Shown one piece after another: positions 1 to 43,474 of a DNA stretch of 43,474 bases. Each line of letters starts with the position of its first letter. Position 1 is the first letter of the stretch. A program made the translations under genes and the position numbers. The notes under the pieces were generated by a model. That model saw nothing but the letters and a program-made list of their open reading frames with translations, was not told the origin of the DNA and did no database searches. This DNA is from an uncultured Tateyamaria sp. (lineage in GTDB: Bacteria; Pseudomonadota; Alphaproteobacteria; Rhodobacterales; Rhodobacteraceae): assembly GCF_947504105.1 (NCBI RefSeq), contig NZ_CANNGP010000035.1, forward strand, positions 1 to 43,474. The letters are read 5' to 3'.

Positions 1-35
1 TGAGAATAGCAGCCTAAATGAACCCCTGATCCATC

Positions 36-659
36 TTAAACCGGCTGCAAATTGGTCGAAAATCTAGGACCACCTCTACCTATGACGTAAACAAATATGG
101 TAAGCAGGCCAGGAACAAGGCCAGCGATGAGCAATTGGCCGACACTTTCGTTAGTAAGAATGGCATAAATCACCATGGCGATAGATGGTGGAATCAAGGC
201 AGCAAAAGTACCGGCTGCGCAAATACATCCCGCGCTCAACGGGATAGAGTAACCATGCTTACTCATCTCAGGGAGGGCAATCTTGGAAAATAGGACGGAG
301 CTTACGACGGTTGAACCGTTTATGGCACCAAAGCCACCTGCAGCAAGCGTTGTAGCATAGTACAGGCTTCCTCTTATGCCACTCGTCCACCTATGGGCAG
401 CTGTATAGAGCTCGCTGGAAATCCCCGTAGCGGCTGTCAATGCGCCCATGAGCATAAACATTGGAACAACAACGAACGAATAATTGCTCGATACAGCATA
501 AGGCAGATTAGAAACGGTGGTTAAAACAAACGGCGTGGTCGAGACTTGGAATAGTCCGATAATCGCCACAGTTGACATTGCTATCGCGACTGGAACTCGA
601 ATGGCCACGAGCAACAGAACACCTAGGAATATGACTGCACCAAACAACAAGGGATCCAT
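36..659 (-). pseudogene. dctM: TRAP transporter large permease (DctM), truncated
   Basis: This is the N-terminal half of a DctM-type TRAP permease, the 4TM-plus-large membrane subunit that drives sodium-coupled uptake of organic acids. The 207 residues are strongly hydrophobic. They carry typical DctM stretches such as GGFGAINGSTV near residues 108-118 and IPPSIAMVIYAI near 155-166. A normal DctM has about 420-440 residues. Here the similarity stops after GLVPGLLTIFVYVIG, and a short unrelated tail leads to a stop. Neither of the other two frames downstream restores the family sequence, so the gene looks cut off rather than merely frameshifted. It is last in the operon, 13 bp after the dctQ remnant. 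Transport by this copy is unlikely. Confidence 0.8.
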
Positions 660-672
660 TTATCTTACCACG

Positions 673-1150
673 CTACTTTATATATTGATTATTATCTTTA
701 AAGGCTTTTAAGCCTCTTGAAATGCACTGAAGGCTGGAGACAATTAGACCGATGACCATGAGTGTTTTCATCGGCCAAATTGGAAAACGGTATATCGCGT
801 CCGCGGCTTCACTAATCTCAATACTTTTGATTGCAGCTTGCCCCGCTTGCACAGCCATGAAGGAAAGCGATTAGAAGTGCTGCTGCTTCGAGCAGCTTTT
901 TCACTTTGATGGGCGCTCCCTCAACTAGAAAGTCCACGGAGATATTTCTATCGTCTTGCACGACTTGGGGTAGAGCAAGAAAGATGATTAAAGGAAGGAG
1001 CTCTTCTGGAAGTTCCCTTGCTAGTGGAATTGGACGATTAAAAGCAAAAGTGCTGACAGCGTCTACTGTTCCAAACAACGCAACAAACAGAGCCAAGCCA
1101 CATGCCACGGCTAGGAGGAATTTGGTTGAGTAGGTAAGGATCGTATGCAT
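673..1150 (-). pseudogene. dctQ: TRAP transporter small permease (DctQ), frameshifted
   Basis: DctQ is the small four-helix membrane subunit of TRAP transporters. The first part (1150 to about 862) encodes MHTILTYSTKFLL through LLIAFL and contains the family-like segment ELLPLIIFLALPQVVQDDRNISVDFL. The frame then runs out in HGCASG and a stop. The natural continuation (MAVQAGQAAIKSIEI through PIWPMKTLMVIGLI to the end) lies in another frame, starting at about position 858. Joining the two gives a normal DctQ of about 158 residues, so a small indel near 860 breaks the gene. Together with the truncated dctM this indicates a decaying transporter. A sequencing error is the alternative. Confidence 0.75.
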
Positions 1151-1320
1151 ATGGATAAGTCATTCTTTTCGTTAAAGGTGCTTTGACCTAGGGGGCTCAG
1201 GACTAACGGGATATTTCAGATTGTTAGATTAACGCCCGTCAGGAAGGTCAAATGCAAACAGCCGCATGATGTTCTGTGCGGCTGCTTGCTCCACCTTTGG
1301 TGTCACCGATGTAAACGCTA

Positions 1321-2346
1321 TCAGTTTTGCGCTCTTATAGCATCCGCAATTTCACCAGCTTCGGCCCCCAAACCTTGCTCTCCCATGCGATCCTGCCAAA
1401 CTTTCAGAAAGTCAGGTGTCATTTCTGTAAGTTTATCCTGCTCGGTGAAGTCGACGGCAACTACGCCGTTTTCCACCATCAGTTTAAGTGCGTCCTCCCC
1501 GGCCGCCTTGACAACCTCAGAGTCACGCTTAGATGCTTCTTGGGAGACTTCGGCGATCAGTTCACGAACATTCTCAGGCCAGGAATTCCACTGATCTGCG
1601 TTCACATGAATAGCCCACGGCATGATCGCACCAAAATTGGCTGAGATGTGATATTTCGCGACTTCATAGATCTTGAGGTCAACCGAACCATTGTTTGCAA
1701 GATAGGCGCAATCGATGTTGCCACGCTGCAGACCTTCGTAAAGCTCTGCTGGCAATACTGTAACGCTGACTGCGTCAACAGCATCCCACATCAACGGTAC
1801 ATACGAACCAAAGCTGCGCATCTTTGCGCTCTTAAGGTCTGCAACTGTGGAAATCTCTTTCGTGCACATGAGGTGATATGTAGGCAGAGATGTGTAAAAG
1901 AGCGGCACAATGCCGTTGCGCTTGTTTTCCGCTCGCACACCTTCGAGATTTTCGATCTTCTTCATTGCATTGTGAACACCGTCAGTATCGGGATGCACAA
2001 GAGGCAATTGGCCAACACCGATCAGCGGAAGATTTGATGCATAATATGCAGGGGCCGTTGCTGAAAATGAAATGGCTCCATTTGAGACAAGGTCGAGCAA
2101 CTCAGTTGATTTTCCAAGGCTTTCCGACCAGAAAAATTCAACAGAGATTTTTCCGTCACTTCGTTTTTCAATTTCGTCGCCCCACCATTGAAACAGCTCG
2201 CCATGCATCGTATTTTCGCCCAAATACCAAGCGAATTTGAGATCGAGCTCAGGATAATCGTCCTGCGCAAACGCACTCGATGAGGCAAGCAGCCCAACAC
2301 TCGCTGCGATCACTGTTGAACAGATAAATTTTGAAAATTTTGACAT
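1321..2346 (-). CDS. dctP: TRAP transporter substrate-binding protein (DctP)
   Basis: This is a periplasmic solute-binding protein of the TRAP family, which hands an organic acid to the membrane subunits. Residues 1-27 form a Sec signal peptide with the cleavage motif AFA before QDD. The 341-residue length, the LKFAWYLGENTMHGELFQWWGDEIEKRS start of the mature part, and the central LPAELYEGLQRGNIDCA segment fit DctP. The ATG is preceded by a strong GGGAGG Shine-Dalgarno. The gene is intact while dctQ and dctM after it are damaged, so it may be an orphan binding protein or may work with another transporter. It is downstream of the SDR gene after a 533-bp gap that contains a palindrome at 2659-2675. 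Confidence 0.88.
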   Translation of the reverse strand: MSKFSKFICSTVIAASVGLLASSSAFAQDDYPELDLKFAWYLGENTMHGELFQWWGDEIEKRSDGKISVEFFWSESLGKSTELLDLVSNGAISFSATAPAYYASNLPLIGVGQLPLVHPDTDGVHNAMKKIENLEGVRAENKRNGIVPLFYTSLPTYHLMCTKEISTVADLKSAKMRSFGSYVPLMWDAVDAVSVTVLPAELYEGLQRGNIDCAYLANNGSVDLKIYEVAKYHISANFGAIMPWAIHVNADQWNSWPENVRELIAEVSQEASKRDSEVVKAAGEDALKLMVENGVVAVDFTEQDKLTEMTPDFLKVWQDRMGEQGLGAEAGEIADAIRAQN

Positions 2347-2879
2347 AGTTTCCTCCCTGGTGTGCCAAAAGTCAGACTGTTATTTTTCCTCTGAGTTCGC
2401 TTGGGCAACATTCATTGCGCTAAGTGGACAGCCACCAATCTCGTGGATGTGGTACCTGCAATCTTAACTCCCTGCCGCTGTGTGCTTCTCCCTAAGGGAC
2501 AGCCTAGTTTTTCGGATTGAGTATGCTCGTCGGAGGTCAAGTGCCCTCAATCGACTGCATTCAAGACCCTGAAATCACTTCAGAGTTTGATCTCTCCGAT
2601 TAACGGAAATAATCGCATAGCTAGGTGGGATGGTATACAACCACAAACTAGAAACAGTTTTCCAAATATTGGAAACCACTTGCTCAGTTTGCACATCAGC
2701 GTTTCGAAGACGAAAAGGTGCCGTGTGTGGCAGCTGTTCTTGCGGTTATAGTATTTTGTCGATTTTTCGTCAACTATTTGTTAGACTAGGCTGGGCAGTA
2801 TAGATTACTTGACTACAGCGTGTTCTATCGCGGCTAAATCCGTCTTGCCCACCAATTTTAGTGTAGTCGCAAAAGCGGA
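2347..2879. other. Intergenic region before dctP
   Basis: No gene is visible in these 533 bases. The stretch is AT-rich and lies between the end of the SDR gene and the start of dctP, so it probably holds the dctP promoter. The only clear structure is the palindrome at 2659-2675, described separately. Confidence 0.6.
2659..2675. promoter_or_regulatory. Palindromic operator candidate upstream of dctP
   Basis: TTTCCAAATATTGGAAA is an inverted repeat with 7-base arms (TTTCCAA and TTGGAAA) around ATA. Related sequences occur at 6248-6265, 13574-13590 and 14441-14458, three of the four next to genes of this catabolic island. A shared regulator, perhaps the LysR protein encoded at 6308, is the natural candidate. 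That link is an inference. Confidence 0.5.
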
Positions 2880-3755
2880 TTATCGTCCAGCCAGTTCCTG
2901 TTCGACTTGACGAAAACCATACTCTGGAATTGAAAACGAACTCGTATCGCTGACCTGCTCCCAAAATTCAGGATTCCAATCCGCACCGTTCTCGGGATCT
3001 GCAGATCGAGCACCTGCTGTGAGCATGATGTTCGCAATAGAAAAGTGACCGCCACCAGCGCACAAAATTTTTCGGCTGGGAGCATTTTTACCAACCAGAG
3101 CAACCAATCCATGGCTTGCAAATTCAGGAGCCAATTGATCGAGCACCTCTGGCTCGAGTATGCCTTCCATCATTTGTGTAGAGGCCGTGGGCGCAAGACA
3201 ATTTATTTGAATACCATACTTATCGCCCTCAATGGAAAGTGATTGCATAAAGCCAACGAGCGCCATTTTTGCTGCTGCATAGTTTGTCTGTCCAAAGTTA
3301 CCGAACAACCCAGAGCAAGACGTCGTCAACACAATCCTCCCATAGTTTCGACTGCGCATGATGTCCCACACAGCTTTGGTACAAACTACGGATCCCATGA
3401 AATGAACATCCATAACGAAACGAAAGTCGTCGAGATTTAATTTTGCAAAGCTTCGGTCTCGTAGAATGCCGGCGTTATTTACGAGAATATCGATTTGGCC
3501 GTAGGATTGGACAACGAAGTCGACCATATCCGCTACACCCTGTTCGTCCGTCACAGAAGTTGCAAACGATAATGCTGATCCATTTGCGTCGGTAATTTCT
3601 AAAGCGACCTTCTTTGCAGCTTCTTCATCCAAATCGTTGACAAGTACAGAAGCTCCACGCCGGGCAAGTTCGAGTGCATGAGTTCGTCCCAATCCGGCTC
3701 CTGCACCTGTGACGATGGCCACTTGACCAGCAAGTTCATCTTGATTTTCAAACAT
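2880..3755 (-). CDS. Short-chain dehydrogenase/reductase
   Basis: This is an NAD(P)-dependent SDR oxidoreductase of 291 residues that should interconvert a hydroxyl and a keto group. The cofactor motif TGAGAGLG is at 16-23, NNAG at 93-96, and the catalytic Ser148, Tyr159 and Lys163 follow in SCSGLFGNFGQTNYAAAK. Asp41 after the second strand (VNDLD) favours NAD(H). The sequence has the flavour of the dehydrogenase unit of multifunctional beta-oxidation enzymes (MFE-2), so a 3-hydroxyacyl-type substrate is possible. It lies 53 bp after the BKACE gene on the same strand and could make or consume the beta-keto acid used there. The physiological substrate cannot be read from sequence. Confidence 0.85.
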   Translation of the reverse strand: MFENQDELAGQVAIVTGAGAGLGRTHALELARRGASVLVNDLDEEAAKKVALEITDANGSALSFATSVTDEQGVADMVDFVVQSYGQIDILVNNAGILRDRSFAKLNLDDFRFVMDVHFMGSVVCTKAVWDIMRSRNYGRIVLTTSCSGLFGNFGQTNYAAAKMALVGFMQSLSIEGDKYGIQINCLAPTASTQMMEGILEPEVLDQLAPEFASHGLVALVGKNAPSRKILCAGGGHFSIANIMLTAGARSADPENGADWNPEFWEQVSDTSSFSIPEYGFRQVEQELAGR

Positions 3756-3808
3756 TCGATACCAATTCCTGTAGCTTATATTATTTTTCCTGACTCCAGA
3801 TCTGTGTT

Positions 3809-4771
3809 TCAGAAGGAGACCTGATCATAGCCCTTTAAGTTGAGCTTCTCTCGTGTCTCTTCAGGAGTCGCAATTTCAAATCCTCGAGCCTCCAATAAAC
3901 CCCGGATTTTTAAGACTTGCTCGGCATTAGAAGCCGCCAATTGGCCTCGATCAATATATAGGGAGTCCTCCAGGCCAACTCTGACGTTTCCACCCATCTC
4001 TGCAGCGATCGGCGCTAACTTCATCTGCGCACTGCCGGCACCTAACACCGACCACTCATACCCATCCCCAAAAAGTCGATCGGCTGTCTGCTTCATGAAT
4101 ATTAAGTTCTCAATTTCAGAACCGATGCCGCCCAAAATTCCCAAAACGAATTGGATGAACAGTGGAGCCTTAAACATGCCTTGTTCGACACAGAACTTTA
4201 GATTGTAAAGGTGTCCTACATCATAACACTCGTGCTCGAATTTAACGTGATGTTTTCCACCCAGCTCCTCGGCCACCTTTGCAATGTCTGCAAAACTGTT
4301 CTTGAACACGTAGTTTTCTGACTTTCGAATATAGTCTTCTTCCCAATCAAACTTGTATTTTTTGTACCGATCCGCGAGAGGATGAAATGAAAAGTTCATT
4401 GACCCCATATTCATCGAGCACATTTCAGTAGATGTACGGCGAGCAGGTTCAATTCTATCTTCAATCGATGTCTTCAACGAGCCACCTGTCGTGATGTTTA
4501 CGACCGCATCAGTGCTTTGCTTGATACGAGGCAGAAAACGCATGAAATGCTCTGGATCAACAGACACTTCCCCAGTTTCTGGATGCCGCGCATGAAGATG
4601 TATGATTGCGGCACCTGCTTCAGCAGCTGCTATTGCTTGTTGCGCAATGTCGTTTGAAGTATAGGGCAATGCACTCGACATAGTAGGCGTGTGGATAGCT
4701 CCTGTAATTGCGCAAGAAATGATGACTTTCTTATTCTTCATGTCCGGTTTTTCGTATTCTGTTGTTTTCAT
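3809..4771 (-). CDS. Beta-keto acid cleavage enzyme (BKACE, DUF849)
   Basis: BKACE enzymes are zinc-dependent TIM barrels that condense a beta-keto acid with acetyl-CoA and release acetoacetate plus a new CoA ester; 3-keto-5-aminohexanoate cleavage enzyme is the prototype. The N-terminal ISCAITGAIHTP and the zinc-binding HLHAR (His58, His60) are characteristic, as is VNITTGGS near residue 90. The length of 320 is normal. Met11 would give the start MKNKKVIISCAITG that is usual for the family, and no good Shine-Dalgarno decides between it and Met1. The neighbouring SDR and aldo/keto reductase are sensible partners for making or removing keto groups. Confidence 0.87.
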   Translation of the reverse strand: MKTTEYEKPDMKNKKVIISCAITGAIHTPTMSSALPYTSNDIAQQAIAAAEAGAAIIHLHARHPETGEVSVDPEHFMRFLPRIKQSTDAVVNITTGGSLKTSIEDRIEPARRTSTEMCSMNMGSMNFSFHPLADRYKKYKFDWEEDYIRKSENYVFKNSFADIAKVAEELGGKHHVKFEHECYDVGHLYNLKFCVEQGMFKAPLFIQFVLGILGGIGSEIENLIFMKQTADRLFGDGYEWSVLGAGSAQMKLAPIAAEMGGNVRVGLEDSLYIDRGQLAASNAEQVLKIRGLLEARGFEIATPEETREKLNLKGYDQVSF

Positions 4772-4835
4772 TTCGATGAAGTAGCTGATCTAAGAAGACT
4801 GTAGTATCGAACCCCAACTCCTTTGCTGCAAGGGG

Positions 4836-5828
4836 TTACATCTGAACGCCCTTAAAACCTTCTTCGGTATAGCGTTCGCCCCTTGCAGCACCGGGAGGAA
4901 TAGCACGATCTAGTTCGTCGAGGATTTGTTGATCCAGCTTCACAGAGGCGGCCTCAGCATTTTCGGTAAGGTATTGGATATGGCGCGTCCCTGGGATTGG
5001 GATGATGTTGGCTTTTTGCGACATGAGCCAAGCCAGTGCGACCTGAGCTGGTTTTAGATCCAGTCGATTTGATATGTCGGCGACAACAGAAACTAGGTTA
5101 ACGTTCTCGGAGAAATTTTCTGGGTGAAAGCGAGGTAAGTTGTGACGAGCATCTTCCTGATGCAACTCACCTGGAGTCTTGTATGCTCCGGTGAGCATAC
5201 CTCGACCTAAGGGACTATAGGCAACAAATGCTACGTTATGCTTTTCACAACAAGGCAGAACAGATTTTTCGGCGTCCCTGGTCCAAAGAGAGTACTCTGA
5301 TTGCACCGCTGCAACTGGATGGACGGCACACGCGCGTTCTAGGTTTTCTGATGAAATTTCACTGTACCCGAAGGAGAGTATTTTCCCCTCTTCTACAAGT
5401 TCAGCCAGTGCGCCGGTGGTTTCCTCTATAGGCGCTTGGGGGTCAATTCTATGGACGTAGTAAAGGTCAATCACATCGCGCTTGAGTCGCCGCAATGACG
5501 CTTCACACGCCTTTTTCATGTAGCCTTTTGAGTTGTTTAGACCACGCGCGTATCCACCACTTTGTTGGCGCACGATACCAAACTTCGTTGCAATCCTTAC
5601 TGGAAGGTCGGAACCACTTGTGAATTTGGCCAGAAGCTTTTCATTGTGGCCGGAACCGTACATGTCCGACGTATCAAAGAAATCTATGCCAAGATCAGCT
5701 GCGGCGTGAAGCACTTCAAGGGACTCATCATCATTCGTGGGTCCATAGAATTCCGACATACCCATGCAGCCGAGTCCTATAGCTGACACGTCAAAAGGAG
5801 CTGTACCAAGCTGTCGCCTATTCATCAT
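4836..5828 (-). CDS. Aldo/keto reductase
   Basis: This is a monomeric NADPH-dependent aldo/keto reductase of 330 residues with the (beta/alpha)8 fold. The catalytic tetrad is visible as Asp52 and Tyr57 in FFDTSDMYG, Lys82 in IATKFG and His126 in LYYVHRIDP. The C-terminal cofactor loop IPGTRHIQYLTENAEA is also typical. It resembles the YakC/AKR13-like group by eye. Its ATG overlaps the stop of the preceding gene (ATGATGA), so the two are translationally coupled. The role is probably reduction of an aldehyde or ketone intermediate of this island. The substrate is unknown. Confidence 0.88.
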   Translation of the reverse strand: MMNRRQLGTAPFDVSAIGLGCMGMSEFYGPTNDDESLEVLHAAADLGIDFFDTSDMYGSGHNEKLLAKFTSGSDLPVRIATKFGIVRQQSGGYARGLNNSKGYMKKACEASLRRLKRDVIDLYYVHRIDPQAPIEETTGALAELVEEGKILSFGYSEISSENLERACAVHPVAAVQSEYSLWTRDAEKSVLPCCEKHNVAFVAYSPLGRGMLTGAYKTPGELHQEDARHNLPRFHPENFSENVNLVSVVADISNRLDLKPAQVALAWLMSQKANIIPIPGTRHIQYLTENAEAASVKLDQQILDELDRAIPPGAARGERYTEEGFKGVQM

Positions 5829-6211
5829 TTTTGTCCTTTTTCGAAATCATCTGTGGCGCTTGCAAGTACCTTGATACCGTTGATAGCTCGCGGATAACCC
5901 GCGAAATTGGCCATCTGAATAACGATTTCAATGAGTTCGGATTTCTTCACACCGACGGTCAGAGCGGCTTGGATATGCGTGTAAAGCTGCCTTTCAGCAC
6001 CGCCCAGAACAATCAATGCTGCGACGGCACACATTTCCCGCGATCGCAGATCCAGTTGTGGCCGCTCGTAGATGTCTCCAAACGGGAACTCAATAATATA
6101 CCGAGCAAAATCGGGTGAAACGGCATTGATTTCGGCGAGCGCTTTTTCACCATCACCTCCGACAATCTTTGCAAAGTTCTTAAGCCCGCGCTCGTATCTA
6201 CTATCTGCCAC
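5825..6211 (-). CDS. Carboxymuconolactone decarboxylase family protein
   Basis: This 128-residue protein belongs to the CMD/AhpD-like all-helical family. The block LDLRSREMCAVAALIVLGG followed by QLYTHIQAAL, with Cys61 and His79, is the family core. Family members decarboxylate 4-carboxymuconolactone or act as AhpD-like reductases; the single Cys here does not give the CxxC of AhpD. The start is GTG at 6211 with GGAG five bases upstream. It heads the minus-strand operon and diverges from the LysR gene. A lactone or ring-derived acid as pathway intermediate is possible but not shown. Confidence 0.82.
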   Translation of the reverse strand: MADSRYERGLKNFAKIVGGDGEKALAEINAVSPDFARYIIEFPFGDIYERPQLDLRSREMCAVAALIVLGGAERQLYTHIQAALTVGVKKSELIEIVIQMANFAGYPRAINGIKVLASATDDFEKGQK

Positions 6212-6247
6212 ATGATCTCCAATTCCAGTTTACCTTTGGCAATTTAG

Positions 6248-6265
6248 CTTTGCATGTTTGGAAAG
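6248..6265. promoter_or_regulatory. Operator-like half-palindrome between the divergent operons
   Basis: CTTTGCATGTTTGGAAAG has the outer arms CTTT and TGGAAAG of the site at 14441-14458. It lies between the divergent CMD and lysR genes, the usual place for a LysR operator controlling both. A further TTTCCA with AGAAAG sits at about 6291-6307, just before the lysR start. Confidence 0.4.
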
Positions 6266-6307
6266 TGTAACCTTGACTTGGAGAACCGTTTTCCATTAAT
6301 AGAAAGC

Positions 6308-7228
6308 ATGGACTGGAACGACTTACGATTTTTTCTCTCTGTTGCAAGAACAGGGAGCCTCTCAAGTGCTGCTAAGGAGCTCAATGCAAGCGCATCAACG
6401 GTGAGCCGTCGTATTGAGCAACTAGAGGCGACACTGCAGATCGCATTGTTCACGAGGCATCAAAGTGGATATCTGCTGACCGATGACGGAAACGACTTAA
6501 TGGAGCACGCTAATCGGGTCGAAGACTCGGTAGGCGAGCTCGAGATGAGTGTTGTAGGCAGGGACAGGCAACCTGAAGGACTTGTCAGATTAGCAACTGC
6601 CGAAAACCTCGCCAATTTCCTAATTATCCCAGAGTTGGGCCCATTTTCATTGCGCTATCCGAAAATCACTCTTGAGATTGTAACAGGGATAGAGCGTGTA
6701 AATCCTTCCAAGCATGAAGCTGATATCGCAGTACGTCTTGTCCGACCGACACGCGGCAATGTTAAAGTCCAAAGGGTAGCGGTTCAAAAGTTTGGCTTAT
6801 ATGCATCAAAGTCATTCCTGGAGTTGCGATATGGAGATAATTTTGATCGCAACTTCCAACGTCAACCGGATGATCGTTGGATCGTCTGGGCGGATGACTT
6901 TTCGCATCTACCAACCGCTGAACTAGTTGGTCGAATTTTGGCCGGTCAACGTCCAAGCCTCATCACTCATAGTGTGATGGCGCAAGTTATGGCCGCGAAA
7001 GCTGGTCTTGGAATGGCAGTACTGCCTTGTCTGCTAGGCGATATGCACAGCGATCTCATTCGGCTGCGCTTTGAAGGTGAAATGACCGAGCAAGAAATTT
7101 GGTTGGTGACACAGCAGGATCTTGTCGAGTCTGCAAGAGTTAAGGCCGTTTCGGGATTCGTCAGGGAACTGTTCGAGCGGAACAGAGATCGGCTCTACGG
7201 CGCCGGGTCGAAAGCAATTTCTAGCTAG
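6308..7228 (+). CDS. LysR family transcriptional regulator
   Basis: This is a DNA-binding regulator that normally senses a pathway metabolite and controls a divergent operon. Starting at 6308 gives 306 residues and the classical opening MDWNDLRFFLSVARTGSLSSAAKEL, with the helix-turn-helix over residues 16-36. The effector-binding domain follows; its C-terminal part contains HSVMAQVMAAKAGLGMAVLPC. An upstream in-frame ATG at 6254 would put an unnatural extension over the operator-like site at 6248-6265, so it is rejected as the start. Likely targets are the CMD operon to its left and the ALDH-leuCD-like operon to its right. Confidence 0.88.
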   Translation: MDWNDLRFFLSVARTGSLSSAAKELNASASTVSRRIEQLEATLQIALFTRHQSGYLLTDDGNDLMEHANRVEDSVGELEMSVVGRDRQPEGLVRLATAENLANFLIIPELGPFSLRYPKITLEIVTGIERVNPSKHEADIAVRLVRPTRGNVKVQRVAVQKFGLYASKSFLELRYGDNFDRNFQRQPDDRWIVWADDFSHLPTAELVGRILAGQRPSLITHSVMAQVMAAKAGLGMAVLPCLLGDMHSDLIRLRFEGEMTEQEIWLVTQQDLVESARVKAVSGFVRELFERNRDRLYGAGSKAISS

Positions 7229-7404
7229 TAGCGGAATCCCAATTGAGGATTCACGCGGTTTTCCAAAAACAGAAAAACACTTCCTGAAATACTGCAGGGT
7301 GCATCAAGTTTTTGTGTGTCATAAAGGCGCGAACATTAAGGAGTGTGGGTTTGTGTCAGGGTAACTGGCGTAAAGCAAGCTCCCACTATTCAGGAGTTTG
7401 TGCA

Positions 7405-8907
7405 GTGACAGAACTATCAAAAATCGAGCAACCCAACGCAGCAGATGATAAATACCTGCTGTACATTGATGGCGAGTTTCGTTCCGCCGAGAACGACTCA
7501 ACCCTGCCGTCTGAAAACCCGTTCACAGGTGAAGTTTGGGCTGAAGTCCCTTCGGCATCTGAATCAGATGTTGATAGTGCTGTAAAAGCTGCTCGTAAGG
7601 CCTTGTCGGGTCCTTGGGGGCAAATGACGGCTCGAGAGCGCGGCAAATTACTTGGAAAACTGGCAGACTTGCTTGCTCAAAACGCTGAGCTCTTGGGAAT
7701 TCTCGAAGCCAAAGACAACGGCAAACTCCTAAAGGAAATGAGTGGGCAAACACAGTATCTTCCGGAGTGGTTCCACTACTTTGCTGGAGCCGCTGATAAA
7801 CTCAATGGTGAGGTCATTCCTTCAGAACGTCCGAACTTCCATATTTATACTCGCCACGAACCAGTTGGTGTCGTGGGAGCAATTACTCCTTGGAATTCTC
7901 CATTGATCTTGCTGGCCTTTAAATTAGCCCCCGCTTTGGCTGCAGGCTGTACATTTATTGTCAAATCCTCCGAGCATACCCCTGTTTCCACACTCGCATT
8001 TGCGAAAATCGTTCACGAGGCTGGGTTTCCCGCAGGTGTCTTCAACGTTGTTTCAGGCGGGCCCGAAGTTGGTGCGTTTCTTTCGAGCCATCCCGGTGTC
8101 AACAAACTTGCATTCACCGGTTCTGATGCAACGGGTAAAAAAGTACTTTGTTCGGCTGCAGAAAACTTCACTCGCGTGTCTTTGGAGCTTGGGGGCAAGT
8201 CCCCGAACATCGTGTTTGAGGATGCAGATATTGATGCAGCAGTGAACGGTATTGTCGCCGGTGTCTTTGCCGCTACCGGACAAAGCTGTATGGCTGGTTC
8301 ACGTCTTGTGGTTCACCATTCTGTAAAAGACGAACTCCTTGAAAAGCTGGTTGCTAGGGCCAAGTCGATTAAATTGGGCGATCCAATGGATCCGGAAACA
8401 GAGGTTGGTCCGATGGCCACTCGCCCACAATTTGAAAAAGTCAAAGGTATTCTCAAACAGGCCGCAAACGACGGAGCAACTTTCCTTTGTGGTGGCGGTG
8501 CCAGCGAAGAGCACCCCGGCTTCTTCATTGTTCCCACTGTTGTAGATGATGTTCACTCGGAAATGGATGTGGTGAAGAACGAGATCTTCGGGCCAGTCAT
8601 CTCGGTTCTTACTTTTAGTACAGAAGAAGAGGCGATTGAGATTGCCAACGATACGCGGTTTGGTCTTGCGGCGGGAATTTGGACATCGTCGGTTCAACGA
8701 AGCACACGTGTTGCGCATCAAGTAAAAGCTGGAACAGTTTGGATAAACGCCTACCGTGTTGTCGCTCCAAACGTACCGTTCGGCGGTTTCGGTCATTCAG
8801 GCATAGGCCGCGAAAATGGGTTTGATGCCATGAAGCAATACTCTGAGGTCAAAGCTGTTTGGGTCGAGACTTCTGGGACAACGCGCGACCCATTCGCTGT
8901 AGGGTAG
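7405..8907 (+). CDS. NAD(P)-dependent aldehyde dehydrogenase
   Basis: This enzyme oxidises an aldehyde to a carboxylic acid. The 500-residue protein contains the general base Glu261 in LELGGKSPN and the nucleophile Cys295 in GQSCMAGSR. ITPWNSPL near residue 155 and FTGSDATGKK are also standard ALDH motifs. The GTG start at 7405 is chosen because AGGAG lies eight bases upstream and the longer in-frame extension has no family similarity. It heads a plus-strand operon with the lyase and dehydratase genes. A GMC alcohol oxidase or dehydrogenase encoded at 11884-13488 could supply the aldehyde. Confidence 0.9.
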   Translation: MTELSKIEQPNAADDKYLLYIDGEFRSAENDSTLPSENPFTGEVWAEVPSASESDVDSAVKAARKALSGPWGQMTARERGKLLGKLADLLAQNAELLGILEAKDNGKLLKEMSGQTQYLPEWFHYFAGAADKLNGEVIPSERPNFHIYTRHEPVGVVGAITPWNSPLILLAFKLAPALAAGCTFIVKSSEHTPVSTLAFAKIVHEAGFPAGVFNVVSGGPEVGAFLSSHPGVNKLAFTGSDATGKKVLCSAAENFTRVSLELGGKSPNIVFEDADIDAAVNGIVAGVFAATGQSCMAGSRLVVHHSVKDELLEKLVARAKSIKLGDPMDPETEVGPMATRPQFEKVKGILKQAANDGATFLCGGGASEEHPGFFIVPTVVDDVHSEMDVVKNEIFGPVISVLTFSTEEEAIEIANDTRFGLAAGIWTSSVQRSTRVAHQVKAGTVWINAYRVVAPNVPFGGFGHSGIGRENGFDAMKQYSEVKAVWVETSGTTRDPFAVG

Positions 8908-8917
8908 GAGGTCCTCT

Positions 8918-9736
8918 ATGAACTGGTTTTCTCAAAGACTGAGAAACCAGTCGTCGGGAATACTGAAGCTCCCTGGTGCATTTGACGCGCTGTCGGCTAG
9001 GCTTATACGCAGTGAAGGCTTTGAGGCCATCTATTGCGGTGGATTCGCGACGGTTGCCAGTCAGTTTGGTCTTAAGGATAACGGTTCGGTCGATGTCCGC
9101 GGCTTGGCTTCAGCGTTTGGGCGCGTCAAACGAGCAACGCCTGACAAACCGCTTCTAGTCGACGGCGACACCGGGCACGGAGATGTCGATCGTGTTCGAG
9201 AATCGGTTAAGTTGTTCGCCGCCGAGAATGTTGATGCAATCCACATCGAGGACCAGACAAATCCAAAGTGTTGTGGGCAAAATGGTGACCCGCTAGTCGA
9301 GCCGCTAGCGAGCGCAGTTGAACGAATTGTGGCGGCCAAACAGGCCGCAACACCGTTCAAAATCGCAATCATTGCTCGAACAGATTGTCTGCGTTCGAGC
9401 AACCTGAATCATGCAATTGACCGATGCAACGCATTCTTGAAGGCCGGAGCGGATGCTGTCTGGATAAATGGGCTAGAACTTGAAGACTGCACCGCGTGCT
9501 TGGTCAATGCTATCGACGCCCCTCTTTTTTTTAACCTTGGCAGTACAGCTCTCAACGACAAAAACCAGGTAAGAACCCTGTCAGAGTTGGGATTCTCAGC
9601 GGTGATTGCACCTGGTCATGCGCTCTTGAGCGCTGCCTCTGCTATGCAGGTCAGCTTTCGATTGGCATCTGACCAGGTTGGCACAAATGCAATGCCAGTG
9701 GATGAATTGAACCGCTATTTGAGGGATGACGTCTAG
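8918..9736 (+). CDS. Isocitrate lyase / PEP mutase family lyase
   Basis: Members of this family cleave a C-C bond in 2-hydroxy acids (2-methylisocitrate, dimethylmalate, oxaloacetate) or act on C-P bonds. The 272 residues show the magnesium-binding VDGDTGHGD (Asp82, Asp84) and the IEDQ segment at 110-113. The signature loop, normally K-R/K-C-G-H, reads PKCCGQ at 116-121, so the Cys-Gly is present but the His is Gln. The length suits methylisocitrate or 2,3-dimethylmalate lyase rather than true isocitrate lyase. It follows the ALDH by 10 bp with an AGGAGG ribosome site. Pairing with the aconitase-like dehydratase next door suggests dehydration and rehydration, then cleavage to pyruvate or a similar keto acid. 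Confidence 0.85.
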   Translation: MNWFSQRLRNQSSGILKLPGAFDALSARLIRSEGFEAIYCGGFATVASQFGLKDNGSVDVRGLASAFGRVKRATPDKPLLVDGDTGHGDVDRVRESVKLFAAENVDAIHIEDQTNPKCCGQNGDPLVEPLASAVERIVAAKQAATPFKIAIIARTDCLRSSNLNHAIDRCNAFLKAGADAVWINGLELEDCTACLVNAIDAPLFFNLGSTALNDKNQVRTLSELGFSAVIAPGHALLSAASAMQVSFRLASDQVGTNAMPVDELNRYLRDDV

Positions 9737-9841
9737 TTTTGATGTTGCAAGCAGTTGAACTGAATGAAAATTCATATTCGCTTTGCGTGAGCGGTCAATT
9801 CGTATGCAGTGCAACAATAGGACTTTCGGAGTAATAGAAAA

Positions 9842-11230
9842 GTGTCGGGATCTCTCAATCTAGTGGACAAGTTGTGGAACGAACATTTCGTGTCGTCGTT
9901 GCCCGACGGAAGAGACCTTTTGTTCATCGACCGTCACATACTACACGAGGTTTGCAGCCCCCAAGCTATATCTATCTTAGAAAAAAAAGGCCTAAAGGTC
10001 GCGCATCCAGAATTAACATTTGCTACAATTGACCACATAGCGCAAACACATCCGCTCAAAAGGTTCCGCTCGGGTGGTGTAGGAAACGAATTATCGCTAG
10101 CGATCCGAAAAGCAGCGCAGACTCATGGTTTCGAATTATTTGATCTCAACGATGAACGCCAGGGCATCGTTCATGTGACTATGCCGAGTTTAGGCATAGT
10201 TCAACCCGGCATGTTCGCGGCATGCGGTGACAGTCACACGTGTTCCTTAGGTGCCATCGGGTGCCTGGGATTTGTAGTCAGTATCAGCGAAATTGCTCAG
10301 ATATTGGCGACACAAACGATCTACAGGTCACGACCCAAAACACTGAAGATAGAGCTAAAGGGCGAGTTACAGAAAGAATGCTCGGCGAAAGATGTTATCC
10401 TGTGGTTACTTGGCAAGATCGGCGTAAACGGTGCAACAGGATTTGTCATTGAGTTTTGTGGCAAATTCGTTGAGGACCTATCTATCGAAGGACGTTTCAC
10501 GCTTTGTAATATGGCTGCAGAAATGGGGGCTTTTTCGGCTGTAATTGCGCCGGATCGAAAAACGATTGAATTCCTCGAGGGCGCGGAATATGCGCCGAAA
10601 GAGGAACAGTGGCGTGAGGCCGTTGTGAAGTGGTTAGAACTAACTTCCGACGACGATGCCAAGTTTGATCGGCAAATGACCTATGATGTCAGCCTTGTAG
10701 ATCCACAGATTACATGGGGCACACGACCAGATCACGTCATCTCTGTGACCGATCACATGCCTTCCGACTTCGAAGCACAGCATGTTTCAACGGCGCTGGA
10801 CTACATGGGATTATCGACTGGAAAACCGATCGAAGGCACGCCGATTGATACCGCTTTCATCGGGTCATGTACCAACGGTCGTTTATCCGATCTTATTTCG
10901 GCAGCAGCGTTTGTCAAAGGTCGTAGAGTGGCGGAAGGCGTGAGGGCCATGGTGGTACCAGGCTCAAGAAATGTACAAAATGAGGCTGAAGCCCGCGGCC
11001 TGGACAAGATCTTTGTGAAGGCTGGGTTTGAGTGGCATTACTCAGGTTGCTCCATGTGCGCTGCTCTTAACAATGACAAAGTTGGTCCATTTGAAAGGTG
11101 TATCTCGACATCGAACAGAAACTTTCCTGGGCGGCAGGGAATTAACGCACGCACGCATTTGGCAAGCCCTGCAACTGTTGCTGCAAGTGCCATCGAAGGC
11201 CGTATTTGCGATCCCCGTAAAGCAGGATAA
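9842..11230 (+). CDS. Aconitase-family dehydratase large subunit (LeuC-like)
   Basis: This 462-residue protein is the catalytic 4Fe-4S subunit of an isopropylmalate-isomerase-like hydro-lyase. The cluster ligands are Cys343 in GSCTNGR and Cys403 and Cys406 in GCSMCAALN. HPELTFATIDH and CGDSHTCSLGAIG are family blocks. The start is GTG at 9842 with GGAG upstream. Leucine synthesis is unlikely, since no other leu gene is near and the catabolic neighbours suggest a related dehydratase, for example for a dimethyl- or alkylmalate (compare DmdAB of nicotinate catabolism). That substrate is an inference. Confidence 0.87.
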   Translation: MSGSLNLVDKLWNEHFVSSLPDGRDLLFIDRHILHEVCSPQAISILEKKGLKVAHPELTFATIDHIAQTHPLKRFRSGGVGNELSLAIRKAAQTHGFELFDLNDERQGIVHVTMPSLGIVQPGMFAACGDSHTCSLGAIGCLGFVVSISEIAQILATQTIYRSRPKTLKIELKGELQKECSAKDVILWLLGKIGVNGATGFVIEFCGKFVEDLSIEGRFTLCNMAAEMGAFSAVIAPDRKTIEFLEGAEYAPKEEQWREAVVKWLELTSDDDAKFDRQMTYDVSLVDPQITWGTRPDHVISVTDHMPSDFEAQHVSTALDYMGLSTGKPIEGTPIDTAFIGSCTNGRLSDLISAAAFVKGRRVAEGVRAMVVPGSRNVQNEAEARGLDKIFVKAGFEWHYSGCSMCAALNNDKVGPFERCISTSNRNFPGRQGINARTHLASPATVAASAIEGRICDPRKAG

Positions 11231-11240
11231 GTCTAGTTAG

Positions 11241-11864
11241 ATGATTAAAACGATCAATGCACCACTCGCCTTTCTTCAGAAAGATGACATCAGTACGGAC
11301 GAGATTATTCCTTCCCGGTTCCTGCTTACGACATCGGTGGAGGGTCTGGGAAAGGGTCTTTTCCACGACCTACGTTATGATTCTGACAACAAACTCAAAG
11401 AAGATTTTGTATTGAATAAGCCTCCGTTTCAGAGCGGATGTGTATTGGTTACTGGAAGAAATTTTGGTTGCGGAAGTTCGCGCGAACATGCTGCTTGGGC
11501 ACTCAAGGAATTTGGCGTGGAGGCCATAGTTTCAGAGAGCGCTGCGACAAATTTTGACCGTAACGCGGCACACAATAATCTGCCGGTAATCAAAATTTCC
11601 AAAGAAAACGTTGGACTACTTGAGCGACTGGCCACCACTGAGCCCGAGGTACTTCTGGCATCTATCAATCTAGGCGATAGGAAATTGATCACCGCTACTG
11701 ATTGTCAAATTTCATTTTCATTGTCTCGGCTGCAAGAAGAGTTTTTAAGTTCGCCGATTCCAGATATCGACAGGGCTCTGGCACAAAAAAACGAAATCGC
11801 CAAAACATGGTCCCGCCTTGCTCACAATATTAGGGGTAGATCACCCTCAATGAGTGGCAAATGA
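11241..11864 (+). CDS. Aconitase-family dehydratase small subunit (LeuD-like)
   Basis: This is the 207-residue swivelling subunit that completes the active site of the large subunit encoded 10 bp upstream. DDISTDEIIPSRFL near the N-terminus and NFGCGSSREHAAWALKEFGVEAIVSES in the middle are the family signature; the GSSRE loop binds the substrate carboxylate. The two genes should form one heteromeric hydro-lyase. It ends the plus-strand operon and faces the convergent GMC gene after 19 bp. Confidence 0.88.
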   Translation: MIKTINAPLAFLQKDDISTDEIIPSRFLLTTSVEGLGKGLFHDLRYDSDNKLKEDFVLNKPPFQSGCVLVTGRNFGCGSSREHAAWALKEFGVEAIVSESAATNFDRNAAHNNLPVIKISKENVGLLERLATTEPEVLLASINLGDRKLITATDCQISFSLSRLQEEFLSSPIPDIDRALAQKNEIAKTWSRLAHNIRGRSPSMSGK

Positions 11865-11883
11865 AGGTAGGGTTCGAACAGTA

Positions 11884-13488
11884 TTACTGGGAACCACCTT
11901 TTTGAGCGCCAATCATATCAGCCGCTTTCTCTGCGATCATCATAACAGGTGCATTGATGTTACCGCCCGTCAAGTCCGGCATAATGGAAGCATCAACTAC
12001 GCGCAGTCCTTTGACACCCACAACACGTAGGGAACTATCAACGACGCGTCCGGGATCAGTTTCATCTCCCATCCGGCACGTTCCCGCGGGATGATGAACC
12101 GAAATGGCAGTTGAAGCGATATGATCATCGAGAGAGTTATCGTCTTCTGCAGTAGGGCCGACAATACTGCTAATATGTTCTGACAGTGGTTCTGTTCGTG
12201 TGAATTCCAGCAGGCGCCGCAAGCCATCTCGTAGGAGCGATCTGTCCGCATTGGCAGTCAAGAAGTTCTGTTCAATAAGAGGTTTGTCGAAAGGATCTGG
12301 CGAACGCAAGCGAATTTGCCCTCGACTTTCCGGGTGTAGAACAACCGCACGCAACGTGAACAGATCCTGTCTCGGTTCGGAGATTAAAGGGAGCCATGGC
12401 TTGGCAGACAGCGAACCGGCAACTGCAATAACCTGTAGATCCGGCTGCTCTGTTGAATTTCGAATTTGGAGAAAACCCATGTCGCCGACAGGTAACTGGC
12501 TTCCAATGCCGGCGCCACTCACCACCCAATTCATCATTGAAGCCGCTAATCGATCTATACGTAGATTGTTTATTAGTGTCCCTCGATCAGACCGCTCACA
12601 TATGACAGACGATGATATGTGATCCTGTAAATTCGCTCCAACACCAGGTAGATTGATACGGCATGAAATCCCATGCTCTTCGAGCTCATCGGCACGACCG
12701 ATACCCGATAACATTAGCAATTGAGGGGAGTTTATCGCCCCACCGCAGAGCAATATTTCCTCAGATACGCGTAGCGAGAAATCACGACCCTTGCGTCGGC
12801 ATCTGAGCCCAACAACACGATCTCCGTCGAAAACCAATCCAGTTGCATGGGTCCGAACCATAACCTTGAGATTTGGGCGTGACAAAACTGGGTGCAGATA
12901 GGCACTTGCTGAACTGGCACGTCGTCCATTGGCGCGGGTCATTTGCCAGGGTGAAAAACCCAAGGTATCTGTGCTGTTATAATCTGTACCCAAATTATGG
13001 CCTAAGCGATGAACAGTTTCGCGAAAGCTGTCACAAATTGGGTCGGAAAAATCACTCGGCTCAACTGTCAGTGGTCCGCTTGTGCCGCGCATTCCCGAAT
13101 TTCGGCCTGTCCAGTCTTCGATCTTTTTGAAATAGGTCAAAAGAGAGTGATGATCCCAACCTGACAGTCCTGCATCGTCCCACCGATCGTAGTCGGCTGG
13201 ATGGCCTTTGACCCAGGCCATTGCGTTTGTTGAAGACGACCCCCCAATCACCTTTCCACGGGCACACTCCATACCGCGGCCAATCTGTTTGTCTATTTCC
13301 GTATCATATCCCCAATCTGCGATCTTTCGACCAAGCAATACTGGCCATGCCAAGGGCAACCGGATCAATGGATGCCAATCCCAGCCCCCGGCTTCGATCA
13401 AAAGAACCTTAACATTCGGATCGGAGCTGAGCCGGTTTGCCAACACGCACCCGGCCGAACCGGCTCCAACAACGATATAGTCCCACAT
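11884..13488 (-). CDS. GMC family FAD-dependent oxidoreductase
   Basis: This choline-dehydrogenase-like flavoprotein of 534 residues oxidises an alcohol to an aldehyde. The FAD-binding GAGSAGCVLANRL is at residues 8-20, followed by the glutamate of LLIEAGG. The GMC signatures GRGMECARGKVIGGSSSTNAM and LLMLSGIGRADEL are present. The C-terminal HHPAGTCRMG carries the active-site His, and GGNINAPVMMIAEKAADMI ends the domain. It has no obvious signal peptide. Its alcohol substrate is unknown. The aldehyde product could feed the ALDH of the facing operon. An operator-like pair lies about 75-100 bp upstream. Confidence 0.9.
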   Translation of the reverse strand: MWDYIVVGAGSAGCVLANRLSSDPNVKVLLIEAGGWDWHPLIRLPLAWPVLLGRKIADWGYDTEIDKQIGRGMECARGKVIGGSSSTNAMAWVKGHPADYDRWDDAGLSGWDHHSLLTYFKKIEDWTGRNSGMRGTSGPLTVEPSDFSDPICDSFRETVHRLGHNLGTDYNSTDTLGFSPWQMTRANGRRASSASAYLHPVLSRPNLKVMVRTHATGLVFDGDRVVGLRCRRKGRDFSLRVSEEILLCGGAINSPQLLMLSGIGRADELEEHGISCRINLPGVGANLQDHISSSVICERSDRGTLINNLRIDRLAASMMNWVVSGAGIGSQLPVGDMGFLQIRNSTEQPDLQVIAVAGSLSAKPWLPLISEPRQDLFTLRAVVLHPESRGQIRLRSPDPFDKPLIEQNFLTANADRSLLRDGLRRLLEFTRTEPLSEHISSIVGPTAEDDNSLDDHIASTAISVHHPAGTCRMGDETDPGRVVDSSLRVVGVKGLRVVDASIMPDLTGGNINAPVMMIAEKAADMIGAQKGGSQ

Positions 13489-13562
13489 TTAGGTCAATCT
13501 CACCTCGCAGTACCGACTCTCTACTTTAGCAACGAGGTTTGATGTCAATATACGCCCAGCTG

Positions 13563-13590
13563 TTAGAAACGTATTTCTAAATATGGAAGG
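13563..13590. promoter_or_regulatory. Two overlapping operator-like sequences upstream of the GMC gene
   Basis: TTAGAAACGTATTTCTAA (13563-13580) is a perfect palindrome with 7-base arms and a 4-base centre. It overlaps TTTCTAAATATGGAAGG (13574-13590), which resembles the TTTCCAAAT-type sites at 2659 and 14441. The position, 75-100 bp before the GMC start, suits an operator. Confidence 0.45.
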
Positions 13591-14258
13591 CCGCACAACA
13601 ATCCCCAATGTCGATCCAAAGGGTCTTTGACTTGGGAGTGGGCAAAGGCTGAGGGTCTGATGCTGCCAACTTGGTGTTTGCGACTAACAGGCGCTCGTCG
13701 AGAAAAACTGCTCTGGTGACGGTCACGTTATAGGCACCTTGTGGCGATTAATGCATCCGCTTGCGTTTGCCTAGGCGCGCATTTCGGTACTCATCGAAGC
13801 AGCGCTACGTATGGAGGATCGAGATCGCCAAGCCCTGGCGATATCCCTTATCATGAGTGACCAACGAACCGCTGTTGATTGCGCTATATCTGTAGAGTTC
13901 ATGGCAGCTCGCCAATGCCTTCTGGGCTTGATCTCGAACCATGCGGTTGTAATTGGCGAGCCATTGGCGATCAACAAACAGCCATCAAAGATTGGTATCG
14001 AGTACCTGAATCTCGCAATGCAAAAAGTACCTACCGGTCGGTTTCGTTAAGATCACAGCTGTTCGCAGAAAGTAGTCCCCCGGCACAAATCCCTTGAACG
14101 CGTTCTCCACATACTGAACCCGCATCGAGATTTGCTACCAATCGCGGTGATGGCACGTTGACTGTACTACCCGAATGCTTCCAAATATCGACGAATTTGA
14201 CTAGAAGGCGGAACAGCAGCGTGTGATGCAAGACAAAGGCGACAACACGTGCTGTAAC

Positions 14259-14391
14259 TTTCGATCTTACTGTCCACAACTTCAAGAGGACGTTTCTTGT
14301 ATTCCGATCTGCACAGGAGATCGTGTCCATTGATGAACAAGTATGATGTCGTAGACATTGGACCCTGAAGTTGTGGACAGTAAGATCGAAA
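14259..14391. mobile_element. 133-bp element bounded by perfect 26-bp inverted repeats
   Basis: The 26 bases at 14259-14284 recur as an exact reverse complement at 14366-14391 (key words ACTGTCCACAACTTCA and TGAAGTTGTGGACAGT). They enclose 81 bases without coding capacity. This is the shape of a miniature inverted-repeat element or an IS with its interior deleted. I see no clear target-site duplication. A long-stemmed RNA hairpin is the alternative. Confidence 0.5.
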
Positions 14392-14440
14392 CCCCTTTAG
14401 TTTACCGGAATACCCCAACCTTTGCCTACTCTCGAACCAG

Positions 14441-14458
14441 CTTTCCAAATGTGGAAAG
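14441..14458. promoter_or_regulatory. Operator-like palindrome near the junction
   Basis: CTTTCCAAATGTGGAAAG has 7-base perfect arms around a 4-base centre. It is the best palindrome of the TTTCCA/TGGAAA group in this island. The gene it once served may be the one whose 3' end remains at 14511-14684. Confidence 0.45.
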
Positions 14459-14510
14459 CCGATTTTCAGACTTTGGCGTCAGTAAATCTCTATTTATCTG
14501 CTAACTCTAA

Positions 14511-14684
14511 CAACGTTCATTTATTGCAGCCTGCACGCTATCGCATTTAGAGCTGTTTCATTGGCCTGATGCTCGCTGGACCGCTTTGGCAGAAACCAAA
14601 GACTGGCGAGACTGCAGATATCTGCGCACAGAAACGCCTGACGTTCAAATCATCGAAGACATTGCTCGAGTACGTGAAGGATGA
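14511..14684 (+). pseudogene. 3' remnant of an unidentified gene
   Basis: A frame open from 14511 to a TGA at 14682-14684 ends with LFHWPDARWTALAE, then KDWRDCRYLRTETPDV and IIEDIARVREG. It has the GC-rich codon use of the following gene and contains that gene's ribosome site (AAGGA), as a real upstream operon partner would. There is no start codon with the matching composition; the AT-richer sequence before about 14530 looks foreign to it. It is probably the C-terminal end of a gene cut by the event that placed the catabolic island here. I do not recognise the family. Confidence 0.5.
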
Positions 14685-14687
14685 GCC

Positions 14688-15662
14688 ATGAATCAGACCA
14701 CCTCTCTCTCCAAGGCTTTGACAGCCGATGCGTTCTCCAGCGGCGTCATCGCCTCGACATTGACACCGTTTTCTGAAGCCGGATCGATCCAAACCGACGC
14801 TGTCACCGACCAGGCAAAGCGTCTTGGGAAGATCGAAGGCATACTTGGGATCGCCGTCAACACGACCACTCGGGAGCGGCAGTCGATGAGCCAGACGGAG
14901 CAGATCGAGATCATCAGGCGAACGCGCGAGGCGCTCAGCACGGACCAGCTTTTGCTCGCCTGCGTCGGCGCTCTGTCGAACGGTGCCATTGACGAAATTA
15001 CGGCCTGTGCAGACGCCGGCGCCAACGCGGTGATCACCTTCCCGCCAAGCTGGCGCGAAGGGCCGTCTGCACCGGCCCTGAACGACCATCTGTCTCAACT
15101 GAGAGATGCGGCTGACAGCCTCCCCCTACCCATCATCGCGGCGATCGGGGACGGGCATCGGCAGTCCAATGGGACTTGTCCGGAGATCGCCGAGCTCGCG
15201 CGGACCAGCCGGAAAGTCATCGGTGTCGATATGGGCACCCATGACAACGTCCTGCACTACGATCAGTCCTACTACGCTTTGAAAACCATAGACCGGCCGC
15301 TGGCCTGCCTGCCTTCATCTGAGGCAGCCCTCTTCCACAATCTCAACACCGGGGCAGACGGCGTGATCTCTTGTCTGGCCTATGTCGCGCCTCATGAGGT
15401 CTCTGCCCTCTACCGCGCGACCAGGGCCGGAGTCACCCATGAGGCCCAAGCGCTGCACAACAAGCTCGCACCGCTCATTGGTCTGATCTCCGGGCGCGAC
15501 AAGACCACACGTGAGATGGTTCTGCGCCAGATTGCCCATAGCCGCGCATTATTGGCCTCAACAGACGCCAGTGGTCTTTCTGACACACTCGATACCTGCA
15601 CCATCCACACCATCGAGCAGACTCTCGACGAGATCGCGCTCACGCCGATCGAATGGTGGTGA
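14688..15662 (+). CDS. Dihydrodipicolinate synthase / N-acetylneuraminate lyase family protein, catalytic Lys missing
   Basis: The 324 residues follow the DHDPS/NAL TIM-barrel plan: GVIASTLTPFSEAGSIQTDAV at the start, then GILGIAVNTTTRER, CADAGANAVITFPPSW, and a GADGVISCLAYVAPHEV block. Such enzymes are class I aldolases or dehydratases acting on 2-keto acids. In the strand where the Schiff-base lysine normally stands (as in GIKDSSGD) this protein has GVDMGTHD, so Asp181 replaces Lys. The tyrosine usually found in the preceding strand is also absent (AAIGDGH). It may be a non-Schiff-base relative, a binding protein, or inactive. The start has AAGGA seven bases upstream. It faces traA after 11 bp. 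Confidence 0.8.
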   Translation: MNQTTSLSKALTADAFSSGVIASTLTPFSEAGSIQTDAVTDQAKRLGKIEGILGIAVNTTTRERQSMSQTEQIEIIRRTREALSTDQLLLACVGALSNGAIDEITACADAGANAVITFPPSWREGPSAPALNDHLSQLRDAADSLPLPIIAAIGDGHRQSNGTCPEIAELARTSRKVIGVDMGTHDNVLHYDQSYYALKTIDRPLACLPSSEAALFHNLNTGADGVISCLAYVAPHEVSALYRATRAGVTHEAQALHNKLAPLIGLISGRDKTTREMVLRQIAHSRALLASTDASGLSDTLDTCTIHTIEQTLDEIALTPIEWW

Positions 15663-15673
15663 CCGGCCGCTCG

Positions 15674-18600
15674 CTAGCGCTCGATCCCGCGCGAGTGGTC
15701 CTTGCCACGCTCCGGTGTGCGATCCAGCCTTTGTATCTGCTCGCGCATTTGGCTCATCACGGGTATGGCATGGGCGACCCCGTCGGCGCGCTCCTTTATG
15801 AACTTGCGCTCCGACGCTGATCTCGATGCCAAAGCCGGGTCCCGCTCGATCCCTTTCCGGATCGCCTCGTCCCCCTTGCCGTAGCGCTCGGCAAGGCCCT
15901 GGCGGAACCGCACAACTTCCTGCGCCGAGACCCTATCCGTCATCAAGAGCCGCGTCAGATCATCCTTCGCCGGCCCGGACGCCATCTGATGCACTTGTGC
16001 CATCTGCGCCATGTAAGCGGTTGCCTGTGGTGACAGATCGGGGATCGGCTTACGCATCGCAACGCGCTTTGTTTCATGTCGGTCTATGATATTGAGTTTG
16101 ATCTCCTCCAGCGCGGTCAGATGTTCGTCCACCTTGCGGGCCATCGTCGGTGTCAGCTCCAGGGCCGTGCGGCGTTCGGAATTGGCGATCCCGAGCCGGG
16201 TCTTGCCCTGCATCTCGCCGAAGCTTTCAGATGACCGTTCGATCTCGGAGACTAAGGCTTTGCGGTCCCCCCGCTCGGTGTAGCGTGCGACCATCCGGTC
16301 CACGGCCTGGTCCGGTTCAACGTAAATCCGGAAGGCTGCATCCTGCGCTAAGGCGAGGCTCGGCCGCGCGGCGATATCTTCGGCAGCGCGCGTGCGGATG
16401 TCGCGATCTTCCAAAGGCGGCAGATCGGGCACGGCCTCGATGAGTGGTTTTTCGGGCGGCATGTTGGACCTCACTTTGTCTGGTGTTTGGTCGGCAGAAC
16501 GGTCAGGGGTTTGGGTCGGCGTGCGATCCGGTCCTTCCGTGAAGGCCGTTGCCCGCGCGCGATCCCAAGGACGAACCCGCTCGGTTAGCGGCAGCAGGGT
16601 CGCCTGCTTTTCGGCCCATTGCGCGGCGAAGACCTCAGACCAATTTTCGCGGGCGAACGACTTCCAACCGTTGGGCAACCCATCCAGCACCGGCGCATCC
16701 TCATTCGGTTGATGGGATCCATGGGTCAGGATTGCGTCTTTCGGAAAGACCGATTTGAGGTCGGTGTTGAAGGATCGCAGCTCTTCTGCCGACAGCGCGA
16801 GGTTGAGTTCATAATGCGCCGAGCGTGTGAACCTCCGCGCCTTGCGACCACGCATGGTTTCTGATGCGAGGTTGTGGGACAGGCGGTTGACCGATTGCTG
16901 CAAGTGAACGGACATCTCGGGCGGCCGCGGTGCCGGCGGAGCACGCCGCAAAGGCTCCTTGCCCCCTTCCCTTTCCAGTACAAAGACCGACTTGTCGGGC
17001 ATATTTTCAGGCTCCGGCACAGGATGACGCAACCGGCCAAACCGTTCCGCCAGTCTGTCGAAGCGCTCGCGGAGATAGTGCACATTGGCTTTGACAAAGT
17101 CGGTAATGACGCGCGTGGTCGAAAAGCCGCGTCGTTCGGCAAAGCCGCGCACGATATCCTTGTAGTCTACACGATCACGATAGAGCGCGGTGGAGTCCTG
17201 CAGCCGATCACGGCACATCAGCTCGACCAGCTCGCCCTTGCTGCGATAATCCTCGCGGGACGCGTAGAGAGAGACATCATCGCGGTGCCGTGTCAGCGCC
17301 ACATAAGCGAGCTGCGCGTCCATCGTTGGCGACAGATAGACAAAGGCGCGGTCGACCGTGTTGCCCTGTTCCTTGTGGATCGTGCGCGCATAGCCATAGT
17401 CGATATGGTTGTACTCATTGGCCCGCAGGGTGATCGGATCGACCTGTCCTTCCACCAATACCTTGAGCCGGTTCCGCTCGGCTTCTGCCACCTGCCCTGT
17501 CGATCCGTTAAACACACCAAGGCTGCGTTCGTTCTTCAGGAACAGGATCTGATCGCCTGCCGCGAAAGGCTTCTCGCCGCGCTCTGATGCAAAGATGTGT
17601 TCAGTACCGAGCGCATTTTTTGACTTCAGCATCTCCCGCGCCTCGACGTTTAGCGCGATCACATCCTTGTTGCGATGTGCCATGATCGTGACATCTGCGG
17701 ACGCTTGATGGTAGGGCATCCAGTCCGCAATCAAAGCGGCGCGCGCGTTCTCATTGCTCTCAGACCAGCCGAGCTTGTCGTGCTCCAGATAGGCGGCGAC
17801 ACCCTCGCCCGCCCTGCCAGACCCGAACGCGATCGCGGCCTCACGCATCCATGGCTCGTGCTGGCGGACGACAGAATCGAGTTCGCTATATCCCGTCACA
17901 TCGACAAAGGCCCGGAAGGCGGCACCGGCCTGAATGGGCTGCAACTGCCGCGCATCGCCCAATACGATCATGCGTGCCCCGGCCTCGTTCAAGGTGCGTG
18001 TGATGCTCTCCATCTGGCGCGAGGACACCATACCGGCCTCGTCCATCACGAAGACAGTCTTGGCATTCGGAAGCATGTCCCCCTTCGCCCATTGATACTC
18101 CCAGGACGCCAACGTGCGGCTTTCAATGCCTGCCTCCGAGCGCAGATTGTCCGCGGCAATCCCCGCCAGGGCCCCACCCACAACCGTGTAGCCTTGCCGC
18201 TCAAACGCGATCCGCGTGGCCTCAGTCGCCGTCGACTTACCTGCGCCGGCATAGCCCACAAGAGCTGCCGCACCTGTCTCACGTGTCAGGTGTCGAACGA
18301 CCATCTTTTGTTGATCCGTGAGATCGAACCCGCGCTTTGCCTCAAACGCTGCATAGGCCTTTTCCAGATCACGATCCGCAATGGGGGCGGACTGCCGCCG
18401 TGCCAATCCATCGATATTCTGCAGCATCTGATGCTCGAGCTCGACCATAGTTCGAGTCGAGAACATCGCCTCGCTTGTCGCATCTCCCGTGAATGGATCA
18501 AAGGCGGGTGCTGCCACCGGCACCAACTCTTCATGCGCGCCCACATGATAAAAGAGTGCCTGGAATTCAGCAGGGGTACATTCGGTGCGGTGGATCTCCC

Positions 18601-19465
18601 GCGCGATGTCGTGGCGGGTGAATACCGCCTTTTGTGTCGTAATCTTTTTGAGGATCAGCGCCGGATCATCCGCATAGCGCAGATAGTTTTCCCGGGCGGC
18701 AAGCTTGGCCTTCTCGGCCAGTTCGGACACTTCACCGCGCGCATCCATATTGTCGGAGGCTGGTCCGCGATGCTTGCTTGGGACTGCATCGATCCCAAGC
18801 TCTTCGAATGAGCGATGATCGACCCGGATGTCATATCCGTGTTTGGCCAGATGATGGTTTTGCGTCTCCGCCCAGGCCGCCCGCATCCCGCGCAAGCGCT
18901 CCATACCACCCGTAAACTGCTTATAGCGGATCTTGCCGTCAGACCCGCGCAGAGCCTCTCCATCATCGCCAAGAATCGGCACACGTTTGGCCCCAAAGCC
19001 TTCATCCGTGAGCGACCGCAGCGAGGTCATCAGATGCACATGCGGATTGTCAGCCATGTCATGATAGGCCCAATCCGCGACGACGCCATGCGCCGAAAGT
19101 TCGCACGATACGAAGTCCCGGACCAGTTCGATGTTCTGCTCTGTGGTCAGCTCAACCGGTAAAGCGAGAACAATCTCGCGCATCAGCTGCGCGTCTATAC
19201 GCCCCTCATTGGCTTCCACCGCATTCCAGAAATACGCACTTGTCTCCGGCGCTGAATGCTCCTCAGCAAACGCAGCGATCCAGTCTGGCGCATCCTTCGG
19301 CAGCGCAAACTCCGAATGCGCGTTACCGCCTTTGCGGGAATAGTCGATTTCTTCGGCGGTCTCCTCGCGCTCCATCCTGGCGCAATGCCGATAGGCAGCC
19401 GCGGCAACGGCGGACCGTCCGCCTCCCTTGCCGATGATCTGCGCCGAAAGATGGTAGATCGCCAA
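15674..19465 (-). CDS. traA: Ti-type conjugative relaxase/helicase TraA (MOBQ)
   Basis: TraA nicks the plasmid at oriT, stays bound to the 5' end and unwinds the strand for transfer. The N-terminal 230 residues are a MobA/MobL relaxase: GGGRSAVAAAAYRHCARM places the candidate catalytic Tyr at residue 25, and NPHVHLM carries metal-binding histidines. A RecD-like helicase follows, with Walker A GYAGAGKST near residue 403, Walker B VFVMDEAGM and the late motif YARTIHKEQGNTVD. The C-terminal 400 residues are basic and charged. The length of 1263 is somewhat above that of Ti-plasmid TraA. The start is TTG with AAAGGAG upstream. It diverges from traCDG across the oriT, exactly as in Agrobacterium plasmids. 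Confidence 0.93.
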   Translation of the reverse strand: MAIYHLSAQIIGKGGGRSAVAAAAYRHCARMEREETAEEIDYSRKGGNAHSEFALPKDAPDWIAAFAEEHSAPETSAYFWNAVEANEGRIDAQLMREIVLALPVELTTEQNIELVRDFVSCELSAHGVVADWAYHDMADNPHVHLMTSLRSLTDEGFGAKRVPILGDDGEALRGSDGKIRYKQFTGGMERLRGMRAAWAETQNHHLAKHGYDIRVDHRSFEELGIDAVPSKHRGPASDNMDARGEVSELAEKAKLAARENYLRYADDPALILKKITTQKAVFTRHDIAREIHRTECTPAEFQALFYHVGAHEELVPVAAPAFDPFTGDATSEAMFSTRTMVELEHQMLQNIDGLARRQSAPIADRDLEKAYAAFEAKRGFDLTDQQKMVVRHLTRETGAAALVGYAGAGKSTATEATRIAFERQGYTVVGGALAGIAADNLRSEAGIESRTLASWEYQWAKGDMLPNAKTVFVMDEAGMVSSRQMESITRTLNEAGARMIVLGDARQLQPIQAGAAFRAFVDVTGYSELDSVVRQHEPWMREAAIAFGSGRAGEGVAAYLEHDKLGWSESNENARAALIADWMPYHQASADVTIMAHRNKDVIALNVEAREMLKSKNALGTEHIFASERGEKPFAAGDQILFLKNERSLGVFNGSTGQVAEAERNRLKVLVEGQVDPITLRANEYNHIDYGYARTIHKEQGNTVDRAFVYLSPTMDAQLAYVALTRHRDDVSLYASREDYRSKGELVELMCRDRLQDSTALYRDRVDYKDIVRGFAERRGFSTTRVITDFVKANVHYLRERFDRLAERFGRLRHPVPEPENMPDKSVFVLEREGGKEPLRRAPPAPRPPEMSVHLQQSVNRLSHNLASETMRGRKARRFTRSAHYELNLALSAEELRSFNTDLKSVFPKDAILTHGSHQPNEDAPVLDGLPNGWKSFARENWSEVFAAQWAEKQATLLPLTERVRPWDRARATAFTEGPDRTPTQTPDRSADQTPDKVRSNMPPEKPLIEAVPDLPPLEDRDIRTRAAEDIAARPSLALAQDAAFRIYVEPDQAVDRMVARYTERGDRKALVSEIERSSESFGEMQGKTRLGIANSERRTALELTPTMARKVDEHLTALEEIKLNIIDRHETKRVAMRKPIPDLSPQATAYMAQMAQVHQMASGPAKDDLTRLLMTDRVSAQEVVRFRQGLAERYGKGDEAIRKGIERDPALASRSASERKFIKERADGVAHAIPVMSQMREQIQRLDRTPERGKDHSRGIER

Positions 19466-19563
19466 GTCCCGTCTCCTTTCCGGCCCGCCTGCGTTCGACG
19501 TCGCTCATGTCCAGTCGACTAAGACCGCCTCTGTCGCTCCAGCACCGCTTCACCCGTCTTTTC

Positions 19564-19614
19564 GTGCGGCCCTCGGCGGCCGCACCTGTCGCTTGCGACG
19601 TATAAGTGCGCCGT
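19564..19614. other. oriT: Origin of transfer (oriT) with MOBQ-type nic region
   Basis: Between the divergent traA and traC lies TAAGTGCGCC (19603-19612), matching the nic core of RSF1010/R1162 and Ti-type origins, where cleavage falls after TAAGTGCG. Three bases upstream is the perfect inverted repeat GTCGC-TT-GCGAC (19588-19599), the relaxase-binding hairpin expected there. A second hairpin, GTGCGGCC and GGCCGCAC around six bases, is at 19564-19585. Confidence 0.85.
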
Positions 19615-19651
19615 TGTCCTAGATTTTCTATCGCATATTTACCGTTGTGTC

Positions 19652-19671
19652 TATCGTTATATATAGCGATA
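19652..19671. promoter_or_regulatory. 20-bp palindromic operator candidate before traC
   Basis: TATCGTTATATATAGCGATA is a near-perfect palindrome about 65 bp before the traC ATG. Close copies stand before two other plasmid genes, at 24958-24977 (same distance from the start codon) and 25671-25690. It probably binds a repressor that sets the expression of transfer and maintenance genes. Confidence 0.6.
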
Positions 19672-19735
19672 TTATTTGAAATACTGTATCGTCGGCTCAA
19701 AGACCCTCGATGCCCAAAGACAGGAGACACTACCC

Positions 19736-19963
19736 ATGGCCAGAAAACCCAAATCCGTCGTCGATATCGACAAAGAGATCGAAGCCCTCAAGGCGCAACG
19801 TGTTGCCGCCCTTGAGGCACGCGCAGACCAGATCGGAAAGATCGCCGGCAAGGCCGATCTGACGACGTTGGAAATCACTGACGCGGAATTGCAAAAGGAG
19901 TTTCAGGCGATTGTGGACCGATTTCGCCGCAAGACTTCTGCCTCCGCTCCTGCGAACACTTGA
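19736..19963 (+). CDS. traC: Conjugal transfer protein TraC
   Basis: This small basic protein of 75 residues starts MARKPKSVVDIDKEIEALKAQR, with a predicted coiled coil, and matches TraC of Ti-type plasmids by size, sequence style and position. TraC helps the relaxase process oriT and lies next to it here. The ATG at 19736 has AGGAG ten bases upstream; an in-frame ATG at 19676 would overlap the operator palindrome and is rejected. It is followed 28 bp later by traD. Confidence 0.8.
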   Translation: MARKPKSVVDIDKEIEALKAQRVAALEARADQIGKIAGKADLTTLEITDAELQKEFQAIVDRFRRKTSASAPANT

Positions 19964-19991
19964 TGCCAAAATTGCCAAGGGAGGCCAACTG

Positions 19992-20258
19992 ATGCAACGC
20001 GCCAAACACGCAGACCGGAAGCAAGAGACGCGCAGAAAAATCCTGATTGGTGAGGCTGCGATGCGCGCAGGCGCGTCTCACTTGCCGCTCGACGAGCTCG
20101 AAGCGGTTCTTGCCCACTATGTCAAAGCAGGTGGCAGCAAAGAGCTCCAGTCTTTTGTCGCTGCTTATAGCACCTTAGCCAAAGGCGGAAGCGAAGCGAA
20201 CCGCCGAGGCGATGTCGAGAGCGGGCCGATGGTGCGTTCCGAAAGCATGTTACAATGA
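19992..20258 (+). CDS. traD: Conjugal transfer protein TraD (Ti-type)
   Basis: This 88-residue basic protein begins MQRAKHADRKQETRRKILIGE and continues AGASHLPLDELEAVLAHYV, the pattern of the small TraD protein of Ti-type plasmids. It is an accessory transfer protein of unclear mechanism, unrelated to F-plasmid TraD. GGGAGG lies seven bases before the ATG. Its stop overlaps the next start (ATGA), so translation is coupled to the coupling-protein gene. Confidence 0.77.
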   Translation: MQRAKHADRKQETRRKILIGEAAMRAGASHLPLDELEAVLAHYVKAGGSKELQSFVAAYSTLAKGGSEANRRGDVESGPMVRSESMLQ

Positions 20259-22060
20259 TCTACAAGCCGGACGTCGCCCCCTATCGCTGGTTGATCATCG
20301 GCACTATCGTTTGTGCTCTGTGTGCGGGATTGGTGTATTGGATTTTCTTTCAATACACCGCATATCGCACAGCGGACGGTGCATCGATCCCGATCAAGTG
20401 GGACTATGTGAAAGCTTGCCTACACCCATTCGACAAAGCCTATTGCGGTCAGATCAAAGCGGCGATGTCCCTAAACTCGGAACAACAATTCTATCTCGGC
20501 ACAACCACCTTTGCCGCCTTTGTCGTGATGGCTGTCGGTTGTTTCGGCTATCTGATTTGGGAATGGGGATTGCGGGTTAAGCCGCTCATCATCAAAGCCG
20601 GACTGACCATCGCCGGTCCAAAAGAACTCGTCGCTGCATCCAACAAGGAGATCAAACGCGACGCAAAAGGTCTGCACTGGTTTGGTGATTTCATCGTCAG
20701 CCGTTTGCGCGAAGTGAATCACTTTCTGGTCTTCGGCGCGATTGGTGGCGGTAAGACACAGACGATCCTGCCGCTGCTCCGATCGGTCATGGAACGCGGC
20801 GACAAGGTCGTCGTGTTCGACTTCAAAGGTGATTACACCCGCATGGCGTTCTCAAAGCCCACGGGCGCGAAAGAGCCGCAGGCACCGCTCCTTCTCGCAC
20901 CTCATGATGACCGTTCGGTGATCTGGGACATCGCCAACGATCTCATCGTCGAAGAGGATGCGATCGAGGTGGCGAACCGAATTATCCCAGAAACCAAGGA
21001 TCGGTTTTTCTCAGACTCGTCGCGGACAGTGCTGGCGCTCTGCATCATCACGCTGATGAAGACCAAGCCGCAAAAATGGACATGGTGGGAGTTGATGGAA
21101 ACCACGCAGCTGCCGCTAGAGCAGTTGCAGACCTTCGCCAAAAAGTATCATCGTGATGCGATGATCTATCTCAATGCGGACTACCGTCAGGTGTCCGCGA
21201 CGATCTCAACTATGGCCGCAGGGCTAGGCGCGGTACGCATGCTCGCCTATGGATGGCGATCAAGCGAAGGCAAGCGCAAGACGTTCTCCCTGCGCAAGTG
21301 GTTGCTCGATGAGGAGACGAAGGATCGCACGCTTGTGCTGCAACGTTCGGGGCGGTTCCAAGATCAGTCTGAGGGATGGATATCGGCCTTTCTGACGGTG
21401 ATGTCGTCCAATGTGTCGGATGTTTCCTTCGGTGACAGCACAGACCGTAGGGTCTGGCTGTTCGTCGATGAGTTCGCGCAATTGCCCAAAGTCCATCGGT
21501 TTGAGGCCATGCTGGAAACCGGACGCTCCAAGGGTCTTGCTGTCGTTTTGGGGATACAAGGCGTGGAACAGCTGGTCGCCAAATACTCGCAGCAGGTCGC
21601 AGACCAGATCGAGTCTTTGATCGGTACCAAGGTAATCGCCAAGATCAATGTTGGGCAAACGGCACGGCGGCTCGAAGAGCAGTTCGGCAATACCATCATG
21701 ATCACCCATAGGCGGGACACCGATGGCGGCGGACGGCTCAAATGGATGCGCGAAGAAAAGCGCGAACCTGTCGTGCATCGCACCGATTTTCAAACCGAAC
21801 TTGGCCCGCTTCTGCACAAGAAGGGGGTCTACGTTCTGGTCAGCGGGATCGGCAAACATATCTATCGCGTGCTGGTGCCCTATTCGAAATCCGTCGACAT
21901 GCGCGCGGCTGAAAAGCCCGCGTCATGGACGATGAGGTTGCGGGAAATTTTCGAAGACGAGGCGGAAGTCGCCAAGCAGGATGATATCACCGCACAGGAA
22001 GAGATGCGGTTTGGTGAGAGAGATCGTGATGATCCGGGATATGATCTGTCGCGTGACTAG
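20255..22060 (+). CDS. traG: Type IV secretion coupling protein (VirD4/TraG/TrwB family ATPase)
   Basis: The coupling protein links the relaxase-DNA complex to the secretion channel and pumps DNA. The 601 residues start with two membrane helices (about 13-33 and 85-105) on either side of a short periplasmic loop. The ATPase domain has Walker A GAIGGGKT at 161-168 and Walker B VWLFVDEFAQLP near residue 400. The stretch GDKVVVFDFKGDYTR resembles TrwB and F-type TraD more than Ti TraG, so the symbol follows operon position rather than close homology. No other channel gene lies beside it; a type IVB gene is at the right edge of the window. Confidence 0.87.
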   Translation: MIYKPDVAPYRWLIIGTIVCALCAGLVYWIFFQYTAYRTADGASIPIKWDYVKACLHPFDKAYCGQIKAAMSLNSEQQFYLGTTTFAAFVVMAVGCFGYLIWEWGLRVKPLIIKAGLTIAGPKELVAASNKEIKRDAKGLHWFGDFIVSRLREVNHFLVFGAIGGGKTQTILPLLRSVMERGDKVVVFDFKGDYTRMAFSKPTGAKEPQAPLLLAPHDDRSVIWDIANDLIVEEDAIEVANRIIPETKDRFFSDSSRTVLALCIITLMKTKPQKWTWWELMETTQLPLEQLQTFAKKYHRDAMIYLNADYRQVSATISTMAAGLGAVRMLAYGWRSSEGKRKTFSLRKWLLDEETKDRTLVLQRSGRFQDQSEGWISAFLTVMSSNVSDVSFGDSTDRRVWLFVDEFAQLPKVHRFEAMLETGRSKGLAVVLGIQGVEQLVAKYSQQVADQIESLIGTKVIAKINVGQTARRLEEQFGNTIMITHRRDTDGGGRLKWMREEKREPVVHRTDFQTELGPLLHKKGVYVLVSGIGKHIYRVLVPYSKSVDMRAAEKPASWTMRLREIFEDEAEVAKQDDITAQEEMRFGERDRDDPGYDLSRD

Positions 22061-22106
22061 AGTGATATCTGTCGAGAAGAAAACCGTCGGCACGCACTAA
22101 TGGAGC

Positions 22107-22637
22107 TTAAAACTTGAACACGGCCTTTCGCTCATTGGCCGGCTTGATGATGTCGCCCTTGGCGTCTAACCGGATCGCCACTTTCGGATCGACAGAGTAG
22201 AGCCCGTTGCGGTTCTGTCGTTTGAGCAATCCCGCATCAGCAAAGCGGGAGCGCCAGCGTTGGATCGTCACCGTTGTTGTAGAGAGGCGCTCGGCACTGT
22301 CATCCATGCGGCCGATAAAGCCTGTTTCCTGAATGTCCTGACAAATGTCAGCCAGCACCCGACAGGCGATGTTCTCTTTGGCCTTGTTATAATGCTCTTT
22401 GACCTGTCGAAAGAGGTCGATATTCACGCCTAGATGGTCCGGAGTCAGGTCTTTGCTCTGTGGCGGTCCCTCGAAGAACTTCACATTTTTGGCTTCAAAT
22501 AGTGTCTCTTCGTCACTCACAGTACACCCGTGCATTTGACATGTCCCAACCCCTGTTTCCCCTGTGTGTCTCCCTTTTTGCCCATCAAGCGTGGTGACAT
22601 CGGTGGAATCAGTAACGGAATTGAATGTTTTTGTCAT
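22107..22637 (-). CDS. Winged-helix protein, possibly plasmid replication or regulation
   Basis: I do not recognise the family securely. From the ATG at 22637 the protein has 176 residues. The N-terminal 60 are polar and low in structure. The C-terminal half reads like a winged helix: AERLSTTTVTIQRWRSRFADAGLL as helix-turn-helix, then RQNRNGLYSVDPKVAIRLDAKGDI as the wing. That last part recalls RepL-type initiators, whose wing ends in YxxNP. A TTG start at 22679 is excluded because it lies in the hairpin arm at 22679-22688. The gene may regulate tra genes or be an accessory initiator. Confidence 0.5.
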   Translation of the reverse strand: MTKTFNSVTDSTDVTTLDGQKGRHTGETGVGTCQMHGCTVSDEETLFEAKNVKFFEGPPQSKDLTPDHLGVNIDLFRQVKEHYNKAKENIACRVLADICQDIQETGFIGRMDDSAERLSTTTVTIQRWRSRFADAGLLKRQNRNGLYSVDPKVAIRLDAKGDIIKPANERKAVFKF

Positions 22638-22678
22638 CTCCAAGTGCCTGAACGTTATGTGTGACGTGAAGATCGTCA

Positions 22679-22714
22679 ATCGGCCCCGATGGTGGGAGGT
22701 CCACCGGGGCCGAT
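22679..22714 (-). terminator. Strong hairpin after the DUF736 gene
   Basis: ATCGGCCCCG (22679-22688) and CGGGGCCGAT (22705-22714) pair perfectly over 10 bases, with TGG/CCA extending the stem. It begins 10 bases after the DUF736 stop on the minus strand. There is no good U-tract, so termination may be weak or the hairpin may protect the 3' end. Confidence 0.55.
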
Positions 22715-22723
22715 CCTCTCAGG

Positions 22724-23083
22724 TTAGGCTGCCTGCTGGTTGCTGGCGGCCTGGGGTTCGCGTGCGGACCAGAGCATCAGGTGGGTGACATTGTCATCAC
22801 CGATTTCGTCGAGCGCGATGACGTTGGCGTAGATCGCCATGGCGCCAAGCTCGGGGGCGGCCATTTTCACCGACAGGTAGTCGTTGCCGGTGGTCTCGGA
22901 GGTCTTCTTCCAGGCGGCACCGATTTCGTAGGTGCCATTGGCGAAGACGCGGTAGTCGGGCTGATCGCTGTGGGCCTTTGCGTTGGGGACGATCGTGATC
23001 TTGGAGCGAACGGCCATTGTGGCGAGTGTGCCGGTGAAGATGTCTTTTTCGTTCTTGGTGAGAGATGCGAGTTTGTTGCTCAT
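22724..23083 (-). CDS. DUF736 family protein
   Basis: This 119-residue protein matches DUF736, small proteins common on alphaproteobacterial plasmids and integrative elements. The family core is visible: ATMAVRSKITIVPN, then DYRVFANGTYEIGAAWKKTS and NDYLSVKMAAPELGAMAIYAN. The function is unknown; the compact beta-rich pattern and repeated neighbourhood of conjugation genes suggest a DNA-linked plasmid role. GAGGA lies seven bases before the ATG. An unusual feature is the extra C-terminal tail ending in SNQQAA. Confidence 0.85.
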   Translation of the reverse strand: MSNKLASLTKNEKDIFTGTLATMAVRSKITIVPNAKAHSDQPDYRVFANGTYEIGAAWKKTSETTGNDYLSVKMAAPELGAMAIYANVIALDEIGDDNVTHLMLWSAREPQAASNQQAA

Positions 23084-23687
23084 GGTATTTTCCTCTTAAG
23101 TTGTCAGGAACCATTTCCTGATGACACTGGACAAGCATGGGTGAAGCCGAGAAAACGCACCGAGAAAAACCGAGTGGTGCGGCTCGCAGCCGGGCAAGCG
23201 CAGCGCAGAACGGCGAGAACTCGGTCGGGCTTTTCGACATTGCGTTTTGGAGCGCCCATGCCCAGTGGCGGTCAATCAGGAACTGGTCCCTGACGGCCGA
23301 TTTGAGTGAGGAAATCTTTTGAGCAATTTGCACCTCCTCCCAAAACAGAACGAAAACGTCAGGCACCCCCCCTTGCCCCACGGCCAGCCTGCACAACATC
23401 CCGGCCCCGGATAAAGGCCCATAGTGATCAGACCTGCATTACATGCGCCCTATGGCCCCCAATCCTGCTGCCGCCGAAGACATCTGTTCCACCGGTCATG
23501 ATCGATCTGGCGAAAATGGCATCTTCGAGCTGGCACAGGTCATCAACTCAAGTGATTGCGCGTCACCGTCGGTGACATGTTTTTGTCCACCGCTCTGACC
23601 TGCCCCGAAGTCTGGCTGCGACCGGAAGGCTCTGATGACGGGATTTGCTCCGGATTTGCCTGATATCGGGGTCGCTTGATGATCCGC
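23084..23687. other. Gene-free stretch between DUF736 and ssb
   Basis: No convincing gene is seen in about 600 bases; the short open frames lack motifs. There are two small inverted repeats: ACCGAGT with ACTCGGT enclosing about 45 bases near 23170-23230, and GTCACC-GTC-GGTGAC near 23561-23575. This is where promoters for DUF736 would lie. Confidence 0.5.
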
Positions 23688-24026
23688 TTAGTGATCGGTC
23701 GGGCCGTCAATATGCTTGTGCAGGAGATCGAACCGCATGATGACGAGATCCACCGCGCGCCGTTTGGCGTCTGCATCGTCGGTGAACGTGGTGGTGCGCA
23801 CATAGCCTTCAAAATGGACCAAGTCGCCTGGTGTAAGCTGGTCCGTGAGCTCAGCGCGTAACCTGTCCTTGAAGCAGATGATGGTGTTCCAGGCGGGACG
23901 TGTCGGGGTTCTGGTGTCGGCCCTATAGCCATCGAGCTCGTGATAGACCGTGAGAACGAGCGCCTTCTTATAGGGCTTTATGGTGCCGATGCGCACGATG
24001 GCGTCCCATGTGAACGAGCCGCTCAT
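23688..24026 (-). CDS. ssb: Single-stranded DNA-binding protein family
   Basis: This 112-residue protein has the OB-fold pattern of plasmid-encoded SSB-like proteins: an N-terminal strand set (TWDAIVRIGTIKPY), TRPAWNTIICFKDRLRAEL in the middle and PGDLVHFEGYVRTTTFTDD, the counterpart of the KGD-V-EG segment of SSB. It lacks the long acidic tail of chromosomal SSB. Such proteins protect the incoming strand after transfer. It is in the same direction as the nuclease gene 40 bp upstream. Confidence 0.72.
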   Translation of the reverse strand: MSGSFTWDAIVRIGTIKPYKKALVLTVYHELDGYRADTRTPTRPAWNTIICFKDRLRAELTDQLTPGDLVHFEGYVRTTTFTDDADAKRRAVDLVIMRFDLLHKHIDGPTDH

Positions 24027-24066
24027 GCGCTTACTCTACGAGCCAGCATATCGAGGCCCGTTATCA

Positions 24067-24495
24067 TCATCCGCACCATGGCCGCGGCCCGCGTCGCGGA
24101 TAGGGTTCCGCCAGACCGGCGGCCAGCATGGCTGGGCCGATTTCGCCACTCTTCACCCAGAGTCGCGCCAGCGCGCGACCGTACCGGTCTTCGCCGTCGA
24201 ATTCGATCTTTCGCAACCCAGTATTGAGCAATTTGGTGAGATATTGAGTGGCTTGGTCCGCAGTCTTCCGCTCGGCGGCGCAGCGCCCTTGAACTTCGGG
24301 CGTATCAATTCCGATAAGGCGTATTTTTGTGCCTTCGTACCAGAGTGTGTCTCCGTCAACGACGCAGGTTACCCGGCGCTCATCTGGCAGGCAGAGCCGC
24401 CATGTCAGTTCTTGGGCAAGAACCTGGCTTGGAAAGACGGCACAAAGGGCGACCCCAACGGCCGATGCTGTATGGGCTAAGCATCGTCGCGACAT
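24067..24495 (-). CDS. Secreted thermonuclease-like (SNase) protein
   Basis: This 142-residue protein has a signal peptide (residues 1-27, cleavage at VLA before QEL) and a staphylococcal-nuclease fold. The motifs VVDGDTLWYEGTKIRLIGIDTPE and DRYGRALARLW supply the active-site Asp, Arg and Glu positions of the family. It should cut single- or double-stranded DNA or RNA in the periplasm with calcium. Genes of this kind are common on conjugative plasmids. It overlaps the 3' end of the upstream gene by 19 bp. The last residues WCG end abruptly but the length is normal for the short plasmid forms. Confidence 0.85.
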   Translation of the reverse strand: MSRRCLAHTASAVGVALCAVFPSQVLAQELTWRLCLPDERRVTCVVDGDTLWYEGTKIRLIGIDTPEVQGRCAAERKTADQATQYLTKLLNTGLRKIEFDGEDRYGRALARLWVKSGEIGPAMLAAGLAEPYPRRGPRPWCG

Positions 24496-24893
24496 TCGGG
24501 GCGAAACTCGTGCAGATGTTGGAAGTCGACGAACATGCCGTTGAGGTGAAAAGCGCCGAACATATCAGACTCATCACCATAATATCGGTTCAGAGATCCG
24601 ACATAGTCTTCAATCCGATCGCGATAATCCGCGTCGTTCACAGTGTAGGGAAAACGCTCAGCGCCTACCACCCGGCAATCCTGGACCGCGATGATGTGCC
24701 AGCCAATGTCGCGGATGTCGAAAGTGTCGATCTCGGCTTTTGTCAGCCTGTTTGTGCAAAGCGGCTGACAGAGGTCTTTGTTAACCGGCAAGGCAGCACG
24801 TGCGTGTTTGCTGACAAAGAGTTGCCGACTGCGCAATCGGTTGGCGAGCATCAGAACGAGATCGTCAAGGCGCTCTTCGTCGAGCGCCTGCAT
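24477..24893 (-). CDS. Conserved-looking hypothetical protein
   Basis: I do not recognise this 138-residue soluble protein. It starts MQALDEERLDDLVLMLANRL and ends with a charged stretch (YYGDESDMFGAFHLNGMFVDFQ) and HLHEFRPECRDDA. The ATG at 24893 is supported by AAGGA seven bases upstream, and by the operator-like palindrome lying 65 bp before it, the same spacing as at traC. A longer frame reaching 24995 would run through the palindrome. It is co-directional with the nuclease and SSB genes and may belong to the genes entering first during transfer. Confidence 0.6.
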   Translation of the reverse strand: MQALDEERLDDLVLMLANRLRSRQLFVSKHARAALPVNKDLCQPLCTNRLTKAEIDTFDIRDIGWHIIAVQDCRVVGAERFPYTVNDADYRDRIEDYVGSLNRYYGDESDMFGAFHLNGMFVDFQHLHEFRPECRDDA

Positions 24894-24957
24894 CAAGCTT
24901 TCCTTGAAAGGATTGTCGAGCTGTTTCAAAATACTGCTCCTTGTACATAAGCCAAAA

Positions 24958-24977
24958 TATCGATGTATATAACGATA
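24958..24977. promoter_or_regulatory. 20-bp palindromic operator candidate, second copy
   Basis: TATCGATGTATATAACGATA matches the reverse complement of the traC-upstream site at 17 of 20 positions. It stands 65 bp before the ATG at 24893, the same distance as in front of traC, so both are likely controlled together. Confidence 0.6.
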
Positions 24978-25186
24978 TCTATCTATACTATACATCTCGC
25001 GATATGGAAGCGGGCTGCACCATCACAACGTGTATTAGTTTGTTACATACACGTGGAACCGGCGAATGACGCACTCTTGTAAAGACCTTAGGTTTGCTGC
25101 AGCGCGGCGGAAAGGAAACAGGTTTCTGAAATAAGCGCCAGATTGAGCACGTTTGCGCTTATCGCAACCTGCGGCTGATCACGCAT

Positions 25187-25396
25187 TTAGATGTTGTCAA
25201 ACATATGACCCCTGCCCTCAAGACAGGCAAACAGTTCGCGTTCAAGGTAAAGGCGAAAAACCTCGTCGGACAATGGGAGCTTATTGCGGGTGAGATAGTC
25301 GGCAAGCAGAGTGAAGATTTGCTGCACGTCGCCGCGTTTCAGAGCCTGATCAAGCGCCTGGCATTCGTCTGGATCAGTGAATCTCAAGTGGTCCAT
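25187..25396 (-). CDS. Small hypothetical protein
   Basis: This 69-residue acidic, helical protein (MDHLRFTDPDECQALDQAL to EGRGHMFDNI) has no family I know. The gene is credible because GAGGAG lies eight bases before the ATG and the codon use is like its neighbours. The stretch LKRGDVQQIFTLLADYLTRNKLPLS resembles the start of the protein at 24477-24893 (LDDLVLMLANRLRSRQLFVS), so they may be distant relatives. That similarity is weak. Confidence 0.5.
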   Translation of the reverse strand: MDHLRFTDPDECQALDQALKRGDVQQIFTLLADYLTRNKLPLSDEVFRLYLERELFACLEGRGHMFDNI

Positions 25397-25440
25397 TGGT
25401 AGGTCTCCTCGATAACGAGGCCACGACCCAAAGCCGGGTG

Positions 25441-25549
25441 TTAAGAACCTTCTGTGACAAAGGCGCGCCGCTTTTGGGCGCGAGCGCCTTGGACATCACA
25501 GCGCCACCCGGCCGCAAGGCCGTTCGGGCTGTCACAGAGAGGTTCTTAA
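25441..25549. ncRNA. Candidate structured RNA or cruciform element
   Basis: TTAAGAACCTTCTGTGACA at 25441-25459 pairs with 25530-25549 (TGTCACAGA..GGTTCTTAA), complementary except for one bulge. Inside are two further stems: AAGGCGC (25460-25466) with GCGCCTT (25484-25490), and CGGCC-GCAA-GGCCG (25509-25522), whose loop is a GNRA tetraloop. The fold is a closed multi-branch junction, as in structured RNAs. The strand is unknown. Confidence 0.45.
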
Positions 25550-25670
25550 GCCTCACGCTTCGTGTGCGAAGCGCTTCAGTGTTATGCTGCGTTTGCGCGA
25601 TATTTGCAATGAAAACAGTGGAAGTTGGTGTGTTTGATGTTCCACAAGTGCGGATCACCCGTCACAAACC

Positions 25671-25690
25671 TATCGTTATATATATCGGTG
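25671..25690. promoter_or_regulatory. 20-bp operator candidate, third copy
   Basis: TATCGTTATATATATCGGTG agrees with the traC-upstream copy at 17 of 20 positions, and its left 14 bases are identical. It lies 147 bp before the small plus-strand gene at 25837. Confidence 0.5.
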
Positions 25691-25836
25691 TAGATTTCGA
25701 CATTTAGCGATTTTGCGTTAGGATCGTGTGATGCGCGAGCGATCGTCACCGGATGGCGAAGACCGTACAGCGGGCTTCGGGAGCGAAGCGAGTAGAGCGC
25801 GGCCGGAACGGCGCGCCCAGATAAACGACAGACGAC

Positions 25837-26121
25837 ATGGATCAAATCTTGGAAGAAGACGGCAAAACGATCTCGATTAACCCTGATGACCTCGTCGCTC
25901 GATTGCGACAAGTCGAGAGTATCGCTGAAGGCGATATCGCCCGCGTGATCGAACTGCTTCTTGTCGAAAACCATGTTCTGAAGCGGCGACAATCAACGGG
26001 ATTGTCTCGTGGGGTGGGTGTTCGCTTTGACACCTATCCACGGTTTTTGAGGTTTGACACCGGTGCCAATGCTGATCCCGAACAGGACAAAAGCTCGGCA
26101 AAAGGTGTAGAGCGACCCTGA
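25837..26121 (+). CDS. Small hypothetical protein
   Basis: This 94-residue protein is not assigned to a family. Residues 1-55 (MDQILEEDGKTISINPDDL, then LRQVESIAEGDIARVIELLLVENHVL) look like an ordered helical domain; the rest is polar and probably loose. No strong Shine-Dalgarno precedes the ATG. The third copy of the shared palindrome lies upstream, so it may be part of the tra regulon or even the regulator itself, but no DNA-binding motif is plain. Confidence 0.5.
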   Translation: MDQILEEDGKTISINPDDLVARLRQVESIAEGDIARVIELLLVENHVLKRRQSTGLSRGVGVRFDTYPRFLRFDTGANADPEQDKSSAKGVERP

Positions 26122-26389
26122 ACCGGCGGATCGCGTTTATGCTGTCGAAATGTAGATTCGCTTTATGACATGCAATTACTATGAATTTGAATGCCGGCTC
26201 CGAGGGGCCTGGTTGTCGTTGTGCATTTCAGAGACTGCGGAAAACGCCTGACGCGCCAACGCACTCCCAAGGTTAGAATACTTCATCATCGTGGATGAAT
26301 GCGAGTGAACTACGTCCTCAAGTGCGATTGCAACAACCGATGCTGCTTCAGCTGGCCTTTCCAGATAGGCCGCCTCACTCCCGGACTCA
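26122..26389. other. Gene-free stretch
   Basis: No convincing gene is visible. GC content drops here relative to the tra region. A minus-strand frame at 26179-26403 is open but has no recognisable family and no ribosome site. Confidence 0.4.
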
Positions 26390-26595
26390 AGCCACATTCC
26401 CATCGAAGCCCGTGCTCATGCACTTTGTGATACGCCAAACACCCATCTTCTTGAGTTTCTGGATGTGGCAAGTTCCCTGCTTAAAACGCCATACCACGTA
26501 CAGGATGGAACGTTGAAACCCCGTGGTCCAGGTCTTGGTATAAGCTGGAATGTAGACGCGGTAGGAAAAGCCTTGGCGCAAGACTTGGCATTTAT
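26390..26595 (+). pseudogene. 3' remnant of an enolase-superfamily (mandelate racemase/MLE) gene
   Basis: The plus frame from about 26396 reads IPIEARAHALCDTPNTHLLEFLD, then LLKTPYHVQDGTLKPRGPGLGISWN and VDAVGKALA. This is the C-terminal end of a mandelate-racemase/muconate-lactonising-type enzyme, whose last strand region ends in DG-x(4-6)-PGLG. Everything before is missing or frameshifted, and the frame runs on into unrelated sequence. It has no function left and marks an old junction immediately before the five-gene operon. Confidence 0.65.
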
Positions 26596-26827
26596 CCCAA
26601 TCTATATGTTCTGCGTAGAAGACCGAGGCCTCTTGCGACTTTGTACTGTTCGCGCGAACTTCTCTTGGGGAAACGACGCCTTTTCAGGTCGGTAAGGACG
26701 GTTTGTTCTTTCACTTCCCTCACCCTTATGCCAAAATTATGCAAGCTGACAACGATCAATCCATGAGGTATGTTCTCTTTTTGTTCGCTTCTCACTGCGG
26801 CGATTTGATTGGGAGTTATACCGCGAC

Positions 26828-28768
26828 ATGGCAAAACCTTATGCATCAGAAATGGCCCAGTTGGGCACGACTTTGGACTGGATATGTCAATCTGACATAA
26901 CTGGTCTGAAGAACTCACTGAGAACGGCATGTAGTCTGCCAATGGTGGCAATCGGATCGGGCGGCTCCCTCTCTGCTGCACACGGCCTAGCAAGCAATCA
27001 CCGACAGTTTTCACAGAAAATTTCCGTTGTATCTACGCCTTTGGAAATCACTCGGGAGCCGATAGAGAAGCAATCAACCAATTGGTTACTGAGCGCCGGC
27101 GGACAAAACGTAGATGTGCTCGCTGCAGTGAGTGCTTTAATCGCTCGTGAACCTTCGCATCTTGTGGTCATGACCGGCCGCGATGACACCAAACTGACCG
27201 AGATATGCAGAGCACATCCGTTCGTTGACCTTCATATTTTTCCGCCACCCGCTGGAAAAGACGGCTTTCTGGCGACAAATTCGCTTTTTGGTTTCAGCGG
27301 ATTGATACAGCGTGCCTATACGTTGCTCTTTCAGAACGAAAAGACTTGGAACGATACCGCCGATGCAATTCGGCGCACCATAGGTGCGAGCGTAGACGGC
27401 CCGGGTCGCATGAAGGTTATGTCCGAGCCGCTATGGCAGCGTTCGACGACCGTTGTGCTGTATGGACCCGCAACGAGCCTTGGTGCGATCGATCTCGAAT
27501 CCAAGTTTACTGAAGCTGCATTGGGGTCCATTCAACTTGCCGATTTTCGCAACTTCGCTCACGGGCGCCATCATTGGCTTGCGAAACGCGGCAACGATTC
27601 AGGTGTGATTGCTCTGGTAGCTCCTGAGGATAGGAAGCTGGCCGAAAAAACTCTAGCGCTTCTTCCCGATGACATTCCCCAAGTCGTGATCGATTTGCCT
27701 GGTGGTGGATCGGCAGGTCTGGCTTCGTTGTTGGCAGCATTTGAACTCACAGGTCTTGCTGGAATCGCGCAGGGCATCGATCCTGGTCGACCAGGAGTCC
27801 CAATGTTTGGACGCCATTTGTATCGGTTGAAGCCACCTCGGGAAAAAGCGGAAAAGCCGCGCCATGGCCTGTCGCAACGCGATGTGGTGGCAATTGAACG
27901 AAAGTCTGCGAACTCAATCGAATGCTTGGAAAAGGCTGGAAAGATAAGTTTTTGGGAACAGAATCTGAACCAGTTTCGTGATGCTATTCTGTCCGAACAT
28001 TTCGATGCTATCGTTCTTGACTATGATGGCACCGTAGTCGAAACGCGCGCTCGGAAGGCACCTCCCAACAAACGGCTTACACAGAAACTGGTAGAGTGTC
28101 TCAAGGCCGATATCTGGGTCTGTTTCGCGACAGGAAGAGGTAAGTCGGTCAGAACGGCTCTACAAGACGTGATTCCAGAGCAGTATTGGGAGAAGGTTTT
28201 GATTGGCTACTACAATGGCGCTGAAATCGGATCACTCAAAGACGATCTTATCCCGGATGGTAACCCACAGGTGGGCAACGCTCTTCATAAGGCCGCCGAA
28301 CTCCTGAGGACCGACGAAGAATTGACCGGAATCTGCGAGCAGGAAGATCGGACCTATCAGATAACGGTGAGCTGTAAGAATAATGTTGATTCCACGTATC
28401 TTTTTCATCGAGTGACTGAATTACTGGCCCGGGAGGACTGTAATGACGTATCTGTCGTCCGTTCTGGCCACTCTATCGATGTCTTATCCCCGATGGTTTC
28501 TAAAAACAACGTTGCACAAGCACTGAGAAAAAATAACTCGTCTGTATCCATACTGTCTATTGGCGATAGCGGAGGGTTGAACGGCAACGATCACGATCTT
28601 TTGGCTGGGCCGTTTTCACTTAGCGTCGACAAGATCAGCTCCAATCCTGCAACATGTTGGAATCTCGGCTCCAGAGGGCAACGTGGCCCCGAAATTCTTG
28701 CCGAGTATCTAGACGCGATTGAATGCAACGACGGCACCTTCAGATTTCGCAAAGGGGCTTTGAAGTGA
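26828..28768 (+). CDS. SIS-domain / HAD-phosphatase fusion protein
   Basis: This 646-residue protein joins two enzyme types. Residues 1-330 form a double SIS module like the isomerase half of GlmS: GSGGS at 43-47 binds the phosphosugar, LLSAGGQNVDVLAA follows, and a second unit carries ESKFTEAALGSIQLADFRNFAHGRHHW. Residues 395-640 are a HAD phosphatase: nucleophile motif DYDGT at 398-402 (Asp398, Asp400), CFATGRGKS as motif II, and GDSGGLNGNDHDLL from 579 as motif IV. It should isomerise or bind a sugar phosphate and remove phosphate. It opens a five-gene operon and its stop overlaps the next start (GTGA). The ribosome site is weak (GGGAG 12 bases upstream). Confidence 0.8.
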   Translation: MAKPYASEMAQLGTTLDWICQSDITGLKNSLRTACSLPMVAIGSGGSLSAAHGLASNHRQFSQKISVVSTPLEITREPIEKQSTNWLLSAGGQNVDVLAAVSALIAREPSHLVVMTGRDDTKLTEICRAHPFVDLHIFPPPAGKDGFLATNSLFGFSGLIQRAYTLLFQNEKTWNDTADAIRRTIGASVDGPGRMKVMSEPLWQRSTTVVLYGPATSLGAIDLESKFTEAALGSIQLADFRNFAHGRHHWLAKRGNDSGVIALVAPEDRKLAEKTLALLPDDIPQVVIDLPGGGSAGLASLLAAFELTGLAGIAQGIDPGRPGVPMFGRHLYRLKPPREKAEKPRHGLSQRDVVAIERKSANSIECLEKAGKISFWEQNLNQFRDAILSEHFDAIVLDYDGTVVETRARKAPPNKRLTQKLVECLKADIWVCFATGRGKSVRTALQDVIPEQYWEKVLIGYYNGAEIGSLKDDLIPDGNPQVGNALHKAAELLRTDEELTGICEQEDRTYQITVSCKNNVDSTYLFHRVTELLAREDCNDVSVVRSGHSIDVLSPMVSKNNVAQALRKNNSSVSILSIGDSGGLNGNDHDLLAGPFSLSVDKISSNPATCWNLGSRGQRGPEILAEYLDAIECNDGTFRFRKGALK

Positions 28769-29901
28769 ACCAAGACCTCGCGTTGAAAGTCATGGGCGAA
28801 ATCATGCGTTGGGACGATGATGAAGCTCGCAAGGAGTTTCGTTGGCTGAAGCTGATGGCGCGGCTCAAATATGATGGATACCGAGATTTTCAAGCTGGTA
28901 TGCGATTCATTGAGAGCTTGGCAACGTGGCTGCAACAGTTCGACCAAGATGAACGCAAAGTAGCTTATACATTTGTTAAAGAGCGAATGGTCTATGTTGG
29001 TCCCGGCGAAGTCCGCCGGCTGGTCGAGCAGTTTTTTCCGAACACTATTCGACAACGAATTGTTCGGACCGTCGCAGCTGATCTCGGGATCAAGCCCTAT
29101 ACCGTTTTGATTGATCCTCAGGCAATAGCAGCGATTGAACGCTTACGGCGCCAAACACTTGTTTTGGGTCTCAGTGATGGCGCGAGAATGGACATTGTCC
29201 GGCATTCAAATGTCGGCCGTCTGAGCAATGAGCAGCTCGTTCTTGCACCACAGATCGATACTGAAAAATGGAAAGATCTCTTGGAGAGTTTGCGCGAGGA
29301 TTTGAAAGATAAAGATGCGCTTTTCAGGATTATCTATCTTGTTGATGACTTTGCCGGTACCGGTACGTCGTTTTTGAGATTCAATGTCGATAAGAATAAA
29401 TGGTCGGGTAAGCTAACACGGTTTCGCACATCGCTATTCAACGCAATCAAGGACGAAGATGTTGGTAACATCGTAGCCCCTGACTGGCAGTTGTGCGCTC
29501 ATCATTACATGGCGACATCTGACGCAAAGACCAAGATGACAGATAGCGAACTGGCTGCAAGAAAAACTCTGAACAGTGACGGATGGCCCAAAGAGGTTCA
29601 TCTGTCATTTGCGACCGTGTTTGATGAACAATTGCCCATTGTGTCCGGGAAGGATGATGCATTTATTGCTTTGGCAAATAAATACTATGATCCCATTATC
29701 GAGACCAAGCATACAGCGGTAGGAGGAGTTAAGCATCTTGGGCTTGGATATGGAGGATGCGCTCTGCCGGTAGTACTCGAACATAACACACCTAATAACT
29801 CCGCAGCCCTGCTTTGGGCTGAGACTTCCGGTGGTGATAGAGAGGGTGTTGACGCGCCAGCTATGCGTCCACTTTTTCGTCGTCGACAAAGGCATGTGTG
29901 A
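28765..29901 (+). CDS. Phosphoribosyltransferase-like protein
   Basis: The 378-residue protein contains IIYLVDDFAGTGTSFLRF, with VDDFAGTGTS at 193-202. This is the PRPP-binding loop of type I phosphoribosyltransferases (hydrophobic strand, two acids, then T-G-T-S). The N-terminal 130 residues look helical and could be a partner-binding region; the C-terminal 150 have mixed structure. It would attach a ribose phosphate to a base or base-like acceptor, or release one. The GTG start at 28765 has AAGGGG upstream and overlaps the preceding stop by four bases, which implies coupled translation. I know of no housekeeping PRTase with this architecture. Confidence 0.72.
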   Translation: MNQDLALKVMGEIMRWDDDEARKEFRWLKLMARLKYDGYRDFQAGMRFIESLATWLQQFDQDERKVAYTFVKERMVYVGPGEVRRLVEQFFPNTIRQRIVRTVAADLGIKPYTVLIDPQAIAAIERLRRQTLVLGLSDGARMDIVRHSNVGRLSNEQLVLAPQIDTEKWKDLLESLREDLKDKDALFRIIYLVDDFAGTGTSFLRFNVDKNKWSGKLTRFRTSLFNAIKDEDVGNIVAPDWQLCAHHYMATSDAKTKMTDSELAARKTLNSDGWPKEVHLSFATVFDEQLPIVSGKDDAFIALANKYYDPIIETKHTAVGGVKHLGLGYGGCALPVVLEHNTPNNSAALLWAETSGGDREGVDAPAMRPLFRRRQRHV

Positions 29902-29910
29902 GGCTAGAAA

Positions 29911-31824
29911 TTGGCAAATCCGTTTGAAAAAAGAGCATCTGAGTACCGCCGAGACGATGAAGCATTCTTGCCTTTGGTAACGCCGGATCCCTTGATCACT
30001 TTCTTCAAGAAACATGCTGACGACGGCAAATTGTATGATCAACTGTCGGTCATTATCGGAGCCCCAGGTAGTGGTAAGACGACAATTGCACGGCTCTATC
30101 AATACGCCACTCTGAAAACTCTTCTGCAACACGAAAGCCAGACAAACTTCAAGCCACTGGTTGACACGCTCACACAGTGTGGAGCGATCAAGAACAGAGA
30201 GCCTGTGTTACTTGGTGGACGTGTCCCCTTGGAGTCAGAGTATCGCGATTTTTGGGAATTTCCTTACCCCGAAGATCTGAAATGCAAGCTGATGTTTGCG
30301 TTGATTCAGAGCAGGACCGTCCTTTCGTGGATCAGCAATCTGGTGAGTACGGGGGTCGCGCTTGAACAAATTTCGATAATTCCTCGCGGCGACGCGATCG
30401 CCGCATTAGCTGCGATTGGTGGAAAAGACGGAATATCGCTGTTCAATAAAGCTCGCGCCATTGAAGAACAGATATATAGAATCTCGGCGGCGCTGCTACC
30501 TCCATCGATTGATGACATCGATGATGAAGCTGCAGCCGCCTATCATCCTTTTGACGTCATTGAGCGCTTCGAAATCAGGATAGGCGAACAGAAGACAGTC
30601 CTCCGTCCGCTGGTAATTTTCGATGACGCGCATAGCCTCCATCCGGAACAGTTCACAGCATTTAGGCAATGGCTAGCGCGACGTGAATTGAAGATTTCGA
30701 GATGGGTTCTAACCCGTATGGACGCGCTTTCACCGGCCGACGTTTTATTGGCCCAAGGTGAGAGCAATACCAAACGTCCGGGCCTAAAGAACGCGCGCGA
30801 ACTCACCGTGATCTGGATGCAGAGCCAAGATGATCGCTTCAGCAAACGCAAAGCCTTTCGGAAGATGGCGAAGGGCATGGCAACCCGATATTTGAGACAG
30901 ATGGATGTGTTTTCACGAAGGGGTATTCAAGATCTTACCGATTTCATCTCAACGCGTCCGGATACGATTGCACCGAGCAGGCTTGAGGCTCTGGCAAGCT
31001 CAGTAGACAGCATCCAACAGAAGAACGGGATATCGGACGCGCGCCGTAAATCACTGGAGGAACTTGTTGCCGACTACTTGTCCAGTACAGGACTAGAAGG
31101 CGAGGATGTCGCGCTAGCGATGCTTTCGATCCTGTTTCATAGATATTTGAAACGAATCCCACAGAAGGGCCTTTTCGACCATCAAGACCAGGATGTTGAA
31201 CCAAACAGGCCTATCAAGGTCGATGGCGGCATTGCAGATGGAGCAAAGGTTCGATTGCTTCATGATTTTGGACGACCTTATTACTACGATATTGATGCCT
31301 TGTGCGACGCAAGCTCAGAGAACGCTGAGCAGTTTCTTCACTTGGCATCGACGCTTGTGACGCAGGCTGAGACCCAGCTAATCCGCGAAAAACCCGCTTC
31401 ACTCTCGAGCAGAGTGCAAAACCGCCTCCTGCGGGAAAAAGCGGGGCAAATTTACCGAGAGTGGGATTTCCCGCATAGTCAGCAGGTCGCGGTGCTTGCT
31501 GAGGGAATTGCTCAACAGTGCGTGGCAAAGACACTCGAGGGCAATGCTTCGTTGGGCGGTGGGGCTGGAGCTGGGGCTTTTGGAATACCTCAAGAAGAAT
31601 TTGATGAGATTCCAAAGAAATACGAAGAACTTGCTCGTATTCTGAAGTTTGGTGCGGCCTACAATGCGTTTGTTTTGGTTCAAAACCACAGCACAAAAAA
31701 TCGCATGTGGTGCCAGATCGAGTTGAGTGGCGTCTTAAGGGTGCATTTTGGACTTTCACAAACCAGAGGCGGGTTTTTGGAACGGACAACAGATGATCTT
31801 CTGTCAATGCTGAAATCGAATTGA
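29911..31824 (+). CDS. AAA/ORC-CDC6-like P-loop ATPase
   Basis: This 637-residue protein has Walker A GAPGSGKTT at 50-58 and Walker B LVIFDDAHSLH at 234-244, with a SRWVLTRMDAL segment about 20 residues later that may serve as sensor 1. The early placement of the P-loop and the mostly helical C-terminal 350 residues recall the ORC/CDC6 and STAND-like ATPases that act as switches in conflict systems. A glycine-rich linker (LGGGAGAGAFG) lies near residue 550. The likely start is TTG at 29911, eight bases after GAGG. It is placed 9 bp after the PRTase gene. It might sense an invader, but nothing in the sequence proves that. Confidence 0.75.
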   Translation: MANPFEKRASEYRRDDEAFLPLVTPDPLITFFKKHADDGKLYDQLSVIIGAPGSGKTTIARLYQYATLKTLLQHESQTNFKPLVDTLTQCGAIKNREPVLLGGRVPLESEYRDFWEFPYPEDLKCKLMFALIQSRTVLSWISNLVSTGVALEQISIIPRGDAIAALAAIGGKDGISLFNKARAIEEQIYRISAALLPPSIDDIDDEAAAAYHPFDVIERFEIRIGEQKTVLRPLVIFDDAHSLHPEQFTAFRQWLARRELKISRWVLTRMDALSPADVLLAQGESNTKRPGLKNARELTVIWMQSQDDRFSKRKAFRKMAKGMATRYLRQMDVFSRRGIQDLTDFISTRPDTIAPSRLEALASSVDSIQQKNGISDARRKSLEELVADYLSSTGLEGEDVALAMLSILFHRYLKRIPQKGLFDHQDQDVEPNRPIKVDGGIADGAKVRLLHDFGRPYYYDIDALCDASSENAEQFLHLASTLVTQAETQLIREKPASLSSRVQNRLLREKAGQIYREWDFPHSQQVAVLAEGIAQQCVAKTLEGNASLGGGAGAGAFGIPQEEFDEIPKKYEELARILKFGAAYNAFVLVQNHSTKNRMWCQIELSGVLRVHFGLSQTRGGFLERTTDDLLSMLKSN

Positions 31825-31837
31825 TAGAGGTGAGCTT

Positions 31838-32938
31838 TTGAGATGGGACCAGTGCATTGCAAACTTTGGGCATGAAGTAGCCGATTTTGCAGAAGACTAT
31901 TTTGCCGATACGGAGCGCAAAGTGCTGCTCATCGCCGGCGCAGGTTTTGATCCAAGATCGAAAATTGTAGCAACGTGTCTGGTTGATGCAGGGACGAATA
32001 TCGAAGCTGTACTTATCAAGGAGATACGCCCGGAACCAAGTCAAGATTTGGTCGATTTGGCTGAAGACAACAAGTCGGATCTGGAAAACCTCTTACCGGA
32101 TCATGATCTCGTCGAAATTGATATTTTTGGTTCCGACAACGCTGTGGTTGGTGGACGCAACGTTGTCAAAGCACTCAATGCCCTCAATTACGCAGGCTAT
32201 ACGGATGTCATTGTCGACATTAGTGCATTGTCAATTGGGACAAGTTTTCCAGCCATTCGCTATTTCATCGAACGCATTGAAGCGAATATGCCGCCAGCGA
32301 ACCTTCATGTCTTTGTTACTCACAACCCGTCGCTTGACACCGGTATCACACTCATTCCAAGCGACTCTCCAGGTTATATACATGGTTTTCGCGGCGGCAC
32401 ATCGTTGGACAGTTCTTCAGCAGCAGCCAAGCTTTGGTTACCTCAACTCGTGTCAGGACGCCGAGCGGCACTGAATGCGTTACACGGGTATCTTGAGCCC
32501 CATGATACCTGTCCGATTGTTCCGTTCCCTGCCGCCAACCCGCGACAAGTAGACATCTTGGCGGAAGAGTACATTGCTGAACTTGAAAACGCTTGGTCGG
32601 TCGATACTAGAAATTTGGTGTATGCAGATGAATCTAACCCTTTGGATTTATACAGAACTATTTTAAGACTGCATGATCTGAGAAGGCTCGTGTTTCAGGA
32701 TATCGGTGGCTCATTGATGATATTGTCGCCACTGGGAAGCAAAATAATGGCAATCGGCGCTCTTCTGGCAGCTATGGAAAGAAACCTTCCCGTCGCATAT
32801 CTGGAAGCGATCGGCTACAATATGAGAAGTGGCCCTCCACACGGGCCAGCAGATCACAAGCTGGTTCACCTTTGGCTGGAAGGGGATGTTTACCCAAAAC
32901 CAAGGCCTGCACTGCAAAAAAACGGAAGCGTCAAATAA
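31838..32938 (+). CDS. Unrecognised Rossmann-like protein of the five-gene operon
   Basis: I cannot assign this 366-residue protein. It has the alternation of strands and helices of Rossmann folds. VLLIAGAGFDPRSKIVA at about 29-45 has a glycine-rich loop, VIVDISALSIGTSFPAIRYF at 125-144 is a second block, and ILSPLGSKIMAIGALLAAM from 295 a third. The last block faintly resembles the G-T/S-K-x-M-A stretch of CARF-type nucleotide-sensing domains, so ligand sensing is a guess. The TTG start at 31838 follows AGAGGTGAG; the spacing to the ATPase gene is 13 bp. The stop overlaps the next start (TAATG). Confidence 0.7.
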   Translation: MRWDQCIANFGHEVADFAEDYFADTERKVLLIAGAGFDPRSKIVATCLVDAGTNIEAVLIKEIRPEPSQDLVDLAEDNKSDLENLLPDHDLVEIDIFGSDNAVVGGRNVVKALNALNYAGYTDVIVDISALSIGTSFPAIRYFIERIEANMPPANLHVFVTHNPSLDTGITLIPSDSPGYIHGFRGGTSLDSSSAAAKLWLPQLVSGRRAALNALHGYLEPHDTCPIVPFPAANPRQVDILAEEYIAELENAWSVDTRNLVYADESNPLDLYRTILRLHDLRRLVFQDIGGSLMILSPLGSKIMAIGALLAAMERNLPVAYLEAIGYNMRSGPPHGPADHKLVHLWLEGDVYPKPRPALQKNGSVK

Positions 32939-33984
32939 TGAAAAATTCAAACTCTCCTCAAGCATTTGGCGCTGGTTTGATTGCTTTGGATCTCATTCTT
33001 GGGGCAGATCCCGAAGGCCCCGTGAAGTCTTGGACAGGCGGAACATGTGGCAATGTGTTATCAATTCTAGCATTTCTCGGTTGGAAATCGTATCCAATTG
33101 CCCGCATGAATGGTGATGCCGCTTCAGAGCGTGTCTTGACGGACATGCAGAAGTGGGGGGTTCAATTGGACTTTGCCAGATGTGAGCCGCAAGGTGACAC
33201 GCCAATTATCGTTCAGCAAATTAGGCCAGATCGCGACGGTAATCCAAGCCACAGGTTTTTGTGGGCCTGTCCCTCGTGCGGTAAACATCTTCCTCGATTC
33301 AAGGCTGTTACGCAGGCTGCTGTCGAAGTTGTGTCACCTCACATGGGTGACGCGGCTGTCTTCTTTATGGATAGGCTCTCGCGCGCCATGTTAACTATGG
33401 CGAAGGATGCCGCTGAAAGTGGCGCAGTTGTAGTGTTTGAACCATCTGCAAAGTCGGATCCAAAACATTTTGCAGAGGCCATAAAAATTGCTCACGTTCT
33501 AAAATATGCGGATCAACGGCTGACCGACGCAGGTGATGTAATCGGTAATGATACGTCGGTCGTTCTCGAAATACAGACACTTGGTGAGCAAGGCCTTCGT
33601 TACCGATCAAAGTCAGGCAGTCAGCCGCTTCCATGGAGCCAGATGAAAGCATTCAAAACGCCACGCCTCAAAGATACATGTGGCTCAGGAGATTGGTGTA
33701 CTGCCGGCATTATCCACAAACTTGCTTCTCATGGGTTGGAAGGCTTTTCCCAGCATGGACCCGACAACTTTTCCGATGCCCTAACTTACGGACAAAGCCT
33801 GGCAGCTTGGAATTGTGGTTTTGAAGGTGCTCGGGGTGGAATGTACTCAATGTCGTTCGAAGAGTTTCAGAAGCAGGTTGATGACATCTTGAATGGCGAA
33901 GTCTATATCGCTCCTAACAATCCGATATCTAAGGATGTTGAAGAGTCGGTACGGTGTCCGGCGTGTACCTCGCAAGCGGCGTAG
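32938..33984 (+). CDS. PfkB-family sugar/nucleoside kinase with extra cysteine pairs
   Basis: PfkB kinases phosphorylate sugars or nucleosides. The 348-residue protein has the N-terminal GAGLIALDLI, GGTCGNVLSILAFLG and the C-terminal anion-hole motif DTCGSGDWCTAG at 246-257, with Asp252 as catalytic base. Two features are unusual: a CPSC pair at 111-114 and a CPAC pair at 340-343, at the very end. They could bind zinc together. The ATG overlaps the previous stop, so it belongs to the operon. It may activate a sugar or nucleoside that the SIS-HAD protein and PRTase then use, or trap the product. The in-frame extension upstream of 32938 is rejected because it lies in the preceding gene. Confidence 0.82.
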   Translation: MKNSNSPQAFGAGLIALDLILGADPEGPVKSWTGGTCGNVLSILAFLGWKSYPIARMNGDAASERVLTDMQKWGVQLDFARCEPQGDTPIIVQQIRPDRDGNPSHRFLWACPSCGKHLPRFKAVTQAAVEVVSPHMGDAAVFFMDRLSRAMLTMAKDAAESGAVVVFEPSAKSDPKHFAEAIKIAHVLKYADQRLTDAGDVIGNDTSVVLEIQTLGEQGLRYRSKSGSQPLPWSQMKAFKTPRLKDTCGSGDWCTAGIIHKLASHGLEGFSQHGPDNFSDALTYGQSLAAWNCGFEGARGGMYSMSFEEFQKQVDDILNGEVYIAPNNPISKDVEESVRCPACTSQAA

Positions 33985-33991
33985 GTGCGGT

Positions 33992-34480
33992 CTATTCGTT
34001 AAAGAGCCGTTCGTCCCACCAAATTGGGGTTTCCAAGCCAGTTGTTATTAACTTGAAATCAGGATGTAGTGCGTTGAACACCACGTTATTCTCCATGCGT
34101 GCAACCACTGAAGGCACGATCAGGATTGCGGAGCGTTTTTCTGCATACCAGCTTCGCCCAAATTTTCGGGCCGCTTCTCCATCAGGAGTGGACCATCCCT
34201 CAATGAAGTCACTGTTGACGACTTCATAGCTTGTGCCGACTGGTATCGATATCTTGATGAAATGTTGGCCAGACGGGATTTCGCCCTGATAGTGAACCAG
34301 CTTTTCAAGCATTGCGGTCGAGTAATTTTGTGACGCATAGATCACAGCAGCGCCGGCTTCATGCCAGCGACCTGAACTCAGCCTTGCTCCACCATCATCC
34401 CAAATCGGAAACTCGCCTTTTGGGTCGCCGATACGATAGGCGGTCAGAGAGTTTTCTAACTTCCGATCCCGCGTCATCAT
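33992..34480 (-). CDS. RES-domain toxin (NAD-degrading family)
   Basis: RES toxins of the MbcT/Res type break down NAD+ and stop growth. The 162-residue protein has the motifs AYRIGD (Tyr15, Arg16), GARLSSGRWHEAGAAVIYAS, the LEKLVHY segment with its Glu, and SAILIVPSVVARMENNVVFNALHPDF with the conserved Ser. It is translated directly after its antitoxin, with a 4-base overlap. The pair probably stabilises the plasmid, and could also act as an abortive-infection module beside the operon it faces. Confidence 0.87.
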   Translation of the reverse strand: MMTRDRKLENSLTAYRIGDPKGEFPIWDDGGARLSSGRWHEAGAAVIYASQNYSTAMLEKLVHYQGEIPSGQHFIKISIPVGTSYEVVNSDFIEGWSTPDGEAARKFGRSWYAEKRSAILIVPSVVARMENNVVFNALHPDFKLITTGLETPIWWDERLFNE

Positions 34481-34950
34481 ACGGCGAAGCTGGACTCCGC
34501 ACGTCTGAGCATGTTGATCACTGCCTCAGCGCCTGCCGAGTTTGACTGTGCCATCTCAATCGGAGTACGCCCACCAAGCAATTTGTGCGGTCTGTTTAAG
34601 AAGCGCGATATCGCGTCTTCGTCTCCATGATACACACGGCTGACCGCATCGACCACACGACTAACTTCATACAGGCGCTCACTCATCTCGCGAGACAAAG
34701 CCTTGCGACTTTTCTTGGCCCTTCGCAGAGTCGCTTCTGGAATGAGAGGGCCAACAACCGCGGCACGACCGAGAGCCAAACTCAAAGTCTCTGCTGCCGA
34801 TACCGCCAGACCTTGCGCGATGCGATCTGCCAAACCAATGTCATCAAGCGGGTGTTTTGCTTTGAGTCCTAGAAGCATGCCAATTCGTCCCGACTCGGTT
34901 CCGGGTAACGCCTCTGGCGTCATGTAAGCTTGTAGCGGCGCCATATTCAT
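34477..34950 (-). CDS. Xre/MbcA/ParS-type antitoxin of the RES toxin
   Basis: The 157-residue protein neutralises the RES toxin. The C-terminal toxin-binding domain is clear: DAVSRVYHGDEDAISRFLNRPHKLLGGRTPIEMAQSNSAGAEAVINMLRR. The middle holds a weak helix-turn-helix (SREMSERLYEVSRVV). AGGAG lies six bases before the ATG at 34950. It likely represses its own promoter through the inverted repeats at 34970-35006. Confidence 0.85.
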   Translation of the reverse strand: MNMAPLQAYMTPEALPGTESGRIGMLLGLKAKHPLDDIGLADRIAQGLAVSAAETLSLALGRAAVVGPLIPEATLRRAKKSRKALSREMSERLYEVSRVVDAVSRVYHGDEDAISRFLNRPHKLLGGRTPIEMAQSNSAGAEAVINMLRRAESSFAV

Positions 34951-34969
34951 CTCCTATTGCAATCGTCAC

Positions 34970-35006
34970 ATGACGTTTATGTAGTCGTCATTTGACGAAT
35001 TGTCAA
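34970..35006. promoter_or_regulatory. Operator candidate of the RES-Xre module
   Basis: Twenty bases before the antitoxin start is ATGACG (34970-34975) paired with CGTCAT (34986-34991). It is followed by TTGACGAATTGTCAA (34992-35006), a second repeat with 5-base arms. The TGACG word is repeated in both, as expected for an autoregulatory antitoxin operator. Confidence 0.55.
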
Positions 35007-35280
35007 GGTGTGGCCCTGTTATCTCATTAGCTGCGCATCGTACTTTGCGCGCACATTTAGAGTTTTTGCTTCTGTTACGAAAGCTCGGACAACAGGCCTC
35101 GGCGTCCGAGACTTTGTAACGCCAAGGAAACCGAGTTTCTTCAGATGCAGGGCCAACACGCCAGAAAGAACTAAACCGGTCTACTGACTTTTCATCTGTT
35201 GGCCTCAAAGTGTCCGCTGTCCGTGGACAGGGGACACACAATGTCAAGTTCTGCGACGTACCGAGAGGAAGGCTAGGCAG
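35007..35280. other. Gene-free stretch with a nested palindrome
   Basis: No gene is visible between the antitoxin promoter and the end of scpB. At 35210-35237 is a 28-base nested palindrome built of GTGTCC, TGTCC, GGACA and GGACAC, each separated by two bases. It may be a protein-binding site or the end of an insertion. Confidence 0.5.
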
Positions 35281-35877
35281 TCACATCGTCACAGTGTCAT
35301 CGGCAATATCAGGCAAATCCCGCAAACTATGCAGGTCAAACGTCGCCAAGAACGTCTCAGTCGTCACGAAGGTATGCGGCGCGCCCGGCCGCGGACTTTT
35401 GGGCCCGTTGCCGATCAGGTTCTTGTAGCGCAGCCGACTGAGCAGATCGCGGTTGATCTCCTTGCCAAAGATGTCGGCGAGCCCGGCTCTGTCGATCGGT
35501 TGGTGATAGGCAACGGCGCAAAGCACTGCCATTTCTTCCTCGGAAAAGTTGTGCGCTTGGTCGCCAATATCAGCTACCGTCCGGATTGCCGTCGCATAGT
35601 GAGGCCTTGTCCGGAACATCCAGCCGCCGGCAACTGGGACAATCTCATAGGGCTTGGCTTTCAGATCGGCTTGGATGTCTTCGATCAGCAGATCGATGTT
35701 CGCGCCCTTCCCGACCACCAATGACAAGGCGTCCCGCTCAACCGGTATGCTACTGGCGAAGATGACAGCCTCGATGCGGTTCATCCATTCGCGCCATCTC
35801 AACTCAGCGGGCAAGTCTTCGAGCTCAACATCGAGCATCTCAGCTTCGGTATCATCTTGTCTGCGTGCGGCCATCAT
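35281..35877 (-). CDS. scpB: ScpB-like segregation and condensation protein
   Basis: ScpB is the winged-helix kite subunit of SMC condensin complexes. The 198-residue protein has the family start RIEAVIFASSIPVERDALSLVVG and the central FSEEEMAVLCAVAYHQPIDRAGLADIFGKEINRDLLSRL, matching both winged helices. No scpA or smc lies nearby, so it may work with host condensin or in plasmid organisation with its DUF1403 neighbour. Its ATG overlaps the DUF1403 stop (TAATG), so the two are coupled. Confidence 0.85.
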   Translation of the reverse strand: MMAARRQDDTEAEMLDVELEDLPAELRWREWMNRIEAVIFASSIPVERDALSLVVGKGANIDLLIEDIQADLKAKPYEIVPVAGGWMFRTRPHYATAIRTVADIGDQAHNFSEEEMAVLCAVAYHQPIDRAGLADIFGKEINRDLLSRLRYKNLIGNGPKSPRPGAPHTFVTTETFLATFDLHSLRDLPDIADDTVTM

Positions 35878-36839
35878 TACGCCACCCCATACAGACGGAA
35901 GGAAGCGCGGCCGGTCAGCTCTTTGGCGACGCCCAATTCGATCAGGCGTTCGCAGAGCCGCCGCGCGGATCGAGGTGTCATGGCTGTGCTTGATCCACGG
36001 ATGATGGGTGACAACATCGTTGAGGGCAGCACCGCGTCTTCCGACAGAAACAGACGCACTGCGTCCTGCGACCCCTTCGTACGCAGCTTTGGTTCGATCG
36101 CGCGGAGATGCACTGCACGACGGGCCAGATCATGGGCCAATCGCACCACATCTTGAGCAGCGCGTGCGACCGCGTCGTGGCACGCGATCTGAACGTCTGC
36201 ACCGTCCGCGATATTTCGAAACACTCTGCGGTTTAGATAAAGGCCAAAAAGGGGAAGCGGTCGTTCCCATCCCAAACCGCGCGCCAGGACCGTGTCGGAG
36301 CAAAGGAGGGCTGCCGCCTCCTGACGCGGAAAATCCCGAACGAAGGTTGAGAGAACCAAGCGGGCATGGGCAACGGGGTTGCCGACGCTTTGGTTCAGCT
36401 CGCCGACCAAGTCAGGCCATTGTTCCTGCATGTCGCTCGGCAAAAGGTTCCGCAGCCGATCTTGCCAATTGGCCTGGTTCAAGGAAATCGCTGATCCTGC
36501 TCTCCACAGCGCCAACATATCGCCGGCTGGTCCCTTCGCATCACCCGGGGCGGCCAACAAATAGGCATCACGGATTTCAGCTTCGCTTTGCACCCTGCCC
36601 TCTATCTTCAGGCAATGGGCGGCCGCGCGCAGCGCCAGCCGATTGCGTAACAATTCGGTAGGGACATTGATGCTAGGATCGTTGAGGGCGACATGCAGCA
36701 AAGTGAGCGCCGCACCGCTGGCAAAGCCAGCCGTTTCTGGGGTTTCGGCACCGGAAGCATCCATGATCCACTTCGGTAAAAGGGGTGGCAATATGGTGTC
36801 AGGTGTTTTTCGTTTTGCTGCATGGGTCGTCTGAATCAT
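35877..36839 (-). CDS. DUF1403 family protein
   Basis: The 320-residue mostly helical protein fits DUF1403 as I remember it: LLPKWIMDASGAETPETAGFASGAAL at the N-terminus, RLALRAAAHCLKIEGR, and YLLAAPGDAKGPAGDMLALWR. The function is unknown. The C-terminal 50 residues (TPRSARRLCERLIELGVAKEL) look like a winged helix. It is coupled to scpB and diverges from the tyrosine recombinase, a set I associate with alphaproteobacterial plasmids. A role with ScpB in plasmid structure or recombination is an inference. Confidence 0.7.
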   Translation of the reverse strand: MIQTTHAAKRKTPDTILPPLLPKWIMDASGAETPETAGFASGAALTLLHVALNDPSINVPTELLRNRLALRAAAHCLKIEGRVQSEAEIRDAYLLAAPGDAKGPAGDMLALWRAGSAISLNQANWQDRLRNLLPSDMQEQWPDLVGELNQSVGNPVAHARLVLSTFVRDFPRQEAAALLCSDTVLARGLGWERPLPLFGLYLNRRVFRNIADGADVQIACHDAVARAAQDVVRLAHDLARRAVHLRAIEPKLRTKGSQDAVRLFLSEDAVLPSTMLSPIIRGSSTAMTPRSARRLCERLIELGVAKELTGRASFRLYGVA

Positions 36840-36914
36840 GCAAACAGTGTAAGTTATATCGGCGCTTTATGCTATCAAATAGGCATTAAACCGCCCCACC
36901 TTATACCTCTCCAC

Positions 36915-36945
36915 TATGTCCAATAAGTTTGCCTTATCGGACATA
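36915..36945. other. Inverted repeat, candidate recombinase core site or operator
   Basis: TATGTCCAATAAG (36915-36927) and CTTATCGGACATA (36933-36945) are inverted copies with one mismatch, separated by five bases (TTTGC). Arms of 11-13 bases around a short centre are the layout of tyrosine-recombinase crossover sites. It lies 20 bp before the recombinase gene. An operator for the divergent promoters is the alternative. Confidence 0.5.
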
Positions 36946-36965
36946 AAAAGAATATGCTTTGAAAC

Positions 36966-38165
36966 ATGCGCAAATCACCCGAAAAAGCCGAGAAATCGAC
37001 CTCAGCTGCCACTACCGCGTCCGGCGACGCTGCGGTCGACGAGAGAGATCAGCTGCCTGCGTCAGCCGAAGATATGCCGGACATCGATCTTGATGATCTT
37101 CTGTCAGATGAGACCGATAAGGAAGACGACAGGTCACAGAGCATCGCCCTGCCCGCTCATGTTGCGGGATCCGGATCGCTCGACCGCCTCGTCGACCAGG
37201 CACGCGGCTATGCCGCCGCCGCAACAGCCGAAAACACCAATAAGGCCTACAAGGCAGATTGGAGGCACTTCGCCAGCTGGTGCCGGCGCAAAGGCGTCGA
37301 TGCCCTGGTCCCCTCCCCCGCCGTGATCGGGCTCTACATCTCTGACTGTGCGAAACCGCAAGACGGATCCCCCGCCCTGTCTGTGGCCACGATCGAACGG
37401 CGCTTGTCCGGCCTCGCCTCCAACTACCGTCAGCGTGGTCTTACGCTCGACATGAAAGATTGTCACATCGCCTCGGTCTGGGCCGGGATCAAAAACACCC
37501 ACGGCACACCGCCAGTCCAGAAGGAAGCGGTGCTGGCCGAGGATGTGCTCGAGATGGTGGCGCTGCTCAGCTTTGGGCTGAGGGATATGCGCGACCGCGC
37601 CATTCTCTTGATCGGCTATGCTGGCGGGCTGCGCCGCACTGAGATTACCGGTCTGGATATCGGCAAAGAGGAGACTGACGACGGTCGCGGCTACATCGAA
37701 CTACTGGACGGCGGGGTTGTGATGCACATCAAGGGCAAGACCGGTTGGCGAGAGGTGGAGATCGGTCGCGGATCCTCCGATCAGTCCTGCCCGGTCCATA
37801 CACTGGAGCAGTGGATAAATTACGCAAAGATCGACTTCGGCCCGGTGTTCCGGCGGGTCTATCGGGACAATTCCGGGGTCGGGACCGAGCGACTCTCTGA
37901 CAAACATGTTGTGCGGTTGATCAAGCGTCTCGTCCTGGACTCCGGAGTTGGCCTTGACCGACCAACACTCTCAAAACTCTCTGATGAAGAGCGCGTGAAA
38001 CACTTTTCCGGCCATTCCCTGCGCGCCGGTCTCGCCTCTGGGGCAGAAGTTGATGAGCGCTACGTTCAAAAACAACTCGGTCATGCCTCCGCCGAGATGA
38101 CACGGCGCTATCAACGCCGCAGGGATCGGTTCCGGGTCAATCTCACAAAAGCGGCTGGACTTTAG
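36966..38165 (+). CDS. Tyrosine recombinase / integrase
   Basis: The 399-residue recombinase has an acidic N-terminal tail of about 75 residues, then a SAM-like core-binding domain (ENTNKAYKADWRHFASWCRRKG). The catalytic domain has Arg223/224 in GGLRRTEITGL, HSLRAG with His350 and Arg353, LGHAS, and Tyr382 in TRRYQRRR. It lies on the plasmid backbone next to rep and partition functions, with no att duplication or IS ends visible, so multimer resolution is more likely than mobility. The ribosome site is weak. Confidence 0.88.
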   Translation: MRKSPEKAEKSTSAATTASGDAAVDERDQLPASAEDMPDIDLDDLLSDETDKEDDRSQSIALPAHVAGSGSLDRLVDQARGYAAAATAENTNKAYKADWRHFASWCRRKGVDALVPSPAVIGLYISDCAKPQDGSPALSVATIERRLSGLASNYRQRGLTLDMKDCHIASVWAGIKNTHGTPPVQKEAVLAEDVLEMVALLSFGLRDMRDRAILLIGYAGGLRRTEITGLDIGKEETDDGRGYIELLDGGVVMHIKGKTGWREVEIGRGSSDQSCPVHTLEQWINYAKIDFGPVFRRVYRDNSGVGTERLSDKHVVRLIKRLVLDSGVGLDRPTLSKLSDEERVKHFSGHSLRAGLASGAEVDERYVQKQLGHASAEMTRRYQRRRDRFRVNLTKAAGL

Positions 38166-38180
38166 CCAAAGCCCCCTGCC

Positions 38181-38483
38181 CTACGCGGCGGACTGCAATT
38201 TCTCCACTTTGATCTCAGCCTCATGCAACCTGGCTTGTGCCAGTTCATAGCTGCTCTGCATACGCAACAATGTATCGGCCTTGACGCCAAACGCTTTCTC
38301 AAACCGGATTGCCATCTCGGCGGACAGACCGGTCCTGCTGTTCAACAGGCTGCTCATCGCTTGACGCGAAACGCCAAAGTGATCGGCAAGAGCCTTCACA
38401 CTCATACCTGTCGGTTCGACAATTTCAGTCTTGAGCCAGTCGCCCGCATGGACATGCAGGCCGGGATGCATTTCAAGAGCCAT
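38181..38483 (-). CDS. higA: HigA-type antitoxin
   Basis: This 100-residue helix-turn-helix protein neutralises HigB and represses the operon. MHPGLHVHAGDWLKTEIVEPTGMSVKALADHFGVSRQAMSSLLNSRTGLSAEMAIRFEKAFGV is the classical HigA sequence (helix-turn-helix about residues 28-50). The ATG at 38483 is chosen because GGAGG stands six bases upstream; a longer frame to 38519 is inside higB. The overlap with higB is 11 bases. Confidence 0.9.
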   Translation of the reverse strand: MALEMHPGLHVHAGDWLKTEIVEPTGMSVKALADHFGVSRQAMSSLLNSRTGLSAEMAIRFEKAFGVKADTLLRMQSSYELAQARLHEAEIKVEKLQSAA

Positions 38484-38763
38484 GATAATCCTCCAGATCC
38501 ATGTTGATGAGAGCACCATCCTCGTTCAACTGGAACGTCAATCGCCAGTTTTTGGTCACTGTCATCGACCAGGTGCCCTTCCGGTTCCCCGTCAACGGGT
38601 GCAATCCGTAATTTGGTGGGGTCGCCAACTCTTCCAGACCGCCCGCCGCATCGACAAAGGCCAGCATTTTGCGTAACCTGTCAGTATCACCGACCAGGCC
38701 CTTTGGGTTTCCGGTTTCAAAGAACCGCCTGAGCCCCTTATGGCCAATACTCTCAATTCTCAT
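38473..38763 (-). CDS. higB: HigB/RelE-type mRNA interferase toxin
   Basis: The 96-residue toxin has HKGLRRFFETGNPKGL at the start and YGLHPLTGNRKGTWSMTVTKNWRLTFQLNEDGA at the end, the pattern of HigB ribosome-dependent RNases. The toxin gene comes first, as in other higBA operons. The module sits between the recombinase and repC, and likely kills plasmid-free cells. Confidence 0.9.
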   Translation of the reverse strand: MRIESIGHKGLRRFFETGNPKGLVGDTDRLRKMLAFVDAAGGLEELATPPNYGLHPLTGNRKGTWSMTVTKNWRLTFQLNEDGALINMDLEDYHGS

Positions 38764-38796
38764 GTTCGTTCCTACAGTTAAGACGCAGTGCTGTCA

Positions 38797-38819
38797 AGTG
38801 TCGCCTTACGGGCGACACT
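38797..38819 (-). terminator. Hairpin at the end of the repABC operon
   Basis: AGTGTCGCC (38797-38805) and GGCGACACT (38811-38819) pair perfectly over nine bases around a 5-base loop, directly at the repC stop. No U-tract follows; a TTGACA that may start the higBA promoter comes next on the minus strand. It may end the repABC message or serve as operator for HigA. Confidence 0.5.
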
Positions 38820-40131
38820 ATGAAACGCGCTCGCTCAAACGGCCGTAGAAACTGCGGTCCAGATGCAACTCCCCTGCCCTGGCCTTCTCGACCATCCCTC
38901 GGAGATAGCCGCCAGGCGATTTGACCTCTCCGGTTGTGTGCTTGTCGAAGATCAGCGCGATCGCGGCGGCCGCAACAGCCGGACCAAGGGCCTTTTGCGA
39001 CAGGTTCCAGGCATCTTCGGATATTCCCGCCATACCCCTGATTTGCCCGGCGGCCCGGTGCAGTTCATTCCAGTCCCGGATATATCCGCCGCCAACAGCC
39101 CGCGCCATCTCGGCAAAATGAGGGCAGGTTGCCATCAGCATCGGGATATCGACCTCTGATGTGCGTTTGTTGGTATGGGTGCTCCACTGGATATCAAGAT
39201 CCACCTGTTCCGGTCTTTCAACCCGCTCAGGTTCTGGCATTTCTGGCTCAACGCCCGCCGCGTGCTTTTTTTCAAAGCGATTACTATTTACGGGATCAGG
39301 TTGGTTTGTAGTTAGTATGTGGGTGCCATCAGAGACACCTGTGGGTGCCATATTTACATTAATTGGAACTACATTGCTTTCGGAAGATGCCTCCGCATTG
39401 GGTGATTTGACGTCGGATTCCTCTGGCCAATCGAAAGCAGCCTCAAAAGCTTCCTCAACGCGGCCTTTGAAAGCTTTGAACCAGTCTACGATGTCCAGGA
39501 GCTTGTTGGCCGTTGTAGTGCGCTTTGGCAGGCTCTGAAGCAGTACAGCGAACTCTTCTTCCAAATCTTTCCACGGGCCTCTGAGGCCGCTCTCCAGAGC
39601 CTTGTCGATCTTTGCACGGATGACACGCCGCGTAATCGTCACAACATTCCTCAGAGAGGCACAGAACGCGCGTTCCTGCTTCAACTGAGCGTAGAGCGCC
39701 TCAAACTCTTCTGCGCGCGCTGCCAGCGGTGCCAGGTCGAAGCCATAGGCCTCCACAATCACACCATCCTCGTCCCTGTGGCCATAACGCTTGCCGTTGG
39801 GGCTGTCCTTGATCCAGATGAGGCCCAGTTCCGCCAGCCGACGGACATGGCGTCTCAGCGTGGACAGAGAGAACCCTGTTTGTTCCATCAGAAAGTTGTT
39901 GGAAGCCCAGACGATCGGCCGCCTGCCCTGCTCCCAATCCTGCGGCTGCGTGAAAGCGGCGAATGTATCGAGCAAAAGCAAGTCTTGCGCCTGCAGGCCG
40001 ATTGCGGCGGCCACCCTTTTGGCCGCACTCGTTGCCTGTGATTTGGGTATAGAAAGCTGTTCACCGGCTTGTGCGTGCTTTTCAGCGACCACAAGGCCCG
40101 GCGTTGGCTTGCGCCATCCGTTATGTTTCAT
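38818..40131 (-). CDS. repC: Replication initiator RepC
   Basis: RepC is the initiator of repABC plasmids and opens the origin, which lies inside its own gene. The 437 residues start MKHNGWRKPTPGL and show AIGLQAQDLLLLDTFAAFTQPQDW and the winged helix QTGFSLSTLRRHVRRLAELGLIWIKDSPNGKRYGHRD. The second domain begins after a variable linker (about residues 225-310) rich in Asn and Ser. AGGAGG lies 13 bases before the ATG. Synthesis should be limited by the counter-transcribed RNA at 40236. Confidence 0.93.
   Translation of the reverse strand: MKHNGWRKPTPGLVVAEKHAQAGEQLSIPKSQATSAAKRVAAAIGLQAQDLLLLDTFAAFTQPQDWEQGRRPIVWASNNFLMEQTGFSLSTLRRHVRRLAELGLIWIKDSPNGKRYGHRDEDGVIVEAYGFDLAPLAARAEEFEALYAQLKQERAFCASLRNVVTITRRVIRAKIDKALESGLRGPWKDLEEEFAVLLQSLPKRTTTANKLLDIVDWFKAFKGRVEEAFEAAFDWPEESDVKSPNAEASSESNVVPINVNMAPTGVSDGTHILTTNQPDPVNSNRFEKKHAAGVEPEMPEPERVERPEQVDLDIQWSTHTNKRTSEVDIPMLMATCPHFAEMARAVGGGYIRDWNELHRAAGQIRGMAGISEDAWNLSQKALGPAVAAAAIALIFDKHTTGEVKSPGGYLRGMVEKARAGELHLDRSFYGRLSERVS
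39262..39390. other. oriV: AT-rich stretch in repC with direct repeats, candidate oriV
   Basis: In repABC plasmids oriV maps to an AT-rich part of repC. This segment is clearly AT-richer than the rest of the gene and encodes the variable linker. It contains TGTGGGTGCCAT twice (39318-39329 and 39340-39351), 22 bases apart and so in different reading frames, which makes a DNA role likely. Confidence 0.55.
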
Positions 40132-40200
40132 GGGTTCTTTTCGACCTCCTTTAGTTGAAAGAGGGCAAAAGAATTCCGTTCACCGAATCGGTGTTCTGCA

Positions 40201-40230
40201 TTGACAGTGATTCGCGGAGGGTGCTATCTA
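40201..40230 (+). promoter_or_regulatory. Promoter of the counter-transcribed RNA
   Basis: TTGACA at 40201-40206 is followed after 17 bases by CTATCT (or TATCTA one base on). The promoter points against repABC in the repB-repC gap, where this plasmid class makes its antisense RNA. Confidence 0.65.
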
Positions 40231-40235
40231 GTAGG

Positions 40236-40287
40236 TGCAAATTACCTAGATCAGCTCTCTTACCGCATGGTGGAGGGCTTTTCTTTT
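40236..40287 (+). ncRNA. Counter-transcribed RNA of repABC (incompatibility RNA)
   Basis: The region after the promoter gives a transcript of about 50 bases, the usual size for repABC antisense RNAs. It contains CTCTTACC-GCAT-GGTGGAG, which can fold as a stem with wobble pairs, and ends in TTTTCTTTT (40279-40287), as an intrinsic terminator would. It should pair with the repB-repC leader and keep repC low, setting copy number and incompatibility. Confidence 0.6.
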
Positions 40288-40302
40288 GCCTGTATTAACT
40301 CC

Positions 40303-41280
40303 TCATTGTTTCTGTTCCGCCTTGAACTGCTCGTACAATTTTTCAAGGCGTTCGGAGACGAATTCTCCAAACTCGATTGCACGCTGGTCTTTAGCTTTCA
40401 CGGCGATGGTGAAGCTTTTCCCGCGCGATGTTGAACTGACCTCAATGGCCTTATCTTTGGGTGTCCACGGTCGGGCTTTTTTTGTAGCGCCCTTAATGGT
40501 CTTCTGGCCTCGTTTGAGAGTGCCAAGAAGTAATTCGAACCTTTCGTCGGAGCTGAGGGTGCCAAATCTATCTGATCCGATTATCTCTTGAGCGCGCTGC
40601 GAGTTCGCGGGGCGATCAAGCAGTGTCTTCAGCTCATACCACCTGTCTCGGCCAATTGATTTCGCGGCTCCAAGCGACGTGAGGATAGGTTCTGCAATGC
40701 TGGCAACTGACAGCATCTTTGAAAGCGTTGCCTTGTCGACCGAGAGCGCTGAGAGTGCAGTAGTATTATCGTTGTCATACCCACCGTTCGCGACGTTTGC
40801 TGCCAGCAACGCGCGTTCGAGGAAGGAAAGATTAGCACGGGCAGCATTTTCCTGGCCCTGAGCAACAACGTGATCACGATCCGACATATACTTAACGACG
40901 GCCCGGACATTAATGCCAAGCTCTTCGGCGACCTTTCGACGACGCGCGCCGAACACTACCATATATCGACCGTCTAGCTTCGGATGGGGCCTGACTAAGA
41001 TCGGTGAGTTCTGCCCATCTTCGTCGATAGCCTTCTTCAATGCCTGAAAATCACGATCATCGTGTTCTAAACGATCCTTCAAAAACGAGGGATCAATCAG
41101 CGACGGTTCAAGCTCAACGATGGTTTCGCCTTCGAGAAGCTTGTCAGCCTTGTCAGCCAAATCGTCGAGCGTACTCGAAATAGACTTCGATGCCCCACGC
41201 GAGACAAACTCGCGCTCCTTGGGGCTTGCAGGGTCCGGCGCGTCACCTAGCACGCTTTCAAATGGGTTTTTCCTAGCCAT
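40303..41280 (-). CDS. repB: Partition protein RepB (ParB family)
   Basis: RepB binds parS and works with RepA to segregate the plasmid. From the ATG at 41280 it has 325 residues and the usual opening MARKNPFESVLG. GRYMVVFGARRRKVAEELG and ENAARANLSFLERALLAAN are the ParB CTP-binding-type motifs, and VDKATLSKMLSVAS is the helix-turn-helix. The start with AGGTGGG upstream is preferred to an in-frame GTG four codons earlier. A parS-like site lies 53 bp before it. Confidence 0.92.
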   Translation of the reverse strand: MARKNPFESVLGDAPDPASPKEREFVSRGASKSISSTLDDLADKADKLLEGETIVELEPSLIDPSFLKDRLEHDDRDFQALKKAIDEDGQNSPILVRPHPKLDGRYMVVFGARRRKVAEELGINVRAVVKYMSDRDHVVAQGQENAARANLSFLERALLAANVANGGYDNDNTTALSALSVDKATLSKMLSVASIAEPILTSLGAAKSIGRDRWYELKTLLDRPANSQRAQEIIGSDRFGTLSSDERFELLLGTLKRGQKTIKGATKKARPWTPKDKAIEVSSTSRGKSFTIAVKAKDQRAIEFGEFVSERLEKLYEQFKAEQKQ

Positions 41281-41332
41281 ACAAATACCCACCTTTCACT
41301 AGGTCGATGTTTTTGTGCGGTTTTTTTGCCAT

Positions 41333-41348
41333 TTTGACTGCCGTCAAC
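41333..41348. other. parS: parS-like site between repA and repB
   Basis: TTTGACTGCCGTCAAC; its reverse complement fits the repABC partition site consensus GTTNNCNGCNGNNAAC at all but the last position. An identical 16-base site in the other orientation is upstream of repA at 42723. Confidence 0.72.
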
Positions 41349-41352
41349 TTAC

Positions 41353-42549
41353 TCATATCCGACCCCACGCTCTGTGAATGAGGTCTTGGACCTCAGCGTT
41401 CACTGCCCACATGCTTTCGAAGGCACGGTCATAGGTTTCTCTGTTGAATTTACCCCGCTCGATTTCAAACAGTGACTGCTTCGTGAGCCCTGCATCAGAG
41501 ATTGCAGTCGATTTCAGCATGTGGTTGGTCAGAATTTCTTCTGCGAACATCGACTGCATAAAACCCAGCATTTGCGTTTGCGGGATATCGGTCGGTTCAT
41601 AGCGCGTGATGAGATACCGGAGCCAATCCATCTGGACATTTGCACCTGCTTTTACGAGCGACTTGGTGAAATTACCGAGGGTCAATAGGAACTGGCTCAT
41701 TGACATCAGATCCAACATCTCGGGATGAACTGTTATCAAAACTGAAGTAGATGCCGTTACGGCCGTCAGCGTCAGGTATCCAAGCTGTGGCGGGCAATCC
41801 AATACAACAATGTCGTAGCGATCATCGACATCCTCCAGCGCCTTGCTCAATCGCGTGAAGAAGAGTTTGCCTTCGCGGGACGCTTGCGCAGCCAGTGGGG
41901 TTTCAAATTCATACTCTGACAGCTCGAGGTTGGCGGGGACGATATCAAGCGAAGGGAAATTCGTTGGGCTGATGAGTTCAGCAATTGATTGACGTTCTTC
42001 ATCGTAACGCAAAGCGTCATAGACTGAGCGGTTATCGTCAAGTTCGGGTTGGTATCCAAACAGCGCAGAAAGTGACGCTTGAGGATCCAAGTCTAATGCC
42101 AGGACACGATGGCCCGTAAGAGCCAACTGTTGCGCGAGGTGCACCGCGGTCGTTGTTTTGCCGCTCCCGCCTTTGAAATTGACAACACCTATGACCTGGA
42201 GCTTCTCACCGTCTCGCCGATGGGGAACATAGTTCTTTGCCCCTGACTTTCCGGTCTTGTCGAGGTAGGTTCGAAGCTCGATTATTTGCTCTGCCGTATA
42301 GAACCGTCGACCTCCGGCCTTAGTTGTTGGAGTAGGGCCCTTATCCTCGAGACTTAGTCGCTTCAGGTTATTTGGACTCACACCCAAAAACCGCGCAGCT
42401 TCCGCCATCGAGAATTCGCGCAGCATCTTTCGCGCATCCGGTGGAAAGTTTTCACGACGCAACATGTCTAGGCGCCGAGAAATCTCTGCACCTTGCGCAA
42501 GAATCTTGTTATCAAATTCAAACGCCGGAAACGGTGTGCTGTTTTCCAT
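41353..42549 (-). CDS. repA: Partition ATPase RepA (ParA family)
   Basis: RepA is a Walker-type ATPase that moves plasmid copies and represses the operon. The 398 residues start with a MerR-like DNA-binding part (FSMAEAARFLGVSPNNLKRLSLEDK to RRFYTAEQI, about 46-90). The deviant Walker A is KGGSGKT at 126-132, and VLDCPPQLGYLT is the later ParA motif. Length and layout match RepA of repABC operons. It is the first gene of the cassette, followed by repB after 72 bp and then repC. Confidence 0.94.
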   Translation of the reverse strand: MENSTPFPAFEFDNKILAQGAEISRRLDMLRRENFPPDARKMLREFSMAEAARFLGVSPNNLKRLSLEDKGPTPTTKAGGRRFYTAEQIIELRTYLDKTGKSGAKNYVPHRRDGEKLQVIGVVNFKGGSGKTTTAVHLAQQLALTGHRVLALDLDPQASLSALFGYQPELDDNRSVYDALRYDEERQSIAELISPTNFPSLDIVPANLELSEYEFETPLAAQASREGKLFFTRLSKALEDVDDRYDIVVLDCPPQLGYLTLTAVTASTSVLITVHPEMLDLMSMSQFLLTLGNFTKSLVKAGANVQMDWLRYLITRYEPTDIPQTQMLGFMQSMFAEEILTNHMLKSTAISDAGLTKQSLFEIERGKFNRETYDRAFESMWAVNAEVQDLIHRAWGRI

Positions 42550-43079
42550 ATGCTCTGCCTGTTATGGCGCTAAATCGGCCAATTAGATTATTTTGTCGCC
42601 ATTATGGTCAAAAAGCCCTAGTAATCAATAGGCAATCATTCCACTTTAAATGCCTCGCAGGACTACATCTTGTGCAACACAAGCTAGCCGACCCCATCGA
42701 AGAAACTATGGAAGGTTGAAGTGTTGACGGCAGTCAAAAGTGCCATTTTCACGTGCAGATTCAGTTATTTAGGAAGGTAATAGCTATTTTGGCTGCAAGT
42801 ATGGGGTCTGTGCGACCATCATTGTGTCAACCGATCTGCGACTTTCGGATGGGATGGTCTTCCAGACTGTGCGACTTCGCTGTGGAGCTGGTTTGAACGG
42901 CTGTCGATGGCAAAATTGCGTTTCGTTACAAGCGATTCGGGCATTGAAAACGAATCGCGCTCACAAAATACTCAGCTAGTTCGCATCACTGGGATGGACT
43001 TGCTCCTAACACCATCGGTACCGTGATGCGTGTTCGCTTTAGACTGCATCCACCTCGCCTATCTAGAATTCATTCAAAA
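42550..43079. other. repABC upstream region
   Basis: About 530 bases without a gene. It should hold the repA promoter and RepA operators. It contains the parS-like site at 42723-42738 and a perfect 8-base inverted repeat GCGATTCG/CGAATCGC (42932-42939 and 42951-42958) with an 11-base loop. Confidence 0.55.
42723..42738. other. parS: parS-like site upstream of repA
   Basis: GTTGACGGCAGTCAAA fits the repABC partition consensus GTTNNCNGCNGNNAAC except at the last base. It is identical to the site at 41333-41348 read on the other strand. Two exact copies flanking repA strongly suggest RepB binding. Confidence 0.75.
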
Positions 43080-43440
43080 TCATTTTTCCGGTCGCGCGGA
43101 AGAGCCGCTGGAAAGCGCATCCGACCCATAATCTGCCATCGGCCTAAGTCGGGTGTATGAGACAGCCGGACGGAACGCGCCCACGAGTTTTGAACGCGCC
43201 AGACGTATGAGGTTCTCGACCGAGTAGTTGAAGTAGCTCGCACCGGTAAACCCCGCGATCGCGAACACAAGTACGGCAAAGGTCCACGACCTGATGTGGA
43301 AGATGAACAGGATGATGAAGAAGATCAGACGCGCGTCAAAGAACATGAGATGCGGCCGTGCCATGGCGTAGCGCCAATGCACTGTTGAGCGATAGATAAT
43401 GCACTGTTGAGCGATAGATATTGTAACGGTCATCCGCCAT
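43080..43440 (-). pseudogene. icmT: IcmT/TraK family protein of a type IVB secretion system, frameshifted
   Basis: IcmT/TraK is a small inner-membrane protein of Dot/Icm and IncI-type transfer systems. The sequence HWRYAMARPHLMFFDARLIFFIILFIFHIRSWTFAVLVFAI fits the family (HWR, ARP, two hydrophobic stretches with HIR-WTF between). The natural start is ATG at 43440, with AAAGG six bases upstream, reading MADDRYNIYRSTVH. A 22-bp tandem duplication (43376-43397 and 43398-43419) then shifts the frame; removing one copy restores MADDRYNIYRSTVHWRYAMARP without a break. Translation could still begin at ATG 43433 or at the internal Met of MARPHL. The remaining secretion genes would be outside the window. 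Confidence 0.8.
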
Positions 43441-43474
43441 GATCGACCTTTCGCTCTCAACGCGTGGGCGTTTC

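Follow-up and report, generated by a model that had tools for sequence, protein, structure and literature searches.

Five-gene operon joining a PRTase, an ORC-type ATPase and a tandem-CARF protein to sugar-phosphate enzymes: a candidate mobile conflict system

Results

Organization of the operon and its replicon

Five open reading frames, tightly coupled and all on the forward strand, occupy positions 26828-33984 of the window (the whole stretch of DNA analyzed, 43474 bases, which is one complete contig of its genome assembly). Gene 1 (26828-28768) encodes a 646-aa fusion of a SIS domain of the GlmS/phosphosugar-isomerase type with an HAD-IIB phosphatase. Gene 2 (28765-29901; 378 aa), a PRTase of the PRTase-CE family, starts with the GTG of a GTGA overlap. 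After a 9 bp gap comes gene 3 (29911-31824; TTG start, 637 aa), an ORC/CDC6-like AAA ATPase, followed at 13 bp by gene 4 (31838-32938; TTG start, 366 aa), a tandem-CARF protein of the CARF6 family. The ATG of gene 5 (32938-33984; 348 aa), a PfkB/ribokinase-family kinase, lies in a TAATG overlap with gene 4. The bases at the junctions were checked by reading; the start codons are the assignment of the present analysis. This arrangement of five co-directional genes, with its overlaps and short gaps, had been described in the initial annotation and was confirmed, as was the RES-Xre toxin-antitoxin pair that adjoins the operon on the right. An NCBIfam scan contributed only the HAD, PfkB and RES-Xre names, and a scan for promoters and terminators gave scores no better than those of shuffled sequence.

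The same contig carries repA, repB and repC together with genes for a MobA/MobL relaxase, a type IV coupling protein and an integrase, and thus represents all or part of a repABC plasmid. The operon had been noted as AT-richer than its backbone. This is true of the comparison with neighboring plasmid stretches (49.8% GC versus 57%) but not of positions 1-15000 of the same contig, which are equally AT-rich (48.8% GC), so that the composition of the operon is uninformative by itself.

Predicted gene products and conserved residues

The identities initially given to the SIS, HAD, PRTase, ATPase and PfkB products all held, by Pfam matches except for the SIS domain. The HAD part of gene 1 matches PF08282 (2.6e-6); its N-terminal part has no Pfam match and was recognized with a profile (A2) against PDB sequences, which found the phosphosugar isomerases 8eol and 3hba (E 1.8e-5) in a match ending at an HG pair. 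Residues E229 and H245 of the SIS part, which we take to be the equivalents of GlmS Glu488 and His504, and D398, D400, K559 and D580 of the HAD part are present in 87/87 aligned copies. The N-terminal domain is a SIS fold with the catalytic-type Glu and His-Gly of a GlmS-type isomerase/deglycase. Gene 2 passes the PF24390 (PRTase-CE) threshold (1.4e-16; 61.6 bits against a curated cut-off of 27). The PRPP-binding loop of PRTases is marked by two acidic residues followed by a Gly. Gene 2 has a similar motif, DDFxxxG, in which D195 and G200 are found in 96/96 copies and D194 in 93/96, the other three having E; the loop would thus be of the PRPP-binding type. Gene 3 likewise passes PF24389 (ORC-CDC6-like; 2.9e-12; 46.5 bits against a cut-off of 27), and K56 (Walker A) and D238 (Walker B) are present in all 95 aligned copies. 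Gene 5 matches PF00294 (1.1e-9) and, as profile A3, fructokinase 5ey7 (E 5.4e-19); D246, G249, G251 and D252 are present in 82/82 copies. Asp398 of gene 1, Lys56 of gene 3 and Asp252 of gene 5, singled out earlier as sites for catalytic mutants, are therefore among the invariant positions. Judging from family knowledge, the invariant positions of genes 1, 2, 3 and 5 are presumably catalytic, and all enzymes of the unit look active, a point that counts against a defense role and leaves room for plain metabolism.

When component models of PADLOC-DB 2.0.0 (2023) were scanned, only genes 2 and 4 were clearly matched, each under a name of its own; there was no match for gene 1 or gene 5, and gene 3 had only weak P-loop matches. 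At the level of these component models, the unit as a whole does not correspond to one known PADLOC defense system. Profiles of the PRTase and of the CARF protein found no relative among PDB sequences, and the ORC profile found weak P-loop matches only.

Gene 4 as a CARF protein and the occurrence of Cas10 in its hosts

Gene 4, previously annotated as Rossmann-like, does have the CARF Rossmann-like fold; what had been missed is that it is a tandem-CARF protein. It matches the PADLOC CARF6 models with an E-value of 2.8e-141, and these models are matched by 57/57 members of the gene 4 family, some of which additionally match CARF1-HEPN (8), Csx1 (6) or CARF3 (3). The Pfam CARF families match none of the 57 members, and gene 4 itself belongs to no Pfam family. 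Foldseek on its own placed transporter domains ahead of CARF proteins. No effector domain was recognized in gene 4, and none of the 120 listed of its 1503 homologues has a precomputed Pfam domain.

Proteins with a CARF fold bind second messengers of the nucleotide type, and what CARF sensors are mostly known to read are cyclic oligoadenylates made by Cas10. No Cas10 (PF22335) was found in this genome. Since one of the named controls, E. coli, is matched by PF22335 too, models of Csm1 and Cmr2 were added. Among 46 host genomes of relatives, Csm1 scored above the cut-off in two and Cmr2 in one, one genome being common to both; there was one further Cmr2 match below the cut-off (2.2e-16), and the remaining matches ranged from 6e-5 to 1e-3. 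Thus, 43 of the 46 hosts lack a Cas10 match below E 1e-10, and the ligand would mostly have to come from a source other than Cas10. Dependence on type III CRISPR was accordingly rejected for most of the hosts tested.

Conservation and distribution of the unit

In a tblastn search of plasmids, the CARF protein was found in 17 records and the PRTase in 18, which included all of the 17. Sixteen of the 18 were examined, the two omitted being near copies of the first. One locus (L023) holds a lone PRTase piece and no unit. In the 15 others, the PRTase, ORC and CARF genes are invariably adjacent and a SIS-HAD gene is near; a PfkB gene is near in 14, Rhizobium lentis (L015) being without it. Several unit genes are split over frames in one locus (L021). 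Eight of the 17 plasmid records are typed as conjugative and one as mobilizable. DNA nearly identical to the present operon had no match in plasmids.

A genome scan with the PRTase alignment yielded 304 relatives, the best 80 of which were examined. All five genes lie on one strand in 69 of these 80 loci, the other 11 being cut by contig ends. The gene order is as here in 53 of the 69 and PRTase-ORC-CARF-SIS-HAD-PfkB in 16. The 69 include L054, whose apparent PRTase-ORC fusion was not accepted: the PRTase profile is left without a match at its end, and the fusion may be a frame error. Some of the 69 are damaged, L052 and L069 by an inserted ORF and L055 by a split PfkB gene. The five genes therefore recur together in genomes as well as in plasmids, which answers the call for a synteny search in the initial annotation and disposes of the outcome against which it had warned, a set never found together elsewhere. 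Host names include Pseudomonadota, Planctomycetota, Actinomycetota, Chloroflexota (Kouleothrix), Bacteroidota (Chryseolinea), Gemmatimonadota (Longimicrobiales) and Acidobacteriota, as well as Desulfuromonadaceae, Poribacteria, Entotheonella, Zixibacteria and one Chlamydiae MAG; many of these are MAGs that may have been misbinned, and some names were placed in their phyla by us. The five-gene unit is conserved across phyla.

Because the genome set had been gathered by means of the PRTase, an unselected test of co-occurrence was carried out by searching a sample of 398 genomes of the phylum (own genome included) with SIS-HAD, PRTase and CARF. SIS-HAD was found in six genomes, PRTase in five and CARF6 in seven. 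All five PRTase genomes are among the six with SIS-HAD, and six of the seven CARF genomes are these same six; the match in the seventh (G003; E 8e-4, four stops) was discarded as spurious. The matches lie side by side in each of the six, the one without PRTase (G185) being on a 4051-base contig. The probability that all four PRTase genomes other than our own would fall by chance among five of 397 is 5e-9. This co-occurrence and the conservation in the 80 genome loci led us to reject a chance gene cluster.

The distribution of the unit is patchy. SIS-HAD is present in 2 of 101 relatives, own genome included, and had no match in the 19 same-genus genomes listed. Contigs longer than 1 Mb, the longest 6.3 Mb, account for 11 of the 80 genome loci, and some copies are thus likely to be chromosomal. 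The CARF protein had no match in phage records; the PRTase matched three viral contigs.

Two exchangeable modules and an associated NADAR gene

Pairwise distances, compared over 78-89 loci per pair (near copies included), are correlated with r values of 0.92-0.96 among PRTase, ORC and CARF and of 0.95 between SIS-HAD and PfkB, versus 0.82-0.85 between the two groups. In a Bradyrhizobium locus (L022), SIS-HAD and PfkB fall in the clade of the present operon while the PRTase-ORC-CARF trio falls in a divergent clade; a similar mix is seen in L014. At the loci of Rhizobium tumorigenes (L018) and Sinorhizobium meliloti (L020), a typical trio and a divergent one share a single SIS-HAD gene and a single PfkB gene; the second PRTase of L020 is split over two frames. 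From the distances, the mixed clades and the double-trio loci, the trio and the sugar-phosphate enzymes are two parts that can be exchanged separately.

The gene set first described was incomplete in that it missed a NADAR gene belonging to part of the family. Of 96 loci, 30 have such a gene no more than 6 kb from the unit, with a median of 11 bp between ORF spans and on the opposite strand in 24 of the 30; none was found among the ORFs of the present contig. The NADAR gene follows the SIS-HAD clade: it is present in 19/19 loci of clade II, in 5/8 of clade III (the three without it being cut contigs), in 2/54 of clade I, to which this operon belongs, and in 3/5 singletons. L021 also has a NADAR gene; its SIS-HAD gene is broken and was left out of the clades. 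According to the excerpted text of PMC9503650, NADAR domains are ribosyl N-glycosidases whose substrates are riboflavin intermediates and derivatives of ADP-ribose. They might therefore undo N-ribosyl products.

Flanking genes

After ten loci had been dropped (nine near-duplicates and L023), 443 flanking ORFs of at least 130 aa were collected within 3.5 kb of the unit, and the nearest 140 (up to 551 bp away, 80 loci) were scanned; the ORFs were called mechanically, so that some are perhaps not genes, and two are the inserts in L052 and L069. At 1e-10, the 25 PADLOC models listed of 107 (models, not distinct proteins) include Gabija GajA and GajB, type I and type II methyltransferases, PD-T7-1, PD-T7-5, PDC-M01B, DpdF and HmaC. 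Control ORFs (129 of 213, from 16 arbitrary genome stretches) matched only the IetA, mad3 and TRIP13 models. The control is chromosomal and not matched for mobile DNA, so that part of the excess of defense genes in the flanks may only reflect mobile DNA. Pfam families in the 140 ORFs were NADAR (26), Patatin (3), T4SS (3) and RES (2).

Comparison with known systems

Can1 (PDB 6sce), Can2, Card1, Cam1 and Csm6 are CARF effectors, whereas gene 4 has no recognized nuclease or other effector domain. Gene 4 also differs from the CARF effectors of type III CRISPR in that most of its hosts lack a Cas10 match, and in that it lies in a PRTase operon and not, in the annotated plasmid loci, beside CRISPR genes. 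The Chp effectors resemble the present unit in that a CARF domain is coupled with an HAD phosphatase in immunity; in the excerpted text of PMC12715507, Chp is one fused membrane protein that acts on ATP/IMP in type III CRISPR. Here, by contrast, CARF and HAD are in separate genes, the HAD being fused to SIS, and there is no clear Cas10 in most hosts tested.

Gene 2 is homologous to the PRTase of type III-A retrons (PADLOC PRTase_III-A, 2.7e-12), a model that we read, from its name and from excerpts of PMC12548924, as the retron III-A effector. Its partners are different: in the 15 plasmid loci they are the ORC ATPase and the CARF protein, and no reverse transcriptase is annotated in the 25 kb covered at each of these loci, in gene tables that are incomplete. 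The same excerpts report that the type III-A retron Bpu1 gave no defense against the phage panel tested and that E. coli could not be transformed with retron Ppe1, which was presumed to be toxic. Another PRTase, likened to gene 2 by description, forms with DprA a system of P2-like hotspots that confers protection from T7 and lambda; in the proposal of that study, DprA is a sensor of DNA that switches on the PRTase, the latter being the effector (PMC9122126, excerpts). There, as here, a protein of DNA-sensor type is paired with a PRTase; it is DprA there versus an ORC-type ATPase here, and CARF, SIS-HAD and PfkB are not mentioned for the DprA system in that excerpted text. The likeness of genes 2 and 3 to the PF24390 and PF24389 families is one of family names only. 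The open-licence PMC literature, as excerpted, holds no description of the five-gene set; the 2020 CARF classification and the surveys of conflict systems, in which some of its parts may be listed, lie outside that scope. The excerpted texts of PMC12839542, PMC4012209, PMC13092281, PMC12669027, PMC7824862 and PMC7159879 do not mention the set.

Discussion

A part in conflict with phages or plasmids had been proposed for this operon from the outset; the PRTase precedents, the CARF fold, the plasmid location and the patchy distribution support it, short of proof. The conservation and co-occurrence of the unit, its division into two modules, the link of NADAR with SIS-HAD clades and the defense models in the flanks also speak for it. 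On the other side stand the missing or weak PADLOC matches of genes 1, 3 and 5, the lack of defense by retron Bpu1, the absence of the CARF protein from phage records with the PRTase in three viral contigs, and, for gene 4, the Foldseek ranking and the absence of a Pfam CARF match. The reading that we consider most likely, with a chance slightly short of even, is that of a mobile, self-contained conflict system built on a CARF- and ATPase-gated PRTase effector, its target being probably phage or plasmid. The PRTase, ORC-type ATPase and CARF trio would then be both alarm and weapon. The ATPase may recognize invading or replicating nucleic acid, and the two CARF domains may form a single pocket for a nucleotide ligand that is not made by Cas10 in most hosts tested; together they would release the PRTase, which would use PRPP to phosphoribosylate a base or an amine and so drain or poison the nucleotide pool. 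The SIS isomerase, the HAD phosphatase, the PfkB kinase and, where present, the NADAR N-glycosidase would handle the phosphoribosyl or sugar-phosphate product, and this second module might either keep basal activity harmless or set the level of the ligand.

The same genes could be arranged differently, with the PRTase and SIS-HAD/PfkB making a new nucleotide-like second messenger that the tandem-CARF protein senses and the ATPase acting as trigger, so that the role of effector would fall to the complex of ATPase and CARF protein or to a target not linked to the unit. The nucleotide-binding habit of CARF folds, the lack of a Cas10 match in 43/46 hosts and the presence in the unit of enzymes that could build a modified nucleoside all speak for such a scheme. 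It sits poorly with the absence of a recognized effector domain in the unit, extending to the 120 listed homologues of gene 4, and with the proposal in excerpts of PMC9122126 that PRTase homologues are effectors, not signal makers; on balance we regard it as unlikely. An operon devoted to metabolism or repair, whose enzymes remove damaged ribosyl-amines or consume an unusual nucleoside while CARF and ATPase only regulate, would account for the substrates of the enzyme families, all of which are sugar phosphates or nucleosides. Known deglycation pathways, too, combine a SIS enzyme with a PfkB enzyme. It would nevertheless be unusual for a catabolic operon to be regulated by an ORC-type ATPase and a CARF protein, and the unit is patchy (6/398 genomes of the phylum, none of the listed congeners). 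The NADAR activities on riboflavin intermediates and ADP-ribose derivatives (PMC9503650, excerpts) are in favor of metabolism; the 15 annotated plasmid loci are against it, and against the sugar-utilization operon initially envisaged, in having no transporter within the unit. Transporter genes do occur beside it in some of these loci, for example the ABC cluster in R. lentis. A metabolic role seems to us improbable, although it and the signal-making scheme, to which we give equal weight, are the chief alternatives. Finally, the trio might sense a competing replicon and the PRTase serve as an addiction toxin, in plasmid maintenance or inter-plasmid exclusion. The repABC contig with its MobA/L relaxase and adjoining RES-Xre pair, the ORC-like ATPase family and the conjugative or mobilizable nature of nine of the 17 plasmid records are consistent with this, but the 11 of 80 genome loci on contigs above 1 Mb, with chromosomal copies likely, argue against it, and we hold it to be very unlikely.

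A further reading is conceivable, although we would give it only about one chance in three: that the operon is a self-contained signaling immunity outside CRISPR and CBASS, in which SIS-HAD, PfkB and NADAR make or clear a new nucleotide-like second messenger or a ribosylated compound that is read by the tandem-CARF protein, which with the ORC-type ATPase licenses the PRTase effector. If true, the signal chemistry would be new, and the CARF pathway would be one that does without Cas10. The modular exchange, with two trios served by one metabolic module and NADAR tied to one SIS-HAD clade, leads to testable predictions on partners. With its CARF protein locked in an operon of PRTase and sugar-phosphate enzymes, in hosts mostly without a clear Cas10, the unit would thus offer a handle on the ligands of orphan CARF proteins and on the action of PRTase effectors.

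Genomic setting of the operon

The five-gene operon is adjoined by a RES toxin and Xre/MbcA/ParS antitoxin pair on the minus strand (window 33992-34950; PF08808, 2.5e-23, and PF09722, 1.8e-11). The interval 35281-42549, which carries ScpB, DUF1403, integrase and repCBA genes, is the backbone of a repABC plasmid. In four of the related loci (L016, L034, L039 and L045), an ORF related to the one in the window's ScpB region again lies close to the operon. About 13 kb from the operon lies a catabolic group (window 1321-13488) comprising genes for a DctP binding protein, an SDR, a BKACE protein, an aldo/keto reductase, a LysR protein, an aldehyde dehydrogenase, a PEP mutase, a split aconitase and a GMC oxidoreductase.

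Of 96 loci, 12 (L008, L009, L010, L017, L018, L020, L021, L037, L042, L044, L045 and L082) have close to the operon a member of a family to which plasmid records give the name 'RHE_PE00001'. It probably corresponds to the DUF1612/HTH_13 protein that accounts for 6 of the 140 nearest flanking ORFs. Among the nearest flanking ORFs of loci L008-L103, DpdF and DpdA, of 7-deazapurine DNA modification, and the nucleoside hydrolase family IU_nuc_hydro are represented by one ORF each.

Variation within the operon

Loci L018 and L020 each carry two PRTase-ORC-CARF trios, belonging to different clades, together with only one SIS-HAD/PfkB pair. The second PRTase of L020 is broken across two frames. Elsewhere an ORF is inserted inside the ORC gene (L052:12685-14379) or inside the CARF gene (L069:13680-15002).

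The last gene of the operon (gene 5, window 32938-33984) encodes the PfkB protein. Among aligned copies, a CPxC pair is present, mid-chain or at the C-terminus, in 60 of the 61 PfkB proteins outside clade II, 43 of which have it in both places, and in none of the 21 from clade II. The CPxC pairs are a possible metal site that splits the family.
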